NCBI RefSeq assembly: GCF_002954245.1
Contig: NZ_PPTG01000002.1
Coordinates: 54,271 to 118,270, forward strand
Source of the DNA: Cryobacterium aureum
GTDB taxonomy: Bacteria; Actinomycetota; Actinomycetes; Actinomycetales; Microbacteriaceae
Reading direction: 5' to 3'
Length of the DNA stretch: 64,000 bases
Shown here: positions 1 through 64,000 of the stretch, piece by piece
Layout: every line of letters begins with the position of its first letter
Position numbering within the stretch: the first letter of the stretch is position 1
The notes under the pieces: model-generated
Told to the model about the DNA's origin: nothing
Seen by the model: the letters and a program-made list of their open reading frames with translations, nothing else
Database searches by the model: none
Translations under genes and position numbers: made by a program

Positions 1-1
1 C

Positions 2-943
2 ACACTCGACGGGGTCAAGACCGCCTCCGACATCAAGGCCGAGCTGCGGGACCGCATCGCGGCGCTGCGCTCGCACGGCGTCGTGCCCGGCTTGGCGACC
101 CTGCTCGTGGGCAATGACCCGGGGTCGGAGACCTACGTTGCCGGCAAACACCGTGACTGCGCCGAGGTCGGCATCGAATCGCTGCGCATCGACCTGCCCG
201 GGTCGGCGACCAGTGCCGACGTGCGTGCGGCCATCAACGACCTGAACAACAGCCGCGAAGTCACCGGCTACATCATTCAGCTTCCGTTGCCCGTCGGTCA
301 CAACGAGAACGCAATGCTCGAGCTGATCGATCCGTCGAAGGATGCCGACGGCCTGCACCCGACCAACCTCGGGCGGCTCGTGCTCGGCATCGAGGGCGAG
401 CTGCGCTCACCGCTGCCCTGCACCCCGGCCGGCATCGTCGAGCTGCTGCGCCGCTACGACGTGCCGATCGTGGGCCAGAAGGTCGTCGTGGTCGGCCGCG
501 GGCTCACCGTCGGGCGCCCGCTCGGCCTGCTGTTCACTCGCAAGGGGCTCGACGCGACCGTCACCCTGACTCACTCGCGCACGGTCGACCTGGCCGGTGA
601 GGTGCGTCGCGCCGACATCGTCGTGGCCGCCGTTGGCGTGCCGCACCTGGTTCAGGCCGACTGGATCAAGCCGGGCGCCGCGGTGCTCGACGTGGGGATC
701 ACCCGCGTGCACAACGAGGAAACCGGCAAGGGCCGCCTGATCGGAGACGTACACCCCGACGTGGCCTCGGTGGCCGGTCACCTCTCGCCCAACCCGCGCG
801 GCGTCGGCCCGATGACCCGGGCCATGCTGCTCTCCAACGTGGTCAAGGCCGCTGAGCAGTCCCTGCGCGCCTACGGCCGGCTGGCTATTCAGCCGGCCGT
901 AGCAAACGCCGGTAAATTTCCCGACACGCCGTTATTTCAGTGA
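2..943 (+). CDS. folD: Bifunctional methylenetetrahydrofolate dehydrogenase/cyclohydrolase, 5' end cut by window
   Basis: FolD interconverts 5,10-methylene-THF and 10-formyl-THF in cytosolic one-carbon metabolism. The reading frame is open from base 2, so the start codon lies upstream; an internal GTG at 83 is not the true start. Seen in the protein: the YVAGK segment carrying the catalytic lysine, [18 protein letters not shown] and the NADP-binding loop [11 protein letters not shown], in the family order. The last eleven codons and the stop ([11 protein letters not shown]) lie inside an imperfect palindrome (908-974), so the extreme C-terminus looks like repeat-derived coding sequence. It converges with the carbonic-anhydrase-like gene. 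Confidence 0.95.
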
Positions 944-974
944 TATTCGCCCGGCGTGTCGCATATTTACCGGC
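908..974. repeat. Intergenic palindromic element, copy 1 (GCCGGTAAAT...CGACACGCCG)
   Basis: Left arm 908-931 and right arm 951-974 are imperfect inverted copies sharing GCCGGTAAAT and CGACACGCCG, around a loop of about 19 nt that contains the folD stop codon. A diverged relative lies at 28137-28204. It sits between two convergent genes, where a hairpin could limit read-through. Confidence 0.7.
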
Positions 975-991
975 ACGACGTACGCTCGCCA

Positions 992-1534
992 CTACGGCTG
1001 GGCGAGGGCCGCGCGGTGCAGCTCGGTGTGTGAGAGATAGCTCGTGGCGTTGTGCCGGATGCTCGCGATCTCCTCGTCGGTCAGCGGGCGTCGGACCTTC
1101 GCGGGAACGCCGGCCACGAGCGAACCGGGGGGCACGACGGTTCCGCCGAGTACGACGGCTCCGGCTGCCACGAGCGACCCGGTGCCGATGACGGCGCCGT
1201 TCAGGATGGTCGCGGCCATTCCGACGAGAACGTTGTCTTCGATCGTGCAGCCGTGCAGCACGGCTCCGTGCCCGACCGAGACGCCGGTGCCGAGGGTGAG
1301 CGGAAAATTGGTGTCAACGTGGCAGGAGACGTTGTCCTGCAGGTTCGAGCCGGCCCCGATGGTGATCGGCTCGAGTTCGGCGCGCAGCACCGAGTTGTAC
1401 CAGACGCTGGCCCGATCGGCGAGGGTGACATTGCCGACGAGAACAGCGCCGGGAGCGACGAACGCGGTCTCGGCGATGCTCGGAGCCGGCGTGTTCGGCA
1501 GGACGATAATTCGGGTGGAGCGCTCAGCAGTCAT
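992..1534 (-). CDS. Gamma-carbonic anhydrase family protein (left-handed beta-helix)
   Basis: A 180-aa protein made of hexapeptide repeats (for example IGAGSN, VSVGHG, VLVGMA, GTGSLV) that fold into a left-handed beta-helix. The three histidines expected to bind the active-site metal in the gamma-CA/YrdA/PaaY group are visible in SCHVD and VGHGAVLHGC. YrdA-like members are often inactive as carbonic anhydrases or have unknown substrates, so the reaction is uncertain. Length is typical. Monocistronic, convergent with folD. Confidence 0.85.
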   Translation of the reverse strand: MTAERSTRIIVLPNTPAPSIAETAFVAPGAVLVGNVTLADRASVWYNSVLRAELEPITIGAGSNLQDNVSCHVDTNFPLTLGTGVSVGHGAVLHGCTIEDNVLVGMAATILNGAVIGTGSLVAAGAVVLGGTVVPPGSLVAGVPAKVRRPLTDEEIASIRHNATSYLSHTELHRAALAQP

Positions 1535-1632
1535 ACGGGTCAGCCTAGCGGCGGCATCCGCTGCCCCAGGTGACGACCGGGCGCAGCGCGCACGTTTACT
1601 ACAATCGAAACAGTGCGAGAGGGAAGTGGGCC

Positions 1633-2787
1633 ATGGGCGTGACTTTGAGTGTGGGCGAGCGCGAGACGGTGCGCGGAATCGAGGGGGACATCCTCGCGGC
1701 CGGGGACAACCTGCGGCATGCTGCGCTCGCGGATCAGGTCACCGCCTTACTTGACCTCGGAGTGTTCAACGATATTCGAGGCATTGAAGAGCTCGCCACC
1801 CGCGTCGGGTCCTCGTCTCAGCACGCTCCCGATGCCCTGGCCCTGATCGCCGCCGACGGCAGCCTGACGAACGAACAGCGGGCGTTTGCCGCGTTGGCCG
1901 CAGCAATCGGCTATCGCCGTGCTGGAGCGCCGGATCAGAGTAATGCGGTCCTCGACAAGTTGGCCAATCTGCGCGTGGACTGGCCGCATACTGATGCGCT
2001 CGTTCTGCACCTCCAGTCGATCAACTTTCTCGGGGCCAATGTGGCCGGTCTGGAGCGGGGCATTGCGCTTAGCCGCCGTGCGAATGCGTTGATGCCCCAT
2101 TCGGCCGGACTCATGCATGGGCTCGCCCATCTTCTTCTGGAATACGGCATCTGGAACGATGGAGCGTCCTCGACGCGCGATGCCACCTGGCGGGAAGCCC
2201 TCGACCTCGTCAGCGGCGCCCTTGCCGAACGCGACTGGCCCAAGTTCCACTTCACCAAGGGACGGTTGTTGCTGCGCCTCGGAGTCTCCGAACGCGACAT
2301 CTCCGAAGCCCTCGACGAACTGCGCCTGGCTGCTGATCGGGAATCGCGCAGCGCCTTCGATTCGAACGAGCGTCGCCTGCAACACACGATCGAGCGGTCT
2401 CTCGCTGAGATTCGGCGGGTGGTGCGTGCCGGTGAGGTCGAACTCGAGCGTCGCCTCGACTCCACTATCGATGAATTCGCCGAGAAATCAGCCACGATGT
2501 CGCGGGAACTTGGTGAGAAGGTCGCGATCGAATCTCGTGCGGCGCAGAACCAGTCGATCACCGTGATCGGCTTTGTCACCGTCGGCCTCGCGATGCTGCC
2601 GCTCGCGACCGGAATGTTCGGATTTATCGAGACGTCTGGCCTGTGGCAGGTCATGCTCGGCATGCTCGGGTTCGCGGGCATTCTGTGGGGCGCGGTCTGG
2701 TTCGCGACCTACAACCTGAACCGCGGCATGCAGAAGGTCATCAGATCGATGCAGAGTCTCGATACTGACCGGTCCGCTCGCCGGTGA
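1633..2787 (+). CDS. TPR-like alpha-helical protein with coiled coil and C-terminal membrane hairpin
   Basis: A 384-aa protein. The start at 1633 (ATG, M-G-V-T-L) was chosen because a purine-rich GAGAGGGAAG lies just upstream; the frame stays open to 1570. The first 230 or so residues are helical and resemble TPR/SEL1-type solenoids (GIALSRRANALMPHSAG). A charged coiled coil of roughly 70 residues follows, then two hydrophobic segments (GFVTVGLAMLPLATGMFGF and VMLGMLGFAGILWGAVWF). The topology suggests an inner-membrane protein with a large cytosolic domain. It overlaps the downstream PP2C-like gene by 4 bp, so the two are probably translated together and may act together. I do not recognise a named family. 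Confidence 0.7.
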   Translation: MGVTLSVGERETVRGIEGDILAAGDNLRHAALADQVTALLDLGVFNDIRGIEELATRVGSSSQHAPDALALIAADGSLTNEQRAFAALAAAIGYRRAGAPDQSNAVLDKLANLRVDWPHTDALVLHLQSINFLGANVAGLERGIALSRRANALMPHSAGLMHGLAHLLLEYGIWNDGASSTRDATWREALDLVSGALAERDWPKFHFTKGRLLLRLGVSERDISEALDELRLAADRESRSAFDSNERRLQHTIERSLAEIRRVVRAGEVELERRLDSTIDEFAEKSATMSRELGEKVAIESRAAQNQSITVIGFVTVGLAMLPLATGMFGFIETSGLWQVMLGMLGFAGILWGAVWFATYNLNRGMQKVIRSMQSLDTDRSARR

Positions 2788-3515
2788 GCACCTGGGCACC
2801 AGCCTGGCAGGTGGCAACCGTCGACCGGCCGCTGATCGGTAAGAACCACGACGCCTGGCAGGTAGCCGCGGCCGAGGCCTGCGTCGTCGACGGCGCGACC
2901 CCGCTCGGCGACGACTGGCCACAGGATCTCAAGGCGTTCGCCCAGGCGATCGCGGGCGCGTTGACCACACCGAAGACCGACGCCGATTCCGAGGTCTGGA
3001 GTGGGGCCATCACGGCGTTGCGGGACCGGTTCGAGCCCGCCGGATACCGCCGCTCGGCCGGTGCCGCCCTGGTGCGGATGCGCGGAGACCAGCTCGTGTT
3101 CTCCACGATCGGTGATGTGATGTGTCTCGTGCAGACCGTGGATGCCACGGTGCGAGTATTCGATGACCGCCTCGTTGCGCTTGACCGCCAGTCGAGCGAC
3201 GTGGGCACCCGCGCCGCCCTGATTGAGAACCGAGCCCGGTTGAACCAGCCCGGCGGATATCCCATCTTCGCCGATGATCCGGCGGCCGGCGCTGAGATCA
3301 CCTCCCTGTCGGTCACCGCAGACTCCGTGCGGGCGTTCGCCCTGCTGAGCGACGGCGCCTGGCACCACCTCGACGACAACCCGGTGGCAGCACTGGACGC
3401 GCTGTGCGCCACGCCGCTGCCGGGGGCATTCCAGCGCCAGGTGGAGCGCTCTGGCTTGCCGCTGTCCGATGATGCCACCATCGTACTGTTCACCCGCTCA
3501 CCGACCGACGATTAG
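2784..3515 (+). CDS. PP2C-family (PPM) protein phosphatase-like protein
   Basis: A 243-aa protein with a shortened PP2C pattern: an early VVDGATP that occupies the place of the DG metal-ligand motif, then MRGDQLVFSTIGD, then LLSDGAW (SDG) and finally DDATIVLF (D-D-x-T). These are the acidic residues that bind Mg/Mn in PPM phosphatases, so dephosphorylation of Ser/Thr-phosphorylated proteins is the likely reaction. It starts at a GTG overlapping the previous stop (GTGA) and is probably co-translated with the TPR-like membrane protein. No partner kinase is present in the window. Confidence 0.7.
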   Translation: MSTWAPAWQVATVDRPLIGKNHDAWQVAAAEACVVDGATPLGDDWPQDLKAFAQAIAGALTTPKTDADSEVWSGAITALRDRFEPAGYRRSAGAALVRMRGDQLVFSTIGDVMCLVQTVDATVRVFDDRLVALDRQSSDVGTRAALIENRARLNQPGGYPIFADDPAAGAEITSLSVTADSVRAFALLSDGAWHHLDDNPVAALDALCATPLPGAFQRQVERSGLPLSDDATIVLFTRSPTDD

Positions 3516-3522
3516 GCAACGC

Positions 3523-4467
3523 ATGCACGCACCCACCGGAATCCAGTACGTGTTGACCCGTGAGACTCCGAGCGGCCCGGCCTGCGCGGTCTTGACCGAG
3601 GTCGCGGCCGGTCTCCGGGCATACTCCGTGAACGGCATAGACCTCATAGAGACCTTCGACGAGTCCGTGCAGCCGCCGATGGCGGCCGGAATCGTGCTCG
3701 TGCCCTGGCCGAACCGAATTCGCGACGGTAAGTGGACGCAGAACGGGGTCACCCGCCAGCTCGCCCTCACCGAGCCGGCCCGCCACAACGCCATCCACGG
3801 GCTGCTGCGCTTCGCGCCGTACCGTGAGGTATCCAGGCAGAGCGACGCCGTGACGCTGGCCGTGACGGTCTTTCCACAGTCCGGCTACCCATTTCACCTC
3901 GAGACGGAGGTGACCTACGCGCTCACGGCCACGGGCCTCAATGTCACGCACCGGGTGCGCAACGTGGGAGCGGAGCCAGCGCCGGTGGCGGTGGGGGCGC
4001 ATCCGTATCTGAAAATCGGAGACGTGCCGACGGGCGACCTCGTCGTGCGAGTGGATGCCGCGACCCACGTTGACGTCGATGACCGCCTCAATCCCATTGG
4101 TGAAACCCCGGTTGACGGCACCTCCTTCGACCTGCGCGCGGGCGCCCTGGTCGGCGATCTCGATCTCGACGACGGCTTCGGCGGGGTCGGCGCTGTCGGT
4201 GAGCATTCTCTCACCGCGCCGGATGGCCGGAAGGTCACCCTCTGGGGTGATGAGAACATGCGCTACGTACAGGTCTTCACGCCGCGCATTTTTCCGGTCA
4301 CGCAGGGTACCGCCGAGCCGGATCGCGGCCTGGCAATCGCGATCGAGCCGATGACCGCTCCCGCCGACGCGTTCAACTCCGGTGCGGGCCTGCACTGGGT
4401 GGCGCCGGGGGAGCAGTGGGTGGTGTGCTGGGGTATTCGTCATGGCGGGTTTGAGCTGTCGGCCTAA
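3523..4467 (+). CDS. Aldose 1-epimerase family protein
   Basis: A 314-aa galactose-mutarotase-fold protein. Family signatures visible are LVPWPNRIRDGKW, HNAIHGLLRF (first catalytic histidine), VGAHPYLKIG (second histidine) and an acidic C-terminal segment around IAIEPMTAP. It likely interconverts alpha and beta anomers of a hexose; the substrate cannot be told. The ATG at 3523 was chosen because it follows the upstream stop at 3515 and opens directly onto the conserved domain; an earlier in-frame start would run through the PP2C gene. Confidence 0.88.
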   Translation: MHAPTGIQYVLTRETPSGPACAVLTEVAAGLRAYSVNGIDLIETFDESVQPPMAAGIVLVPWPNRIRDGKWTQNGVTRQLALTEPARHNAIHGLLRFAPYREVSRQSDAVTLAVTVFPQSGYPFHLETEVTYALTATGLNVTHRVRNVGAEPAPVAVGAHPYLKIGDVPTGDLVVRVDAATHVDVDDRLNPIGETPVDGTSFDLRAGALVGDLDLDDGFGGVGAVGEHSLTAPDGRKVTLWGDENMRYVQVFTPRIFPVTQGTAEPDRGLAIAIEPMTAPADAFNSGAGLHWVAPGEQWVVCWGIRHGGFELSA

Positions 4468-4477
4468 CGCTTGCCGG

Positions 4478-5389
4478 TCACGCGCTTGCTGCCTGATGCT
4501 TGCCGGCCACGTCGACGAGTTCGGCGAGCACCCGCCGCACCGAGGCTCGGGCGAGCGTTTCCGGGCGGCTCAGCACATCGATCTGCCGCCCGACCGACAG
4601 ATCACGAAATGGCACGAGCACGACGCCGTCACCACCCCGCGGCGCCCCGGTGTAGCGCGGTAGCAGCGCAATCGCTGCCCCGGTGGCCACGACCGAGGTC
4701 GCCACGAAAAACTCGTTGATGCGGTGCACGATGCGCAGCGGCTGACCGGCCGCCGCCGCGACCACGTTGACCGCCTCCGCGAGCGGAAAGCCCACATGTC
4801 CGGTAACCCACGGTTCATCGCGAATATCGTCGAGGGTGAGCGACACCTTTTCGGCCAGCGGATGCCCGACCGGCACGGCCACATCCAGCGGCTCGAACAA
4901 TAGCGGCGTGACGGCGACGGTCTTCGGCCAGGCCGGATCGTGCGGCACCCGGTGCGCAATCACCAGATCGTAGTCGGCGACGAGGGGCGCGAAGCGCTCC
5001 CGCGGCACATCTTCGTCGCCGCAGCCGACGGTCGGTCCGCCACGGGAGTGCATGCGGTTCAGCAGCGGCCCGAACCAGGCGAGACCCGCACTGTGGAACG
5101 CGCTCACGGTCACCGGCAGGCCGGGGTCGTTCTGGAACCGCGCCACGGCCTCGTCGGCCCGGGCCATGGCCGTCGATACGTCGGAGGCCGCCAGCGCGAG
5201 GGCGTGTCCGGCTGGCGTCAATCCGAGCACCCGGCCGCGCTTTTCGGTGAGCTTGACGCCGGCGCGCCGCTCGAGAGCACTGAGCTGCTGCGACACCGCC
5301 GACGACGACACGTGCAGTGCCCGGGCCACGGCGGCGACGCTTCCGCGCTCGCCGAGTTCCCGCAACACGGCCAGCTGACGCAATTCCAT
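4478..5389 (-). CDS. LysR-family transcriptional regulator
   Basis: A 303-aa LTTR. An N-terminal winged helix-turn-helix (residues 1-60; HVSSSAVSQQLSALE recognition region) is followed by a substrate-binding domain. It is divergent from the EamA transporter, the usual arrangement for an LTTR that controls its neighbour. The 168-bp intergenic region contains an inverted GCATCCGTT/AACGGATGC pair that could be its operator. Effector unknown. Confidence 0.9.
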   Translation of the reverse strand: MELRQLAVLRELGERGSVAAVARALHVSSSAVSQQLSALERRAGVKLTEKRGRVLGLTPAGHALALAASDVSTAMARADEAVARFQNDPGLPVTVSAFHSAGLAWFGPLLNRMHSRGGPTVGCGDEDVPRERFAPLVADYDLVIAHRVPHDPAWPKTVAVTPLLFEPLDVAVPVGHPLAEKVSLTLDDIRDEPWVTGHVGFPLAEAVNVVAAAAGQPLRIVHRINEFFVATSVVATGAAIALLPRYTGAPRGGDGVVLVPFRDLSVGRQIDVLSRPETLARASVRRVLAELVDVAGKHQAASA

Positions 5390-5403
5390 AAGCTCAGGCT
5401 AAA

Positions 5404-5442
5404 GCATCCGTTCAACAAATGCCCTCTAGACTTAACGGATGC
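5404..5442. promoter_or_regulatory. Inverted repeat in the LysR/EamA divergent promoter region
   Basis: GCATCCGTT (5404-5412) and AACGGATGC (5434-5442) form exact 9-bp inverted arms separated by 21 bp, 15 bp upstream of the LysR start. Position and symmetry fit an LTTR site. However, GGATGC is very common in this genome, so the pair could be coincidental. Confidence 0.4.
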
Positions 5443-5557
5443 CGCCTGTGCACCATTGCGTTATGCCAATCACACGGATCCGCCGCTTCGCCACTTCAGG
5501 CGTGGTCGAACACGCGGTGGCCACCGTTTTGGACCGGTCACAGCTGGCATGCGCCCG

Positions 5558-6496
5558 ATGACGAACACGCACACCCCCTCCCGGTTCGGCCGCAGCTCCG
5601 TGATGCCGCACCTCGGACGCTATCGCGTCGACCTCGTACTGCTGCTCGTGGCCGCGGTGTGGGGCGGCAGTTATCTCAGCGCGAAGGTGCTCACCGAGCA
5701 GGCGAGCGTGTCGGCCGTGCTTGCCCTGCGGTTTCTGGTCGCGGCGGTCGCCCTGCTGATCGTGTGGTTCGTGCGACGCGAGCGACTGCCGACGCGGCGG
5801 GCGCTCGGGCTCGGATTGCTGCTCGGGGTGACCCAGGCGAGCATCCTCTGGCTTGAGACGCAGGGCGTGGCGTTTACCTCGGCCACGAATGCGGGGCTCA
5901 TCATCAGCCTCACCATCATCGTCACTCCGGTACTCGAGTCGGTGGCCGCCCGGCGGTGGCTGCCGCGACCCTTCTTCGTAGCGGCGGTACTCGCCGTCGT
6001 CGGGGTCGCCCTGCTCGTCTCCGGCAACGGATTCGCGCAGCCCAACGTGGGTGACCTTCTCATTCTCGCGGCGGCGCTCGTGCGCTCCCTGCACGTGACG
6101 ATGATGGGCCACCTCACGCGTGGACGGAGCGACAGCACGATCACCCTCACGCTGCTGCAGGCGCTGGTCGGTGCGGTCGTCTTCACTGCGTTCGACCTGC
6201 CCGGGCTCGCCCTGGCGATCTCGACCTTCGATTTAGCGGCCTGGATCGGAGTGCTCTACCTGGGCCTGGCCTGCAGCGTGTTCGCATTCCTGGCCCAGAT
6301 GTGGGCGATCCGTCGTACCTCGGCCGCCCGGGCCAGCCTGCTCATGGGCACCGAACCGATCTGGGCGGTGCTCGTGGGGGTGTCGCTCGGCAGCGAAACC
6401 CTCGGTCTCATCGGTGCCTTGGGGGCCGTACTCATCATCGCGGGAACGTTCTGGGGCCAACGCATCGAGGCTGGCCACCGTTTGAACGTGCGGTGA
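5558..6496 (+). CDS. EamA/DMT-superfamily transporter
   Basis: A 312-aa membrane protein with about ten hydrophobic helices in two EamA repeats; the first begins at DLVLLLVAAVWGGSYLSAK, the second near NVGDLLILAAALVRS. These proteins export or take up small metabolites. The frame is open from 4940 but that part is antisense to the LysR gene; candidate starts are ATGs at 5549, 5558 and 5603, and 5558 was chosen as giving a normal short cytosolic N-terminus. Likely controlled by the divergent LysR regulator. Confidence 0.85.
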   Translation: MTNTHTPSRFGRSSVMPHLGRYRVDLVLLLVAAVWGGSYLSAKVLTEQASVSAVLALRFLVAAVALLIVWFVRRERLPTRRALGLGLLLGVTQASILWLETQGVAFTSATNAGLIISLTIIVTPVLESVAARRWLPRPFFVAAVLAVVGVALLVSGNGFAQPNVGDLLILAAALVRSLHVTMMGHLTRGRSDSTITLTLLQALVGAVVFTAFDLPGLALAISTFDLAAWIGVLYLGLACSVFAFLAQMWAIRRTSAARASLLMGTEPIWAVLVGVSLGSETLGLIGALGAVLIIAGTFWGQRIEAGHRLNVR

Positions 6497-6559
6497 GCAT
6501 CCGCTCAATCAACGACGAGTGGCCCGAAGGCGAAGGCACGGGCAAAGCGGATGCCGCCC

Positions 6560-8065
6560 CTACGACAGCACGTCCCGCACCAGGTCGTCGTTCTCGTGGT
6601 TCTGCAGCCGGGAGAAGATGTAGCCGCCGATCAGCAACACGAACGGGAGGGCCACGAGCACCCAGCCGATGGTGCTGAGTCCCCACGAGGTGGTGGTCGG
6701 GTCGACCCCGTCGGCCACAGTACCGGCGAGCAGTCCGAAGTGGCTCATGAGCAGGTATTCGCCGAGCAGCAGGCCGATCGTGGCGAGCACCGGGGCGATC
6801 ACCGTCTGGAAGATGTTCTCGGGGCCCTTGTTGCGGTGGAAGTAGGCGATGATCGCCACGCTCACCAGAATCTCAATGAGAACGATGGCGATCACCGAGA
6901 GGCCGCTGAACCAGTAGAACAGGTTGAGCACCGGATCGAGATGGAACACGGCGAACACCACGAGCACGATGCCGGTGATGACCGAGGTGACGAGCGACGC
7001 CGTGCTCGGAGCACCACGCCCGTTGACCTTGCTGAGTGGCTGGGGCAGCGCGCCGCCACGACCGAGGGCGAACAGGTAGCGGCTGGCCGCGTTCTGAAAG
7101 GCGAGCAGCCCGGCGAACAGGCTCGACAGCACGAGGATGCCCATGAGCGTCGCCATCCACGGGGCCACGTACTGGGTGGCCAGCGCGAACAGCACCGCGG
7201 CCGGATCGGCCAGGGGGACGCCCGCCACGGTCGACAGTTCCACGGTCTTCTCAACCACGGTGGACGCTCCCATGCCGGTCACCATCGCGAAGGCGGTCAG
7301 GCCGAACAGAATGGTGATGACGACGACGGCAAGGTAGGTGGCGCGGGGAACAACGGTCTTGGGATCCTTGGACTCTTCACCGTAGATAGCGGTGGCCTCG
7401 AAGCCGATGAAGGAGGCGAACGCGAACGCGAACGCGATCCCGGCCGAGCCGGCCAGACCACCGGCGACGATCGCAGCGGGGTTGAACGAGGCCCAGAAAT
7501 TGATTCCCTCCGGCCCGCCGTCCATCAGAATGGCGACCGCGGTGACCACGAGCGCGGTCAGTTCGAGCAGCATGAGCACGCCGAGCACCCTGGCGCCCAC
7601 GTCGACGCTGAGCAGCGAGAGCAGCGTCACGACGCCCCAGGACAGGAGCGACCAGGCCCACCAGGGCAGCACGCCCACCTGGCCGGCCATGAGGGCGCCG
7701 AAGAATCCGTAGATGGCCAGCTGGATGGCCAGGTAGGCGAGGATCGACACGAACGCCGATGCCGTCCCGAGGTGGCGCCCGAGGCCACGGCCGATGTAGG
7801 CGAAGAACGCGCCTGCGTTCGTGACGCGCTGGCTCATCGCGGCGTAGCCGACGCTGAAGACAAGTAGGGTGAGGCCGACAACCACGTAGGCGCCGGGGGC
7901 TGCTGCGCCGTTGCCGAGCACGATCGCCACCGGTACCGCGCCGGTCATCCCGACGAGGGGGGCTGCAGCCGCCACCACGAAGAAGACGATTCCGAGAACG
8001 CCGAGGCGGCCCTTGTGCAGGGCCGTTTCCGGTGCGCTCGTCTGGTCGGGTTTGGTCTGGGTCAT
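6560..8065 (-). CDS. APC-superfamily amino acid/amine permease
   Basis: A 501-aa protein with about twelve hydrophobic segments. The N-terminus contains GIVFFVVAAAAPLVGMTG, typical of the APC superfamily, and a conserved FIGFEATAIYGEE segment near the middle. It lies beside a FeaR-like AraC regulator and a copper amine oxidase, so uptake of an amine or aromatic amino acid is a reasonable guess. A short leader with a 10-bp-arm hairpin (8100-8123) precedes the gene. Confidence 0.9.
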   Translation of the reverse strand: MTQTKPDQTSAPETALHKGRLGVLGIVFFVVAAAAPLVGMTGAVPVAIVLGNGAAAPGAYVVVGLTLLVFSVGYAAMSQRVTNAGAFFAYIGRGLGRHLGTASAFVSILAYLAIQLAIYGFFGALMAGQVGVLPWWAWSLLSWGVVTLLSLLSVDVGARVLGVLMLLELTALVVTAVAILMDGGPEGINFWASFNPAAIVAGGLAGSAGIAFAFAFASFIGFEATAIYGEESKDPKTVVPRATYLAVVVITILFGLTAFAMVTGMGASTVVEKTVELSTVAGVPLADPAAVLFALATQYVAPWMATLMGILVLSSLFAGLLAFQNAASRYLFALGRGGALPQPLSKVNGRGAPSTASLVTSVITGIVLVVFAVFHLDPVLNLFYWFSGLSVIAIVLIEILVSVAIIAYFHRNKGPENIFQTVIAPVLATIGLLLGEYLLMSHFGLLAGTVADGVDPTTTSWGLSTIGWVLVALPFVLLIGGYIFSRLQNHENDDLVRDVLS

Positions 8066-8099
8066 GGCTACTCCTCGTTGAGTACGGGTGCGTGAGCGG

Positions 8100-8123
8100 A
8101 AACGGATGCTGCTGCATCCGTTT
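8100..8123. promoter_or_regulatory. Perfect inverted repeat upstream of the APC permease
   Basis: AAACGGATGC (8100-8109) and GCATCCGTTT (8114-8123) are exact 10-bp inverted arms with a 4-nt loop, 35 bp before the permease start. It could be an operator or an mRNA hairpin. A second symmetric stretch around CCAAACGGTTTG follows near 8157. Confidence 0.5.
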
Positions 8124-8270
8124 CACCTGTGACTCACAGCGTGGCAATCTCTGGGCCAAACGGTTTGCCAATTGCGGCACCGCAGTTGTCGAATTGCGCA
8201 TGCTGTGACGGTTCGTCGCCGTCGGGGCGCGCGCTGGCGAACGGCGCCGCGCGACTAAAAAATAGAGGGG

Positions 8271-9287
8271 TCAGGCGCGACGGTAGGTGCGCGGCGTTTC
8301 GCCGAAGGCCGCGCGAAAGATGCGGCTGAAGTGCGCGGCGTCGACGAAGCCCCAGCGGGCGGCGATGGTGCCGACGGAACGGTCATCGAGAATGGGGTCG
8401 CGCAGGTCGCGGCGGCAGTGCTCGAGACGGCGGGTGCGGATCCAGCTCGCCACGGTGCTGTCGGCTTCGTGGAACACGTTGTGCAGGTGCCGGGTCGAGA
8501 TGAAGTGGGCGGCCGCGATGCTCGCCGGGCAGAGCTCCGGGTCGCCCAAGTGGGCATCCACATACGAGCGGATGCGCCCCAGCAGATCGCCGTGCGCCCC
8601 CTTTTCGCGGCGCAGGTTCAGTTCGCTCTCGAACATGGTCGCGATCAGGTCGACGGCGTTGTAGGCGAGGCGGTGTCCGCTCGCGCCGGAAAGCACGTCG
8701 AGGTTCTCGGCGAGCTGAACCATGAACGGGCTGATCAGGCGGCCAAGTCCGGCGTCGCCTGGCAGCCGCACGGCAGTGAGCTGGCCCACCGAATCGGCCG
8801 GCAGGTCGAGCACGTCGTGCGGAAACATGAGCACGAGAGTGCGAAAATCCTTCTCGAACTCGAGCGTGTATGGCCGGTTGGTGTCGTACACCGCCAGGTC
8901 GCCGGGGCGCAGGGTGGCCTCCCGGTTGTCCTGCACGAGCATGCCGGTACCGGTCAGCTGAAGGTTCAATTTGAAATACTGCCGAGTGGAAGCCGCGATC
9001 AGCGACGGAGTGCGAATCACCTGGTGTCCGTTGGCGGTGACCTCGACGATGGAGAGCTCGTCGAGTACGCGCGAGCGCAGGGTGCCGTGGAAGGTTCGGG
9101 AAGCACTGCGCACCTCGAGCGGAACGAAAGACTGAGACACGAGGGTGCGCCACTGCGAGAAGGAGTCGGCGATGGCGAACTGCACCCGGTCGGCGGGTGC
9201 CGGGGCGGTGCGCATAACGGTGTCGTGCGGCGGCATGATGCTTTTGTCTGCGGCGCCCGTCACCGAGTTCACAACCGTCATCGTCAC
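8271..9287 (-). CDS. AraC-family regulator, FeaR-like (cupin plus HTH)
   Basis: A 338-aa activator. Residues to about 190 form a cupin-type sensing domain (GDLAVYDTNRPYTLEFEKDF). The last 100 or so are the double-HTH AraC domain (SIAAAHFISTRHLHNVFHE and the closing RWGFVDAAHFSRIFRAAFG). This architecture is that of FeaR, which in E. coli activates the tyramine/phenylethylamine oxidase tynA. The nearby permease and copper amine oxidase make regulation of amine use the best guess; the inducer is inferred. Confidence 0.88.
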   Translation of the reverse strand: MTMTVVNSVTGAADKSIMPPHDTVMRTAPAPADRVQFAIADSFSQWRTLVSQSFVPLEVRSASRTFHGTLRSRVLDELSIVEVTANGHQVIRTPSLIAASTRQYFKLNLQLTGTGMLVQDNREATLRPGDLAVYDTNRPYTLEFEKDFRTLVLMFPHDVLDLPADSVGQLTAVRLPGDAGLGRLISPFMVQLAENLDVLSGASGHRLAYNAVDLIATMFESELNLRREKGAHGDLLGRIRSYVDAHLGDPELCPASIAAAHFISTRHLHNVFHEADSTVASWIRTRRLEHCRRDLRDPILDDRSVGTIAARWGFVDAAHFSRIFRAAFGETPRTYRRA

Positions 9288-9479
9288 GCGCAGCTCCTTC
9301 GCTGGGTACTGACCAGATCCGCCCCGCGGGCGTTTCCAGGTGGTCTGCAGCCAATGTAGTCCTGCACGGCTCCCTTGTCATTCTTTTTTCGACACTCGGC
9401 GAAAATAGATCTGCACGCTGGCCGCCGGAACTGGCTAGGATCCGGATAGTAATTGACCGGTCGCGAGTGGAGCGAAAAA

Positions 9480-9698
9480 ATGGATGAGGATGCTCGCCTG
9501 GCCGCTGCCCGCCATGTTCGCAACCGGGTCGCCTGGGCGTCCCTCGCAGCCGCCGCGCTGTTCGCGGTGCTTGGCGTAGTCCTTCGCCAAGGAGCCCTCC
9601 TCGCACTGTCGGCCGCCTGCAGTTCGGCCTACCTGTGGACTCTGCTTCCGGTTCGTAGCTCACCGTCCCAATCGAAGGATGACGCGCATACGCAGTGA
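9480..9698 (+). CDS. Small membrane protein, hypothetical
   Basis: A 72-aa ORF starting at ATG 9480. An in-frame GTG/ATG-type start at 9453 would add nine residues, but AGTGGAGCGA just before 9480 resembles a ribosome-binding site. A charged N-terminus is followed by two hydrophobic stretches (WASLAAAALFAVLGVVL and ALLALSAACSSAYLWTLL) and a short polar tail. It is divergent from the AraC gene. No family recognised. Confidence 0.5.
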   Translation: MDEDARLAAARHVRNRVAWASLAAAALFAVLGVVLRQGALLALSAACSSAYLWTLLPVRSSPSQSKDDAHTQ

Positions 9699-9808
9699 GC
9701 CCGGCACATCCTTGGCGCTGCCGACAGCTGCACGCGCAACCAACGCCTGCCAAGCGCGAGTACAGCATCCGCTCGTAGCCGGTCGCAGCGCGTCGCGATG
9801 GGGCAGCG

Positions 9809-10405
9809 CTACGCGCCGGTCGCCAGCAGGTGCAGGTAGCCGTCCAATTGCCCAACCAGCTGCTCCGGCGCGTGCTCGTCGGGGGAGAGCGCGGCGGTGA
9901 TCTGCGCGCCGAGCAGCACGTTCAAGAGGTGACCCACGACATCCGTGTCGGTAAGAGCGGTGTGTACCTCGCCGGCCGCGCGCGCCTCAGCCAGGTGGCG
10001 AAGCAGCGCCAGCCGCCACTGCAACATGGACTCATCGTGCAGCTGCGCCTTGGCTGCATTGGTGAGCGCCTTCTGCCAGAACGGAATCACGATGCGTGCT
10101 TCGCTCACGCGCGTGTCGTCGAGCGGCAGAATCTCGTGGCAGAAGGCGCGCACGGCGGCGAGCCCGGTGAGGCCGGCGGCCCTGCGCTCAATGCGCAGGT
10201 TGGTCTGGCTGAATACGTGCCCGAAGGCAAAAGTGAGCAGGTCGTCCTTGGTGCCGAAATAGGGCTTGAGCGCGCCGTTGGCGAATCCGGCCTCGGTGGC
10301 GATCTCACGCAGGGTCGCGCCCTCGATGCCGTGCCGGGCGATGATGCGCCAGGTGGCATTGACCAGCTCGACGCGACGCTGGTCATGATCGACGACTTTC
10401 GGCAT
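9809..10405 (-). CDS. TetR-family transcriptional regulator
   Basis: A 198-aa TetR-like repressor. The N-terminal HTH reads IIARHGIEGATLREIATEAG followed by FANGALKPYFGTKDDLL, the usual recognition-helix region; the rest is the helical ligand domain. Start at ATG 10405, at the conserved N-terminus. It is divergent from the copper amine oxidase, and a 28-bp inverted repeat lies in the gap, so it probably represses itself and/or the oxidase. Confidence 0.9.
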   Translation of the reverse strand: MPKVVDHDQRRVELVNATWRIIARHGIEGATLREIATEAGFANGALKPYFGTKDDLLTFAFGHVFSQTNLRIERRAAGLTGLAAVRAFCHEILPLDDTRVSEARIVIPFWQKALTNAAKAQLHDESMLQWRLALLRHLAEARAAGEVHTALTDTDVVGHLLNVLLGAQITAALSPDEHAPEQLVGQLDGYLHLLATGA

Positions 10406-10494
10406 GGACCCTCTTCTGGTGGCGCCGGTTAGAGCTGGGAGCCTCAGCTTGTCAGAAAGTTTCTCGAAAGGCTTGCCAGCAGCAATGCCGACCA

Positions 10495-10522
10495 TTTATA
10501 TTCTACAACCATAGGAAATAAA
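10495..10522. promoter_or_regulatory. Probable TetR operator between tetR and the amine oxidase
   Basis: TTTATATTCTA (10495-10505) and TAGGAAATAAA (10512-10522) are inverted arms with two mismatches around CAACCA, in an AT-rich stretch unlike its surroundings. It lies 46 bp before the amine-oxidase start and 90 bp before tetR, where it could cover both promoters. Confidence 0.5.
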
Positions 10523-10567
10523 TCCCCGGAGCTGCAACAGCCGGGCCGATCCAGGAAATGAGACGCA

Positions 10568-12496
10568 ATGCTCACCGCCGAGACTGCCGACACTGTGCCT
10601 AGTATCACCGCGACCGCCTTCGCACTGCCCACCCCGCAGGAGCTGCAACTCGTGCGAACGATCCTGGCCGATGCCGGACTGTTCGGCGACAGCTCTCGGG
10701 TCGCCTACCTCGGCCTGCTCGACCCGCCGCGAAACGCACACGAACTCGACCGTCGCTTTCGCGTCTTTCTGCACGACGTGTCCGGCGCAGCTCCCACCGA
10801 CGTGATCGTCTCGGCGACCCACGGCAACGTCGAGTCGAGCGTCACCCTCGACACCGCCCTCACCGGCGAGCTACCCGTGCTCGAAGAAGAATTCGGTGCC
10901 GTCGAAGAACTCCTCACGACGGATGCCCGCTGGCTCGCTGCCCTGGCAGCCCGCGGAATCGACGTGGCCACCGTCCGTGTCGCGCCCCTCTCGGCCGGTG
11001 TGTTCGAGTACCCGAACGAGAAGGGCCACCGCATTCTGCGCGGCCTGGCTTTCGTGCAGAACTTTCCGGAGGACAGCGCCTGGGCACACCCGATCGACGG
11101 CCTCGTCGCCTACGTGGACATCGTCGCGAAGACGGTGGACCAGGTGCTCGACTTCGGCGTCGTGCCTATCCCGGCCGAACACGGCAACTACACCGATCCT
11201 GCTCTGACCGGCCCGCTGCGTGAAACGCTCAAGCCGATCAGCATCACCCAGCCGGAGGGCGTGAGCTTCAGCGTCACCGGCGGCAACCACATCGAGTGGG
11301 AGAAATGGAGCCTCGACGTGGGCTTCGACGTGCGCGAGGGCGTCGTGCTGCACAACATCGGCTTTCGTGATGGTTCCACGACGCGATCCATCATCCGTCG
11401 CGCGTCCATTGCCGAGATGGTCGTGCCCTACGGCGACCCAGCGCCGGTGCGGTCCTGGCAGAACTACTTCGACACCGGCGAATACCTCGTGGGCCAGTAC
11501 GCGAACTCCCTCGAACTCGGCTGCGACTGCCTCGGCGAGATCACCTACCTAAGCCCGGTGATCACCGACGGCTTCGGCAACCCGCGCGAGATTCGCAACG
11601 GCATCTGCATGCACGAAGAGGACTGGAGCATCCTCGCCAAGCACAGCGACCTGTGGAGCGGCATCGAATACACCCGCCGCAACCGCCGCTTCGTGATCAG
11701 CTTCTTCACCACCGTCGGCAACTACGACTACGGCTTCTACTGGTACCTCTACCTTGACGGCACCATCGAATTCGAGGCGAAGGCCACCGGCGTCGTCTTC
11801 ACAAGCGCCTACGCCGGCAAGGGCTATCCGTACGCCTCCGAGATCGCCCCCGGACTCGGCGCCCCCTTTCACCAGCACCTGTTCAGCGCCCGCCTCGACA
11901 TGGCGCTCGACGGCGACACCAACCGGGTCGAAGAAGAAGACGTCGTGCGCGTACCGATGGGCCCAGGCAACGAGCGCGGCAACGCGTTCACCCGTCAGCG
12001 CACCGTGCTCGCCACGGAGTCCGAGGGCGTCAGAGACGCGGATGCCGCCATCGGCCGCACCTGGCACGTCTCCAACCCTAATTCCCTCAACCGTCTCGGC
12101 GAACCCGTGGCCTACAAGCTGCACCCGCAGGGGCTGCCCATGCTGCTCGCCGACCCCGAGTCGTCGGTGGCCCAGCGCGCCGCGTTCGCCACCAAGGGCC
12201 TCTGGGTCACCCGCTTCGCTGAAGATGAACGCTATCCCACCGGCGACTTCGTCAACCAGCACTCCGGCGGTGCCGGGCTGCCGGCCTATATCGCGGCCGA
12301 TCGCTCGATCGACGGCGAGGACATCGTGCTCTGGCACACCTTCGGCCTCACCCACTTTCCGCGGGTCGAGGACTGGCCGATCATGCCGGTCGACACCGTG
12401 GGCTTCAAGTTACGCCCCGACGGCTTCTTCGACCGCAGTCCCGTGCTCGACGTGCCCGCGAACGTACCGCCGGCATCCGGTGGCCACTGCCACTGA
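10568..12496 (+). CDS. Primary-amine oxidase (copper/topaquinone)
   Basis: A 642-aa copper amine oxidase: RCH2NH2 + O2 + H2O gives aldehyde, NH3 and H2O2. The Asn-Tyr-Asp-Tyr motif ([11 protein letters not shown]) places the topaquinone precursor at Tyr386. Copper ligands are the HQH of [12 protein letters not shown] and the histidine of [12 protein letters not shown]; the catalytic-base region is [11 protein letters not shown]. No signal peptide, as in Arthrobacter-type enzymes, so it is cytosolic. The FeaR-like regulator and APC permease nearby suggest a pathway that imports an amine and oxidises it. No aldehyde dehydrogenase is present in the window. Confidence 0.95.
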
Positions 12497-12530
12497 TCGG
12501 GTAGGCGAGCGCGCCCGCTCCCATCCCTCT

Positions 12531-12599
12531 GGACGGGGCCCGGGCCCCGTCCACGGGCCCAGCTTAGAAACTGGGCCCGTGGCCATAAGGTGGGCCCGG
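12531..12599. repeat. GC-rich double-palindrome element, copy A
   Basis: A perfect 22-bp palindrome (12531-12552, centred on GGGCCCGGGCCC) runs into a hairpin with exact 12-bp arms CCACGGGCCCAG (12551-12562) and CTGGGCCCGTGG (12571-12582) and an 8-nt loop. A trailing TGGGCCCGG follows. The same composite occurs at 26015-26085. It lies between the convergent amine oxidase and copper ATPase genes. Confidence 0.85.
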
Positions 12600-12644
12600 T
12601 GCGCCGATACCACTCACGGCTCGGTGCAGCACCTCAGGGCTTGA

Positions 12645-14810
12645 TCAGTGCTCGCGCACACTCGCCTCCGGTCGCAGATCGAGGCGACGCAGCAGTTGCG
12701 CGTTCAGCGCCACGACCACGGTCGACACCGACATGAGCAGCGCCCCGATCTCCATCGGCAGTACGAACCCAATCGGTGCGAGCACGCCAGCGGCGAGTGG
12801 AACCGACAGCAGGTTGTACCCCGCCGCCCACCACAGGTTCTGCTTCATCTTGCGATAGCTCGCCCGCGACAACTCGATCACCGAGAGCACCGAACGCGGA
12901 TCGTCGCTCGCGAGAATGACTCCCGCCGACGCAATCGCCACGTCGGTTCCGGCGCCGATCGCGATGCCGACGTCGGCTTGGGCGAGCGCCGGGGCGTCGT
13001 TCACCCCGTCGCCGACCATCGCCACCCGGCGGCCCTCCTGCTGAAGCTCGGCGACTTTGCGCGCCTTGTCCTCGGGGTGAACCCCCGCGAACACCCGGTC
13101 GATCCCGAGCTCGGCTGCGACCGACTGGGCCACGGCTTGGGCGTCGCCGGTGATCATGACGACTTCGATGCCCCTTCGGTGCAGGGCATCCACCGCCTGC
13201 CGCGACTCCTCGCGGACCTCATCGGCCAGCCCGATCGCGCCAATCACCACGCCATCGCGCAGCACGTGCAGAATGATCGCGCCCTGGCTCTGCCACGCCA
13301 CAGTTTCGGCCAGCGGTCTGGCCCCGTGCTCGTCGAGCATGCTCGGACCGCCGACGCTCACGCTGTGCCCGTCGACTAAACCGGTCACCCCGACCGCCGC
13401 CGCAGTCTCAAACTCGCTCGCGCGCGGCACAGTCAGCCCGCGGTCGCGCGCAGCCGTGACGATCGCGCGCGCAAGCGGATGCTCGCTGTCGCCCTCCACC
13501 GCTGCCGCCCACGCGAGCACCTCGTCCTCAGTGTTCGGTATCGCGACCGCAGCGGGAACCGAGCCTGTCGAGCCCGCGCCGGCCTGAGCGCCGTGAGCTG
13601 CGGCATCCGCTTTGCCGGCGGCAACGGCAACGTGAGTGACCGTCGGCTCACCCTTGGTGAGCGTGCCGGTTTTGTCGAACAGCACCGACGTGACCTGGCG
13701 CATACTCTCGAGGGCGAGGCGGTCCTTGACCAGCACGCCACCCTTCGCGGCCCGCTCGGTGGCAATCGACACCACGAGCGGAATCGCCAGCCCGAGCGCG
13801 TGCGGGCACGCGATGACGAGCACGGTGATCGTGCGCACCACCGCATCCTGCGGCTGGCCGAGGAGCGTCCAGACGATCGCCGTCAGTACGCCAGAGCCGA
13901 GGGCGAACCAGAACAGCCAGCCGGCCGCCCGGTCGGCGATGCGCTGAGCCCGCGATGACGAACTCTGCGCCTCACTGACGAGGCGCTGAATTCCAGCCAG
14001 CGCTGTGTCATCGCCGACCGCGATCACGCGCACGCGCAGGGCAGAATCGGTCGCGACCGTGCCGGCCACGACCTGATCGCCGACGCTGCGCAGCACCGGC
14101 CGCGATTCACCGGTGATCATCGATTCGTCGACGTCGGCCGAGCCCTCGGTGACCTGGCCGTCGGCCGGCACGCGCCCGCCGGGCCGCACCACGACGAGGT
14201 CGCCGAGCGCCAGGTCGCTCGGCGAGACCATCACACTGTGCTCGCCAACGAGGCCGTCGCCCTCGACCCGTTCGGCTTCATCGGGCAGCAGGGCGGCGAG
14301 CGACTCCAGAGCAGTGGATGTCTGCGCCAGCGACCGCATTTCGATCCAGTGGCCGAGAAGCATGATCACGACCAGCAGGGCGAGTTCCCACCAGAAATCG
14401 AGTTCGGCATCGATGATGCCGAGGCTCGCGCCCCAGGAGGCGAGGAACGCGACCGTGATGGCGAGGGCGATCAGCAGCATCATGCCCGGCTTGCGGGCCG
14501 TCAGCTCGCTGACTGCTCCTGTGAGGAACGGCCGGCCACCCCAGGCATACATGGCGGTGCCGAGCACGGGGGAGACCCACATGATGCCGGCGATATCGGG
14601 CAAGGCGTAGCCGACGAGCTCCGAAAACATGTGGCTGAACCCCACGACGGGCAGCGCGATGACGAGCATGGTCCAGAACAGGCGGCGAAACTGGGCCACG
14701 TGGTCGCCGTGGCCGGCATGGTTCATGGCTCCGTGGTCCATCCCCGAATGTTTGTCCTCTGGGGGGGCTGTGCGGTTGGTAGTGTCATCGTCCAAATCAG
14801 GGTGGGTCAT
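12645..14810 (-). CDS. copB: CopB-type copper-translocating P1B ATPase
   Basis: A 721-aa P-type ATPase. The His/Met-rich N-terminus (MDHGAMNHAGHGDH) replaces the usual CxxC domain. TGES in the A-domain, the intramembrane Cys335-Pro-His motif (CPH, P1B-3/CopB class), the phosphorylated Asp379 in DKTGTLT, SEHPLARA and GDGVNDAPAL are all present. It probably exports Cu ions. The ATG at 14810 was chosen over an upstream in-frame start because GAGGAAAA precedes it. A CsoR-like box lies 27 bp upstream. It is the last gene of a leftward copper unit with the DUF305 and DUF6153 genes. Confidence 0.93.
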   Translation of the reverse strand: MTHPDLDDDTTNRTAPPEDKHSGMDHGAMNHAGHGDHVAQFRRLFWTMLVIALPVVGFSHMFSELVGYALPDIAGIMWVSPVLGTAMYAWGGRPFLTGAVSELTARKPGMMLLIALAITVAFLASWGASLGIIDAELDFWWELALLVVIMLLGHWIEMRSLAQTSTALESLAALLPDEAERVEGDGLVGEHSVMVSPSDLALGDLVVVRPGGRVPADGQVTEGSADVDESMITGESRPVLRSVGDQVVAGTVATDSALRVRVIAVGDDTALAGIQRLVSEAQSSSSRAQRIADRAAGWLFWFALGSGVLTAIVWTLLGQPQDAVVRTITVLVIACPHALGLAIPLVVSIATERAAKGGVLVKDRLALESMRQVTSVLFDKTGTLTKGEPTVTHVAVAAGKADAAAHGAQAGAGSTGSVPAAVAIPNTEDEVLAWAAAVEGDSEHPLARAIVTAARDRGLTVPRASEFETAAAVGVTGLVDGHSVSVGGPSMLDEHGARPLAETVAWQSQGAIILHVLRDGVVIGAIGLADEVREESRQAVDALHRRGIEVVMITGDAQAVAQSVAAELGIDRVFAGVHPEDKARKVAELQQEGRRVAMVGDGVNDAPALAQADVGIAIGAGTDVAIASAGVILASDDPRSVLSVIELSRASYRKMKQNLWWAAGYNLLSVPLAAGVLAPIGFVLPMEIGALLMSVSTVVVALNAQLLRRLDLRPEASVREH

Positions 14811-14836
14811 GTTTTTCCTCAAACTGGGTGAAAGCA

Positions 14837-14853
14837 ATACCCCCTAAGGGTAT
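14837..14853. promoter_or_regulatory. CsoR-like copper operator upstream of copB
   Basis: ATACCCCCTAAGGGTAT is a 17-bp near-palindrome with the poly-C/poly-G half-sites of CsoR/RcnR operators. It shares 15 of 17 positions with the box at 16128-16144. No csoR gene is in the window. Confidence 0.65.
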
Positions 14854-14926
14854 CTCGATCGGTGGGCGCACGCATCCTCTTAGCGCGGATCATCGGCCAC
14901 GTGACCACTGTTCCGCGCCTAAATTG

Positions 14927-15523
14927 CTAGTTCGCCACCAGCAGGTCGTCCATCACGGCGATCTCGATGCTCTGCGAGCTCACGATGGCCTCGGCCAGGG
15001 CCAGCGCGTCGGCGCTTGATCCATCGCTCAGCTCGGTCTTGGCCATTGCGATCGCGCCCTCGTGGTGCATGATCATCTGGGTCAGGTAAAGTGCGCCGGC
15101 ATCCGCTCCCGACGCGTCCTGCAAGGCCATCATGTCGTCGTTCGACATCATTCCGTCGGTGCCGTGGTCCATCCCGGCCATGCCGTCTTCGGTGGCATCC
15201 CAGTCGTTCAACCAGCCCTGCATTGTGGTGATCTCGGGCGCCTGTGCGGCCTTGATCTGCGTCGCAAGATCGATAATGGCCGGGTCGACGCCGTCCTTGG
15301 CGAGCAGGTCGTCGCTCATTTCGACGGCCTGCTCGTGGTGCGGAATCATCAGCTGCGCAAACATCACGTCGTCACTGTTGAAAGCGGATGCCGCACTCAC
15401 GTCCGCCGCTGGCGAACCGTTCGAGTCGGCCGTCGTCGCGGGCGGGGCGCCCGCGCAGGCACTCAGGGTGAGTCCCACGGTCAGCGCGGCGATGATCAAA
15501 AAAGGAACACGTGCGTGAATCAT
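14927..15523 (-). CDS. DUF305 lipoprotein (copper-associated ferritin-like family)
   Basis: A 198-aa secreted protein. The signal peptide ends in the lipobox LSAC, so the mature N-terminus is probably a lipidated Cys. Two HHE-type metal-binding segments, IPHHEQAVEMSD and IMHHEGAIAMAK, are the hallmark of DUF305. This family is repeatedly linked to copper-resistance clusters, as here, but its biochemical role is not settled. A Met/Asp/His-rich stretch (GMAGMDHGTDGMMSND) between the motifs could also bind Cu. Confidence 0.9.
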   Translation of the reverse strand: MIHARVPFLIIAALTVGLTLSACAGAPPATTADSNGSPAADVSAASAFNSDDVMFAQLMIPHHEQAVEMSDDLLAKDGVDPAIIDLATQIKAAQAPEITTMQGWLNDWDATEDGMAGMDHGTDGMMSNDDMMALQDASGADAGALYLTQMIMHHEGAIAMAKTELSDGSSADALALAEAIVSSQSIEIAVMDDLLVAN

Positions 15524-15587
15524 GGTTCAATCCGTTCAATTCAAGTGTCAAAACCGGGTGTCACGGGGCGCCGAGGGCGCGCGGCTT

Positions 15588-16079
15588 CTAAACGCGACTG
15601 ATGCAGAGAATGGAAAGACTGGGTCGATGCGAGGACTCTTCGACCGCGAAAATTCGCGAAACCAGGTTGTGGCCGGACGCGACCGAGCGCTGAACCAGCG
15701 CGGACCGCCGAAACAGAATCAGCGCCGCGAGCACGAGCAGCATCACGCAGCCCATCACCATGAGGGCGCAGTCGAGCATGCCGACGTGGCTCGCGGCCCT
15801 GTTCAAGGTTGTGGCGGTCGTTATTGTCATGGCGGTCGTGACCAGTGCAGTATCGGGCAATGTGGTACTGATTGTTTGGGGAGCGGCCCCAGTTGCATGC
15901 TCGGCGCTGTGCGACGACGAAATCGGCAGCGGGATGCCCATCACGTGGGCGCTCGCCGCGGAGTGCATGGCCAGCACGCTCAGCACCAGAGCGGCCAGAG
16001 CCACAAGCGCGAGCAGCGCGGTGCGCAGGCGCGGCCCGGCGACGTGCGTCGACGCGGATGCCGCAACGTGAGTTATCAC
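15588..16079 (-). CDS. DUF6153-like small membrane protein
   Basis: A 163-aa protein with an N-terminal hydrophobic helix (LLALVALAALVLSVLAMHS) and a second near HVGMLDCALMVMGCVMLLVL, the latter typical of the DUF6153 proteins that sit with DUF305. The start was set at GTG 16079 because GGAGGTGA lies 7 nt upstream; an in-frame extension to 16127 lacks such a site. A CsoR-like box 49 bp before the start supports copper control. Function unknown. Confidence 0.75.
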   Translation of the reverse strand: MITHVAASASTHVAGPRLRTALLALVALAALVLSVLAMHSAASAHVMGIPLPISSSHSAEHATGAAPQTISTTLPDTALVTTAMTITTATTLNRAASHVGMLDCALMVMGCVMLLVLAALILFRRSALVQRSVASGHNLVSRIFAVEESSHRPSLSILCISRV

Positions 16080-16127
16080 GCTCAGGTCACCTCCGTCGAT
16101 GCGTGCGATGCGGTCGGAGCGAACCAC

Positions 16128-16144
16128 ATACCCCCTCAGAGTAT
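16128..16144. promoter_or_regulatory. CsoR-like copper operator upstream of the DUF6153 gene
   Basis: ATACCCCCTCAGAGTAT matches the box before copB at 15 of 17 positions. Both precede genes of the same leftward copper unit. Confidence 0.6.
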
Positions 16145-16162
16145 CCGATCGGCGCCCCTCAC

Positions 16163-16274
16163 CGAGCCGTGAGTTTGCGTCCAGCGCGTGCGCCGAGCCG
16201 TGAGTTTCGAGTCGTGAAATCGTTCAAATCGGGTCAAGTCTCACGGGTCGGCGCTCAGAACTCACGGGTCGGCG
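16163..16274. repeat. Intergenic repeat with CGAGCCGTGAG/CTCACGGGTCGGCG units, copy 1
   Basis: Two forward units (CGAGCCGTGAGTTT at 16163; CGCCGAGCCGTGAGTTTCGA from about 16191) are followed by two inverted units (CTCACGGGTCGGCG at 16240-16253 and 16261-16274). A related element occurs at 47008-47082. It fills the gap between the copper unit and the divergent DUF445 gene. Confidence 0.7.
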
Positions 16275-16339
16275 AGGGGATGCGGCACACCGCGCCCAAA
16301 TGTGCACCGCGCAGCCCTGCAATCGGGCAGGCTTAACTC

Positions 16340-17620
16340 ATGGCCCTGACCGAAGCAGCACCCGCAGAAACCCCGAACGACCGGGCACGCCGCACCGCCC
16401 TAAAAAGCATGAAGCGGCTCGCGGCCGGGTTGCTCGCCCTCATGGCCGTCATCTTCACGGTGTCGTTCGCCCTTCAAGACCGCTACCCGTGGCTCGAATA
16501 CGTGCGCGCGGCCGCCGAGGGCGGCATGGTCGGTGCCATTGCCGACTGGTTCGCCGTCACCGCCTTGTTTCGCTACCCGCTGGCCTTGCGCATTCCGCAC
16601 ACCAACATCATCGCCAACCGCAAGGACGAGATCGGCGCGAGCCTCGGCGAATTCGTCGAGACCAACTTTCTCTCCGAGAGCGTTATTCGCGGCAAACTCG
16701 AATCGGTGAAACCGGCCCGCCGCCTCGGGGCCTGGCTCAGCGACGACAAGAACGCCGAACGCCTCACCGACGAACTCGCCGTCGCCGGCCAGGGCGTGCT
16801 CAACCTGCTCGGCGACGACGCCATCAAGAACCTCATCGAATCCGTCGCGCGCGAACACCTGGTCAAGCCCGAGTGGGGCCCGAGCCTGGGCAAGGTGGGG
16901 GAGCGGCTGGTTACGAGCGGGCAGCAGCACGCGGCCGTCGACCTGCTGCTCGACCGTGCCGACGGCTGGCTGCGCGCCCACCCCGAGGCGTTCGGACGCG
17001 TGGTGTCCCAGCGGCTGCCCACGTGGCTGCCTGGATTCGTCGACAAACTCGTCGACGACAAGGCCTACCGCGAAGTGCTCGCGTTTGTGGCTTCCGCGCG
17101 AAACGACCGCAGGCATCCGGTGCGCAAAGCGCTCGACGACTATCTCAGCGAAGTCATGCACGACCTGCAATATGAATCGGCCATGATTGCCAAAGTCGAA
17201 AACCTCAAGGCCGAAGTGCTCGACAACGCCAAGCTGCGCGAGTTTGCCGGCGACACCTGGGAGGCCATCAAGGCTTCCCTCACGCAGGCGCTCGGCGACC
17301 CGACCAGCGCGCTGCGGGTCGGCATCCGCGGGGCGTTGCACGATGTCGGCAACCGCCTCACAACGGATGCCGCCCTCGGCTTGCGCATCGACCGCTGGCT
17401 CGCCGACACGGCCAGCCACGTCGTCGCCAACTACCGTCACGAGATCGCCGAAGTGATCACCGAAACCGTGGAGCGCTGGCCCGCCGCGGAGACGGCCGCG
17501 AAGATCGAGCTGCAGGTGGGTCGCGACCTGCAATTCATCCGCATCAATGGAACCGTGGTCGGCGCCCTCGCTGGCCTGGCCATTTTTACCCTCGCCCACG
17601 CGGTGGCTGCGCTCGTGTGA
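16340..17620 (+). CDS. DUF445-family membrane protein
   Basis: A 426-aa protein matching the DUF445 (YjiN-like) layout. There is a TM helix at about 35-52, then a second hydrophobic stretch with AAAEGGMVGAIADWFAVTALFRYPL, which is the family hallmark. A long helical soluble region follows, and a C-terminal TM helix (VVGALAGLAIFTLAHAVAAL). Molecular function is unknown in the family. Monocistronic. Confidence 0.88.
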   Translation: MALTEAAPAETPNDRARRTALKSMKRLAAGLLALMAVIFTVSFALQDRYPWLEYVRAAAEGGMVGAIADWFAVTALFRYPLALRIPHTNIIANRKDEIGASLGEFVETNFLSESVIRGKLESVKPARRLGAWLSDDKNAERLTDELAVAGQGVLNLLGDDAIKNLIESVAREHLVKPEWGPSLGKVGERLVTSGQQHAAVDLLLDRADGWLRAHPEAFGRVVSQRLPTWLPGFVDKLVDDKAYREVLAFVASARNDRRHPVRKALDDYLSEVMHDLQYESAMIAKVENLKAEVLDNAKLREFAGDTWEAIKASLTQALGDPTSALRVGIRGALHDVGNRLTTDAALGLRIDRWLADTASHVVANYRHEIAEVITETVERWPAAETAAKIELQVGRDLQFIRINGTVVGALAGLAIFTLAHAVAALV

Positions 17621-17711
17621 ACTGTAAGTTTGCTGAAAATCAGGGGCGGGGTAAAGGGGCTTGTCCCATTCAGGGCAGAATGAGTTTTTCTGCCGTACCC
17701 GAAAGGCTGAT

Positions 17712-18935
17712 ATGCGCGACCTGACCCGGTGGGCGCTCCGCTCTCTGATGCGCGTCTGGACGGCATCGGCCGAGCGCCAGGACCGCCACCTGCCCCGCCC
17801 GAGCGATGCCCCGCAGGCCCACGCCGGAGGAATCGACAGCGACCGCGTGCTCATTCTCGGCTGCGGACCGGCCGTGGGCTGGGGTGTGCTCAGCCACCAG
17901 CTCGCCCTGCCCGGCTGGCTCGCCCGCGAACTGTCGGCCCGCACCGGTCGCGGCGTCGACATCGACCTTGTGGCGAGCCGCACCATGACCGCCGCGAATG
18001 CCCTCGTGGCGTTGAACGGAATCCGGCTCGGCCGGTTTGACGCCGTCGTCGTCATTCTGGGCGTGAACGAAGCCCTCGACCTGACCAGCGTCAGCGAATG
18101 GCACGACCGGCTGGCGGCCCTGCTCGCGGTGCTGGAGCACGAGACCCCGCGGAACACCCAAATCTTCGTGCTCGGCATTCCGCCCATTCGCAGCATCGAA
18201 ATCTTCCGGCGCCCGCTGGTGTTCGTCGCCGACTGGTCGGCCACCGACCTCAACGCGGTGAGTGCCCGACTGGCCGAGGAGGCACCGCGCACGACTTTTG
18301 TGCCGTTCTCTCCGATGGCGACCACCGAGATCGATCGGCATCGCACCGCGGCCGACTATCGCGGCTGGGCCGCGCTCCTGGCCAGTGCCATGATTGACAG
18401 CCTCGACTCGGCGCGCCTCGGCATCACCGGCGACGTTCCGGTACGAGCGGATGGCGCCGGCCAAGAACGCGCGCGCCAGGCGGCCGTCGACGGCCTCGCC
18501 ATTGTCGACACCCCGCCGGAGGCCCGATTCGACCGGCTGGTTGCACTCGCCCAGCGGCTCTTCGATACCGAATCGGCTCTGATCAGCATCATTGATCACG
18601 ACCGACAGTGGCACAAGGCTCGAGTCGGGTTGGAGACGACCGAATTCCCCCGCTCCGACTCGCTCTGCGCGATCACCATTGACGGCGACGGGCCACTCAT
18701 TATCGAGGATGCCCGCAGTGACGCCCGGTTCAGCGATAACCCGCTGGTCCACGGTGACCCGCGCATCCGCTTTTATGCCGGGTTTCCCATCGAGTCCCCG
18801 TCGGGGGAGCGCATCGGGGCGCTCTGCGTGTTCGATCAGAAGCCGCGTTCGCTCGCTGAAGTCGACCAGGTACTGCTGCGCGAACTCGCTCTGCTGGTGC
18901 AGCGGGAGCTGCGGCTGCCGCCCGGGACGGGGTAG
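17712..18935 (+). CDS. SGNH/GDSL-hydrolase-like domain fused to a GAF domain
   Basis: A 407-aa cytosolic protein. Residues about 40-225 look like an SGNH fold: a first strand [14 protein letters not shown] where block I would be, [10 protein letters not shown] in the place of block III (GxND), and a closing DYRGWAALL region. Residues about 255-400 are a GAF sensor domain ([37 protein letters not shown]). The nucleophile serine of block I is not visible (GCG instead of GDS), so hydrolase activity is doubtful. Start chosen at ATG 17712 preceded by GAAAGG. No linked operon partner. Confidence 0.75.
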
Positions 18936-19016
18936 CTGCCCCGTGGCGTCGCGGGATTTCGGCACCGACGTGCTTTTCGAGAATCGGTGGGTAAGTTAGC
19001 CGGGTAGGCTCGCGGC

Positions 19017-19586
19017 GTGAGTGATTCTCTGCGTCGACGCCTGCGGGCCCTGCCCGATTTTCCCACCGACCTGCCGCGGTTCGATCCCGCCACGGCTCCG
19101 GCCGACCCGGTCGTCCTCTTTCTCGCGTGGCTCGATCACGCCCTGGCCGCCGGGGTGCCCCAGCCACACGCCTTCAGCCTCGCGACGGCCACTGAAACCG
19201 GTCAGGTCTCGTCGCGAATGCTCATCCTGAAGAACGTCGAGCCTGGCACCGCTCCCGAGAGGACTGCGGGCGGGGCAGCACCTGCCAGCAGCTTCGGATC
19301 CTGGCAGTTCGCGAGCACCCGCGGGTCCCGCAAGGGGCGCGAACTCGGCATCAACCCGCACGCGGCCATGAACTTCTTCTGGGCGAACCTCGGGAGGCAG
19401 GTGCGCGTGGTTGGTGAGGTCGCCTTGCTGTCGGCCGCGGCATCCGCTCTGGATTGGGAAGAACGCCCAGGGGCCGACGGCCGGGCCAACCCCGACTGGC
19501 AGCTCTACGCGCTGCACCCCGCCGAGGTCGAGTTCTGGCAGGCGAGCGGCGACCGCCGCCACATCCGTCACCGCTACGCCCTCTAA
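19017..19586 (+). CDS. Pyridoxamine 5'-phosphate oxidase-like flavoprotein
   Basis: A 189-aa protein with the PNPOx pattern: AFSLATATETGQVSSRMLILKNV, a Ser-Arg-Lys-Gly segment, NFFWANLGRQVRVVGEV, and the C-terminal VEFWQASGDRRHIRHRY that resembles the EFWQ...R.R/H.R motif of PdxH. FMN-dependent oxidation of PNP/PMP to PLP is likely, though it is shorter than E. coli PdxH and could be a relative with another substrate. GTG start. Its stop overlaps the tail of the tRNA-Lys terminator. Confidence 0.8.
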   Translation: MSDSLRRRLRALPDFPTDLPRFDPATAPADPVVLFLAWLDHALAAGVPQPHAFSLATATETGQVSSRMLILKNVEPGTAPERTAGGAAPASSFGSWQFASTRGSRKGRELGINPHAAMNFFWANLGRQVRVVGEVALLSAAASALDWEERPGADGRANPDWQLYALHPAEVEFWQASGDRRHIRHRYAL

Positions 19587-19628
19587 AAAACAGAAATGCG
19601 CACCGAATCCTGGGGATTCAGTGCGCAT
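19585..19628 (-). terminator. Intrinsic terminator after tRNA-Lys
   Basis: Arms 19596-19609 (ATGCGCACCGAATC) and 19615-19628 pair over 14 positions with one mismatch around a 5-nt loop. On the minus strand the stem is followed by a T-rich tail ending in TTTTTT, the classic arrangement for stopping leftward transcription from the tRNA. Confidence 0.85.
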
Positions 19629-19654
19629 CTGCCGCGCCACGTGCGCGATCATTG

Positions 19655-19727
19655 TGGGCCCCGTCGGGCTCGAACCGACGACCCAAGGATTAAAAGTCCT
19701 TTGCTCTACCAACTGAGCTAGAGGCCC
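19655..19727 (-). tRNA. tRNA-Lys (anticodon UUU)
   Basis: 73 nt on the minus strand: acceptor arms GGGCCTC/GGGGCCC, D-arm with AGCTCAGTTGGTAGAGC, anticodon stem AAGGA with loop CTTTTAA giving UUU, and a T-arm containing GGTTCGAGCCC. CCA is not encoded. A strong terminator lies immediately downstream. Confidence 0.96.
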
Positions 19728-19823
19728 GTAGGTTCTAATCTACCGTGGATTCGCGTTCAGCTTTTCTGGGTAGCGTTGATGGCAGCAAAAAACCCATCGT
19801 CTGAACCCGAAGGAGAACCCGCC

Positions 19824-20453
19824 GTGGCCGACAACTTTCACAAGCCCACCCTGTTCTCGGCGAACAAATTCGAAGCGTTCCAGGGCGGCGACGACCCGGC
19901 CGCCATCAGCCGCGTCGCGCACGAGACCGCCCAGGCCCTGCTCAACCGGGTACGCAGCGACCCCGATCCGGAAACGGTCGAGCGACTGGTCGCCTACACC
20001 GACGAGAACGGCATCGATGCGGTCGCCGAGCTGTGGTCGCGGGCCACGCCGCGTAGCCTGCCGGGTGCGCTCTGGCGCATCTATCTCATCCGCATGCTGA
20101 TCCGGCAGGATCCAGAGGGCTGCGCCTACCTCTACCAGCGGGGAACGGATGCCGCCGCCACAATCGATCCGCTGGTCGCGGGTGCCGCCGTGCCCACCGG
20201 CCCGGCCGAGATCATGATTCTCGCCGACGAGATTCTGCGTGGACTCTTCACCGGTGACTTCGCGGTGGCGCTGGATCGCGCGGCTGCCTACTGTCGGGTC
20301 ACAGCCGTCGGGGCGGCGAGCATCGCCGATGATCTCGAGCTGACCGAGCCGCACCGTTCCTCGGAGCTGACCACGCGGGCGCTGCGGTTCTCCACGACCG
20401 CGGCCGAGTTCGCTGCCTGTGCGCGCCTCTGGCGCCGCGACTCCCTGGAGTAG
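19824..20453 (+). CDS. Conserved actinobacterial hypothetical protein, 209 aa
   Basis: The start was set at GTG 19824 because AAGGAGA lies 7 nt upstream; an in-frame extension to 19776 has no such site. The protein is acidic and mostly helical, with no signal peptide or TM segment (FSANKFEAFQGGDDPAA; YTDENGIDAVAELWSRA; LPGALWRIYLIRMLIRQ). I recognise the style as a conserved actinobacterial protein of unknown role but cannot name a function. Divergent from tRNA-Lys. Confidence 0.75.
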   Translation: MADNFHKPTLFSANKFEAFQGGDDPAAISRVAHETAQALLNRVRSDPDPETVERLVAYTDENGIDAVAELWSRATPRSLPGALWRIYLIRMLIRQDPEGCAYLYQRGTDAAATIDPLVAGAAVPTGPAEIMILADEILRGLFTGDFAVALDRAAAYCRVTAVGAASIADDLELTEPHRSSELTTRALRFSTTAAEFAACARLWRRDSLE

Positions 20454-20789
20454 CCCGCCGGCCAGCGCCGCCCGGCGCGGGAGGTACGCCAGAACGCGGG
20501 GGTTGCGCCAGTGCATCGTGAATTTCGCTGCCAGCCACGCGAACCCTTGGCCGCTCAAGCCCAAAATCCGCTGTGCGCCAACGGCGAACATTCGACGCCG
20601 CCCGCTGCGCTCGAATACACTGGAGTCTGGTCGGGCCGCAGTAATCCCGGGTTCCATTATTCGCCGCTTCGAGCGGCCTCGCGCCGAGAGGTGCTCTGCG
20701 GCCCGGTCTTCCTCAACACCTCGAGGCGTCAAACCGGCAGCGTATCGCGGCCGCAGGCACCAGCTTTGCCGAATTACTTGCCGCTAAGA
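20454..20789. other. Non-coding stretch before sigK
   Basis: About 340 bp without a convincing gene. ORFs on both strands lack ribosome-binding sites or recognisable domains. The right end leads into the SigK-type promoter. Confidence 0.5.
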
Positions 20790-20818
20790 CCAATCCGTTA
20801 CCGACTTCGCGCCGAACT
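20790..20818 (+). promoter_or_regulatory. SigK-type promoter of sigK-rskA
   Basis: CCAATCC (20790-20796) and CCGAACT (20812-20818) are 15 bp apart and resemble the mycobacterial SigK consensus (CCATCC spaced from CCGAAT). They lie about 30 bp before the first sigK start, which fits autoregulation. Confidence 0.55.
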
Positions 20819-20846
20819 CTAGTCATGGAACGGGATAAGACCTGAC

Positions 20847-21443
20847 ATGCTAGATCGCATGACTGTTGAATCCGCCGGAGACCTCGCGCCGCCAGCCCCT
20901 GCCACCAAGGAGGAGTTGCTCGGTCGAGTAGCCCACGGGGACCAATCGGCCTTTGGAGAACTGTATGACCAGATCGCCCCTCGGGTGCTTGGCCTGGTTA
21001 AGCGTCTGCTCGTCGACCACGCCCAGTCGGAAGAAGTGACCCAGGAGATTTTTCTGGAGATCTGGCAGTCGGCTTCGCGTTACGAACAAACGCGGGGTGG
21101 CGCGAGCACCTGGATCCTCACCATGGCACACCGGCGCGCGGTCGACCGAATTCGGTCGTCGCAGTCCGGACGTGACCGCGATACCAAAATCGGAATCCGT
21201 GACCTGGCCGTGGCCTACGATCACGTGGCCGAAACCGTTGAAGTACGACTCGAACATGAAAGGGTGGAGAAGGCGATGACTCGATTGACTCAGCTGCAGC
21301 GTCAGGCTGTGAGCCTCGCGTATTACGGCGGGTTCAGTCACAGCGAGGTCGCCGACATGCTCCACATCCCGTTGGGTACTGTGAAAACGAGGCTCCGCGA
21401 CGGCCTCATCCGTCTGCGCGACGAATTGGGGGTGGCAGCATGA
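20847..21443 (+). CDS. sigK: ECF RNA polymerase sigma factor SigK
   Basis: A 198-aa ECF sigma factor (or 194 aa from the second ATG at 20859). Sigma-2 spans about 25-100 with AFGELYDQIAPRVLGLVKRLL and EEVTQEIFLEIWQSASRY; sigma-4 covers about 130-190 with the HTH HSEVADMLHIPLGTVKTRLRD. It overlaps the downstream anti-sigma gene by 4 bp, the standard SigK-RskA arrangement. Activity is probably released when RskA is cleaved at the membrane. Confidence 0.92.
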   Translation: MLDRMTVESAGDLAPPAPATKEELLGRVAHGDQSAFGELYDQIAPRVLGLVKRLLVDHAQSEEVTQEIFLEIWQSASRYEQTRGGASTWILTMAHRRAVDRIRSSQSGRDRDTKIGIRDLAVAYDHVAETVEVRLEHERVEKAMTRLTQLQRQAVSLAYYGGFSHSEVADMLHIPLGTVKTRLRDGLIRLRDELGVAA

Positions 21444-22360
21444 CCGATCGTAACCAGACCCATCCGGCCGACCTTGCCGGAGCCTATGCCCTGCACGCCC
21501 TCGACGATCAGGACACGGCCGCGTACGAAGCGCACCTTGCCGAATCCGAACGGGCTCGCGTTGAAGCCGCCGAGCTGAACGACACCGCGGTAGCCCTTGG
21601 CCTCGCCGTGGCCCCCGTGCAGCCCTCGGGCGCGCTCAAGGCAAACCTCATGTCCCTGCTCGCGTCGACCCCGCAGCTTCCGCCGCTCACCGCTGGCACA
21701 GCGGATGCCCCCGCCTCTGTTTCCAACGCAGCTCCCGTCATTCCCTCCGTCGCCCCCGCACCCGCGCCCGCCGGACCGACCTCCGCGACGCCGACCTACG
21801 GTACCGGCGCGCCCGCTGGCGCTGCGTCAGCGGTAACCGACATTCGCACCGGCACCGCGTCCGGCCCGCACCGGACGGCAACCGAGCGGGCGCAAGCCCG
21901 CTGGTTCAAGCGTCCGGCACAGTTCATGCTGGCGGCCGCGGCCGCGGTTGCGCTGTTCATCGGCGGATCCTTCTTCGGTCAGGTGCTGAACAGCAACCAG
22001 TTCGAATCGCAGCAGGCCTCCGGGCTCGCCCAGATCAACGCGGCCGACGACTCGCAGCGCGCAGCGACGACCACCGCCGACGGTCAGGAAGCCACCCTGG
22101 TCTGGTCGAACACGCTTGGAATCTCCGCGGTGCTGGTTGACAAACTGCCAGTGCTGCCGAGCGATCAGGACTACCAACTCTGGTACATCAATGGCGAGGG
22201 CGCCGCTTCGGCCGGAACCTTCGACTCGACCGGCGACGGTACGGCCTGGCGAGTGCTCGACGGCACGATGCACGCCGGCGACCAGGTGGGTGTCACCGTG
22301 GAACCCAACGGCGGATCCGACCAGCCCACGACCAACCCGATCGTCGCTTTCCAGAGCTAG
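21440..22360 (+). CDS. rskA: Anti-sigma-K factor RskA
   Basis: A 306-aa membrane anti-sigma factor. The cytosolic N-terminus (HPADLAGAYALHALDDQDTA) binds the sigma factor. A Pro/Ala-rich linker (about 75-130) leads to a TM helix (FMLAAAAAVALFIGGSFFG). The extracytoplasmic RskA domain follows (LVWSNTLGISAVLVDKLPVL; YQLWYINGEGAASAGTF). Start ATG overlaps the sigK stop (ATGA). Confidence 0.93.
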   Translation: MTDRNQTHPADLAGAYALHALDDQDTAAYEAHLAESERARVEAAELNDTAVALGLAVAPVQPSGALKANLMSLLASTPQLPPLTAGTADAPASVSNAAPVIPSVAPAPAPAGPTSATPTYGTGAPAGAASAVTDIRTGTASGPHRTATERAQARWFKRPAQFMLAAAAAVALFIGGSFFGQVLNSNQFESQQASGLAQINAADDSQRAATTTADGQEATLVWSNTLGISAVLVDKLPVLPSDQDYQLWYINGEGAASAGTFDSTGDGTAWRVLDGTMHAGDQVGVTVEPNGGSDQPTTNPIVAFQS

Positions 22361-22424
22361 GCTACAGGCCGCATCTGCTTCGGCGACCAGCTACCGTGAG
22401 CGGATGCCCAAGTAGGCTCGGGGC

Positions 22425-23312
22425 ATGAGACTGCCCTTCACGCTGCTGATCGACCCCGTGCCCGTCGACTCGCTGCAGCAAGATTTCGCGGACACGTTCC
22501 ACGAAATGGATTCGACCGCCCCGGCGCTGCGCGTCGGCGAGCTGAGCACCCAGCGCGGCGACGGAATCTTCGAGACTCTCGCCGTCGTCGACGGCCACCC
22601 GCAGGAGGTCGAGCCGCACATCAGCCGGCTGCGCAACTCCGCGCGCATCTGCGACTTGCCGGTGCCAAATGCCGAGCAGTGGCGTGCCGCGATCGCCTAT
22701 GCAGTCGAGCGCATTCCGCAGCGGGGCGAGATCGCCCTCAAGTTCGTGCTCAGCCGTGGCGTCGAGCACGGCCCGGCGCCCACGGCCTGGCTGCATGCGG
22801 CCGCGGCGGCGGATTTCACAGCGGTGCGCGCGAACGGCGTGCGCGTGATCACGCTCGACCGCGGCTACCCGCGCGGAGTCGCCGAGAAGGCACCCTGGCT
22901 GCTAATGGGCGCGAAAACCCTCAGCTACGCGGTGAACATGGCGGCCATTCGCGAGGCCCACCGTCGCGGTGCCGACGACACCATCTTTCTCACCACTGAC
23001 GGTTATGTAATGGAGGGTCCGACGTCGAGTGTCGTGCTGCGCATCGCGGGGGAGTATGTCACGCCCGCGCCGAGCGGCGCCATTCTGCACGGCACCACGC
23101 AGCAGAGCATGTTTGACTACCTGCGCGCGCAGGGTTATGCGGTCGAATACCGCGATGTCACCCTCGAGGAACTTCGCCAAGCGGATGCCGCCTGGCTCGT
23201 CTCCAGCGTGCGCCTCGCCGTGTCCGTGGTCGCCCTCGACGGCTCTGATTTTCCGGCCGATCAGGCGCTGACCGATGCCCTGAATGCCTACCTGCTGGCC
23301 CGCACCGCGTAG
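22425..23312 (+). CDS. pabC: Class IV aminotransferase, probable aminodeoxychorismate lyase
   Basis: A 295-aa fold-type IV PLP enzyme. The PLP lysine is in LLMGAKTLSYAVNMAA; RGDGIFETLAV and the late EGPTSSVVLRI are also family motifs. PabC splits 4-amino-4-deoxychorismate to p-aminobenzoate and pyruvate in folate synthesis. Branched-chain or D-amino-acid aminotransferases share the fold, so the exact substrate is not certain. Confidence 0.82.
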   Translation: MRLPFTLLIDPVPVDSLQQDFADTFHEMDSTAPALRVGELSTQRGDGIFETLAVVDGHPQEVEPHISRLRNSARICDLPVPNAEQWRAAIAYAVERIPQRGEIALKFVLSRGVEHGPAPTAWLHAAAAADFTAVRANGVRVITLDRGYPRGVAEKAPWLLMGAKTLSYAVNMAAIREAHRRGADDTIFLTTDGYVMEGPTSSVVLRIAGEYVTPAPSGAILHGTTQQSMFDYLRAQGYAVEYRDVTLEELRQADAAWLVSSVRLAVSVVALDGSDFPADQALTDALNAYLLARTA

Positions 23313-23325
23313 TCGCGAGCTTCGC

Positions 23326-23391
23326 CGCGCCCGCTACCGGTCGGGGCGCCACCTCTGGCTGGCGCGCTGACCCGCAGCTGGCGCGCTGACC
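23326..23391. repeat. Short repeats left of the decayed signal-peptidase locus
   Basis: CGCGCCCGCTACCGGT (23326-23341) has a 15/16 match at 24511-24526 on the other side of the locus. A 14-mer CTGGCGCGCTGACC is tandemly repeated at 23359 and 23378 (19-bp period). Confidence 0.5.
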
Positions 23392-23428
23392 TTGTCGGGC
23401 CGGGCTGCGGCATCCGCCGTGCACCGCG

Positions 23429-23924
23429 CTAAGCGGATGCTGCGCGCCGCCGGCCCGGCAGCGGCAGCACGGCGAGCCCGACGATGATGGCGAGCAGAAA
23501 GAGGCGGGCCGGCAGCGACTCGGTGCTGCGCAGCAGGCCCGCAACGGGCTGCCCCACCACGCCGGTCACCGTACCGACGACCCGGCGCTGCACGAGCTTG
23601 GTGACATCGGCGCTGCTGTTGGCATCACCCTGGGTGGTGGCCTCGGTGCCGTCGACCGCGATGATGCGGTAGGTGTAGACGGCCCCCGGTTTCGTCGCGC
23701 ATGGTCACCACGGCATCGACAACGAGGTCGTCGCCGGTCGGTGGCACCAGCAGCACGATGTCCCGATACAGGTAGGTGGGCGCCATCGATCCGCCGTCGA
23801 CGCTCACGAGCTGCTGGCCTGACACCCAGCTGAACGCTGTGGGACCGATCAATGTCAGCAGAATTAACCCGATCAACAGCATGCGCGTGGTCGCCAAAAA
23901 AGCGCGCAGCGGTGATCGTGTCAC
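23429..23924 (-). pseudogene. Signal peptidase I (SipW-like), frameshifted
   Basis: The frame starting at GTG 23924 encodes RSPLRAFLATTRMLLIGL, a TM helix, and the catalytic-serine motif DGGSMAPTY, then VDAVVTMRDETGG. There it shifts: the next frame continues AVYTYRIIAVDGTEATTQGD, then QRRVVGTVTGVVGQPVAG, a second TM helix and a stop at 23429. The break coincides with a run of five Cs (23683-23687); four would restore one continuous protein. Either a recent loss of function or a sequencing error in the homopolymer. Its N-terminal region overlaps the plus-strand surface-protein fragment. Confidence 0.8.
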
Positions 23925-23925
23925 G

Positions 23926-24489
23926 ATTCCTACCGACCCTGCGGCGGGCAGGTACTTCGTCATCGTCGGCGCCGAGAACAGCGCGTGGGGAGCCACTCAA
24001 GTAGACATCGTTGCCGCCACGACTGACCCCGGCACCGACTTCGCGTTGACCGTCAACGGCCTGCACAAGAGTGGAGCGGCGATCGGGGTCGACGCGAACA
24101 CCGTGCTCGTGCTCGAGACCAACGGCTCCGTCACCGTGTCGGGGGAGGGCTTCGCGCCGAACACCGACGTCGAGGTCTTCATGTTCTCGACGGCGACCGC
24201 GGTCGGTTCCGCGTTGGTGAACTCCGCCGGAACCTTCAGCAAGAACTTCGCCGTACCCACGAGCATCACGGCCGGCCTGCACACCCTGCAGGTCATCGGT
24301 CTGGCCCCGAACGGATCGACCCGAGTGCTCGACCTGGGCGTGCGGGTGGTCGATGCTGCGACATCCACTTCGTCGCTCGCGAAAACCGGCGTCGACCTCG
24401 GCGGCGTGCTCGGCGGTGCCCTGCTGGTGCTGCTCGCCGGCCTCGCCGTGACTGTGCTTCAGCGCCGCCGCGTGGTGGCCACCGCGTAA
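23926..24489 (+). pseudogene. 5'-truncated LAxTG-anchored surface protein
   Basis: An open frame of about 188 aa without signal peptide or plausible start (frame open back to 23776, but that part is antisense to the signal peptidase). It begins inside an Ig/big-like domain (AGRYFVIVGAENSAWGATQVD), contains another (VTVSGEGFAPNTDVEVFMF), and ends with a sortase signal: LAKTG, a hydrophobic helix and RRR. LAxTG is the class E sortase motif of high-GC actinobacteria. Without the exported N-terminus it cannot reach the wall, so it is probably a remnant. Confidence 0.65.
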
Positions 24490-24510
24490 CCCGCGCCACG
24501 GCGCGGATGC

Positions 24511-24526
24511 CGCGCCCGCTGCCGGT
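24511..24526. repeat. Right copy of the 16-nt repeat flanking the decayed locus
   Basis: CGCGCCCGCTGCCGGT, 15/16 identical to 23326-23341, in the same orientation. Confidence 0.45.
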
Positions 24527-24664
24527 GGCCGCGCCCGCTATATGTGGCGCGCTTTCCAGCACGGGGCGCGGTGAGCGGCCGGGCGGCGGCATCCGCTTGG
24601 TGACCTGCCCGAATTGGGGTGACCTGTCGCGCCCACTAGGCTCTGGGATGACCGAGAGGAATAA

Positions 24665-25975
24665 ATGAGAATTTCTGTCATTGGATGCGGCTACCTGGGC
24701 GCCGTACACGCGTCGGCCATGGCCGAACTGGGGCACGACGTCGTCGGTATCGACGTCGACGCCGCCAAGATCGCCCAACTTGCCATCGGCAAGCCCCCAT
24801 TTTTCGAACCCGGCCTGCCCGAGGTTCTCACGTCAGCCATGAACAGTGGCCGTCTGCGCTTTAGCACCGACATAGCGGATGCCGTCGGCTCGCAGGTGCA
24901 TTTCATCGCCGTCGGTACTCCGCAGAAGCCTGGCAGCTACAGCGCCGACCTGCGTTACGTCGACGCGTCGATCGAATCGCTCATTCCGTACCTGGCCGAC
25001 GGCGACCTCGTCGTGGGCAAAAGCACGGTGCCGGTGGGAACTGCCGCGCGCCTGGCCGAGCTTATCGAGGCCGGCAGCGGCGCCTCGCTGGCCTGGAACC
25101 CCGAGTTTCTGCGCGAGGGCTTCGCCGTGCAGGACACCATCAGCCCCGACCGGTTGGTGTATGGGGTCGCTGCCGGATCTCAAGGCGAGCACGCGGTTAA
25201 TCTTCTCAACGAGATCTACGCCACGGCGCTCGCCGCCGACACCCCCCTGGTCATCACCGACTACGCCACGGCCGAGCTCGTCAAGGTCGCCGCGAACGCG
25301 TTTCTGGCCACCAAGATCAGCTTCATCAACGCCATGGCCGAGATCGCTGAGGTCACGGGCGCGGACGTCACGCAGCTGGCGGATGCCATCGGCTACGACG
25401 GCCGCATCGGCCGCCGCTTCCTGGGTGCCGGCGTCGGCTTCGGCGGCGGATGCCTGCCGAAAGACATCCGCGCCTTTACCGCGCGCGCCGAAGAGCTGGG
25501 ACGCGGCGAGTCCGTGGCCTTCCTCAAGGAGATCGACAAGATCAACCTGCGTCGCCGCCAGCGCGTGGTCGATCTCACCGTTGGGGCGCTCGGCGACGGC
25601 GTCTACAACGCCAAGGTCGCGGTGCTCGGCCTGAGTTTCAAGCCGCACTCCGACGACGTGCGTGACTCCCCGGCGCTCGACGTGGCCGTGCAGTTGCGCG
25701 GACTGGGGGCCGACGTAGTGGCGACTGACCCGCAGGCCATTGAGAACTCGCGGGCGCGGCATCCGCAGCTGGAGTATTCTTCGTCGCTCGAAGACACCCT
25801 GCGGGGAGCGGATGCCGTCGTGCTCGTCACCGAGTGGCCCGAGTTTCGGCACCTCGACCCGGTGTGGGCCGGTGCGCTCGTGAAAACGAAGACCGTGATC
25901 GATGGCCGGAACGCTCTCGATCCCGCCGTCTGGCGTGCGGCCGGCTGGACCTACCACGGCCTCGGCCGCCCCTAG
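24665..25975 (+). CDS. UDP-glucose/GDP-mannose dehydrogenase family protein
   Basis: A 436-aa NAD-dependent nucleotide-sugar dehydrogenase. The N-terminal Rossmann motif is GCGYLGAVHASAMAELGH; the catalytic Cys262 sits in FGGGCLPKDIRAF; the C-terminal domain has LGLSFKPHSDDVRDSPALD. It probably oxidises UDP-glucose to UDP-glucuronate, supplying a precursor for the polysaccharide cluster further right; GDP-mannose is an alternative substrate. Start ATG with GAGAGGAAT upstream. Confidence 0.9.
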   Translation: MRISVIGCGYLGAVHASAMAELGHDVVGIDVDAAKIAQLAIGKPPFFEPGLPEVLTSAMNSGRLRFSTDIADAVGSQVHFIAVGTPQKPGSYSADLRYVDASIESLIPYLADGDLVVGKSTVPVGTAARLAELIEAGSGASLAWNPEFLREGFAVQDTISPDRLVYGVAAGSQGEHAVNLLNEIYATALAADTPLVITDYATAELVKVAANAFLATKISFINAMAEIAEVTGADVTQLADAIGYDGRIGRRFLGAGVGFGGGCLPKDIRAFTARAEELGRGESVAFLKEIDKINLRRRQRVVDLTVGALGDGVYNAKVAVLGLSFKPHSDDVRDSPALDVAVQLRGLGADVVATDPQAIENSRARHPQLEYSSSLEDTLRGADAVVLVTEWPEFRHLDPVWAGALVKTKTVIDGRNALDPAVWRAAGWTYHGLGRP

Positions 25976-26014
25976 CCCCAGGTCTCGTCCCGGCTAACTC
26001 CCGCTGCTGCACTG

Positions 26015-26085
26015 CGGACGGGGCCCGGGCCCCGTCCGTGGGCCAAGTTTATAAACTGGGCCCACGGTTATACCATGGGCCCGGG
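26015..26085. repeat. GC-rich double-palindrome element, copy B
   Basis: Contains the same 22-bp perfect palindrome as copy A (here 26016-26037, extendable to 24 bp). It runs into a 32-bp near-perfect palindrome (26036-26067; arms CCGTGGGCCAAGTTT/AAACTGGGCCCACGG, one mismatch), then ATGGGCCCGGG. Located between the dehydrogenase and YeiH-like genes. Confidence 0.85.
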
Positions 26086-26156
26086 CGTTCAGAAGTGCTG
26101 CGCGCGGTTCGGGCGCCGGCCCCGTGCAGAAGTGGCGCCCGCCTAGACTCAGAGGA

Positions 26157-27263
26157 ATGTGGCTTCGGGGAGTGCTCGTCGCGGCCCTCGCCGCCACCGC
26201 AGCTTGGGTTGTGCACCTCGCCATACCCGGCATCCCCCTGCTCACGATGGCCGTCGTGCTCGGAATCGTCATCGGCCAGATCCCGTCCGCACGTCCCGTG
26301 CTCGCTGGAGCCCTCGCGCCCGGCCTGGCCGTCGCGGCCAAACCGTTCATGCAGCTCGGAATCGTGCTGCTCGGCCTCAAACTCAGCCTCGTCGACATCG
26401 CCGCTCTGGGCTGGGTGACGATCGCCACCACCGTCGCCATTGTGCTCATCACCTTTGCCGGCACCCTCGGGCTCGGCCGCTGGTTCGGCCTTCCCGGCCA
26501 TCAGCCCCTGCTCATCGCCACCGGATTCAGCATCTGCGGCGCCTCCGCGATTGGCGCCATGAGCGGCGTCGTCAAGGCCAAAGACGAGGACGCCGCCACC
26601 CCGATCGCCCTGGTGACCCTGTGCGGAACCCTCGCCATTGCCGTGTTACCGCTGCTGTGGCATCCGCTCGGCTTGAGCTCCCTGCAATTCGGCCACTGGG
26701 TCGGCGCTGGCGTGCACGACGTTGGCCAGGTCGTCGCTACAGCGCAAATCGCCGGCTCGGCGGCGCTCGCCGTGGCCCTCGTCGTTAAACTCACCCGCGT
26801 GCTCATGCTCGCTCCGATCGTCGCCGCAGCCTCGATCGTCGAACGCCGCCGCCTGGCCGGCCTTTCACAAACGGATGCCGCAGCCCCCGTTGACCCCGCA
26901 GTTCCTGCCTCCGAGGCGCCCACCGCGGCCGCGGATCCTAGCAGCCCGAAAGTGGAGGGACCCACTGGCAGCGAGCGTGGCGAGAATCCTCCCAGCGCGT
27001 CGCGTCGGCCGCCAATCGTTCCGCTGTTCGTCGCGGGATTCATCGTGGCCATGCTCGTGCGCACCCTGATTCCCCTGCCGCTCGAGGTGCTCGAGGCCGC
27101 TGACCTGGTGCAGACCGCGCTGCTGGCCATGGCGCTCTTTGCCCTTGGCGCCGCCGTCAACCTCGGCGGGTTGCTGCGCACCGGGGGTAGGGCGCTCGCC
27201 GTCGGCCTGCTCTCGTGGGCGCTTATCGCCGCTCTTGCCTTCGCGGCCGTGCAGCTTTCCTGA
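26157..27263 (+). CDS. YeiH-family putative sulfate/anion exporter
   Basis: A 368-aa membrane protein of the UPF0324/YeiH group, with about ten helices and the conserved FSICGASAIGAMSGVVKAK and VGAGVHDVGQVVATAQ segments. Residues about 235-290 form a long Ala/Pro/Ser-rich polar insertion between helices, longer than usual. Start at ATG 26157; an upstream ATG (26124) adds only a basic leader. Family members are annotated as sulfate exporters on limited evidence. Confidence 0.85.
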   Translation: MWLRGVLVAALAATAAWVVHLAIPGIPLLTMAVVLGIVIGQIPSARPVLAGALAPGLAVAAKPFMQLGIVLLGLKLSLVDIAALGWVTIATTVAIVLITFAGTLGLGRWFGLPGHQPLLIATGFSICGASAIGAMSGVVKAKDEDAATPIALVTLCGTLAIAVLPLLWHPLGLSSLQFGHWVGAGVHDVGQVVATAQIAGSAALAVALVVKLTRVLMLAPIVAAASIVERRRLAGLSQTDAAAPVDPAVPASEAPTAAADPSSPKVEGPTGSERGENPPSASRRPPIVPLFVAGFIVAMLVRTLIPLPLEVLEAADLVQTALLAMALFALGAAVNLGGLLRTGGRALAVGLLSWALIAALAFAAVQLS

Positions 27264-27270
27264 CTCATGA

Positions 27271-27306
27271 TGATTGATTCTGATATTCTTAGATTATAAA
27301 CAATCA
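27271..27306. promoter_or_regulatory. Operator-like TGATTG-N24-CAATCA upstream of nagB
   Basis: TGATTG (27271-27276) and CAATCA (27301-27306) flank exactly 24 bp of AT-rich DNA just before the nagB ribosome-binding site. The same symmetric pair with the same spacing precedes deoR (30588-30623), pointing to one regulator. Confidence 0.65.
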
Positions 27307-27321
27307 GCAGGGAGCACACGG

Positions 27322-28107
27322 ATGGCTGAAATCGTCGTTGTTGAGAGCAAGCAGGCTGCGGGCGAGTTGGTGGCGCTGAAGATTCGCGGGTTGATCGAGT
27401 CGAGGGCCGACACCGTTCTCGGGCTCGCGACCGGGTCGACGCCGCTGCCGGTCTATGCGGCGCTGGCCCAATCGTTGCGCAAGAATCCGATGGACGTATC
27501 GCGGGTGCGCGGATTTGCGCTCGACGAGTATGTCGGCCTGCCGGAGGGGCATCCCGAAAGCTATCGCACCGTGATCACCCGCGACGTCGTGCGGCCCCTC
27601 GGGCTGACGCCGACGCTCATTTGCGTGCCGAACGGCGAGATAGAAACCCTTGAACACGCTGGCGCCGACTACGAGCGCGCGATCGAGGCGGCCGGGGGTA
27701 TCGACCTGCAGATTCTCGGCATCGGCCGCACCGGCCACCTCGGATTCAACGAGCCCGGCTCCTCTTTTGCCTCGCTCACGCGCGTCAAGACGCTCGCCCC
27801 CAAGTCCCGAGCAGACAACGCGCGGTTCTTCGCCTCGCCCGATGAGGTACCCAGGCACTGCATCACGCAGGGACTCGGCACCATTCGGCGTGCCCGACAC
27901 CTCGTGCTGCTCGCTTTCGGCGCTGAGAAGGCCGCCGCGATTGCCGCCGCAGTCGAGGGCCCGGTCACCGCGAGCCAGCCGGGCTCGGCCATCCAGTTGC
28001 ACGAGCACGTGACCGTCGTGCTGGATCCGCCCGCCGCCGCTGCGCTTGCCAACCTCGACTATTACCGCTACATCTGGGCCAACAAACCGGCCTGGCAGGG
28101 AATCTGA
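27322..28107 (+). CDS. nagB: Glucosamine-6-phosphate deaminase
   Basis: A 261-aa enzyme converting GlcN6P to fructose-6-phosphate and NH3. Motifs are LGLATGSTPLPVY (phosphate binding), FALDEYVGL, and GIGRTGHLGFNEPGSSF with the active-site residues. The start at ATG 27322 has AGGGAG upstream. The operator shared with deoR-nagA implies coordinated amino-sugar induction. It is convergent with nagA. Confidence 0.95.
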   Translation: MAEIVVVESKQAAGELVALKIRGLIESRADTVLGLATGSTPLPVYAALAQSLRKNPMDVSRVRGFALDEYVGLPEGHPESYRTVITRDVVRPLGLTPTLICVPNGEIETLEHAGADYERAIEAAGGIDLQILGIGRTGHLGFNEPGSSFASLTRVKTLAPKSRADNARFFASPDEVPRHCITQGLGTIRRARHLVLLAFGAEKAAAIAAAVEGPVTASQPGSAIQLHEHVTVVLDPPAAAALANLDYYRYIWANKPAWQGI

Positions 28108-28136
28108 GCCGCGGGGGCATCCGCTTGTGCGTTTTT

Positions 28137-28204
28137 GCCGGTAAAACTGCGACACGCCGAGCAAATCTCCGTGAAATCGCGGCGGATCGCGAAATCTACC
28201 GGCA
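28137..28204. repeat. Intergenic palindromic element, copy 2 (diverged)
   Basis: Left arm 28137-28159 begins GCCGGTAAAACTGCGACACG; the right arm (about 28181-28204) ends CTACCGGC. It matches the element overlapping the folD stop in arm sequence and overall length, and lies between the convergent nagB and nagA genes. Confidence 0.6.
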
Positions 28205-28272
28205 TCACCGACCGTCCGAGCCTCTTGACCAACCTGCGAAGGGGCTTGACGCGGCCAGGGACCGTGGGTGAC

Positions 28273-28357
28273 GTTCGGAACTGCGGAGATTCGGGCTCGG
28301 AACGGAGAATCCGGCCTGATTTGACCACTCGGACCCGCTTTTTCCGCAGTTCAGAAC
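28273..28357. repeat. Long inverted repeat between nagB and nagA
   Basis: GTTCGGAACTGCGGA (28273-28287) and TCCGCAGTTCAGAAC (28343-28357) are inverted 15-bp arms with one mismatch, 55 nt apart, with smaller symmetric pieces inside. This whole 280-bp convergent gap is built from palindromic elements. Confidence 0.6.
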
Positions 28358-28391
28358 GGTGCCCCGAGTAGTCGGCCGGCTTGGCCTCGGG

Positions 28392-29645
28392 TTACAGCCG
28401 CCGGCCGGCCGCGAACACGGCCTCGACCGTGAATTCGCTGTCCAACAGCACCGCGTCGGCGGCGAATCCGGGCGCGAGCAGCCCGAGATCGTGCGCGCGG
28501 CCGATGGCGCGGGCGGGCGTCTCGGTCAGCGCGGTCACCGCCTCGGCGATCGGTAGGCCGACAACCTGAACCGCCCGCCGCAGCGCCGCATCGAGCGTGA
28601 GCGTCGACCCCGCGATCGCGCCCACAGCGGATGCCTCGGTACCGAGCAGCCGGGCGACCCCCTCGGTCACGCGCACCGCGAGCGAACCCAGACTGTACGC
28701 GCCGTCGCCGAACCCGGTCGCGGCCATCGCGTCGGTGACGAGCGCTACGCGCCCGGGGGCGCCGGCGAACGCGAGCCGCACCACCTCCGGATGCACGTGT
28801 ACCCCGTCATTGATGATCTCGAGCGTGACTCCGCGCGAGCGCATGGCCGCGACGACCGGGCCCGGTGCTCGGTGATGGATGCCGTGCATCGCATTGAACG
28901 CGTGCGTGAGCACCGAGGCGCCGGCATCGAAGGCGGCGGAGGCCACGGCGTAGTCGGCGGCGCTGTGTCCGACCGCGACGACCACGCCCTCTGAAACGAA
29001 GCGCGCGATCGCATCCAGCCCGCCGGGCAGTTCGGGCGCGAGGGTGATCTGACGCAGGTACCCGCGGGAGGCGATGAGCAGGCGATCGGTGGCCGCGGCA
29101 TCCGCTGCCCGCAGCAATGCCGGATCGTGCGCGCCGCGAAACGACTTCTCGAGAAACGGCCCCTCGAGGTGCGCGCCGAGGATCAGCGGGTCGCCGGAGG
29201 CCGCCGCAGCAATGGACGAAAGCCGAGTTTCGAGGTCGGGCAGACTCGCGGTCACCAGCGAGAGCACCGACCGGGTCGTGCCGTGCGCACGGTGCACGGC
29301 GAGGGCTGTGATGATTGCAGCACCACCGTCGTCGAACGCGGCCCCGCCCGCGCCATGACAGTGCAGGTCGATGAATCCCGGTGTCAGCCAGCGACCGTTG
29401 GCGTCGACGATCTCGCAAGCGGATGCCGCGGCGCCAGCCGCCGAGACCCGCCCGGACGCCGAGCCCGTCGCGGGGCTGGATCCCCAGCCTGAGCCAGCCT
29501 CCGAACCCGAACCGACGAGTCGATGCCAGCCGTCGCCCGTCCCCACCGACGAGACGGAATCGCCGGTGAACGCGACCCACGCATCAACCGTGATCGTTCC
29601 GCCCGATACGAGCCGCGCCGAGTGGATGATCCGGGTGGCCTTCAC
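28392..29645 (-). CDS. nagA: N-acetylglucosamine-6-phosphate deacetylase
   Basis: A 417-aa amidohydrolase that removes acetate from GlcNAc6P, feeding NagB. Metal-binding motifs are visible: GFIDLHCHG (HxH) and GAHLEGPFL. The later GHSAADYAVA, HAFNAMHGIHHR and LVTDAMAATGFGDG blocks are also family features. Residues about 45-80 form a Gly/Ser/Ala-rich insertion (SGSEAGSGWGSSPATGSASG) that looks like a flexible linker and is not typical of NagA. GTG start. It follows deoR by 70 bp in the same direction, so the pair is probably an operon. Confidence 0.92.
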   Translation of the reverse strand: MKATRIIHSARLVSGGTITVDAWVAFTGDSVSSVGTGDGWHRLVGSGSEAGSGWGSSPATGSASGRVSAAGAAASACEIVDANGRWLTPGFIDLHCHGAGGAAFDDGGAAIITALAVHRAHGTTRSVLSLVTASLPDLETRLSSIAAAASGDPLILGAHLEGPFLEKSFRGAHDPALLRAADAAATDRLLIASRGYLRQITLAPELPGGLDAIARFVSEGVVVAVGHSAADYAVASAAFDAGASVLTHAFNAMHGIHHRAPGPVVAAMRSRGVTLEIINDGVHVHPEVVRLAFAGAPGRVALVTDAMAATGFGDGAYSLGSLAVRVTEGVARLLGTEASAVGAIAGSTLTLDAALRRAVQVVGLPIAEAVTALTETPARAIGRAHDLGLLAPGFAADAVLLDSEFTVEAVFAAGRRL

Positions 29646-29715
29646 GACGACACCCGCGTGCCGAAGCCGCAGCCGGCCCTGGCCGATCGGTCGACCGCCG
29701 GCACACCGAGAATCC

Positions 29716-30501
29716 TCACGCGACGATCACCTCGAGCCCCGACTCGCCAAACGCCGCCAGCTGCTCGGCCGAGATGCCGGCATCGGTGATGAACGCGCTG
29801 AACTGGTCGAGGGCGCCGAGTGCGGCGAAGGCGACCCGGCCGATTTTGCTCGAATCCGCCACGAGCACCGCCCTGGTCGCCCGCCCGGCCATGAGCGTGT
29901 TGACGGCGGCCTCGCGCTCGTCGTTCACTGTCGCGCCGACCAGGGGGTCTATCCCGTTGACCCCGATGAAGGCCAGGTCGAGCCGCACCTGCGCGAGCAC
30001 AGACTCCGCGTAGGCGCCGACGAGTTCGTAGGAGCGCGCGTGCACGACGCCGCCGGTGACGACCGTCTTGATTTGCGGTCGCATCGCGAGCTGCGCGGCA
30101 ATATTGATCGCGTTGGTAACGACGGTGAGGTTGGCGTGCGGGCTGGCCTGCGCGATATCGGCGCGCGAGCTGAGCACCCCGGCGATCGCCGTGCTGGTCG
30201 TGCCGCCGCAGAGTCCGACGACGTCGCCGCGAAGAACCAGAGCGCTCGCCGCCCGAGCGATCTGCAGCTTTTCGGGCGCGTGCCGCTCCTGTTTGTACCG
30301 CGCCGGAAGGTCGTAGGCAACGGACTGCCCGATCGCACCGCCGCGGGTGCGGGTGAGCAGCTGCTGCTCGGCGAGGGTGTCGAGGTCGCGGCGGGCGGTC
30401 GCGGCCGAGACGCCGAGCTTGGTGATGATGTCGTCGACCTCCACCTGCCCCGAGTCTGCGAGCAGGTCGAGCACGGCAGTGAGCCGTTCGGCGCGGTTCA
30501 C
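29716..30501 (-). CDS. DeoR/GlpR-family transcriptional regulator
   Basis: A 261-aa repressor. The N-terminal HTH (VDDIITKLGVSAATARRDLDT) is followed by the DeoR C-terminal sugar-phosphate domain (GDVVGLCGGTTSTAIA; DLAFIGVNGID). GTG start with GAAGGAGA upstream. The position before nagA and the TGATTG-N24-CAATCA sites before both deoR and nagB indicate control of GlcNAc catabolism by a sugar phosphate. Confidence 0.9.
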   Translation of the reverse strand: MNRAERLTAVLDLLADSGQVEVDDIITKLGVSAATARRDLDTLAEQQLLTRTRGGAIGQSVAYDLPARYKQERHAPEKLQIARAASALVLRGDVVGLCGGTTSTAIAGVLSSRADIAQASPHANLTVVTNAINIAAQLAMRPQIKTVVTGGVVHARSYELVGAYAESVLAQVRLDLAFIGVNGIDPLVGATVNDEREAAVNTLMAGRATRAVLVADSSKIGRVAFAALGALDQFSAFITDAGISAEQLAAFGESGLEVIVA

Positions 30502-30587
30502 GCAGTCTCCTTCAGCGGCGCGCGGGCCGGCCGGGCCGCGTCAGGCACGGCGGGGGCGAGCGTGAGGGGCATGGTTGGGTCCGAAAC

Positions 30588-30623
30588 TGATTGGTAGTGA
30601 TCGAAAGCAAGTCTGAACAATCA
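30588..30623. promoter_or_regulatory. Operator-like TGATTG-N24-CAATCA upstream of deoR
   Basis: Same 6-bp arms and identical 24-bp spacing as the site before nagB, about 87 bp before the deoR start and 135 bp before the divergent acyltransferase. The inner TGAT and the AACAATCA end are also shared. Confidence 0.65.
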
Positions 30624-30757
30624 CCTTAGCGTGCGTCATTCTCACCGGATCGGTGACAACTGCGCGAGACAGTTGAGCTTGCGTCATAATCGAAAGGACG
30701 CGCCCGAAAGTCGGGCCGAACAGGTACCAGTTCCGAAACCCGAGTCGGAGGCTATAC

Positions 30758-32971
30758 ATGTCCGTTCAGTCCACCCTGGAGCGCCACAAGCGTGCACCTG
30801 ACCAGGCCGGCCCCGCCGGTGGCAAGTCCGCCACGCGCACCTTCCGCGGCGACATCGAGGGCCTGCGGGCGGTCGCTGTAATCGTCGTCATTTTCGACCA
30901 CCTGCTCGGCTGGCCTTCCGGCGGATTCATCGGCGTCGACATCTTCTTCGTCATTTCCGGCTTTCTCATCACGAGCCTGCTGCTCAAGGAACACGCCCGC
31001 ACCGGCCGCATCTCCCTCGTCGACTTCTACCGCCGCCGCATCCGCCGCATCCTGCCCGTCTCGCTCCTCGTGCTCGTTGTTACGGTGGCCATCGGCTACC
31101 TGCTGCTGCCCGGCGCCCGCGCCCTGGGCACCCTGTGGGACGGCATCTACTCGGCCCTGTTCGTGGCCAACTGGCACTTCGCCTTCGTGGGCACCGACTA
31201 CCTGCAGGCCACCAATGCCGTCTCCCCGCTGCAGCACTACTGGTCGCTCGCGGTCGAGGAGCAGTTCTACTTCGTCTGGCCGTTCCTGCTCATCGTGATC
31301 TTCGCCCTGGCCGGCCGCCGCACACTGAGCGCCCGAGCCCTGATCACGACCGTCGCCGTCACTACCGGCGTCATCACCCTCGGCTTTCTGGCCTGGAGCT
31401 TCTTCGAGACCTCGACCAGCCCCGCCATCGCCTACTTCTCCACCGGGGCCCGCGCCTGGGAACTCGGCATCGGCGCCCTCCTCGCCGCCGCCGCTCCCGG
31501 CCTCGCCAAGCTGCCGGCTGTGATGCGCCCAATGCTCGCCTGGCTCGGCCTCGCACTCATCGTTGCCAGCCTTCTGCTGATCAGCCGCGACTCGCCGTTT
31601 CCGGCGCCGTGGGGACTGCTGCCCGTCGCCGGAGCCACCCTGGTCATTGCCGCCGGTATCGGTCAGCCCAAACAGCGACTGCTGTTTCCGCTGACCAATC
31701 CGGTCAGCCGTTATGTCGGCAAAATTTCCTACTCCCTCTATCTGTGGCACTTTCCGGTCGTGATTCTGCTCGCCACCGTCTTCGCCACCGACTCGCCGGC
31801 CTACCTGCCGGTCGCCCTCGTGCTCATGGTGGCCCTCTCGGTGTTCTCCTTTCACTTCGTCGAGGACCCCATCCGTCACTCGCTCTGGCTCGAAAATGCT
31901 CAAACCCGAAAGCGAGAACGGATGCGCCGCCCCGCCACCACACACCGCTCCGGCCTCACCCCAGCCCGGGCCTGGATCGGCGCCCTCGTCGTCGTGACCC
32001 TCGTCATCGTCTCGGTATCGTTCATTACACTGAAGGGCGGAACAGCTGCTGCCCCTCAAGCCGACCCGGCCCCGGTCGGCGCGGGCGCCGGCCCCGAAAC
32101 GCCCGACGCACCAGCTACGCTGCTGGCCACCCGGCAGGCCGCTATCGCCGCGTCCCTGGCGTCGACCGCCTGGCCCGCGACCACCCCAGCGTTCGACGCC
32201 CTGGGCGACAACTCCGGCGCCCCGGAATGGGTCGACGACGACTGTCTCTCGGTCAGCGAGAAGAACACCGCCGGGTGTCGCTACGGCGACCCAGCGGCTA
32301 CCAAGACCGCGGTTTTGCTCGGGGATTCCATGGCCATCAGCTACATGCCCGCCATCCGTGCCGCCCTCGAACCGCTCGGCTACAACGTGCAGTCGCTGAC
32401 CATGTTCTCCTGCCCGGCCGTCAACATCTCGGTGGCGCCCAAGAACGCCTCCGACGCGTCGGCAGCCACCTGCGACCACCACCACGCCTGGGTTTACGCC
32501 GAGGTCGCCCGCCTCTCACCCGACGTCGTGATCATGTCGAGCCTGGCCGGATCGATTGTGCGCCTCGCCAGCGGCAACGAAGGAGCGGCGGCCCTCACCG
32601 AGTGGCAGACCGCGACCGCCGAAACGATCACGGCGCTGCAGGGGTCGACCGACCACGTCGCTGTGCTCTCGCCGCCGCCGGCCAGTACGCCGTTCGCCGA
32701 GTGCAAGACCCTCACGAGTGCCCCCGCGGACTGCACCTACAGCCCGTCGAGTCTCTACCAGAAGGTGGTCGCGACCGAGCAGGGCGCCGTTGAACGGTTC
32801 GGCGACTTCGCCCAGTACGTGAACGTCGTGCCGTGGCTCTGCGTCGACAATGAGTGCCCCGCGTTCATCGACAACACGCCGGTGTTCTTCGACGGTCAGC
32901 ACTTCGTGCGCGAGGCGAGTGCCCAGCTCGGCCCGCTGCTCGCCGAGGCCCTGTTCCCGCCGGCCGCCTAG
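30758..32971 (+). CDS. Acyltransferase-3 family protein with C-terminal SGNH domain (OafA/YrhL-like)
   Basis: A 737-aa envelope O-acyltransferase. Residues about 25-375 carry about ten TM helices with FRGDIEGLRAVAVIVVIFDH at the start and GFIGVDIFFVISGFLITSLL. A linker follows, one extra TM helix (about 408-430), then an extracytoplasmic SGNH domain: AVLLGDSMAISYMPAI (GDS) and FFDGQHFVREAS (D-x-x-H). Two-domain proteins of this kind acetylate peptidoglycan or secreted polysaccharides. Which polymer is modified cannot be told. Confidence 0.9.
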   Translation: MSVQSTLERHKRAPDQAGPAGGKSATRTFRGDIEGLRAVAVIVVIFDHLLGWPSGGFIGVDIFFVISGFLITSLLLKEHARTGRISLVDFYRRRIRRILPVSLLVLVVTVAIGYLLLPGARALGTLWDGIYSALFVANWHFAFVGTDYLQATNAVSPLQHYWSLAVEEQFYFVWPFLLIVIFALAGRRTLSARALITTVAVTTGVITLGFLAWSFFETSTSPAIAYFSTGARAWELGIGALLAAAAPGLAKLPAVMRPMLAWLGLALIVASLLLISRDSPFPAPWGLLPVAGATLVIAAGIGQPKQRLLFPLTNPVSRYVGKISYSLYLWHFPVVILLATVFATDSPAYLPVALVLMVALSVFSFHFVEDPIRHSLWLENAQTRKRERMRRPATTHRSGLTPARAWIGALVVVTLVIVSVSFITLKGGTAAAPQADPAPVGAGAGPETPDAPATLLATRQAAIAASLASTAWPATTPAFDALGDNSGAPEWVDDDCLSVSEKNTAGCRYGDPAATKTAVLLGDSMAISYMPAIRAALEPLGYNVQSLTMFSCPAVNISVAPKNASDASAATCDHHHAWVYAEVARLSPDVVIMSSLAGSIVRLASGNEGAAALTEWQTATAETITALQGSTDHVAVLSPPPASTPFAECKTLTSAPADCTYSPSSLYQKVVATEQGAVERFGDFAQYVNVVPWLCVDNECPAFIDNTPVFFDGQHFVREASAQLGPLLAEALFPPAA

Positions 32972-33059
32972 CCGGCGCGCGGCGCGGCATCGGCTAGCTG
33001 GCCGTTCGGCCGCGCTCATGAACGATGGCGGGACAGTGTCGAAGCCCGTAGCGCACGGG

Positions 33060-33683
33060 TCAGTGCTCGCGCGGTCGAAACTCGCGCGGCCAGTCGCTCG
33101 CCCGAATGCGCTTGATCTCCCTGACCTCGCCGATGGTTCCCCACTCGTCGAGGCCCAGCCGTGACAGCGGTCGCAGCTTGTCAATGAGCGGATGCTCCCC
33201 GTCCAGCACCGCAGACGACACCGCCACGTGAGTCACTTCGCCGAACACGAGAGTGCAATCGCCCATCGACAGCGTGGAATGCAGACGGCATTCGATCGCC
33301 GCGGGGGACTCGGCAACGCGCATGGCTGCCACGGTCGCACTCGGCTCCCTGGTGAGCCCGGCGCGATCGAACTCGCTCTCCTCCGGCCCAAAGTCGGTGC
33401 CGGTGGCGTTGACCTCCAGAAACAGCGACTCCGGCGCGAAGTTCACCACGAAATCCCCGGTCTCGAGAATATTGCGCACGGTGTCCTTGACCCCCACCGA
33501 GGTGAATTGCACGATGGGTGGCGAAACGGATGCCACGGTGAAGAACGAATGCGGCGCCAGGTTGTCGACACCCTCCGCCGAACGGCTCGACACCCACGCA
33601 ATCGGCCGGGGAACTACGAGCGAGTTCAGTAGTTTGTAGAAATCGCGGCGGGGCAGGTTTTGGGGGTCGAAGTCAGTACGCAC
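33060..33683 (-). CDS. Flavin reductase family (FMN-binding split barrel) protein
   Basis: A 207-aa protein with the flavin-reductase-like pattern: VVPRPIAWVSSRSAEGVDNLAPHSFF near the N-terminus and ETGDFVVNFAPESL. These proteins bind FMN and may reduce flavin or act as oxidoreductases of unknown substrate. It stands alone, convergent with the acyltransferase. Confidence 0.82.
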   Translation of the reverse strand: MRTDFDPQNLPRRDFYKLLNSLVVPRPIAWVSSRSAEGVDNLAPHSFFTVASVSPPIVQFTSVGVKDTVRNILETGDFVVNFAPESLFLEVNATGTDFGPEESEFDRAGLTREPSATVAAMRVAESPAAIECRLHSTLSMGDCTLVFGEVTHVAVSSAVLDGEHPLIDKLRPLSRLGLDEWGTIGEVREIKRIRASDWPREFRPREH

Positions 33684-33777
33684 CCGTTCAGGCTAACAAT
33701 CCGCCCGACCAAACGGCTCGCCTCCGTCAGCCGAGCCGGCCGGATCCGCACCGGCCGAGCGCCGATAGAGTTACCTG

Positions 33778-34545
33778 ATGCCTATTCTTCCCCGCCTGGT
33801 GGCCTTCGACCTCGACGATACACTCGCGCCGTCCAAGTCCGCGCTCGACCCGACCATGATCGACCTGCTCGTGAAGCTGCTCGGTGTTACCGAGGTTTGC
33901 ATCATTTCCGGCGGCCAGTTCGCGCAATTTCAGGCGCAGATCATCGAGAATCTGCCCGAGATTAGCCTGGAGAAGCTCGCCCGGCTGCACCTCATGCCCA
34001 CCTGCGGCACCCAGTACTACCGCAGTGACGCCCAGGGCTGGACCCAGGTGTACGCCGAGAACCTCAGCGACAACCAGAAGGCGCGGGCGCTTCAGGCCGT
34101 CGAGCAGACCGCCCGCGACCTCGGCTACTGGGAAAGCGACACGTGGGGCCCGATTCTCGAAGACCGCGGTTCCCAGATCACTTTTTCGGCGCTCGGTCAG
34201 GCCGCCCCGGTTGCTTCCAAAATCTCCTGGGATCCTACCGGCGAGAAGAAGAATGCCCTGCGTGAGGCCGTGCAGGCTCTGCTGCCCGACCTCGAGGTGC
34301 GCTCCGGAGGTTCGACATCCGTTGATATTACCCGGCAGGGTATCGACAAGGCCTACGGCATGAAGCGCCTCGCTGACCTCACCGGGGTCCCCCTCGACGA
34401 CATGCTTTTCGTCGGCGATCGCCTCGACGAGAACGGCAACGACTACCCGGTCAAGGTTCTCGGCGTGGAGTGTATCGCCGTCGAAGGCTGGCCAGACACC
34501 GCGGCCCTGCTCGAGGACCTGATTCCCCGCTACGCAGCCGTCTGA
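33778..34545 (+). CDS. HAD-superfamily IIB hydrolase, phosphomannomutase-like
   Basis: A 255-aa HAD phosphatase. Motif I is AFDLDDTLAPSKSA, motif II IISGGQFAQF, and the last motif VGDRLDENGNDYPV. The cap layout and motif spacing resemble eukaryotic-type PMM/sucrose-phosphatase members. The family can act as phosphomannomutase or sugar phosphatase; the reaction here is not certain. Near the polysaccharide genes, so a nucleotide-sugar role is possible. Confidence 0.82.
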   Translation: MPILPRLVAFDLDDTLAPSKSALDPTMIDLLVKLLGVTEVCIISGGQFAQFQAQIIENLPEISLEKLARLHLMPTCGTQYYRSDAQGWTQVYAENLSDNQKARALQAVEQTARDLGYWESDTWGPILEDRGSQITFSALGQAAPVASKISWDPTGEKKNALREAVQALLPDLEVRSGGSTSVDITRQGIDKAYGMKRLADLTGVPLDDMLFVGDRLDENGNDYPVKVLGVECIAVEGWPDTAALLEDLIPRYAAV

Positions 34546-34587
34546 GGCTCCCACCCCACCCCTGCCCCACCCTGACCTAGTGGCCAC

Positions 34588-34669
34588 AACTCCTGCAATT
34601 TCACAACGGGAGATTTTGCATGCGTGATTCCGGGGTAGTCCTCGTAGTCTTCGAGGAACTGCAGGAGTT
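34588..34669. repeat. Inverted repeat AACTCCTGCA/TGCAGGAGTT with inner hairpin
   Basis: Exact 10-bp arms (34588-34597 and 34660-34669) enclose a TCCTCG...CGAGGA hairpin (about 34639-34657). It occupies the 225-bp gap upstream of the acyltransferase and contains no gene. It could be a dispersed element or a regulatory structure. Confidence 0.55.
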
Positions 34670-34770
34670 ATGCGCGCGGCGGTGTCCGCTGCAGCAGACC
34701 TTTCAGACCGACACGCTGGCGGCGGGCCACCCCTAAAAAGCAGGACGAGATATCATCCTGAGTTTTTCTC

Positions 34771-35841
34771 GTGTACATTTCGCTTGTGAAAGAGATACGA
34801 GCCGAGAACCGCGAGTGGATCAACTTCGCCAAGGGCGCGGCGATCATTCTGGTCGTGCTCTATCACTCGTCGTTGTTCCTCAACGACCTCGGCCTGGCCG
34901 GCAGCACGCCCCGACTACGCCTCGTGCTCAGCTACTTTCCGATGCCGGTGTTCTTCTTCATCGCCGGTCTTACCGCGCGGCGTATGCTCACCTGGAACTT
35001 CACAGACCTGTGGCGTCGCCGTCTGCTCACCCTCGTCTACCTGTACCTTCTGTGGTCGGTCATCCGGGTGGTCTTCTACCTTGTCATTCCGCACCTGCGC
35101 GGTACGGAGCGATCCCCGACCGACCTGGTCAACATTGCGCTGTTGCCGGTCTGGCCCACCAGCAGCTACTGGTTCATCTGGGCCCTGGCAATCTTCACCC
35201 TGCTGGCCTGGTTGCTGCGCAAACTGCCGGTCACACTGCAAATTGCAGCGGCTGGGGCCGTGGCCGTGCTGTCGACGACGCCGGGAGTGCTCGACCTCGA
35301 CAACGTCGGCTGGGACCGCGTCACCGCCAATTTCATCTTCTTCATCATCGCCGTCTACTTTCCCCACGCCATCTATCGCCGGGCTGCCCGGGTGCGGGTG
35401 TGGCACGCCATCGTGCTCGTGGCCGCGTATGTCGGCCTCGCCGTGCTGCTCGTGCCACTGCACCTCTCCCGCGTTCCTGGGCTCATTTTGCTCGAAAGTG
35501 CGGTCGCCGTAGCGATGGGCGTGTCCCTGGCCACCCTGCTCGTGCGGGTGAAATGGCTGAACTTCATGAACACGCTCGGCCAATACAGCTTTCAGATTTA
35601 CCTGCTGCACCTGTTTCTCGTGGCCGGCGCCCTCGCGCTGCTCGCACCCTTCGCCGAATCGTTCTGGCTCGAACGCGCCGGCAACGCTCTGCCGTTTCTG
35701 CTCGCCGCCATCGTGCTCGTCGCCTCGCTCTACCTCGCCAAGCTCCTGCGCCGGTTCTCGTTCCTCTGGGTCAGCCCGTTCCGCAAACGCCAGACCAATT
35801 CGGTCTCTCGTCGGGCTCATCTGAACGGAGACCTGTTGTGA
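34771..35841 (+). CDS. Acyltransferase-3 family membrane protein
   Basis: A 356-aa protein with about ten TM helices. The start NREWINFAKGAAIILVVLYH carries the family's early His. Unlike the gene at 30758 it has no SGNH domain. Such proteins transfer acyl groups to sugars in the envelope. GTG start; a second in-frame GTG at 34786 is possible. It overlaps the downstream lipoprotein hydrolase by 4 bp, so the two are co-translated. Confidence 0.85.
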   Translation: MYISLVKEIRAENREWINFAKGAAIILVVLYHSSLFLNDLGLAGSTPRLRLVLSYFPMPVFFFIAGLTARRMLTWNFTDLWRRRLLTLVYLYLLWSVIRVVFYLVIPHLRGTERSPTDLVNIALLPVWPTSSYWFIWALAIFTLLAWLLRKLPVTLQIAAAGAVAVLSTTPGVLDLDNVGWDRVTANFIFFIIAVYFPHAIYRRAARVRVWHAIVLVAAYVGLAVLLVPLHLSRVPGLILLESAVAVAMGVSLATLLVRVKWLNFMNTLGQYSFQIYLLHLFLVAGALALLAPFAESFWLERAGNALPFLLAAIVLVASLYLAKLLRRFSFLWVSPFRKRQTNSVSRRAHLNGDLL

Positions 35842-36755
35842 AGAAGACTCGCCTGATCGCGGCCTCCGCTGTATTGGTGGCCGCTGGTTTGCTGCTCAGC
35901 GGATGCTCCGCCAGCCCCGCCACGCGCGTCGCCAACGCGCACGGCGACTCGGTTGTGTTGCAAAACGACCTGCAATACGGAACGGCCGGCGGCCAGAAAC
36001 TCCTACTGAACGCCTGCCTGCCCAAAAGTAAAAAAACTCCCACCGCGGCGATGATCCTCGTTCACGGCGGCGGATTCGACAGTGGCACCAAAGACTTCGG
36101 CGGCATGACCGCGCTCTGCTCGGAACTGGCCGACGGCGGCATCGCCGCCTTCTCGGTGGACTACCGCCTGGCACCGCGATTCGCTTACCCGGCGCAGGTG
36201 AACGATGTCACCGACGCGCTCGATTGGCTGCGGGAGAGCGCCCAGGTCGCACAATTCGGCATCGACCCCGAACGGATTGGATTGTTCGGCAGCTCGGCCG
36301 GCGCGATCATCGCTTCCTCGATCGGCACCGACGGCACCGGCAGCCTCACCAGCGGCGATCGCGTCGCGGCGGTCGTGGCGATGTCGCCGGCGGTCGACCT
36401 CACCGAGAACGGACTCCTGCTTGGCGACCCGTCGAAGACGGCGACCGCCTCCATTCTGCAATATCTCGGCTGCTCCGACTTCACCGACTGCCCGAATTCC
36501 CGCGAGGCGTCGCCGTTGTATTCCGTCGACAAGACCGACCCGCCCTTCTACATCGCCATTTCACAAAAAGAACTTGTTCCCCTCGAGCAGGGGGAGGCCA
36601 TGGCGCTCGCGCTTAAAGCGGTCGGCGTGCACGTCACTCTCGACGTGAAACCCGGTAAACGACACGCACTGGAGCTCCTCGACGAGACCACGCGAGAGAG
36701 TATTCGTCAGTTTCTGATCGACAATTTAGTTAACTCCTCGTCACGGACTGATTAA
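35838..36755 (+). CDS. Lipoprotein alpha/beta-hydrolase (esterase-like)
   Basis: A 305-aa secreted esterase. The signal peptide ends at the lipobox LSGC (S-G-C), so it is probably lipid-anchored. The oxyanion-hole HGGG is in ILVHGGGFDSGTKD; the nucleophile is in GLFGSSAGAIIAS (GxSxG); the catalytic His is near PGKRHALELLDE. This is the HSL/acetyl-esterase type. Start at GTG 35838 with ACGGAG upstream, overlapping the acyltransferase stop. It may remove or edit the acyl groups that the neighbour adds (inference). Confidence 0.88.
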   Translation: MKKTRLIAASAVLVAAGLLLSGCSASPATRVANAHGDSVVLQNDLQYGTAGGQKLLLNACLPKSKKTPTAAMILVHGGGFDSGTKDFGGMTALCSELADGGIAAFSVDYRLAPRFAYPAQVNDVTDALDWLRESAQVAQFGIDPERIGLFGSSAGAIIASSIGTDGTGSLTSGDRVAAVVAMSPAVDLTENGLLLGDPSKTATASILQYLGCSDFTDCPNSREASPLYSVDKTDPPFYIAISQKELVPLEQGEAMALALKAVGVHVTLDVKPGKRHALELLDETTRESIRQFLIDNLVNSSSRTD

Positions 36756-36792
36756 ATCCTCAATACTGACGGTCCAAAAGTGAGGATTTTTA
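36754..36792 (+). terminator. Candidate intrinsic terminator between the hydrolase and the EPS operon
   Basis: AAATCCTCA (36754-36762) and TGAGGATTT (36781-36789) pair exactly over 9 bp with an 18-nt loop, followed by TTTAT. It starts on the stop codon of the hydrolase gene. It could separate the two transcription units or serve as an attenuator. Confidence 0.6.
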
Positions 36793-36860
36793 TGCCAACA
36801 TAGGTTTCTGTCGTCGTGCACCCGAAGCACGATGCATCGATCACGCGGGGAGAAGTGCCC

Positions 36861-38351
36861 ATGGAACTGAAACGACTGGTCCGAATACTCCGGAAGCGAT
36901 GGATTCTCATTGTTGCTTTCGCCCTGCTCGGCGTGGTCGGTGGATCGGCAGCCGCGCTCATCACACCCGTGCAATACCAAGCCTCTACCCGCGTGTTCGT
37001 GGCCGCCCAAATTCAAAACGGCTCGACGCCCGGTGATCTCGTGCAGGGCAACAACTTCGTCGTGCAGAAGCTGCCGTACTATCTCGACGTCGCCACGAGT
37101 CCCCGCGTGCTGGATCCGGTGATCGGAAGCCTCGGCCTCGATGAGACCGCAGTCGACCTGGCCGAGCGGGTCACGGCCACGACCCAACCCGGCTCGGCCG
37201 TTATTGAACTCAAAGCGCTTGCCTCCACAGCGCCTGCTGCCCAGCAGCTCGCGCAGGCCGTCTCGGAGAGTTTCACCGACGTCGTCATCAACCAGCTGGA
37301 GAAGCCCGCCGACGGCGGTGCCAGCCCGGTCACGGTCGGTGTGCTCGACCCCGCCGTCGCCCCCGACAACCCCGCGCTGCCGCAGCTCTATCTCAACCTG
37401 GCCGTCGGACTGCTCATCGGGCTTCTGGTCGGACTGGTGACCGCGCTCATCCTCGGGCTGCTCGACCGTCGCATCTACAACCGTGACGACATCGAGCGAC
37501 TCACCGTCGTTCCCGTGCTCGGCGGTATCCCGCTTGAAGCCCGCGCCAACCCGATCATCTCGCCCGACGGCGCGTCCACCGCCCGCGCTGAGGCGTTCCG
37601 GGTGCTGCGCACCAACCTCGAGTTCGCCGACGCCGACACCGGCCGTCGCAGCCTCGTCGTGACGTCCTCCGTTTCGGGCGAGGGTAAAACGACCACACTC
37701 GTGAACCTCGCCATCGTGTTGGCCGAGAGCGGTGCGACCGTCGCCGTGATCGACGCCGACCTGCGCACGCCGCGGCTAGCCGACTACCTCGGTCTCGACG
37801 CCGATCGTGGCCTGACCGATGTTCTGATCGGCGACGTGCAACTCAAGGAATCCCTGCAATCGTGGGGCACGCAGCATCCGCTCACCGTCTTGTCGTCGGG
37901 CAAGATTCCCAGCAATCCGAGCGAACTGCTCGGATCGACCGCCATGGGCACGGTGCTCGACGTGCTCAGCAGCAGCTACGACTACGTGCTCATCGACGCG
38001 CCGTCGGTGCTCGCGGTGACCGACGCTGCTGTGCTCAGCCGCTGGACCGGCGGCACCATTCTGGTCGTCGGCGCGAACCGGGTGCGCGAACCCGAACTGC
38101 TCGCCGCCTTCGACGCCCTCGAAGCGGTCGGCACGACGCCCCTCGGCGTTGTGCTGGCCATGGCTCCCACCCGCGGGCCCGACGCGCTCTTGCAGGGCGG
38201 CGGCTTCGCGGCGGCTTCCCGCCCGGCACCCCGTGCCACCCCAGCGAGCGACGCGAAGACGAGCGACGCGAAGATGAGCGACGCGAGTCGTTCGACCCCG
38301 CCCGACAGTGAGTCTGCCCCATCAGAGACCCCCACCCGCGTCACCTGGTAG
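36861..38351 (+). CDS. Polysaccharide chain-length regulator/BY-kinase (Wzc-like)
   Basis: A 496-aa membrane protein. N-terminal Wzz domain with TM helices near 14-35 and 175-198. The cytosolic ATPase has Walker A SGEGKTTT (Lys276), Walker A' VIDADLR (about 297) and Walker B VLIDAP (about 376). It controls polymer length and export. The usual C-terminal tyrosine cluster is missing: the last 80 or so residues contain no Tyr and instead have a repeated Ser-Asp-Ala tract (SDAKTSDAKMSDAS). Start at ATG 36861 with GGGGAG upstream. First gene of the rightward EPS operon. Confidence 0.9.
   Translation: MELKRLVRILRKRWILIVAFALLGVVGGSAAALITPVQYQASTRVFVAAQIQNGSTPGDLVQGNNFVVQKLPYYLDVATSPRVLDPVIGSLGLDETAVDLAERVTATTQPGSAVIELKALASTAPAAQQLAQAVSESFTDVVINQLEKPADGGASPVTVGVLDPAVAPDNPALPQLYLNLAVGLLIGLLVGLVTALILGLLDRRIYNRDDIERLTVVPVLGGIPLEARANPIISPDGASTARAEAFRVLRTNLEFADADTGRRSLVVTSSVSGEGKTTTLVNLAIVLAESGATVAVIDADLRTPRLADYLGLDADRGLTDVLIGDVQLKESLQSWGTQHPLTVLSSGKIPSNPSELLGSTAMGTVLDVLSSSYDYVLIDAPSVLAVTDAAVLSRWTGGTILVVGANRVREPELLAAFDALEAVGTTPLGVVLAMAPTRGPDALLQGGGFAAASRPAPRATPASDAKTSDAKMSDASRSTPPDSESAPSETPTRVTW
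38263..38306 (+). repeat. 15-bp in-frame tandem repeat in the BY-kinase tail
   Basis: About three copies of AGCGACGCGAAGACG (with variants), encoding Ser-Asp-Ala-Lys-Thr/Met. Prone to copy-number change without loss of frame. Confidence 0.7.
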
Positions 38352-38379
38352 ATCCACCCGTTCCTTTCCCGTTTGGCCC

Positions 38380-38420
38380 ACGTTCGAAGACGCACGTTCG
38401 AAGACGCACGTTCGAAACAG
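38380..38420. repeat. 14-bp tandem repeat ACGTTCGAAGACGC upstream of the glycosyltransferase
   Basis: Two exact copies (38380-38393 and 38394-38407) and a partial third, each centred on palindromic TTCGAA, in the 100-bp gap within the EPS operon. A 14-bp period places the sites about 1.3 helical turns apart. Confidence 0.75.
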
Positions 38421-38452
38421 TTCCGCAAAGGCTTGACCCGAAGGGAGCCTCA

Positions 38453-39439
38453 GTGTCCGTGCACTCGTCTGACCCGGTCGATTCGTCGCCCTCCCAGCAA
38501 CGAAAACTTCTGCTCGTGGCCTCTACCGGCGGGCATCTGGCCCAGTTGGTTCGGCTGGCCCCGGGGCTGGGCGCCTCGCCCAGCTCGCTCTGGGTCACCT
38601 TTGATTCCATGCAGAGCCGGTCGTTGTTGGCCGGCCAGCGGCGCATCCATGTGCCGTACGTGCGTCCCCGCGACTACCTCGGCATGATGCGCGCGGCCAG
38701 CATCGTTCGCCGTGTACTCAAGCACGAAACGTTTGAGGGGGCAGTGAGCACCGGCGCCGGTCTTGCCGTCGCGGCACTGCCGCAGGCCGCGATCAGCGGC
38801 GTGCCGAGCCTCTACATCGAGAGCGTCTCCCGCGTCGATGGGCCATCGCTCAGCGGGCGGATGCTCGCCGCCAGCCACCTGGTCAGCGTGCGCACCCAGC
38901 ATCCTGCCTGGGCCACCAACCGGTGGCGAACGCACCCGAGCGTGCTGTCCACGTACCATTCGTTGATCCGGCCGGCGCCGGAATGCCCCAGCCTGTTCGT
39001 CACCCTCGGCACCATCGAGGGTTACCGCTTCGATTCCCTCGTCGACGCCGTGCTGGCAAGCGGCCTGGCCGATGAGCGCACCGTCTGGCAGCTCGGTTTC
39101 ACCACCAACCGCACCGATCTTCCCGGCCAGGTACGCCAGATGATGCCGACCGCACAGTTCGTCGATGCCGCCCTGACAGCCGACGTCGTGATCACCCACG
39201 CCGGTGTTGGTACCTTCATGGGACTGCTCGAACTGGGCATTTTTCCGGTGATCGTGACCCGCCGCAAGCACCGCGGTGAACACGTCGATGACCACCAGAT
39301 GCAGATCGCGGAGCTTGCCGAATACCTCGGTGTCGCCAGGGCCGTTGACTCGCCCGACCTCACGGCCGAAGTCATCCGCTTCGCTGCCGGCCGTGCCATC
39401 GACACCGGCGTGCGCGTTCCGCTGCCCAGCGACCGATGA
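38453..39439 (+). CDS. Glycosyltransferase, Alg14/Alg13-like (PssD/PssE type) in one chain
   Basis: A 328-aa protein. The N-terminal half (from KLLLVASTGGHLAQLVRLAP) looks like the Alg14/EpsE acceptor part. The C-terminal half (LFVTLGTIEGYRFDSLVD; VITHAGVGTFMGLLE; RRKHRGEHVDDHQMQIAELA) is the GT28 nucleotide-sugar part. Together they add a sugar to an undecaprenyl-linked intermediate on the cytosolic side. GTG start with AAGGGAG five nt upstream. Its stop overlaps the next start. Confidence 0.85.
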   Translation: MSVHSSDPVDSSPSQQRKLLLVASTGGHLAQLVRLAPGLGASPSSLWVTFDSMQSRSLLAGQRRIHVPYVRPRDYLGMMRAASIVRRVLKHETFEGAVSTGAGLAVAALPQAAISGVPSLYIESVSRVDGPSLSGRMLAASHLVSVRTQHPAWATNRWRTHPSVLSTYHSLIRPAPECPSLFVTLGTIEGYRFDSLVDAVLASGLADERTVWQLGFTTNRTDLPGQVRQMMPTAQFVDAALTADVVITHAGVGTFMGLLELGIFPVIVTRRKHRGEHVDDHQMQIAELAEYLGVARAVDSPDLTAEVIRFAAGRAIDTGVRVPLPSDR

Positions 39440-40551
39440 TCCAGGGGTTGTCTCCCGAGCGGATGCAGCGCGACATCTTCGTGCCGGCCCGCGGCCAATA
39501 CGACAATATCGGTGACATCCTGCTGCGCCGCCAATTGCTCGACTGGTTGCGGGCGAGCGGCCCGCTGCACGTCTATGTCGGCGAGGCGCCCGACGGATAT
39601 GCCGAGGGGCTCGGCCTCACACCGGGCGACGTGCAGTATCGCTCCTTTCGCCGGTGGTATGCCGCAGCGCTGGCCAGTGCGGTCCGCGGCCACGCCTCGT
39701 ACGTGTTCAAACCCGGCGAGATTCAACTGACCCTGATCGGCATGAAGGAGCACCTCGCCATGCTTCCGGTGCTCGCACTCGTGCGCGCTCGACATGGCCG
39801 CGTCGCCCGGGTCGGGGTAGGCAGCCGCAACTTCGCGCCGCTTCCGCGAGCATTGATGGGGCCGTCCATCGCACTGTCGAACGTGTCGTTGTGGCGGGAT
39901 GCAGCGACCGCCGGATATCTCGGGCAGGGCAGCATCATGCCCGACCTCGCCTTCGCCGGGGCGAGCAGCGCCGCCGGTTCAGCCGCCGCCGATTTGGGCA
40001 GCACGGCGCGCCGCGACGTGCTCGTCGTGTCGATGCGCTCCGACCTGGAGTACCCGAGCGCGGCTTGGCTCGCCGGGGTACGCGCCGTCGCGGCCGACAA
40101 CGGGCTGCAGATCTGGTGTGTCACCCAGGTGTTGCGCGATGATGACAAGTGCGGACAACTCGCTACCGACCTCGGCGGCGAGGCGCTGCGCTGGAACGGC
40201 ACCGGCCACGACGAGCAGGAACAGCGCCTGCGTTCCCTGTACGGGCGGGCCGCGCTCACTGTGAGTGATCGACTGCACGTGCTCGTCGGCGCCCTCACCG
40301 AGGGGGCGGTTCCGGCCGCGCTTCTGGTCGACGCCAAGTCTGACAAGATTGCTCGGCATTTCGCCGCCGCCGGACTGCACGACGTGAGCATTGTCAGCGC
40401 GGGCCTGTCTGCCGCCGAGATCGCCGCACGGCTGCAGAATCTGCTTGGCCGTCGCACGGCTATTCTGGCCGGCCTGGCCGAGGCCCAAGACGAATTACAG
40501 ACCGTGCGCCGCCTGCTGGACCAGGTGCTCACCACCGAGAGTTTTCAGTGA
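39436..40551 (+). CDS. Polysaccharide pyruvyltransferase family protein
   Basis: A 371-aa protein with the family's opening (ARGQYDNIGDILLRRQLLDWL) and late HxG-type region (DRLHVLVGALTEGAVPAALLV). It probably transfers pyruvate from PEP to a sugar, making a ketal. It resembles the gene at 48173 (shared NIGD.LLRR and WRDA segments). Start ATG overlaps the previous stop (ATGA). Confidence 0.85.
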   Translation: MIQGLSPERMQRDIFVPARGQYDNIGDILLRRQLLDWLRASGPLHVYVGEAPDGYAEGLGLTPGDVQYRSFRRWYAAALASAVRGHASYVFKPGEIQLTLIGMKEHLAMLPVLALVRARHGRVARVGVGSRNFAPLPRALMGPSIALSNVSLWRDAATAGYLGQGSIMPDLAFAGASSAAGSAAADLGSTARRDVLVVSMRSDLEYPSAAWLAGVRAVAADNGLQIWCVTQVLRDDDKCGQLATDLGGEALRWNGTGHDEQEQRLRSLYGRAALTVSDRLHVLVGALTEGAVPAALLVDAKSDKIARHFAAAGLHDVSIVSAGLSAAEIAARLQNLLGRRTAILAGLAEAQDELQTVRRLLDQVLTTESFQ

Positions 40552-41729
40552 GCCTCGCCGAGCCGGGCGACACCGAGCCGATCGTTGTCGTGCAGCCATC
40601 CGCCGCAGCGGTCCCCGCTGACCATAGCGAGATTCGCAACGAGTCCCGAACCGCGTCCGTTCCCGGACCGACCCGCGTGCCGGTCGCTCCGGCTTCGCAG
40701 TCCCAACGCCTGCTCGCCGTGCACATCGGGCGCAGCGGCGCAGTCGCCGGCGGTATGAGTCAGGTTATCAACGGCTACCTGGCACACTCCTTCGCTGACT
40801 TTGATCTGCGGATGGTCTCGTCGCGGGACGGCAGCGGCGGGGTGCGGGCGGCGGGGTTGGCAGCATCCGCTTTCTGGAAGGTGCTTCGCCTGGCCAGGCC
40901 CGAGCGCACCGTTGTGATCGCGCACCTGTCGCAGGGCGGATCCTTTGCGCGCGAGGGTGCGCTGCTCACCTTGGCCCACGCGCGCGGGTTTGCCACGGTC
41001 GCTCAGCTCCACGGCAGCTCTTTTGCCGACTTTGCCGTGAAGCGGCCAGGACTGGTCGGGCGCGTCCTGCGCGCGGCCGACGTGGTGCTGACCCTGTCGG
41101 CCGAGTCGCAAGCGGCTGCCGCCGATTTTGTACCCCTGGAGCGCGTCGTGCTCGTGCCCAACGCCGTCGCCGACGGGGTGCGGCGCGAGATCGAACCCCT
41201 CGTGGTGTTCGGCGGTGCGGTCATCACGCGCAAGGGCGTCGACGTGCTGGTGGCGGCCTGGCAGCGGCTCGCGCTAGCGCATCCGCTCTGGAAACTGGTG
41301 ATTGCCGGCCCCATCGTTGACCAACCCGCAGTGCCGCTAACCCGCGGCGAGTTCGTGGGGGCGCTGAGCCACGAGGCACTGATGAAGTTGCTGGAGCGGT
41401 CGGCGATCGCCGTGTTGCCCTCCCGCGACGAGGCGATGCCCATGTTCATTCTCGAAGCCATGGCCCGCAGAAACTGTGTCGTGGCGACGCGGGTCGGCGG
41501 CGTGCCGGCCGTACTGGCGAACGGTGTGGGCATGATCGTGGAACCCGGCGACGTCGACTCGCTCGAGGTAGCGCTTCGGCACGCGATAACGGATGGCGCC
41601 TGGCGCGCCAAAAAGGCGGATCTGGCCAGATCCGCCTTTGAGACTACCTATTCGGCGGCCGCTGTCTTTCCGTTGGTCGAACGCAGCTGGAAGGCTGCAC
41701 TCGACCGACGAGCAGACCGTGTGTTATGA
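40548..41729 (+). CDS. Glycosyltransferase family 4 (GT-B)
   Basis: A 393-aa protein with a disordered N-terminus of about 55 residues, then GT-B domains. The C-terminal donor domain has VVFGGAVITRKGVDVLVAAW, VLPSRDEAMPMFILEAMA (E..7E type) and MIVEPGDVDSLEVAL. GTG start overlapping the pyruvyltransferase stop. Its 3' part contains a perfect 28-bp palindrome (41612-41639), and its end overlaps the convergent beta-helix gene by 6 bp. Confidence 0.87.
   Translation: MSLAEPGDTEPIVVVQPSAAAVPADHSEIRNESRTASVPGPTRVPVAPASQSQRLLAVHIGRSGAVAGGMSQVINGYLAHSFADFDLRMVSSRDGSGGVRAAGLAASAFWKVLRLARPERTVVIAHLSQGGSFAREGALLTLAHARGFATVAQLHGSSFADFAVKRPGLVGRVLRAADVVLTLSAESQAAAADFVPLERVVLVPNAVADGVRREIEPLVVFGGAVITRKGVDVLVAAWQRLALAHPLWKLVIAGPIVDQPAVPLTRGEFVGALSHEALMKLLERSAIAVLPSRDEAMPMFILEAMARRNCVVATRVGGVPAVLANGVGMIVEPGDVDSLEVALRHAITDGAWRAKKADLARSAFETTYSAAAVFPLVERSWKAALDRRADRVL
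41612..41639. repeat. Perfect 28-bp palindrome in the 3' end of the GT4 gene
   Basis: Arms 41612-41625 (AAAGGCGGATCTGG) and 41626-41639 are exact complements with no loop spacing, preceded by A-rich and ending in TTT. It encodes KADLARSAF. Placed 90 bp before two convergent stops, it could act as a bidirectional terminator. Confidence 0.85.
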
Positions 41730-43640
41730 AATGCAGGCCTGGTTCGAGAAGCCGGAACCGGCAGTCGTTACGGTGTTCGAGCAGTAGACCTTGGTGCCGC
41801 TGGCACCCTTGGTGCCCTGCTCGTGGATGAAGAAACCGTAGCCGGCGGCGCCGACCGGGGTGGTGTTGCCGAAGAAGACGTTGCGGAGGCCCCAGCCGGC
41901 GACGCTTCCGTTGACTGCGAAGCCGTGCACGGTGCTGTTCTTGCCCTGGTTGTTGTAGATCTGCCAGTCGTTGCCCTTGACTTTGACCCATTCCTCGGCC
42001 CGCGGCATGGCGTTGGCTCCGTCGATGACGTTGTCGCGGATGATGCCGTTGGAGGTGCCTTCCTTGACCTCGATCGGCTGGGCGCCGGTGAGGCTGATGT
42101 TGTTGGCCATGAGCAGCGTGCGGTCGGTCTTGTCGGGCTGGCAGTTGGTCTGGGCGCACCAGTTGGCGTCTGAGGTTCCGATGTAGATGCCCTCGCCGTA
42201 GAACGGATCGCGCTTGCCGGTGTTCTTGATGGTGTTGCCGACCACCTTGCTGTCGGTGGTGAAGGCACGCAGGTGAATGCCCTCGTAGCCGATGTTGTCG
42301 ACGAGCGTGTCAGCAATCGTGACGTTGCTGCTGCGGATGACGCTGATGCCCTTGAGACTGTTCGTGACGGTCATACCGGCGACAATGAGGTTGGACGAGT
42401 TGGTGATCTGAATGCCGTGGTTGTCCTGGATACTGCCGACGTTGATCACTGCACTTCGCGGTCCGCAAACCCAGATCGGGTTGGACGCGGTTCCGTTGAC
42501 GGTCATGTTGATCTGCTCGTTGTAGGTACCGGGGGCGAGCTTGATAACGGTTCCGGGCTGGGCCTGGGCTACGGCGGCCATGAGTTCCCCGGCCGTGGCC
42601 ACGTTCACGGTGGCAGCGGGGCAGTCAACGTAGCGGTGGGTGCTGATCGGAGCCGGGGTTGGCGCGGTGCTCGGCACGGCCGACACAATGAACGCGTCGA
42701 CGATGCTGTTGGTACCGGTGGACCGGGCATCCTTCTGGCCGGTGCGGGTCACCGTGATGGTGTGAGTTCCCGCCGAGAGGCTCGTGGTGCTGAACGCGTT
42801 CTGCTTGTACGCGGTGGTCGCCGAGTAGCCGTTGACCGTGGCGACGTTCTTGCCGTCGATCGCGACGGTGCTCGTGCCAGAGCTGCTGGTCAGACGGGTG
42901 ATAAAGGCGACGCTCGAGCCCTGAAAGGTGAACGAGGCGCTGCCCGCCGTAGTGGTGAACTGAACTCCGCCGCCCGAGTCGTTGACCGAGCCGGAGGTGC
43001 GCCAGGTGCCGCTGTACTTGACTGACGCCGAGTTGCTGTCGAAGGTGGTCGTGCCGACCGGAGCCTGCACGGGAGCCGTGGTGGCGACCGGGGCCGGGGT
43101 GGGCTCAGGAGCCGGTGTCGTCGTCGTCGTGCCGGCCGGAGTCAGAGTCACGAAGGCGTCGACGATGCTGCTGGTACCGGCGGAACGCGCATCCTTCTGG
43201 CCGGTGCGGCTGACCTTGATGGTGTGTGTTCCGCTGGAGAGGTTCGAAGTGCTGAACAGGCTCTGCTGGTACTGCGTCGAGGCCGAATAGCCGTTGACCG
43301 TGGCGACGACCTTGCCGTCGATGGCAATGTCGCTGGTACCCGACCTGCTGGTCATACGCGTCACGTAAGCCACGGTCGACCCGGTGAAGGTGAGTGAGGC
43401 GCTCGACGTGGCCCCGGCATACTTGATCGACGCGCCGTGGTCAGACGGCGAGCCCGTCGTGAGCCAGGTGCCGGAGTATTTGACCTGCGAGGAGCTGCTG
43501 TCGACCACCGTGGTGCCGGCGGGCGCCGTGGCGGCGGAGGCCGAAGCAACGCCGACGGGAATCATCGCGGTGAGGGGAACCAGCGCGGCTATGGCGACGG
43601 CGGCGATGGTCGCACGGCGTGAGAAGCGGGGGAACAACAT
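41724..43640 (-). CDS. Secreted right-handed beta-helix protein with two N-terminal sandwich modules
   Basis: A 638-aa exported protein; signal peptide to about residue 37 (ASASA). Two homologous modules (about 45-165 and 195-320) share SVKYSGTW, AFITRLTSSSGTS, IDGK.VATVNGYSA and SRTGQKDARS, resembling carbohydrate-binding sandwich domains. The rest is a parallel beta-helix (IQITNSSNLIVAGMTVTNSL; GIHLRAFTTDSKVVGNTI; ANNISLTGAQPIEVKEGTS), the fold of polysaccharide lyases and epimerases. Start ATG with GGAAGG upstream. It probably acts on a polysaccharide outside the cell; catalytic residues not identified. Confidence 0.8.
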   Translation of the reverse strand: MLFPRFSRRATIAAVAIAALVPLTAMIPVGVASASAATAPAGTTVVDSSSSQVKYSGTWLTTGSPSDHGASIKYAGATSSASLTFTGSTVAYVTRMTSRSGTSDIAIDGKVVATVNGYSASTQYQQSLFSTSNLSSGTHTIKVSRTGQKDARSAGTSSIVDAFVTLTPAGTTTTTPAPEPTPAPVATTAPVQAPVGTTTFDSNSASVKYSGTWRTSGSVNDSGGGVQFTTTAGSASFTFQGSSVAFITRLTSSSGTSTVAIDGKNVATVNGYSATTAYKQNAFSTTSLSAGTHTITVTRTGQKDARSTGTNSIVDAFIVSAVPSTAPTPAPISTHRYVDCPAATVNVATAGELMAAVAQAQPGTVIKLAPGTYNEQINMTVNGTASNPIWVCGPRSAVINVGSIQDNHGIQITNSSNLIVAGMTVTNSLKGISVIRSSNVTIADTLVDNIGYEGIHLRAFTTDSKVVGNTIKNTGKRDPFYGEGIYIGTSDANWCAQTNCQPDKTDRTLLMANNISLTGAQPIEVKEGTSNGIIRDNVIDGANAMPRAEEWVKVKGNDWQIYNNQGKNSTVHGFAVNGSVAGWGLRNVFFGNTTPVGAAGYGFFIHEQGTKGASGTKVYCSNTVTTAGSGFSNQACIS

Positions 43641-44218
43641 TTTGGACCTTCCGGATATTCATGGACAGTTTGTAGCGTCCGTGAACCCGATGGGTTCCGA
43701 CGCACATGATCTTCGTGAAGTCCGGCGGTTGTGCTGCCGTGATCACTTCGTCAATTAGCGTCTGAGCTGCTGCGCGTTACCCGTGTGTAAATGGGTTTGT
43801 GGGCGCAATTCGAGCGGATGTCACGCCTCCCCTCGCGCGAGCGCGCGCGAGAAGGGCACGGGTCGGTTCCCGCAACCGTGAGCGAAAAAGCTGAGGGGAC
43901 CTCGACGATTTCGCCCTGATCAGTGCTATTACTCATAGTGGGCTATGCCCCTCGCCTGGGGGCGGGCTGTCGGAGTGGCTGTCTGGGTGGCCGCGGCGCG
44001 GCATCCATCATTCCTGTGAAAGTGCCTAGAGTGAATATATAACTGTTGAGGTTTTGTCACCCACAATTCACCGGTGGCTAACGGCACGATAAAAGAGCGT
44101 CGAAGCGCGCGAGTGCGCTGACGTCTCATCCGTTTGGCGGGCCGCAACCCCCGCGCACTGGCTCAAGTCCCGCGCACTTCGCCTGCACCGGGGGCCCTGC
44201 GTCCAGCGAAGGGTCCGC
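43641..44218. other. Leader and promoter region between the two beta-helix genes
   Basis: 578 bp with no convincing gene. On the minus strand it contains a long untranslated stretch before the gene at 43640. A strong C/G-alternating inverted repeat lies at 43832-43851 and a short GGTT/AACC hairpin at about 43863-43876. A 25-nt motif at 44011-44035 resembles one at 46098-46122. Confidence 0.5.
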
Positions 44219-45781
44219 CTACGGCGTGCAGGTGATGTTGGAGATGCCCTGGGTAGCCCGGGTGACCGAGTTCGAGCACGACACGTCGGTGTCGCTCGAC
44301 CCCTTGCGGCCCTTCTCGTGGATGAAGAAGGCGTAGCCGCCGGCGTTCACCGCCCCCGAGTTGTCGGTGAAGGTGTTGCGCAGTCCCCAGCCGTCGACGC
44401 TGCCGTTGACCGCGAAGCCGTGCAGCGGGCTGTTGGAACCCCGGTTGCCGTCGATGGTCCAGTCGTTCCCTTTGACCTTGACCCACTCCTTGGCATCGCT
44501 CATGGCATTGGCGCCGTCGATCACGTTGTCACGAATGACGCCGCCTGACGTACCCTCCTTGACCTCGATCGGCTGGGCGCCGGTGAGGCTGATGCGGTTG
44601 GAGAGCACGCGCGTGCCATCGGTGCGATCGGGCTTGCAGTCGGTCTGGGCGCACCAGTTGTTCTCCGACGTGCCGATGTAGATGCCCTCGCCGAAGGGTG
44701 CATCGCGCATACCGGTGTTCGAAATGGTGTTGCCGACGACCGTACTGTCGGTCGTGAAGGCGCGCAGGTGGATGCCTTCGTAGCCGATGTGATCGATGCG
44801 GGTGTCGGCGATGGTCACGTTTGTGCCGCTGATCACGCTGATGCCCTTGAGACTGTTGGTCACGGTCATGCCGGCGATCACGAGGTTGGACGAGTTCTTG
44901 ATCTGGATACCGTGGTTGTCCTGGATATCGCCGACGTTGATCACGGCGTCACGTGAGCCGCAGACCCAGATCGGGTTGGAGGCCGTTCCATTGGCGTGCA
45001 TGTCGATCTGGCGGCGATAGGTGCCGGGGGCCATTCTGATGACGGTGCCGGGCCCCGCACGGTCGACGGCCGCCATGAGTTCGTCGGCAGTGTGTACCGT
45101 CGTCGTCGCGGAGGGGCAGTCGGCGTAGCGGTGCACTCCGGTCGACGGCGCGAGCGCGGGTACGGGGGCAGGCGCAGGGGCGGGGTCCGGAGCCGGGGCC
45201 ACGCTGGTCGTGGCGTTCACGACGAACGCATCGACGATGCTGTTGGTGCCGCTTGAACGGGCATCCTTCTTGCCGGTACGGCTGACCTTGATCGTGTGGC
45301 TGCCGCTCGACAGCGTACTCGTGCTGAACGCTGTCTTCTGGTGCACTGTTCTGGCGGAGTATGCGTTCACCGTTGCGACGACCTTGCCGTCGATCGAGAC
45401 GGTGCTTTTTCCCGAGCTCTGGGTGGTGCGGGTGATGAAGGCGACACTGGTTCCCGTGAACGTCATCGATGCGCTGCCGGCGCTGAACTGAAACCGTACG
45501 GAGCCACCCCGGTCGGCGGCATTGCGGGTGCTGCGCCAGGAGCCGCTGTAGGTGATCTTGGCCGAGGAGCTGTCGATGACGGTTCGCGCCGGCCCGGATG
45601 CGGCGGCCTCGATGCCCGGGTTGGGGACGGCCATCGGAGCCAGAATAGCCACGGTCACCGCAGTGGAGGCGGCGACGGCAATTAGGGCGTGGCGGGCGGA
45701 TGTTCGCGTGCGGGGGAGCGGGCGGGAAGGCTGCGTGAGATCAGCGCGTTTGCGGAGGAGACTGTTGCGAAAAACGGGCAC
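44219..45781 (-). CDS. Secreted beta-helix protein, paralog with one sandwich module
   Basis: A 520-aa paralog of the protein at 41724: one N-terminal module (DSSSAKITYSGSW; AFITRTTQSSGKS; SRTGKKDARSSGTNSIVDAF) and a closely similar beta-helix (GIQIKNSSNLVIAGMTVTNS; GYEGIHLRAFTTDSTVVGNT). The N-terminal extension is long and basic before the export helix (ALIAVAASTAVTVAILAP). GTG start at 45781, supported by CGGAGGA 6-7 nt upstream. Same family inference as its neighbour. Confidence 0.8.
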   Translation of the reverse strand: MPVFRNSLLRKRADLTQPSRPLPRTRTSARHALIAVAASTAVTVAILAPMAVPNPGIEAAASGPARTVIDSSSAKITYSGSWRSTRNAADRGGSVRFQFSAGSASMTFTGTSVAFITRTTQSSGKSTVSIDGKVVATVNAYSARTVHQKTAFSTSTLSSGSHTIKVSRTGKKDARSSGTNSIVDAFVVNATTSVAPAPDPAPAPAPVPALAPSTGVHRYADCPSATTTVHTADELMAAVDRAGPGTVIRMAPGTYRRQIDMHANGTASNPIWVCGSRDAVINVGDIQDNHGIQIKNSSNLVIAGMTVTNSLKGISVISGTNVTIADTRIDHIGYEGIHLRAFTTDSTVVGNTISNTGMRDAPFGEGIYIGTSENNWCAQTDCKPDRTDGTRVLSNRISLTGAQPIEVKEGTSGGVIRDNVIDGANAMSDAKEWVKVKGNDWTIDGNRGSNSPLHGFAVNGSVDGWGLRNTFTDNSGAVNAGGYAFFIHEKGRKGSSDTDVSCSNSVTRATQGISNITCTP

Positions 45782-46232
45782 GTGGAGTCCTCCGGAGAGT
45801 CAGGGTCGCGAATGGACAGCGGGTGCGCGCACGGCGCGGATGCTAATGGTGCCGTGTTGCATCGAGTCTGCGGGCGAGTGCGCCGGAGGGTCGGTTCGTC
45901 GGCCCTGTGATTCGGTCAGGTTGTCGATATTCCGGTGATCTGTAGCGAGCCAGTTTTTCAACTGGTCGCTTCGTGCCGGATGCTGCCTGCTCGTTGCGAC
46001 TGCGATGCGTATTCAGCGTTCGATGACCGAGATCGTAGGGATCCGGCTTGAACTGTTACCCGAGCCTATCGAGAGTCAAAGTCGAATCCGTTTCACTTTC
46101 CTGGGAAAACGCCCAGAATGGAGCCTCCCCGCGTGACGCATCCGTGCACGCGTGGACATGGTGAAGTGTTGCTTCAAAGTGCTGAGACAACCGTTTACCC
46201 GCTTTCGCGAATAAGTGCTGGAGTTGCCAAAT
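45782..46232. other. Non-coding stretch with a hairpin and a promoter motif
   Basis: About 450 bp between divergent genes. A hairpin at 45945-45969 (GCGAGCCAGTT...AACTGGTCGC) lies in the long leader of the beta-helix gene. The 25-nt motif at 46098-46122 (TTCCTGGGAAAACGCCCAGA) is shared with 44011-44035. No ORF with supporting signals. Confidence 0.45.
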
Positions 46233-46252
46233 CGGCAAGTGTATACTTACCG
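46233..46252 (+). promoter_or_regulatory. Operator/-10 palindrome immediately before 46255
   Basis: CGGCAAGTGTATACTTACCG is a 20-bp near-palindrome (two mismatched pairs) that includes the -10-like TATACT (46242-46247). The ATG follows 8 nt after TATACT, so the transcript would be leaderless. A repressor bound here would cover the promoter; the winged-helix protein of the same operon is the obvious candidate. Confidence 0.6.
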
Positions 46253-46254
46253 AT

Positions 46255-46713
46255 ATGGAAACTCCCGAGGTTACCGCAGCCGAAGCCCGTCGCGCGCTCG
46301 AGCAGCTCGGTAAGGATCGCGGCCGCGCCGCCGTGCGCATCACGGCGCCGTGGTGGTACTTGTTGATGGAGGGCCTGCTGCTCGCCGCGTTCATTCTGTG
46401 CTTCGCCCTCAGTGACCCGGGCTTCTACATCGGTGCCAATGCCATCGGCTTCAGCTACATCGTGCTCGGCCTGTTACGCCGCGTTTTCACGCGCACGACG
46501 GCAGAGCCGTGGTCCGACGCCCGCACCTGGCGCGGTGGGCTCGTGCAGGTTGCCATCATCGTGCCGGTTATGGCAGTGGGCGTCCTCGCGCATCGGCAGG
46601 TCGACGAGCTGTGGATCCTGGTCGTGACGGCCGCAGTCGTTCTCGCGCTGAAGCTCGTGTTGGGCGTTCGAATGGAACGCGCCTTCGCGCGGTCGGTCGC
46701 CCAGGGTGCCTGA
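46255..46713 (+). CDS. Small four-helix membrane protein
   Basis: A 152-aa protein with four hydrophobic segments (LLMEGLLLAAFILCFAL; IGFSYIVLGLL; VQVAIIVPVMAVGVLAH; ILVVTAAVVLALKLVLGV) and a polar N-terminus. No family named. The following regulator overlaps it by 8 bp. Small membrane protein plus winged-helix regulator pairs of this size are common in actinobacteria; the role is unknown. Confidence 0.8.
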   Translation: METPEVTAAEARRALEQLGKDRGRAAVRITAPWWYLLMEGLLLAAFILCFALSDPGFYIGANAIGFSYIVLGLLRRVFTRTTAEPWSDARTWRGGLVQVAIIVPVMAVGVLAHRQVDELWILVVTAAVVLALKLVLGVRMERAFARSVAQGA

Positions 46714-47020
46714 CGCCGAACAGGCGGCCCAGTTCAACGAGACGATCCACGGCGCCGTGCGGCTGCGGGTGTGTGCCATGCTCCATCAGCTGGGCACGAC
46801 CGAGTTTCGCCTGCTTCGCGACAGCCTCGAGGTGAGCGACCCCACGCTCAGCAAGCACCTGCGCATTCTGGAGGCCGCCGGTTATGTCGACATCATCAAG
46901 GGGATTGTCGACAGCCGCCCGCGCACCCGGGTGCAGCTCACCGAGTCCGGTCGCTGGGCTTTCCAGGGCCACGTGGCCTTCCTGCGCACGATTACGGGCG
47001 CAATCAACGCCGAGCCGTGA
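46706..47020 (+). CDS. Winged-helix transcriptional regulator (MarR/ArsR-like, HTH_27)
   Basis: A 104-aa DNA-binding protein (VRLRVCAMLHQLGTTEFRLL; DPTLSKHLRILEAAGYVDII; RTRVQLTESGRWAFQGHV). It probably dimerises and represses its own operon through the palindrome at 46233. GTG start inside the previous gene. The last codons (AEP, stop) lie in an intergenic repeat (47008). Confidence 0.85.
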   Translation: MPDAEQAAQFNETIHGAVRLRVCAMLHQLGTTEFRLLRDSLEVSDPTLSKHLRILEAAGYVDIIKGIVDSRPRTRVQLTESGRWAFQGHVAFLRTITGAINAEP

Positions 47021-47082
47021 GTTTCGACCCGAAAAACCGCGGCAAGACTCCCGGGTCGGCGAACAAAACTCACGGCTCGACG
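47008..47082. repeat. Intergenic CGCCGAGCCGTGAG repeat, copy 2
   Basis: CGCCGAGCCGTGAGTTTCGA at 47008, then CTCCCGGGTCGGCG (47048-47061) and CTCACGGCTCGACG (about 47069-47082). Related in sequence and layout to 16163-16274. Overlaps the stop codon of the regulator gene. Confidence 0.65.
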
Positions 47083-47126
47083 GGCGGATGCCTACGCGCA
47101 CGGCTCGGCAGAGCGGATGCCACTTC

Positions 47127-48176
47127 TCAGGCCGCACCCTGCGCGGCGGCCAGACGCAGCACCCGGCGGTGCAGCGGCACGCTCACCTTCGCCGAGCCGG
47201 CCAGCGCCAGACGCTTCCAATCGCGACGACGCGCAGCGAGCAGCACCAGGCGCCAGGTGAGTCGGGAGCGCAGCTCGGCGACGATCTCGTCGCGTTCGTC
47301 GGCGTCGTACGGGCCGTTCAGGGCGTCTTTCAGCCCGGAGAGCAGCACGTAGCGCAGTCGAAAGTAGCCGTACGAGTTCGATCCGATGATGCGGGTGTCG
47401 AGGGTGATCGCCACCGTGGTGACAGCCTGCTCCACCAGCAGCAGCGACTCAGCCCGGCGCGACCCCGAGCGGACGATGGACCCGCCGCGCACGACATAGG
47501 AATAGAGCACATCGCTAATGACGGCCACGTGAGTGGCGGCGGCGAGCAGCTGAGCGACCATCGCCAGGTCGGAGTGCACCCGGGCCGGGGTGAACTCGAT
47601 CTCGCGCGTGAGCTCCCGGCGGAACAGCTTGTTCCACAGATGACCGGTGAGCTCGCCGTCGAGCAGCATTCCAAAAGCCTCGGCGCCGGTGATCGGACCG
47701 TTCAACAGGGGCGCAGCCAACGGACGCCGCTGCCCGGGATAGACGTATTCGGCGCCGCAGACGATCACGTCGGCACCGGTCGACCGCGCCGCCGCCACGA
47801 GTTTCTCGAGCGCCGACACCGCCCAGTCGTCATCGCAATCGACGAACCACAGAAATTCACCCCGGCTCTCAGCCACCGCGCGGGCTCGTGCCCGGGCGAC
47901 TCCGCCGTTCTGCTCCTGCCGAAAATACGAAACGTTCGCGGCCGCGGCCGCGGCCCGCGCGCCGATTGCGGCCGTCGCATCCGTTGAGCCGTCGTCGACC
48001 ACGATGATCTCGACCGACTCCGGGGATGCGCCGAGCGTCTGCTGCAACAGTCGATCGATGGCGCCTTGCAGAAAATCCGCCGCGTTGTAGGCCGGAACGA
48101 TGACGCTCACGACCGGATGCCGGCTCGTGCCAGTGCTGCCCTCCTCCGGCCGCCCGGCGGCATGCGCCCCATTCAC
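47127..48176 (-). CDS. Glycosyltransferase family 2
   Basis: A 349-aa GT-A enzyme: VSVIVPAYNAADFLQGAIDR, IIVVDDGSTDAT and FVDCDDDW (the DXD-like site), plus a C-terminal region of unknown role. It probably adds a sugar to the EPS repeat unit. GTG start overlapping the stop of the pyruvyltransferase upstream (GTGA). Last gene of the leftward arm. Confidence 0.88.
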   Translation of the reverse strand: MNGAHAAGRPEEGSTGTSRHPVVSVIVPAYNAADFLQGAIDRLLQQTLGASPESVEIIVVDDGSTDATAAIGARAAAAAANVSYFRQEQNGGVARARARAVAESRGEFLWFVDCDDDWAVSALEKLVAAARSTGADVIVCGAEYVYPGQRRPLAAPLLNGPITGAEAFGMLLDGELTGHLWNKLFRRELTREIEFTPARVHSDLAMVAQLLAAATHVAVISDVLYSYVVRGGSIVRSGSRRAESLLLVEQAVTTVAITLDTRIIGSNSYGYFRLRYVLLSGLKDALNGPYDADERDEIVAELRSRLTWRLVLLAARRRDWKRLALAGSAKVSVPLHRRVLRLAAAQGAA

Positions 48177-49222
48177 GCGGTGAGCTTTCGAATGCTGTCG
48201 GTCAGCTCCCGCAACGACGCACGGGCCTCGACGACGTGGCGCAGAATCGGCTCGCGGCGGCTGATCACGTCGCGGGCCCGGCGCTCGAGCGCTGCCGGGT
48301 CGAGCAGCGTCCAGCCGATCGTGGCGCCCCTGATGCCGACCGCGTCGAGGGTGCGGGCCGCCTTCGACGGCCCCGCGTCAGCGATCACGAGCGGCAGTGC
48401 GCCCTCAGTCAGCCCGATCACGGCGGCATGCAGGCGGTCACTCACCACGAGCATCGACCGCTGGTACACGCCGCGCAGGCGAAGCTCCTGCGCGGCATGG
48501 TCCGGGCCGTCCCAGACCAGGGCCGTACCCCCGAGCGAGACCGCGAGTTCTTCGGCGAGGGGCCCGTCGCGTTCAATCTGCGACACGGTCACGATCTCGA
48601 GTCCGAGAGTGTCGGCCAAACCCCGCAGTGCCGCCAGCCAGGCCTCGTCGGGGCGTCGCCCGTTGTACCGCACCGAGACAGCGAGCAGCGGGCGATCCGC
48701 GGTGGACGCGAGCAGGTGGGCATCCGCGGCTCCCGTGGCGAAGGCCCAGTCGGGAGCGATACGGCCGAGCCCCATCGCCGAGCGGCTGTAGGCGTCGCGC
48801 CAGGCCACCAGGTCGCAGAGGCGCAGCGTCGCCGCCACCGGAATGCGCCAGCCCGTCTTCTGCCGCACTCCGAACCCGGCGTGCACGGCATGCCCGCCGC
48901 GCAGCCGGTTGAGCGCGAGGTGCGGCGCAAGTCGCAGGTAGCGCAGGGCGTAGGCGCGTTGCAGCTCCATTTCACCGGCATTGAAGGCATAAACGGATGC
49001 CTCCCGCAGCGTCGACCGCGAAATTTCGCGTCGCCACTCGGCACTCGTGCGGAACACCCGATCTTCGTCCTGCAGGCCGAGCCCGCTCAGGTACGAGTCC
49101 GATCGGGCGCCGACGAACACCTGCAGTTCGCCGGCCCCGCGCAGGGCATCGAGAAAGGCCCGCCGCAGCACGGTGTCGCCGATATTGTCGACCTGGCCCA
49201 TAGCCGAGGCGAAGATTCTCAT
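48173..49222 (-). CDS. Polysaccharide pyruvyltransferase family protein
   Basis: A 349-aa protein with AMGQVDNIGDTVLRRAFLDAL at the start and DRLHAAVIGLTEGALPLVIAD late, like the gene at 39436. It probably adds a pyruvate ketal to an EPS sugar, at a different position or residue from the other copies. It is linked by 4-bp overlaps to both neighbours. Confidence 0.85.
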   Translation of the reverse strand: MRIFASAMGQVDNIGDTVLRRAFLDALRGAGELQVFVGARSDSYLSGLGLQDEDRVFRTSAEWRREISRSTLREASVYAFNAGEMELQRAYALRYLRLAPHLALNRLRGGHAVHAGFGVRQKTGWRIPVAATLRLCDLVAWRDAYSRSAMGLGRIAPDWAFATGAADAHLLASTADRPLLAVSVRYNGRRPDEAWLAALRGLADTLGLEIVTVSQIERDGPLAEELAVSLGGTALVWDGPDHAAQELRLRGVYQRSMLVVSDRLHAAVIGLTEGALPLVIADAGPSKAARTLDAVGIRGATIGWTLLDPAALERRARDVISRREPILRHVVEARASLRELTDSIRKLTA

Positions 49223-50454
49223 GTGCGCTCCACGACCCGCAGCAGCACCCGTTCCAGGTCGGAGCCGCTGGCCTCTTCCGAGAAGCGGGCCAACCAGGGT
49301 TCGATGTTGTCGAGCGGTAGCTCGGCCGCCCGCAGGATGGCGTCGGCAAGGTCGACCGGATGCGCGGACAGCGCGAGTTCCCCCGTGATTCCGGGCACAA
49401 TCGCATCCGCTACCCCGAGCGCCCCCGAAACGGCGACCGCCGGATATCCGGCCGCTGCGGCCTCGACCAGCACATTGCCGAAGCCCTCCCGGCTCGAGGT
49501 GAGCAGGGCCACCGCGTTGTCGCCGAAGTGGTCGAACCAGTTCTCCACCCAGCCACGGTGGTGAAAGACCACGTTCTCCTGCCGGGCCGCGGCCTGGACG
49601 TCGCCCAGCAGCGGGCCGCCGCCGAACGAGACGACCTCGACGAGCACGCCGCGGCGGGCGAGCTCGGCGGCGGCCGCGATGGCGAGCAGCGGCCGCTTCT
49701 GCGCCACCAGCCGGCAGGCCAACACGATCTGAATCCCGTTGGCCGATCCGGGGCGACGTCGGGGCGGCGCGACGATGGTGGTGGCGCCGGCATCGATGGA
49801 TTCCATGCCGATCAGCTCCCCACCCACCTGGGCGCGCGCGCCCGTCGTACCCTGACCCCGCGGGGTGCCGCGCAGCTTCGCCGTCGCCGGGTTGGCGACG
49901 ACGGTGATGCGGTCGCCGCGCACCCCGAAAGCCGCCACCATCTCAGCGGCGACCGGATGCGAAATGGCGATCACGTGGTCGGCCCACCGATACAGGCGCT
50001 TGGCGAACCAGATCTTCACCCGGTGGGCCAGAGACGAACCGGGCAGTCCGAGCGACACCAGGTTGCGCTCGCTCACCAGCACGCGCGGCCGCAGTCGCAC
50101 CGGAATCAGGTGGGCCGCCGTCAGCAGCACCAGGTTGGGGTGCGCCTGCAGGGAGATCGCCACGTCGGGCTGCCAGTCGAGCAGGCGGCGGCGCAGTGCG
50201 GCGGCCTTGTGCAGATGTCCGTGCTGGGCCGAGAGGGATGAGGCTGCAACCCCGTCGGGCAGGTATTCCGGATTCACCTCGGCGGCGGTGAGTACGACAC
50301 TCACTTCATAGCCCTGATCGGCGAGCCACCCCATCCAGGTGCGGGCCACAAATTCTGCCCCGCCACCGTGCAGTGACGGTATGACAAAGAGGATGCGGCG
50401 CAAGGCTGGGTGCCCGCGCGCATCGTCGGACGGGGTCTGCGAGGAGAGTGTCAT
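49219..50454 (-). CDS. Glycosyltransferase family 4
   Basis: A 411-aa GT-B enzyme with ILFVIPSLHGGGAEFVARTW, then HVIAISHPVAAEMVAAFGV and the donor domain IVLACRLVAQKRPLLAIAAA, LTSSREGFGNVLVEAAAAGYP. Start at ATG 50454, which overlaps the stop of the flippase fusion; the open frame upstream is antisense coding. Confidence 0.88.
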   Translation of the reverse strand: MTLSSQTPSDDARGHPALRRILFVIPSLHGGGAEFVARTWMGWLADQGYEVSVVLTAAEVNPEYLPDGVAASSLSAQHGHLHKAAALRRRLLDWQPDVAISLQAHPNLVLLTAAHLIPVRLRPRVLVSERNLVSLGLPGSSLAHRVKIWFAKRLYRWADHVIAISHPVAAEMVAAFGVRGDRITVVANPATAKLRGTPRGQGTTGARAQVGGELIGMESIDAGATTIVAPPRRRPGSANGIQIVLACRLVAQKRPLLAIAAAAELARRGVLVEVVSFGGGPLLGDVQAAARQENVVFHHRGWVENWFDHFGDNAVALLTSSREGFGNVLVEAAAAGYPAVAVSGALGVADAIVPGITGELALSAHPVDLADAILRAAELPLDNIEPWLARFSEEASGSDLERVLLRVVERT

Positions 50455-53375
50455 GCGGGGCCTTGTCTGTGGGGAGTCGGGCTCAGGGCAGGGGAATGGG
50501 GACGCTGTGCACTCGGCAATCCCGAGAAGTTCAGGGCGGCCAAGCGCTGTACCTCGGGTAGCCGCGCGGCGAGACGGTCGCGGTAGCTCGCCCGGTTGGC
50601 CAGCACTGCAAGGGCCACCGGAATCATGCGGTCGGCCAGGCCGACGCCCGGTTCGACGCACAGCTCCTGGGTGTCAAAGAGACGCATCATGCCGGCGACC
50701 TTGCCCTGGGTTGACAGGGCCACGGCCGGCACCTCGTGGAACATGGCCTGCACGGCCAGGTGCATGCGACCGGTCAGCACGATTTCGGCGCCGGCACACA
50801 GCCCGCGCACATCGGCCGGGCTGAGCAGCCGGTTCACCAGGACGACCCGGGAATCCGCCCCTTCAGCCTCGGCCACGCGGTCGAACACCGCCCGGCAGGC
50901 GGCCGCATCGTCGCCGCTGGTGCGCACAACGTGCGGCAGTAGTACCACCCGGAGCCCGTCCTCTAACAGCGCGGTGACAATTCGGGCGTACTCCGTGGTC
51001 TGGTCGAACCGGCGGCCGACCAGCGCGCTCGCGTTTACGACGGCGTAGCGGGCTGGCGTCGCCCCGAGATATTCCCTTACGGCCAGGCCGGAACTCGTTC
51101 GGGCGGCGAACACGGCGTCGGCGACATCCACCACGTTCTCGAAACGATCGGCGCGGGCGCGCTCGCCGGAGACCGGGTCGCGTAGCTGCAACCGCGTTCC
51201 CATCCGGCCGGCCCGGGCGAGCGACCGGCGCACCCCCACATTGGCGTGGCCGTTCCAGCTGAAGCCGAGAATGCGCGCTTCGACGCCCACGCTGCGCGCC
51301 AGGCTGGCAACATCCGCTCGCCGCGAGGAGGCGCGCACGCTGTAGGCGCCGTCCATGATGTCGGCGCCGATCACGGTCAGTGACAGGGCTCTGTAAAGTA
51401 CCGGAGCCAGCGAAGCCATGGCCTGGCGGTGCACCCGCCCAGTGCCGTAGACCAGGTGTGGAATCGGCACGAGCTGAGCCCGCCAGGCGTGCTGCGTGGG
51501 GATCCGCACGTCGGCCGGCCGACGCACGAGCACCTGCACCGGCCCATCCACGTTTTCGAGAAAAGTCTCGACCATGGCCTGATCGCCGATATTGCCCTCG
51601 CCGGGCGGGGCGACGAGCACGTGCGAACGCTGGGCGCGCGCATCGAGCGGGCGCAGCTGGTTTATTGCGCGTCGAAGCGCGCCGCGATCGCGCAGGTAGG
51701 GCAGAGCGGATGCCGCGGCCAAGCCGTGGACGACCCGGTCCAACCGGCGGATGATGCGCCGCCGGGTGCGGCCGGCCGTGCGGGTACGCGCGGGGGTGCG
51801 GGCGGGGGACAGCTGGTCGGAATCGGTGTTCGTGTCGGTATCAACGGTCGGGCTGCCCGATTTCGACGACCGTGCGGAGCGCAGAAAGCTGCGGGCTTGA
51901 GTGATCGAGCGCACATCTCGGCGAAAAATCGGCCAAATCAGCATGACGACGCCGATCGCGGCGAGCAGCGCGACCCCGCCGACGGCGACGCGAGCGAACG
52001 AAAGTTCAATCGGAATCCACTGCACGGCGGCCCAACTGACGCCGGTGGCGAAACCGTAGCCGAGAATGGCGCGCACGCCGGCCAGGAACATGGCGCGCGC
52101 CGGCGCATCCGTTACCCGGCTGATCCACGCGAGGCCGATCGGCCAGATCAGCGCGACACCGATCGAATACCCGGCGGCGACGCCGTAGACGCCCCAGAGC
52201 GAGCCGACCAGCACGAATGCCACGAGCAACGGCCGGGTGGTGAGGGCGAAATACAGGTTCTGTTTGGTGGCACCCTTTGACAGAAAAACCCAGTAGGTCG
52301 CATAGGCAGCGGCTTCGAAGAACCCGGCAATGGCGAGAATCTGAAAGATCGGTGCGGAGCCCAGCCACCGACTACCGAGGGCGATGCTGATGATTGGCAG
52401 GGCTTGGGCGCAGGAGAAGGCGAGCACGATGGTGACCGCGTGCAGCATGATGGTCTGCCCGAGCAGAATGAACCGGTCGTACTTGGGCGGGTCGTCCTGC
52501 AGCCTGGCCAACACCGGCAGGGCCACCCTGGTGGATGGACCGTTGATCTGGTTGAGCGGCAGTAGCAGCAGCTGGAAGGCCCTGTTGTAGAGGCCGAGCG
52601 GGCCGGCGCCGAGGGTGGCACCGATCACGATCGTGTCGGTGTTGCGACTGGCGTAGCCGAGCAACTGCGTGCCAGCCAGGTTCGACCCGAATACGATCAG
52701 GTGGCGCATGGGCGCGGCGCGGTGATACCAGCCGGGAAACCAGTTGGTGACCGGAATGAGAATGATGATGGTGAGAATGCCCTGGCTGATCTGCTGCCCG
52801 GCGAGAGCCCAGTAGCCGAAGCCGTTCAGTGCCATCACGATACCGACGAAGAGGCCGCCGACCTGCGCGCCGATCTCCGACCCGGCGAGGGCCACGAAGT
52901 GAAAGTTGCGGTTGAGGTCCGCTCGAAACTGGGTGGCCAGGCCGTTCAGCAGAAATGTTCCGGCGAGCACCTGGCTGAGCAGCACGAGCCGATCGTCGCC
53001 ATACAGGGTGGCGATGAGCGGGCTGAGCAACATCGCGAGCAGCATGAGCGCAAGCCCGATCACGCTGTTGATCCAGAACAGGTTGTCTTTCTGGTGCTGG
53101 CTCAGGTCGCGCACTTGAATGGCGGCCGACGACAGCCCGAAGTTGCGCAGCACCTCACCGACGCCGATGATCGCCGCGACCGAGGCGACCAGGCCGTAGT
53201 CGCTCGGGTCGAGCAGGCGCCCAAGCACGACGATGCCGCCGAGCTGCACGCCGATACGAATGAGCTGGCCGACCAGGGTGGTCGATGCTCCGCGCCCGGC
53301 GGTGCGGCCGAGTCCTGCGGTCGAGCGGGGTTTCTCCGGAACGTTGGGGGTTCCCGGCTGAATCGTCGCGGTCAA
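50451..53375 (-). CDS. Wzx-like polysaccharide flippase fused to a pyruvyltransferase domain
   Basis: A 974-aa two-domain protein. Residues 1 to about 490 are a MATE/PST-type flippase with 12-14 helices (VVLGRLLDPSDYGLVASVAA; GYASRNTDTIVIGATLGAG). A Ser/Thr/Arg/Pro-rich linker (about 490-560) leads to a polysaccharide-pyruvyltransferase domain (VLVAPPGEGNIGDQAMVETF; IVLTGRMHLAVQAMFHEVPA). The start is TTG at 53375, overlapping the previous stop, with GGCGGAG upstream. No stop or frameshift separates the domains. It would couple decoration with translocation of the lipid-linked unit. Confidence 0.85.
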   Translation of the reverse strand: MTATIQPGTPNVPEKPRSTAGLGRTAGRGASTTLVGQLIRIGVQLGGIVVLGRLLDPSDYGLVASVAAIIGVGEVLRNFGLSSAAIQVRDLSQHQKDNLFWINSVIGLALMLLAMLLSPLIATLYGDDRLVLLSQVLAGTFLLNGLATQFRADLNRNFHFVALAGSEIGAQVGGLFVGIVMALNGFGYWALAGQQISQGILTIIILIPVTNWFPGWYHRAAPMRHLIVFGSNLAGTQLLGYASRNTDTIVIGATLGAGPLGLYNRAFQLLLLPLNQINGPSTRVALPVLARLQDDPPKYDRFILLGQTIMLHAVTIVLAFSCAQALPIISIALGSRWLGSAPIFQILAIAGFFEAAAYATYWVFLSKGATKQNLYFALTTRPLLVAFVLVGSLWGVYGVAAGYSIGVALIWPIGLAWISRVTDAPARAMFLAGVRAILGYGFATGVSWAAVQWIPIELSFARVAVGGVALLAAIGVVMLIWPIFRRDVRSITQARSFLRSARSSKSGSPTVDTDTNTDSDQLSPARTPARTRTAGRTRRRIIRRLDRVVHGLAAASALPYLRDRGALRRAINQLRPLDARAQRSHVLVAPPGEGNIGDQAMVETFLENVDGPVQVLVRRPADVRIPTQHAWRAQLVPIPHLVYGTGRVHRQAMASLAPVLYRALSLTVIGADIMDGAYSVRASSRRADVASLARSVGVEARILGFSWNGHANVGVRRSLARAGRMGTRLQLRDPVSGERARADRFENVVDVADAVFAARTSSGLAVREYLGATPARYAVVNASALVGRRFDQTTEYARIVTALLEDGLRVVLLPHVVRTSGDDAAACRAVFDRVAEAEGADSRVVLVNRLLSPADVRGLCAGAEIVLTGRMHLAVQAMFHEVPAVALSTQGKVAGMMRLFDTQELCVEPGVGLADRMIPVALAVLANRASYRDRLAARLPEVQRLAALNFSGLPSAQRPHSPALSPTPHRQGPA

Positions 53376-54403
53376 CGGATGCTCCGCCCGGCGGTGCGCC
53401 CGGTTAGTTGCAGGGCCCGCAGGTAGGTGTGATAGCTCTGCAGGCCGAGCGTTTTCCAGTCGCGCCCGGAGAGTTGCGGGCGCGGGCGCGGGCCGGCTGC
53501 GCGCATCCGCTCGAGGGTGCCCAGTAGAATCTCTGGCGTGAGCTCGCCCTCATAGAGGTAGATCCAGTCGGGGCCGACTTCCTCGGCCAGGGCCAGGTTC
53601 GACGCCGTCGACGGCACGAGCACCGGGCGATCGAGCGACAGCGCTACGAGCAGCACACCCGAGTTGTGCATTTCGCGGTAGGGCAGCACGACCAGCTCGG
53701 CCCCACCGACCTCGACCACCAATTCTTCGTCGGAGACGAAACGCAGCACCGAGCTGATGCGCGCATCGCGGGCGGCTTGCGTGCTGATGATCTCACCGAG
53801 CCCGCTCGAGGGCCGACCCACAATGCGCAGCGCGAGGTCCGGGTCGGGTAGGGCCCGGAACACCTGAAGCAGCGTTTCAACGCCCTTGTACGGGCGGATC
53901 AAACCGAAATAGAGGATGCGCCCCTGCACCGGGTCGGGCAGCGGCATGCTCCTGAAACGGTCGCGATAATGACCGTGCAAAATGGTGACCGCCCGAGACT
54001 CCGGTTCGACCGGTGTGGTCGGGTTGAGCCGGATGATGAGGGCCGTGCGGGCATCGAGCGCGTCGAGCGCGCGGGTTTCGGCGTCGTGACCGGCTTCGTG
54101 CGGGGTCAGGTTGTGCGCGGTGCGCACGATCGGAATGCGCTGCAGCCTGGCGCGCAGCAGCAGTGCATACAGCGCACCGCGGCGGAGCCGGGCCTTCAGC
54201 GGCCTCGGCGCGCGAATGAGCAGCTCCGGCCAGTGCACGTGAAAAACGTCATAGCGGCCGAGCAGCGCGGTGCGCCAGGAGAAGAATCGCATGGTCACCG
54301 CATCGGGTGCGCCCTCGACGACCTGGTTGACGTACCGGGTGCTGCCGTCGGGCGGACTCAGTGATTGCAAGACTGTCAGGTTTACTTTAATCGCGGTCAT
54401 CAT
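53372..54403 (-). CDS. Glycosyltransferase (GT-B, GT4-like)
   Basis: A 343-aa enzyme: GRYDVFHVHWPELLIR, IPIVRTAHNLTPHEAG, GRILYFGLIRPYKGVETLLQ and LVVLPYREMHNSGVLLVALS. The start was set at ATG 54403 (GGGGA 6 nt upstream) rather than 54409. It overlaps the flippase fusion by 4 bp. Confidence 0.85.
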   Translation of the reverse strand: MMTAIKVNLTVLQSLSPPDGSTRYVNQVVEGAPDAVTMRFFSWRTALLGRYDVFHVHWPELLIRAPRPLKARLRRGALYALLLRARLQRIPIVRTAHNLTPHEAGHDAETRALDALDARTALIIRLNPTTPVEPESRAVTILHGHYRDRFRSMPLPDPVQGRILYFGLIRPYKGVETLLQVFRALPDPDLALRIVGRPSSGLGEIISTQAARDARISSVLRFVSDEELVVEVGGAELVVLPYREMHNSGVLLVALSLDRPVLVPSTASNLALAEEVGPDWIYLYEGELTPEILLGTLERMRAAGPRPRPQLSGRDWKTLGLQSYHTYLRALQLTGRTAGRSIR

Positions 54404-54489
54404 GCCCATTCCCCTTGCGGGCCGGTGAAACGGATCGGCTCAAACGTGAGAATCTGTCGGTTTAGCGTAGCGTGCGGGTGGCTCGAGCG

Positions 54490-55929
54490 TCAGAGCTGCG
54501 CATACCCCCGTTTGGGGTGTACGAAAGCCCGTCGCGTAGTGGGCGCGCGGCCGGGCTCGAGCGGGCCGGCGGCATCCGCTCGGGTGGGGTTCAACGCCAG
54601 AATCAGCAGCAGGCCGAGCAGCAGGTGCATCGGTCGCAGGGCGTCGATAGCGTTGAAACCGGCGATGCAGATCGTGTACGCCACCAGGGCTGCGGCCGCG
54701 CCGACCGCCCGGCGGGACAACGCGTGCGCGATGGCCGAGCCGATCATGAGCAGGAACAGCACCAGGCCGGGCAGCCCGATGCTGATGAGCAGCTGCAGCA
54801 GCGAGTTCTCGATGGTGACCTCGTTGAACAGGCGCCCGGTGATGCCAGAGGTGCCAGGGCCCGAGCCGATCCAGCCGGCGAGGTTCGCTGCCTGCACCGA
54901 CACCCACACGCCGAGATCGCGGGCCTGTGAAGACAGTTCGGCTTCGACGGAGTTGTTGCGGGCGGTGAAGGCGTCGAACTGGAACAATCCCACCACCGCG
55001 ATGACAAAGAGCCCGGCCAGCAGCGCGAATTTGCCCCAGCGCTTTTCGCCGCGCAGCATGAGGGCTGCCGCGTAGGCGAAACCGATGGCGATGGCAGCGG
55101 CGAGAATCGCCCCGCGCGAGACGGTGGCGACCAGGCCGAGGCCGCTGAAGACGGCGGCGGCGAGGGCGGGCTTGGAGTTCTCCCGAAGCCAGACGCCAAT
55201 GGCCAGGGCGCAGGCGACGGAAAAAAACAGGGCGGCGAAGAGCGGATGCCCGAATGACGCGTCGGCCCGATACACCGACCAGTGCTGGTGGTCGGTCAGC
55301 CCGAGCACCGAGAACAGGCTGCCCCAGATCGGGTTGAAGCGCAAAACACCTTCGACAACCGCGTAGGCGCCGAGCCAGGCGCCGAGCAGCAGCCAGGTTC
55401 GACGAATCCAGTACGCCTCCCGGGTGCTGGTTCCGATGCACAGCGGCAGCAACACGGCGGCACTGAAGCTGATCATCCAGCCCAGGCTCGCCTGCAGGTC
55501 GGTGGTCCGCGCAAGGGTGAACAGCGTCCAGACCAGAAACAGCAGGGCGAAGTAGCGGGTGGCTGACCGGAAGCGGGCCGGCGGGGTCGCGGGGCCGGCA
55601 TCCGTTTTCGTCGGTAGCAGGCGTCTTATGGCCCAGATGACGATGATCATGGTGGTTAGCGGCAGAGCGCCGATCGGGCCGTCCTGCGGCAGGATGCGCG
55701 CCGGAACCAGCGCGAAGGTCACGAGCGCGACGGCCGGCAGGATGTGCGCCGGCAGCAGGAACAAGGTGACGACGGCGGCAAAGGCGAGCAGGGTGAGCGG
55801 AATCAGAATGATGCCAACGGTGGTGATGAATCGTGGCAGCACCACGCTCGCCACAATGACGAACAGGGCGGCGAACACGACCAGAACGACCGGCGTGCTG
55901 CGCAATCGGCGCAGAGTGGAATCGAACAT
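54490..55929 (-). CDS. O-antigen ligase/polymerase (Wzy-like) membrane protein
   Basis: A 479-aa protein with about 11-12 hydrophobic segments, a large periplasmic-type loop (about 240-330) and the GIGSTREAYWIRR/LRFNPIWGSLF/DHQHWSVYRADASFGHP region typical of the Wzy/WaaL superfamily. It probably polymerises repeat units outside the membrane. It precedes the GT genes in the leftward arm. Confidence 0.85.
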   Translation of the reverse strand: MFDSTLRRLRSTPVVLVVFAALFVIVASVVLPRFITTVGIILIPLTLLAFAAVVTLFLLPAHILPAVALVTFALVPARILPQDGPIGALPLTTMIIVIWAIRRLLPTKTDAGPATPPARFRSATRYFALLFLVWTLFTLARTTDLQASLGWMISFSAAVLLPLCIGTSTREAYWIRRTWLLLGAWLGAYAVVEGVLRFNPIWGSLFSVLGLTDHQHWSVYRADASFGHPLFAALFFSVACALAIGVWLRENSKPALAAAVFSGLGLVATVSRGAILAAAIAIGFAYAAALMLRGEKRWGKFALLAGLFVIAVVGLFQFDAFTARNNSVEAELSSQARDLGVWVSVQAANLAGWIGSGPGTSGITGRLFNEVTIENSLLQLLISIGLPGLVLFLLMIGSAIAHALSRRAVGAAAALVAYTICIAGFNAIDALRPMHLLLGLLLILALNPTRADAAGPLEPGRAPTTRRAFVHPKRGYAQL

Positions 55930-56059
55930 CGGCCGCCTCGGATGGTAGTGGCGCAGGAATGGATCGGGTATCGCGCAGCACTATTGGTGCGAATAGCCGC
56001 AACGATAACACGTGAGTTTTCCTCAACGCCAGCGGAACAGCTGAAAACCGGTATTCGGG

Positions 56060-56626
56060 TCAGCAGGACGGTGTGAACTGGGCCTTCACGAATCCGGCAC
56101 TCTGGTACGCGAATTGGTAGGCCCAGGTGCCGGGATCCATGGGCTGGGCGGCGCCGATCACCGCGAGTTCCCCGGCGAAGCACCGGCTGATCTGCACCCG
56201 GGCCCGGCTCACGTGATAGCTCGAGGTGACCACGATCACCCGGTTCCAGCCGCGTTCGGTCGCAAACGCCGCGATCGCCTCTGCCTCACCGCGGGTCGTC
56301 GTGGGGTGCGGATCGAAACACTCCACCGTAATCGCCGTGCCCGGTACCGGCACCGCTCGTGCACACAGATTCGCCGGTCGGGTATCACCGCCGAACGCAT
56401 CCGAGATAAAGATATTCCCGCTGTACCCGGCTTCGGCGAGATGCACGGCCTTCGCCACCACGGCGGCGCTGCCGAGTCCGCCGAGTACGACGATGGCGTC
56501 GGCGGAGACCGGTTGGTCCTCGCGGGGAAACATAACGGTTCGCGTGGTGACCGCCAGTAGCCCCACGGTCAGAAGTACCAGGCCGGTGAGCACGATCAAC
56601 GCGCGCTGCCGGCGGGGTCGTCTCAC
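56060..56626 (-). CDS. YdcF/DUF218-family protein
   Basis: A 188-aa protein with an N-terminal TM helix (LIVLTGLVLLTVGLLAV) and a DUF218 domain: DAIVVLGGLGSAAVVAKAVH, TTRGEAEAIAAFATERG, IVVTSSYHVSRARVQISR. The start at GTG 56626 overlaps the acyltransferase stop; a longer frame is antisense. Family members are linked to envelope biogenesis (SanA/ElyC type); enzymatic role uncertain. Confidence 0.8.
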   Translation of the reverse strand: MRRPRRQRALIVLTGLVLLTVGLLAVTTRTVMFPREDQPVSADAIVVLGGLGSAAVVAKAVHLAEAGYSGNIFISDAFGGDTRPANLCARAVPVPGTAITVECFDPHPTTTRGEAEAIAAFATERGWNRVIVVTSSYHVSRARVQISRCFAGELAVIGAAQPMDPGTWAYQFAYQSAGFVKAQFTPSC

Positions 56627-57717
56627 TCGTTGAGCGGCAGCATCCGCTCTGCTGGTCGGGCTTCCACCGCCGCGGCCGGAGGGCGACCGGAGAACCAGGA
56701 CGGCACGGAGAACCCGTAGCGCAGCACCGGCAGGTCGCGCACCAGGCGCCAACACAACAGCGAGGCAGCGACGGCGCCTCCGGCGACCAGCACGGGCAGC
56801 ACCGGACCGAGGCGGTCGAGCCAGGTCTGCCCCCGCCCGAGCAGTAGCAGGCTGGTCAGGGCTGAGACGAAGAGAACGTGCACCACGTAGATGGGCAGGG
56901 TGTTGCGGCCCACGTAGGTCAGCCAGGTGAACGCGCGAAAGCCCACCAGGAAGCGCGCCAGGAGCAGGCCGGAGCCGAGGGCGGCGAGGCTCACCAGCAC
57001 GAGGCTGCCGGTGATGAACGGCACCCGGGCATCGACGGTGAGGATCACCCCGGCCAGCACGAGGAAGCCCGCGCCGAAACCGAGCCCGAGCCAGAGGGCG
57101 CCCAACCGGCTCGGCCGGTTGACGAAGGCCAGGATCCGCTCGCGCAGGTAGCAGCCGAGTAGAAAGTACACGAAATAGCGGCCGATGCCGTTCCAGGCGA
57201 TGTTGCCGGTGTCGGCGCGCGCGAAGAACAACACCGACAGCACGGCGGCACCGCCGATCTGCACCCGCCAGTCGACCCGGTTTCGCAGCAGCTTCGCGGC
57301 CACGAAGAACAAAGCGAGGGCATAGAGAAACCAGAGTCCGTTGCTCGGTCGCACCGGGGCGAGCAGCAGGTCGACCGGGTTGGTCTCATCGAAGCCAGCG
57401 GGGTTGGGCAGCAGGGAGAAATAACCGAAACGGATGACCGTCCACAGTAGGAGCGCCCACACCAGCAGGCTCAGCCGGGTGCGCCACAGGGCCGGCCAGG
57501 TGCGTTTGATGATCGAGCCGGCAAAGAGCCCGGAGGCGAGAAAGAACAGCGGCATGCGAAACACGATGAAGACGAGATTGATCTTGTTCCAGAGTTCGGG
57601 GGCCAGACCGGAAAGAACCGTCCACTGCACGGCATGCGCCAGGGCTACGAGCAGAATGGCAATGCCCTTGGCGCCGTCGACCCAGTTGACCCGGGTGCGA
57701 TCGATTGCGCTGCCCAC
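56623..57717 (-). CDS. Acyltransferase-3 family membrane protein
   Basis: A 364-aa protein with about ten TM helices, opening NWVDGAKGIAILLVALAHA and containing PLFFLASGLFAGS. No SGNH domain. It probably O-acylates the EPS. GTG start with AGAGG upstream; its stop overlaps YdcF. The Tat hydrolase gene lies 13 bp upstream. Confidence 0.85.
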   Translation of the reverse strand: MGSAIDRTRVNWVDGAKGIAILLVALAHAVQWTVLSGLAPELWNKINLVFIVFRMPLFFLASGLFAGSIIKRTWPALWRTRLSLLVWALLLWTVIRFGYFSLLPNPAGFDETNPVDLLLAPVRPSNGLWFLYALALFFVAAKLLRNRVDWRVQIGGAAVLSVLFFARADTGNIAWNGIGRYFVYFLLGCYLRERILAFVNRPSRLGALWLGLGFGAGFLVLAGVILTVDARVPFITGSLVLVSLAALGSGLLLARFLVGFRAFTWLTYVGRNTLPIYVVHVLFVSALTSLLLLGRGQTWLDRLGPVLPVLVAGGAVAASLLCWRLVRDLPVLRYGFSVPSWFSGRPPAAAVEARPAERMLPLNE

Positions 57718-57730
57718 TAGGACCTCTCTA

Positions 57731-58609
57731 TCAGACCGACCACTGTGCGAAGGTTTTGATCATGTCGGTGTGGGCAAAACCCGGCGTCCCGTGGGCGAGC
57801 GTGTGGTACATCACTTGGGCATTGGCGGCGACCGGCTTGATCTTATTAATCAGGGCGAGGCCATTCCTGCTCGGCACGACGACGTTATCGGGGTGGGCAT
57901 CATCGGAGACGAGCACCTTGACCCGGCTGTTGGTCCATGGGGTCGCGCTGATGCGTGCGGGGTTGGTTCCCTTGATCAGGGTGAGGTCGTTGCCGTAGGC
58001 GTCTCCGACGTGGGCCTGGTTCTTGGTGTCGTAGGCGTAGAGCCACTCGTTGTCATAGAGACCGTTGACCATGTACAGGCCGCGAATATACGGGATGAGC
58101 TTCTTGCCGTAGGTGTAGCAGGCCAGCGACCCGCCAAACGAGGTGGCGCGCAGAAAGTTGCGGCGCACGGTGTAGAGCGAATTCAGATAGGTCCAGGCGT
58201 TCTTCTGGGCCGTGGTGGCGATGGAGTTGGTGTACTGGGTGCCGCCGGCGTTGATGCAGATGGCGATGCTGTTCTGGTCGACCACCAGTTCGCCGGGGTA
58301 TTTGAAGCCGCCGTTGAGGGCGTTGTGGGAGCTGGAGGCCGCGTGATAGAACCACACGGCACCGATTGCGGCGGTCGAGTTCATTGAGATTGTCTGGGGA
58401 ATGAACAGGCGCGCGCGGTCGCCGCCGATGTTCACTTCGACGTTGTCGTAGAGCTTCCTGCCCTTCTGGGTGAGCACGTTGGAGAGGCGCGAGATCTCTC
58501 CAGGTAGTTTCGGGGCGGTAGCAGCGAACGCGGCGGGTGCGCCGAGCGCACCAAAACCGAGCGTGGCTGCGCCAGCAGTTGACAAAGTGAGAAACTCTCG
58601 ACGCTTCAT
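57731..58609 (-). CDS. Tat-exported alpha/beta-hydrolase-like protein
   Basis: A 292-aa protein. The start at ATG 58609 gives a twin-arginine signal (KRREFLTLSTAGAATLGFG) ending in APAAFAA. The mature part has a hydrolase-like core: FYHAASSSHNALNGG, RATSFGGSLACYTYGKK (Ser in S-F-G-G-S) and LAHGTPGFAHTDM (His). It could be an esterase or deacetylase acting on the EPS. The longer ORF from 58744 lacks support. Same operon as the acyltransferase. Confidence 0.78.
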   Translation of the reverse strand: MKRREFLTLSTAGAATLGFGALGAPAAFAATAPKLPGEISRLSNVLTQKGRKLYDNVEVNIGGDRARLFIPQTISMNSTAAIGAVWFYHAASSSHNALNGGFKYPGELVVDQNSIAICINAGGTQYTNSIATTAQKNAWTYLNSLYTVRRNFLRATSFGGSLACYTYGKKLIPYIRGLYMVNGLYDNEWLYAYDTKNQAHVGDAYGNDLTLIKGTNPARISATPWTNSRVKVLVSDDAHPDNVVVPSRNGLALINKIKPVAANAQVMYHTLAHGTPGFAHTDMIKTFAQWSV

Positions 58610-58655
58610 TCTGCCGAAGATAGCAGAGAGAAACGACGAGGTCCAACCCGAAATG

Positions 58656-59129
58656 TTAGCGAAGGTGGATTGGGTGGGGCGTCGGACGTGGTCCCAGGGT
58701 GAACCGCAGCACGACGAGCGCGAGAATCGTGCCGAATACTGCACCGATACTATTAGCGACCACGTCGTTCACGGTCGCGAACCGTTCGGGCAGAAAAATC
58801 AGCTGGCCCAGCTCGATCATGGCGCTGATCAGGGCGCCGGCCACGGGGCCGAGCCACCAGCGGCGCGCTCCGGCGAGCACAACGACGAGCAGGCCGACCG
58901 GAACGAACAGCGCGACATTGGCGGTGAACTCAATGGTGTCGTAGCCGAACCGGTTCGGCATCCCGTGTGCGTGCAACCAGGTCACGAAAGCTCCGATCGA
59001 CCCGTGCACGTCGCGGTCGACCGGCGTGGGCCAAAACGCGATCAGGGCGAGCGCCGCCAGGTAGACCAGAGTGATCCACAGGGCGCCGCGGCGCAGCAGG
59101 CTATGTCGACGTCGTCGAATCGCGATCAT
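58656..59129 (-). CDS. VanZ-family protein
   Basis: A 157-aa protein with four or five TM helices and the VanZ-like pattern (TIEFTANVALFVPVGLLVVV; ELGQLIFLPERFATVNDVVANSIGAVFG). VanZ homologs are widespread and only some affect glycopeptide resistance; here a general envelope role is likely. ATG start. Upstream end of the leftward arm. Confidence 0.85.
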   Translation of the reverse strand: MIAIRRRRHSLLRRGALWITLVYLAALALIAFWPTPVDRDVHGSIGAFVTWLHAHGMPNRFGYDTIEFTANVALFVPVGLLVVVLAGARRWWLGPVAGALISAMIELGQLIFLPERFATVNDVVANSIGAVFGTILALVVLRFTLGPRPTPHPIHLR

Positions 59130-59159
59130 GGCCCCTCCTGCTTGTTCGTCAACTCTGCC

Positions 59160-59469
59160 TTACCCAGCGGTAGCGGCTGGCCCGTTGCCGGCGAACAAAG
59201 CCAGGCCCGTGAAGAAGACCCACTTGTGGCCGTACCGGTCGCCGACCCGGCCCGCCGGAATAAGCGCGAGGCCGAAGGCGAGGGCGTAACCGGAGATGAT
59301 CCACGACAGGGTGGCCCCGCTGGCGTCGAGGCTCGTGCGGATGCTCGGCAGCGCTCACGATAGTCGTGTCCAGCAGCGCCATGAACATGCCGACCAGCAG
59401 CACAACCAGCGCCTGCCAGGCGCGGCGTGGAACGACGGATGCTGGGGGGATGACGGGCGTAGAAGACAC
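59160..59469 (-). pseudogene. MFS drug-transporter fragment, frameshifted and truncated
   Basis: Starts like an EmrB/DHA2 transporter (RAWQALVVLLVGMFMALLDT, then TIVSAA). A frameshift near 59350 moves the continuation LPSIRTSLDASG and WIISGYALAFGLALIPAGR, then VGDRYGHKWVFFTGLALFAG, into another frame, ending at a stop at 59160. Only about 100 of the usual 450 or more residues remain, so it is dead. Confidence 0.85.
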
Positions 59470-59483
59470 AGGAGATACTACAA

Positions 59484-59520
59484 CGAAACCCCCGCTCGGC
59501 TTGAGCGGAGGTTTCGTTTT
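59484..59520. terminator. Hairpin terminator between the MFS remnant and tRNA-Pro
   Basis: CGAAACC...CGCTC pairs with GAGCG...GGTTTCG around GGCTT. On the plus strand it is followed by TTTTA. It lies just downstream of the leftward tRNA-Pro and could stop transcription from either side. Confidence 0.7.
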
Positions 59521-59535
59521 ATATTGCTATTACTG

Positions 59536-59609
59536 TCGGGGTAACAGGATTTGAACCTGCGACCTCGTCGTCCCGAACGACGCGCGCTACCAAGCTGCGC
59601 CATACCCCG
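59536..59609 (-). tRNA. tRNA-Pro (anticodon CGG)
   Basis: 74 nt on the minus strand: acceptor arms CGGGGTA/TACCCCG, GGCGCAGCTTGGTAGCGC D-arm, anticodon stem CGTCG with loop TTCGGGA giving CGG, T-arm with GGTTCAAATCC. CCA is not encoded. Confidence 0.96.
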
Positions 59610-59672
59610 ATGGCCCGTGGGCCTCAATCAGTATAGGCGCTCACACCCTCCCGCGACGAATTGAGTCGGCAG

Positions 59673-60665
59673 TTAGGCGGAGGTGAGGGTGAGCAGCGTC
59701 GCCTCGGGCGGGCAGGCGAAGCGTACGGGCGCGTAAATGGAGGTTCCGAGACCGGCCGAAACATTCAGGAATGCCGTACGCAAGCCATGGTTCCAGAGGC
59801 TCAAGCCCTTGACCTGGCGCCGTGGAATATCGCAGTTGGTTACGAGCGCGCCGAAACCCGGCACGCAAACCTGGCCTCCGTGGGTGTGGCCGGCGAGAAT
59901 CAGTTGGGCGCCATGGTTCACAAAGGAGTTCAGCACCCGCTGGTAGGGCGCGTGAGCAACACCGACGGTAAGAGTGGACCGCGGGGCCGCCGCTTCTTCA
60001 GGGTCGGGCCAAACGTCGTCGCCGAGCGGATCGTTGGCCCGCAGGTCGTCGATCGCCCGTGTGATCAGGTCGAGCCGGTCCCGCCCGATGTGCGGGTCGT
60101 CGACACCGAAGAACTCCACGTGGGTGTCATTCAGATCGAGAGCCTCAGCCGCATTGTTGATGTCGGTCCAACCGAGATCGGCAAACACCCGGCGCAGCGC
60201 ATCGGTGTCGAGCTCCTCCCGGCGAATGGTGCGCCGGCTCGACGGCCCGCCGAAGTAGGTGAACGGGTTCTTCACCTGCGGCCCGATGTAGTCGTTGGAG
60301 CCGTTGACGAACACACCGGGAATGCCCCGGAACGGTGCGAGGGCATACTCGATGCCACTGACGCCGTCTTCATGCCCGAGGTTGTCGCCGGTATCGACGA
60401 CAAGGTCGGGTTTCAGGGATGCGAGGCTGCGCACCCACTCCTGCTTGTTCTTCTGCCAGGGCGCCATGTGCAGGTCGGACAGGTGCAGCACCCGGATGGA
60501 TGTCGACCCCGGCGCGAGCACCGGAACGCTCACCTCACGCAGCGTGAATCGGTTGCGCTCCACGAGCGCGCCCCAGGCGAAGGCGGCCAGGCCGACCGCG
60601 CCGGCTGCCGCGAGCGACGTGCCGACGAGTCGCCCGCTCTCGCCGAGGCGACGGAGCGCGGTCAT
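59673..60665 (-). CDS. Membrane-anchored metallophosphoesterase
   Basis: A 330-aa calcineurin-like phosphoesterase with one N-terminal TM helix (SLAAAGAVGLAAFAWGALV). Metal ligands: VLHLSDLHMAP (DxH), DLVVDTGDNLG, FVNGSNDY (in the GNHD position), and ILAGHTHGGQVCVPGFG. YaeI/YkuE-like. Its ATG overlaps the stop of the PBP gene (ATGA), so it is co-translated with it; a role in cell-wall lipid or nucleotide turnover is possible. Confidence 0.9.
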   Translation of the reverse strand: MTALRRLGESGRLVGTSLAAAGAVGLAAFAWGALVERNRFTLREVSVPVLAPGSTSIRVLHLSDLHMAPWQKNKQEWVRSLASLKPDLVVDTGDNLGHEDGVSGIEYALAPFRGIPGVFVNGSNDYIGPQVKNPFTYFGGPSSRRTIRREELDTDALRRVFADLGWTDINNAAEALDLNDTHVEFFGVDDPHIGRDRLDLITRAIDDLRANDPLGDDVWPDPEEAAAPRSTLTVGVAHAPYQRVLNSFVNHGAQLILAGHTHGGQVCVPGFGALVTNCDIPRRQVKGLSLWNHGLRTAFLNVSAGLGTSIYAPVRFACPPEATLLTLTSA

Positions 60666-63289
60666 CCTTTCTTGCCGGTGTCAGTGCCCTGACCATCGGC
60701 GGCAGCCGGCGCGGTGTACTTGCCGATGACGATCGTCACCCCGTCGCCGGGACGGCTGGCCGTTCCCTCGCCTGGCTGGATCGCCACAACCTTGCCGTCC
60801 TGCGCCTTGTCGGTGGTTGCCTGTTCGAGCTTGGCCACGCTGAAACCGTAGGGGGCGGCGGTCAGCGCGGTGCGGGCATCCGCTTCGGTCTTGCCGATCA
60901 CGGCTGGAATCACGACTCCGGTGCCGTCGCTCGAAAAGGCGGTGACGGTGGCACCGCGAGTGGATGCCGCGCCGCCGGCTGGATCTGTGTTGGCCACGGT
61001 TCCGGCGGGCATCTCTGAGCTGGTCACGCCGCCGTCGACGAACAGGAACCCGGCGGCCTCAATGGTGGTCTTGGCTTCGGCCATCGACTTGCCGCGCACG
61101 TCGGGCACCGGAACGGCGACCGCGTTGATCACGCTGGAGGACGCCTCGGGGAAGTCGTCTCCGCCGTATTTCGCGTTGGCGGCCGACATGACGATCGGCC
61201 AAATGCGGTGGCGCGCGGTGGCGGGGTACTTGCCCAGCAGATTGTACCGGCTGCTGCGCTGACTCTTCCAGTTGTTTCCGCCGACGTTGACCACTCCGAC
61301 CACGGTGGCGACCTTGGTGGTGGCGCCGCTCATCCAGGTGTCCTTGGCGCCGTCAGTGGTTCCGGTCTTACCGATCATGGGAAGGCGGGGAGTCGTATTG
61401 CGGTTGGAATCGGTGGCTGTTCCATTGGTCATGACCGTTTTCATGGCGTACTGCATGCCGGCAGCGACCGAAGGTTCGACCGACTGTTGGCAGTTTGACG
61501 CGGGGATCGGCAGCTCGGTGCCGTCTGTGCCGATGATTTTCGTGATTGCGACCGCACTGCAGGTCATGCCGTTATTGGCGATGCCCGCGAAGGCGACTGC
61601 CATCGTGAGTGGCGCGATCTCATTGGTGCCGATGACCGACGCGGCGCCCTGATCGAGGGCGTTGCCGTCCGCCCGGTGCACTCCGAAATTTTCGGCGGTC
61701 TTGCGGATGCCACAGAGGTCGAGCTTCTTGGCCATGCCGATGAAGCCCGTGTTGATGGAGCCCGTGGTGGACTGCAGGGCCGAGTAGTTGGTTCCGCTTT
61801 CGTTGGAGTCGTTGCGCGGGTTGAAGGGCGGCGTGTCGTTGTCGTAGTTTTTCACGCCGAGGCAGCTGTCCTGAAAGTTGCCCCAGTTGGACTTGCGGCG
61901 GGAATCAACCCGCTCGGTGAGGGCGTGGCCTTCCTTGAGCCATTCGGCCAGGGTGAACACCTTGTAGGTTGACCCGGGCTGGAATCCGCCGGACCCGCCG
62001 TAGGCGAAGTCGGTGTTGTAGTTGATGCTCGTGTAGTTGGCGCCGGTGGCCTGCACGGCCGGGTCCTGGCTGTAGTCCTTGTTCTGGGTCATGACCAGCA
62101 CGTTGCCGGTGCCGACTTGCACGCTGGACACGACGCCGCCGACGTTCCAATCGTTGTAGGTCTTCGGAACGTTGGCGTTGAGCGCAGCGACGGCGGTGGC
62201 CTGAAGCTCGAGGTCGAGGGTCGTGTAGACGTCGAACCCGCCGCGGGTGAAGTTGTCAATGCGTTCTTCTTCGGTCGCGCCGAAGGTCACGTCGTTCTTG
62301 AGAATCTTGGTCACGTAATCGCAGAAGAACGCGTTGTCGCCGGCGGTCTGGCAGCCGGTGCTCGGCACGGTGATGACGGGCTCGATCGGCGCTGCGATGG
62401 CGGCGTCGTAGTCGGCCTGCGCGATCTTGTCGTACTTGAGCATTTCATTGAGTATGTAGTCGCGCCGCACCTTGTTGGCGGCGTAGCCGTTGGCCGCGCC
62501 GTTGGTTTCGCTGTCCGGGCGGTCGAGCTGAAACTTGACCGGGTTGTTCACGATCGCCACCAGGCTCGCCGCCTGCGGCAGGGTCAGGTTGAGTGCGTTG
62601 GTGTTGAAGTAGTAGTTGGCTGCGGCTTCGATGCCGTAGACCGTTCCGCCATAGCCGGCGATGTTCAGGTAGCCGCGAAGAATGTCTGCTTTCTCGTACT
62701 CCTTCTCGATGCCGATGGCGAGGCGCATCTCGCGCAGCTTGCGGTCAGCGGTGGGTAGGGTGGCATCGTCGTAGCACGCGTCGGCCGCGTCGGCGTCGGT
62801 CATGACCTCGCACTTTTGAATGAGCACGTTCTTCACGTACTGCTGCGTTATCGATGAGCCACCGCGGGTGCCGCCGCCGGCCAGGGTCTGCACAGCGCCG
62901 TTGAAGCTGGACTGAACATCCACGCCGCCATGCTCCATGAAGCGCGGGTCTTCGCCGGCGATCGCGGCGTCCTTAACGAACTGGCTGATCGCGTCGGACG
63001 GAACGTCGACCCGGTTCTGCTCGTAGAACGAGGCCAGGAGAACGCGGGTACCCACCGGATCCTCGGCGTTGGTCGACGCGTAGATGTTGCTCTTTTGGGC
63101 GAGCCGATCGATGGAGAGGTACTCGGGCAGGTTGTCGAACACGTTGATGGTGTTCGTTGCGGCTATGCCGGAGAGGGCAACGGCTGGGGCGACGGCGGCG
63201 GTCACGAGAATGCCGGCGACGGCGCTCATCCCGACGAGACCCAGGAAACCCCCCAGAGCCCCGCTCACGGTTCGATTTTTGGCAGACAT
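60662..63289 (-). CDS. Class A penicillin-binding protein with PASTA domains
   Basis: An 875-aa bifunctional transglycosylase/transpeptidase. TM helix near 15-40; GT51 domain with AIAGEDPRFMEHGGVD and GGSSITQQYVKNVL; transpeptidase motifs GGFQPGSTYKVFTL (SxxK), TGSINTGF (SxN) and GKTGTTDGAKDTWMSG (KTG). Two PASTA repeats follow (VPVPDVRGKSMAEAKTTIEA; VVIPAVIGKTEADARTALTA). It polymerises and cross-links peptidoglycan. The start ATG 63289 was preferred to a TTG at 63310. Confidence 0.95.
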   Translation of the reverse strand: MSAKNRTVSGALGGFLGLVGMSAVAGILVTAAVAPAVALSGIAATNTINVFDNLPEYLSIDRLAQKSNIYASTNAEDPVGTRVLLASFYEQNRVDVPSDAISQFVKDAAIAGEDPRFMEHGGVDVQSSFNGAVQTLAGGGTRGGSSITQQYVKNVLIQKCEVMTDADAADACYDDATLPTADRKLREMRLAIGIEKEYEKADILRGYLNIAGYGGTVYGIEAAANYYFNTNALNLTLPQAASLVAIVNNPVKFQLDRPDSETNGAANGYAANKVRRDYILNEMLKYDKIAQADYDAAIAAPIEPVITVPSTGCQTAGDNAFFCDYVTKILKNDVTFGATEEERIDNFTRGGFDVYTTLDLELQATAVAALNANVPKTYNDWNVGGVVSSVQVGTGNVLVMTQNKDYSQDPAVQATGANYTSINYNTDFAYGGSGGFQPGSTYKVFTLAEWLKEGHALTERVDSRRKSNWGNFQDSCLGVKNYDNDTPPFNPRNDSNESGTNYSALQSTTGSINTGFIGMAKKLDLCGIRKTAENFGVHRADGNALDQGAASVIGTNEIAPLTMAVAFAGIANNGMTCSAVAITKIIGTDGTELPIPASNCQQSVEPSVAAGMQYAMKTVMTNGTATDSNRNTTPRLPMIGKTGTTDGAKDTWMSGATTKVATVVGVVNVGGNNWKSQRSSRYNLLGKYPATARHRIWPIVMSAANAKYGGDDFPEASSSVINAVAVPVPDVRGKSMAEAKTTIEAAGFLFVDGGVTSSEMPAGTVANTDPAGGAASTRGATVTAFSSDGTGVVIPAVIGKTEADARTALTAAPYGFSVAKLEQATTDKAQDGKVVAIQPGEGTASRPGDGVTIVIGKYTAPAAADGQGTDTGKKG

Positions 63290-63339
63290 ACACTTGAGCG
63301 TAAGCGACAAATCTGAATGCCCGCCTCAATAGGAGTCAC

Positions 63340-63507
63340 ATGCCCGCCTGGGAGTACCTCACAACGCCGTTGATGATCCACAACACGGCCGCCATTTTGA
63401 ACAATTGGGGCTCTGACGGGTGGGAACTCGTTCAGGTTGTAACCGGCCCCGAAGGCGGCCTGGTTGCCTACCTGAAACGCCCGCTCGCCGCCAAGGAAGA
63501 GGCCTGA
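63340..63507 (+). CDS. DUF4177-like small protein
   Basis: A 55-aa ORF: MPAWEYLTTPLMIHNTAAIL, then NNWGSDGWELVQVVTGP and a short tail. The WEY...LN.WG.DGWELV pattern is that of DUF4177. AGGAG lies 5 nt before the ATG. It is divergent from the PBP gene and leads into the RidA-like gene two bases after its stop, so they are an operon. Function unknown. Confidence 0.85.
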   Translation: MPAWEYLTTPLMIHNTAAILNNWGSDGWELVQVVTGPEGGLVAYLKRPLAAKEEA

Positions 63508-63509
63508 TC

Positions 63510-63980
63510 GTGTCGAAGATCGAAGCACGTCTGGCCGAACTGGGCCTTGAATTGCCGAGCGTCGTACCGCCGGTAGCCGCGTACCTGCCCGCCGTGATCA
63601 GCAACGGGTTCGTCTTTACGGCGGGCCAGTTGCCCATGGTGTCTGGTGCGCTTCCGGCCACCGGCAAGGTCGGCGACGGTCACGGCCTCGTTCCCGCCGC
63701 CGACGCCCAAGAATATGCCCGCACCTGCGCCCTCAACGGCCTCGCCGCCATCAAGAGCGTCATCGGCTCCCTCGACCGCATCACCCAGGTGGTCAAGGTC
63801 ACCGGCTTCGTCGCCTCCGACCCGGCCTTCACCGGGCAGCCGTCCGTGGTCAACGGAGCCTCCGACGTGCTCGTGGAGATCTTCGGCGACATCGGCCGCC
63901 ACGCCCGTTCCGCCGTCGGCGTCGCGGTGCTGCCACTGGATGCGCCGGTCGAGATCGAGTTCGTCGCCGCCTTCGCCTAA
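63510..63980 (+). CDS. RidA-family protein (YjgF/YER057c/UK114)
   Basis: A 156-aa protein with the family pattern (GFVFTAGQLPMVSGALPATG; YARTCALNGLAAIKSVIGSL; VVKVTGFVASDPAFTGQ). RidA proteins hydrolyse reactive enamine/imine intermediates; this member belongs to the subgroup with an insert, so activity is not assured. GTG start at 63510, immediately after the DUF4177 stop. Confidence 0.9.
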   Translation: MSKIEARLAELGLELPSVVPPVAAYLPAVISNGFVFTAGQLPMVSGALPATGKVGDGHGLVPAADAQEYARTCALNGLAAIKSVIGSLDRITQVVKVTGFVASDPAFTGQPSVVNGASDVLVEIFGDIGRHARSAVGVAVLPLDAPVEIEFVAAFA

Positions 63981-64000
63981 CCGCCGTTATTTGCGTTGCT

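Follow-up and report, generated by a model that had tools for sequence, protein, structure and literature searches.

The flippase-transferase gene and its neighborhood

The 64,000-nucleotide stretch of Cryobacterium aureum DNA analyzed here (the window) contains a predicted surface-polysaccharide locus in which a Wzx-type flippase and a member of the polysaccharide pyruvyl transferase family (PF04230) are encoded by one gene (Table 1). A single 974-aa open frame spans precisely the interval 50451-53375, on the minus strand, and frame 1 of the plus strand is interrupted by stops; the strand is a detail missing from the preliminary description of this DNA. Pfam models matching the product were Polysacc_synt_3 (PF13440; residues 50-341, 2.6e-71, 240.7 bits against a cut-off of 23) and Polysacc_synt (PF01943; residues 27-293, 8.7e-44, 150.4 bits against 28.2) in the N-terminal part, and PS_pyruv_trans (PF04230; residues 732-889, 1.3e-11, 45.3 bits against 25.3) in the C-terminal part. 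The open frame, the Pfam assignments and the in-frame assemblies of 16 genomes agree with the earlier statement that both proteins form one intact chain, and the fusion is real. The gene had also been placed in a tightly coupled operon, overlapping both neighbors by 4 bp, and this arrangement holds: the upstream gene ends at 53372, the downstream gene can start at 50454, and a single chain lies between the two overlapping neighbors. The junction forms, NTGA at the start and ATGA at the end, are common to all 16 fused Cryobacterium genes.

Table 1. Features of the polysaccharide locus, given in positions of the window.
Feature	Position	Strand	Evidence and remarks
Wzz/AAA chain-length regulator-kinase-like protein, same locus	36816..38351	plus	
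Third PF04230-like protein	39436..40551	plus	20.0 bits, under cut-off 25.3
GT2 glycosyltransferase	47127..48176	minus	
Second PF04230 protein of the operon, encoded separately	48173..49222	minus	26.1 bits, cut-off 25.3
Downstream GT4 glycosyltransferase	49219..50454	minus	4-bp ATGA overlap with fusion; possible start MTLSSQ at 50454
Fusion gene, Wzx-type flippase + PF04230 pyruvyl transferase	50451..53375	minus	974 aa, TTG start
Pyruvyl transferase part, residues 580-955, GT-B-like fold	50511..51638	minus	PF04230, AF2, VIA-align
Lys892, 20 residues past His872	50700..50702	minus	Spacing as CsaB K328
Arg870-Met-His872	50760..50768	minus	Spacing as CsaB R306/H308
Arg732 of RDP motif	51180..51182	minus	Present in 28/28 transferase rows
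Disordered hypervariable linker, residues 498-539	51759..51884	minus	pLDDT < 50, in-frame indels in 16 species
Flippase part, residues 27-485	51921..53297	minus	PF13440/PF01943, AF2, VIA-align
Upstream glycosyltransferase-like gene	53372..54409	minus	Glyco_trans_1_4 26.8 bits, just under cut-off 27; 4-bp overlap with fusion
Wzy-like polymerase/ligase	54490..55929	minus	Wzy_C 28.6 bits, under cut-off 31.7

The N-terminal part is a predicted MOP/Wzx flippase, presumably acting on a lipid-linked repeat unit. Its AF2 model is helical over residues 22-480, with about 14 transmembrane (TM) helices counted by eye, and a hydropathy scan returned 12 segments within residues 34-481, leaving 210-301 unresolved by the scan; both counts are even. 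VIA-align comparisons matched it to WzxE (9g9p; Z 30.9, rmsd 2.8, 393 aligned) and MurJ (7wax; Z 30.0, rmsd 3.4, 463 aligned), and, taken together, these data give the part a MOP fold with 12-14 TM helices. The best NCBIfam model was PRK10459 (MOP flippase, 195.5 bits), which we take to be the WzxC model, and the WzxC equivalog cut-off (NF007773) of 273 bits is missed; a PDB sequence search with the flippase part returned no match. The membrane side of the MurJ/WzxE fold is established and, given this fold and an even number of predicted helices, the transferase should lie in the cytosol, the orientation that the preliminary description had singled out for checking. With a pTM of 0.54, the AF2 model gives no prediction of how the two parts are placed relative to each other.

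The C-terminal part, which scores a Z of about 23-24 against GT-B enzymes in VIA-align, is probably active in pyruvyl transfer, judging from its family and conserved residues. R732, R870, H872 and K892 are invariant in all 28 transferase rows (alignment A1), and R870, H872 and K892 have the same spacing (R-x-H, H+20-K) as CsaB R306, H308 and K328; Arg732 is the putative counterpart of CsaB R148. According to the available portions of the respective sources, CsaB R148, H308 and K328 are critical for PEP binding (PMC10435577), and the substrates of CsaB and WcfO are lipid-linked precursors (PMC6030368, PMC6801904). The equivalog cut-offs of CsaB (TIGR03609; 36.3 against 213.1 bits) and WcaK (TIGR04006; 19.0 against 727.1 bits) are both missed. 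A profile of the transferase compared with the PDB at E up to 1 retrieved a sole chain, 5ax7 (Pyruvyl transferase 1), over the R-x-H motif with a weak E of 0.15; this solved PF04230 member, Pvg1p, was not among the 50 entries listed in the fold comparison of the domain, and a PDB sequence search with the transferase alone gave just AcrB-type chance matches. PF04230 scores of the transferase domain are modest.

Frame integrity and selection on the two parts

The low-complexity linker was found about where the preliminary description had put it (approximately residues 490-560), with AF2 pLDDT below 50 at residues 498-539. The frameshift check proposed there for 51780-51880 was run on assemblies: 16 separate ones, including that of the genome under study, are in frame across this interval, and no hidden frameshift was seen. 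In the linker DNA alignment of the 16 fused genes there are 47 gaps, each of 3, 6, 12 or 18 bases; the linker slices were cut in frame, and the length of each single gap is a free test of the frame, which the gap sum is not. Variable sites fall on codon positions 1/2/3 in the linker as 36/29/44 over 47 codons, a slight third-position bias, and this bias is strong in the flippase and the transferase. Median dN/dS values are 0.086 for the flippase, 0.147 for the transferase core and 0.383 for residues 491-545, which comprise the linker.

An internal start from which the transferase would be translated by itself was also considered and appears unlikely. No in-frame start codon within residues 491-585 is common to at least 10 of the 16 fused genes, which makes an additional, free-standing transferase product improbable. 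The first such shared start past residue 490 is a GTG at 586 (11/16), followed by ATG601 (16/16), which already lies within the GNIGDQAM motif. Proteolysis within the linker may occur.

Distribution and origin of the fusion

Intact fusions were identified in 16 of 57 Cryobacterium genomes, including the one under study, and at least one further fusion occurs in another Microbacteriaceae genus (genome G251). The domain order thus recurs in other proteins, and homologs are not always encoded as two genes, as the preliminary description had allowed they might be. The systematic survey extended over Cryobacterium and sampled Microbacteriaceae, and some of the other searches touched on Proteobacteria. 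Flippase and transferase were found as adjacent genes in at least nine of 299 sampled Microbacteriaceae genomes; three or two candidates per genome were scored in the family surveys, and the counts are hence lower bounds. Adjacent genes in these relatives, in two Cryobacterium metagenome-assembled genomes (MAGs) and in Escherichia coli bear out the earlier remark that the two activities usually reside in separate genes. Four long frames near flippases that were examined as further fusions (G551, G311, G574 and G498) were set aside, showing by eye a spurious-looking upstream or short downstream stretch and no second domain. A plasmid search returned 44 matching records, none above 80% of the query, and hence no plasmid fusion was seen.

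In the two MAGs, RYN_54 and RYN_91, the orthologous pair is separate, with 4-bp overlaps (ATGA, GTGA), the same gene order and purine-rich stretches upstream. Because these MAGs have a separate, overlapping pair, the fusion is probably derived, through one or two events. The concatenated tree places G251 outside the group made up of the RYN genomes and the Cryobacterium fusions, the AU test does not reject a single clade (p 0.189), and in the flippase-alone tree one change is enough for all 17 fusions, with weak support; the trees carried long-branch warnings. The G251 fusion is possibly a second, independent event.

A third state of the operon occurs in Cryobacterium sp. Y11, where the same operon encodes the flippase and lacks this transferase; a search of the Y11 draft genome did not find it. 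The Y11 flippase is under strong purifying selection (median dN/dS 0.078), the genome has two other PF04230 genes, and the flippase tree places Y11 as sister to the 16 fused genes (support 88/87). The presence of the transferase in relatives and a match between the Y11 3' end and the last bases of the fusions suggest that Y11 lost the transferase and does not represent an ancestral state, with the qualification that these bases may be held by the ribosome site of the next gene. Since Y11 is sister to the 16 fused genes, the loss could have started from either the fused or the separate state.

Interpretation and alternative explanations

We consider it likely that the fusion, conserved, selected in both parts and accompanied by orthologous separate and transferase-less forms, tethers the pyruvyl transferase beside the flippase, where it would modify lipid-linked repeats before export. 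Within a Wzx/Wzy-type surface-polysaccharide locus, the N-terminal part would flip the lipid-linked repeat unit, and the C-terminal part, as a cytosolic ketal-pyruvyl transferase, would move pyruvate from PEP onto this lipid-linked unit ahead of flipping. The ancestor would have been two genes overlapping by 4 bp, their translation probably coupled, that an indel near the overlap brought into one frame, the old flippase tail and the N-terminal stretch of the transferase turning into the linker. The tether would hold the transferase beside the flippase at a 1:1 ratio, so that repeats would be pyruvylated efficiently before leaving, and the flippase would not be obliged to wait for pyruvylation. 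Sister lineages manage with separate genes, so any benefit would be small or lineage-specific.

The preliminary description had instead proposed a checkpoint, in which the fused transferase gates the flippase and only pyruvylated repeats are exported. Such gating would be in line with TacF, a MOP flippase that monitors phosphocholine on its cargo (PMC13385700, in the available text), and with the adjacency of the flippase/transferase pair in distant bacteria. It fits poorly with a linker that is long, disordered and hypervariable, with TacF sensing the substituent itself (same text), with a sister MAG having separate proteins and with the Y11 operon, where the flippase is selected without this transferase. 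This last observation speaks against an obligatory checkpoint exerted by the fused enzyme, and a tether beside the flippase is the better fit; since Y11 has two other PF04230 genes, the argument is limited to this transferase and is not absolute. Overall, we regard the checkpoint as very unlikely. We likewise see only a slim chance that the transferase hands its pyruvylated product straight into the inward-open flippase and so determines in which order and how fast repeats are exported, with separate-gene species relying on a docked complex and the link broken in Y11 by an altered flippase or the other two PF04230 enzymes.

A fusion without gain from the tether, arising when the frame separation between overlapping, co-expressed genes was lost and harmless enough to persist since the membrane vicinity is where both proteins act, is possible but on the whole unlikely. 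The probable ancestral 4-bp overlap is one indel from fusion, the linker is weakly constrained and, among the candidates scored, fusions were seen only in one Cryobacterium clade and one genome of another genus; yet the fusion is kept in 16 genomes with both parts constrained, and G251 has a second, possibly independent one. Conservation of the tested PEP-site residues and a PF04230 score above cut-off make it improbable that the C-terminal domain has another role, such as a different transfer or non-catalytic substrate binding, despite its scores below the CsaB and WcaK cut-offs, the two further PF04230-type proteins in the locus and a fold that by itself resembles many GT-B enzymes. The chance that two genes only appear joined, through a stop or frameshift overlooked in the linker, is vanishingly small as far as assemblies can show: the genes are separate in the two MAGs and in other adjacent-gene relatives, but the 16 in-frame assemblies, linker gaps in multiples of three, and a third-position bias that is strong in both parts, if only slight in the linker, led us to reject it. 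Intactness in 16 of 57 genomes and low dN/dS in both parts thus argue that the fusion is not an assembly error.

With the tethered transferase as the preferred reading, the covalent tie to a Wzx protein would be genetic evidence that pyruvylation takes place at the flippase, on the cytosolic side, in the fused lineage. The stage of polysaccharide synthesis at which pyruvate is added is in places still an open matter, as for xanthan according to the available part of a review (PMC6801904). Fused, separate and transferase-less states of one operon allow environmental bacteria to be used for testing whether flipping is controlled by decoration, and several hosts of these operons are named culture-collection strains. 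The fusion would also illustrate how two overlapping genes can become a single protein.

Comparison with known systems

No description of a flippase-pyruvyl transferase fusion was found among the literature matches listed, which also concerned wcaK, pyruvylation, lipid carriers and Cryobacterium, and the fusion is apparently undescribed, a modest variation on a known pathway. The colanic acid cluster of E. coli has the same succession of flippase, pyruvyl transferase and glycosyltransferase (wzxC, wcaK, wcaL), but in K-12 wzxC and wcaK are separate genes with a 275-bp gap, and both parts of the fusion fall below the WzxC and WcaK equivalog cut-offs. CsaB of Paenibacillus alvei is a stand-alone protein. 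The transferase part resembles it in PF04230 membership, a weak CsaB-model match and the R306/H308/K328 spacing, but scores far below the CsaB model cut-off. Two exporters offer parallels at the level of transport, as described in the available text of their sources. TacF, the gatekeeper for teichoic acids, is likewise a MOP flippase tied to a cargo substituent, but it reads that substituent itself and no fused enzyme is mentioned there (PMC13385700); gating by the fusion, in turn, is hypothetical. Wzm-Wzt exporters, like the fusion, have a C-terminal domain that handles the glycan end, in their case a carbohydrate-binding module on an ABC transporter and not an enzyme (PMC11759038).

Reading frame and domain composition of the fusion

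The flippase-pyruvyl transferase fusion of Cryobacterium aureum is encoded on the minus strand by one uninterrupted gene (see table), in agreement with the preliminary description, which had proposed an intact frame and an overlap of 4 bp with both neighbours; the gene coordinates on either side bear out the latter. The flippase part (residues 27-485) matches PF13440 and PF01943 and the transferase (residues 580-955) the polysaccharide pyruvyl transferase family PF04230, all above curated Pfam cut-offs, while the best NCBIfam models, PRK10459 and CsaB respectively, both score under their equivalog cut-offs.

The whole fusion is present in one frame in 16 of 57 Cryobacterium genomes, its own included; the best segment of the latter reaches 93% identity with its nearest named relatives, C. 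flavum and strain PH31-L1. The start codon of these 16 genes is TTG (14), GTG (1) or ATG (1), followed in every case by an A that creates the overlap with the upstream TGA, and all 16 genes end in ATGA. Linker length is highly variable, the 47 gaps in the DNA alignment measuring 3, 6, 12 or 18 bases; the linker slices were cut in frame, and gap length therefore tests single gaps only. Median dN/dS was lowest in the flippase (0.086) and in the transferase core (0.147), against 0.315 in the first helix of the transferase, 0.317 in the C-terminal tail and 0.383 in the linker. A missed frameshift in the linker was sought and none was found in the 16 assemblies; to the extent that assemblies, rather than reads, can show it, the fusion is not an assembly error.

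Features of the polysaccharide locus and its surroundings in the window
Feature	Coordinates	Strand	Remarks
Fusion gene	50451-53375	-	Single open frame, 974 aa, TTG start
Second PF04230-type protein	48173-49222	-	18% identical to the fused domain
Third PF04230-type protein	39436-40551	+	18% identical to the fused domain; below cut-off
Beta-helix protein	41724-43640	-	CE2_N-like modules
Beta-helix protein	44219-45781	-	CE2_N-like modules
Joined Acyltransferase-3 and SGNH domains	30758-32971	+	Near the polysaccharide locus

Distribution and origin

A search for other proteins of the same domain order returned, besides the 16 Cryobacterium fusions, that of G251, a member of another Microbacteriaceae genus, and adjacent separate genes elsewhere. 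Few candidates were scored per genome in the family and class surveys, and their counts are lower bounds: the fusion occurs in at least 5 of 299 sampled genomes of the family (four Cryobacterium and G251) and in at least 3 of 394 sampled genomes of the class, all Cryobacterium, and adjacent same-strand separate genes in at least 9 of the 299. The G251 fusion (locus L083) is a single 988-aa ORF flanked by the same two types of glycosyltransferase, 71% identical to the C. aureum protein in the flippase and 54% in the transferase; this genome additionally carries a separate flippase-transferase pair elsewhere, and the fusion is found in 1 of 6 genomes of its genus.

Within Cryobacterium, the two parts are adjacent separate genes in 4 of 57 genomes (G035, G046 and the MAGs RYN_54 and RYN_91, i.e. 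G042 and G043), and 13 of the 57 genomes searched yielded no match whatever to the fusion. The RYN genes, with identities of approximately 70% (flippase) and 62% (transferase), overlap by ATGA and GTGA, a few bases downstream of GGGGAG and GGAGGA, which are probably ribosome sites. The order of ten genes in RYN_54 is identical to that of the fused species, and that of RYN_91 agrees up to the contig end, which cuts the operon. Among named loci, separate adjacent pairs were also located in Halopseudomonas, Pseudomonas, Thauera, Rhodococcus and Leifsonia. In the first three of these genera (L050 ~9489-9528, L054 ~9501-9543, L060 ~9453-9510), the transferase lies in the frame of the flippase directly behind its stop, a single stop separating the two. 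Gene order varies (L053 7863-10561, L072 6848-10702 and G326): the transferase precedes the flippase in Pseudoclavibacter and in G326, one of the pairs of the family survey, and a glycosyltransferase gene stands between the two in Microbacterium barkeri.

All 16 Cryobacterium fusions group in a single clade (support 100/100), to which RYN_54 and RYN_91 are closest, and G251 branches outside fusions and RYN pair alike (91/97). Taken at face value, this topology would imply two fusions, or one fusion followed by a split in the RYN line. A clade of all 17 fusions is not rejected (AU p 0.189), and the tree of the flippase alone does not separate these readings; the G251 fusion is possibly an independent event.

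Predicted structure and orientation

Modelled by AlphaFold2 from 41 aligned rows, the whole chain has a pLDDT of 84.3 and a pTM of 0.54, which does not give the relative placement of the two parts. The model contains a transmembrane bundle read as 14 helices, versus 12 segments by a plain hydropathy scan, a helix at 482-502 and a disordered stretch at 498-539, and a two-lobed domain begins at 580; modelled alone, the transferase adopts the same fold (pLDDT 89.2). VIA-align superposes residues 24-497 on MurJ (Z 30.0) and 29-423 on WzxE (Z 30.9); residues 580-955 align with GT-B enzymes, UDP-GlcNAc 2-epimerases among them (Z ~23). The GT-B fold alone is no evidence of function. The N- and C-termini of MOP flippases are both cytosolic. 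As to which side the pyruvyl transferase faces, the modelled MOP fold and this topology therefore predict that the transferase part should be on the cytosolic side.

The surrounding locus

The minus-strand genes encode, in transcription order, an acyltransferase, a DUF218 protein, a Wzy-like protein, a glycosyltransferase-like protein, the fusion, a GT4, the second PF04230 protein, a GT2 and a beta-helix protein; a Wzz/AAA chain-length protein, glycosyltransferases and the third PF04230-like protein are encoded nearby on the plus strand. This gene content points to a locus for a surface polysaccharide of the Wzx/Wzy type. The sole further PF13440 match in the genome, on a different contig, is weak (30.3 bits, cut-off 23), and the fusion is therefore its single strong Wzx of this kind. 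Three PF04230-type proteins in one such locus looks unusual. Both extra copies keep the PEP-site R and H, and the K column is P in the copy at 48173-49222, at least as aligned. The two beta-helix proteins of the locus may serve to modify or bind polysaccharide. The Acyltransferase-3/SGNH architecture is given in the Pfam entry itself.

Probable function of the fusion

The preliminary description had envisaged pyruvylation as a checkpoint before flipping. What speaks most strongly against an obligatory checkpoint is the case of Cryobacterium sp. Y11, where the gene of the same operon (L049 7983-9659) comprises flippase, linker and the last residues of the fusion (HRQGPT versus HRQGPA), the transferase being absent between them. 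This transferase was not found in the Y11 genome (~98% complete) by a search that finds it in 3 of 3 other genomes. Median dN/dS of the Y11 flippase against the 16 fused species is 0.078, compared with 0.087 among those 16, and the flippase has therefore kept working without this transferase; the argument is limited by the two PF04230 genes present in Y11. The Y11 linker carries a run of GGCTAC hexamers.

By analogy, the fused domain would pyruvylate a lipid-linked repeat unit in the cytosol, beside the flippase exporting that unit. We infer that tethering the two is beneficial; the main rival to a beneficial tether is a neutral fusion. With one orthologous operon in three states, the link between decoration and flipping is open to test.

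Neither domain is new, nor is their pairing or the pathway. In none of the literature matches listed was a fusion of a flippase with a pyruvyl transferase found, and the words "fusion" and "fused" are absent from the main text of a pyruvylation review (PMC6801904). All 28 transferase rows of the alignment carry R732, R870, H872 and K892, and the fused domain shares with CsaB, the ketal-pyruvyl transferase of Paenibacillus alvei, the R-x-H spacing and the H-to-K distance of 20 (R306, H308 and K328 in CsaB); CsaB R148, H308 and K328 are described as critical to PEP binding (PMC10435577). In E. coli K-12, wzxC is followed by wcaK and wcaL, flippase and transferase genes there being neighbours but not fused; together with the adjacent pairs listed above, this indicates a widespread pairing and, within the genomes searched, a rare fusion.
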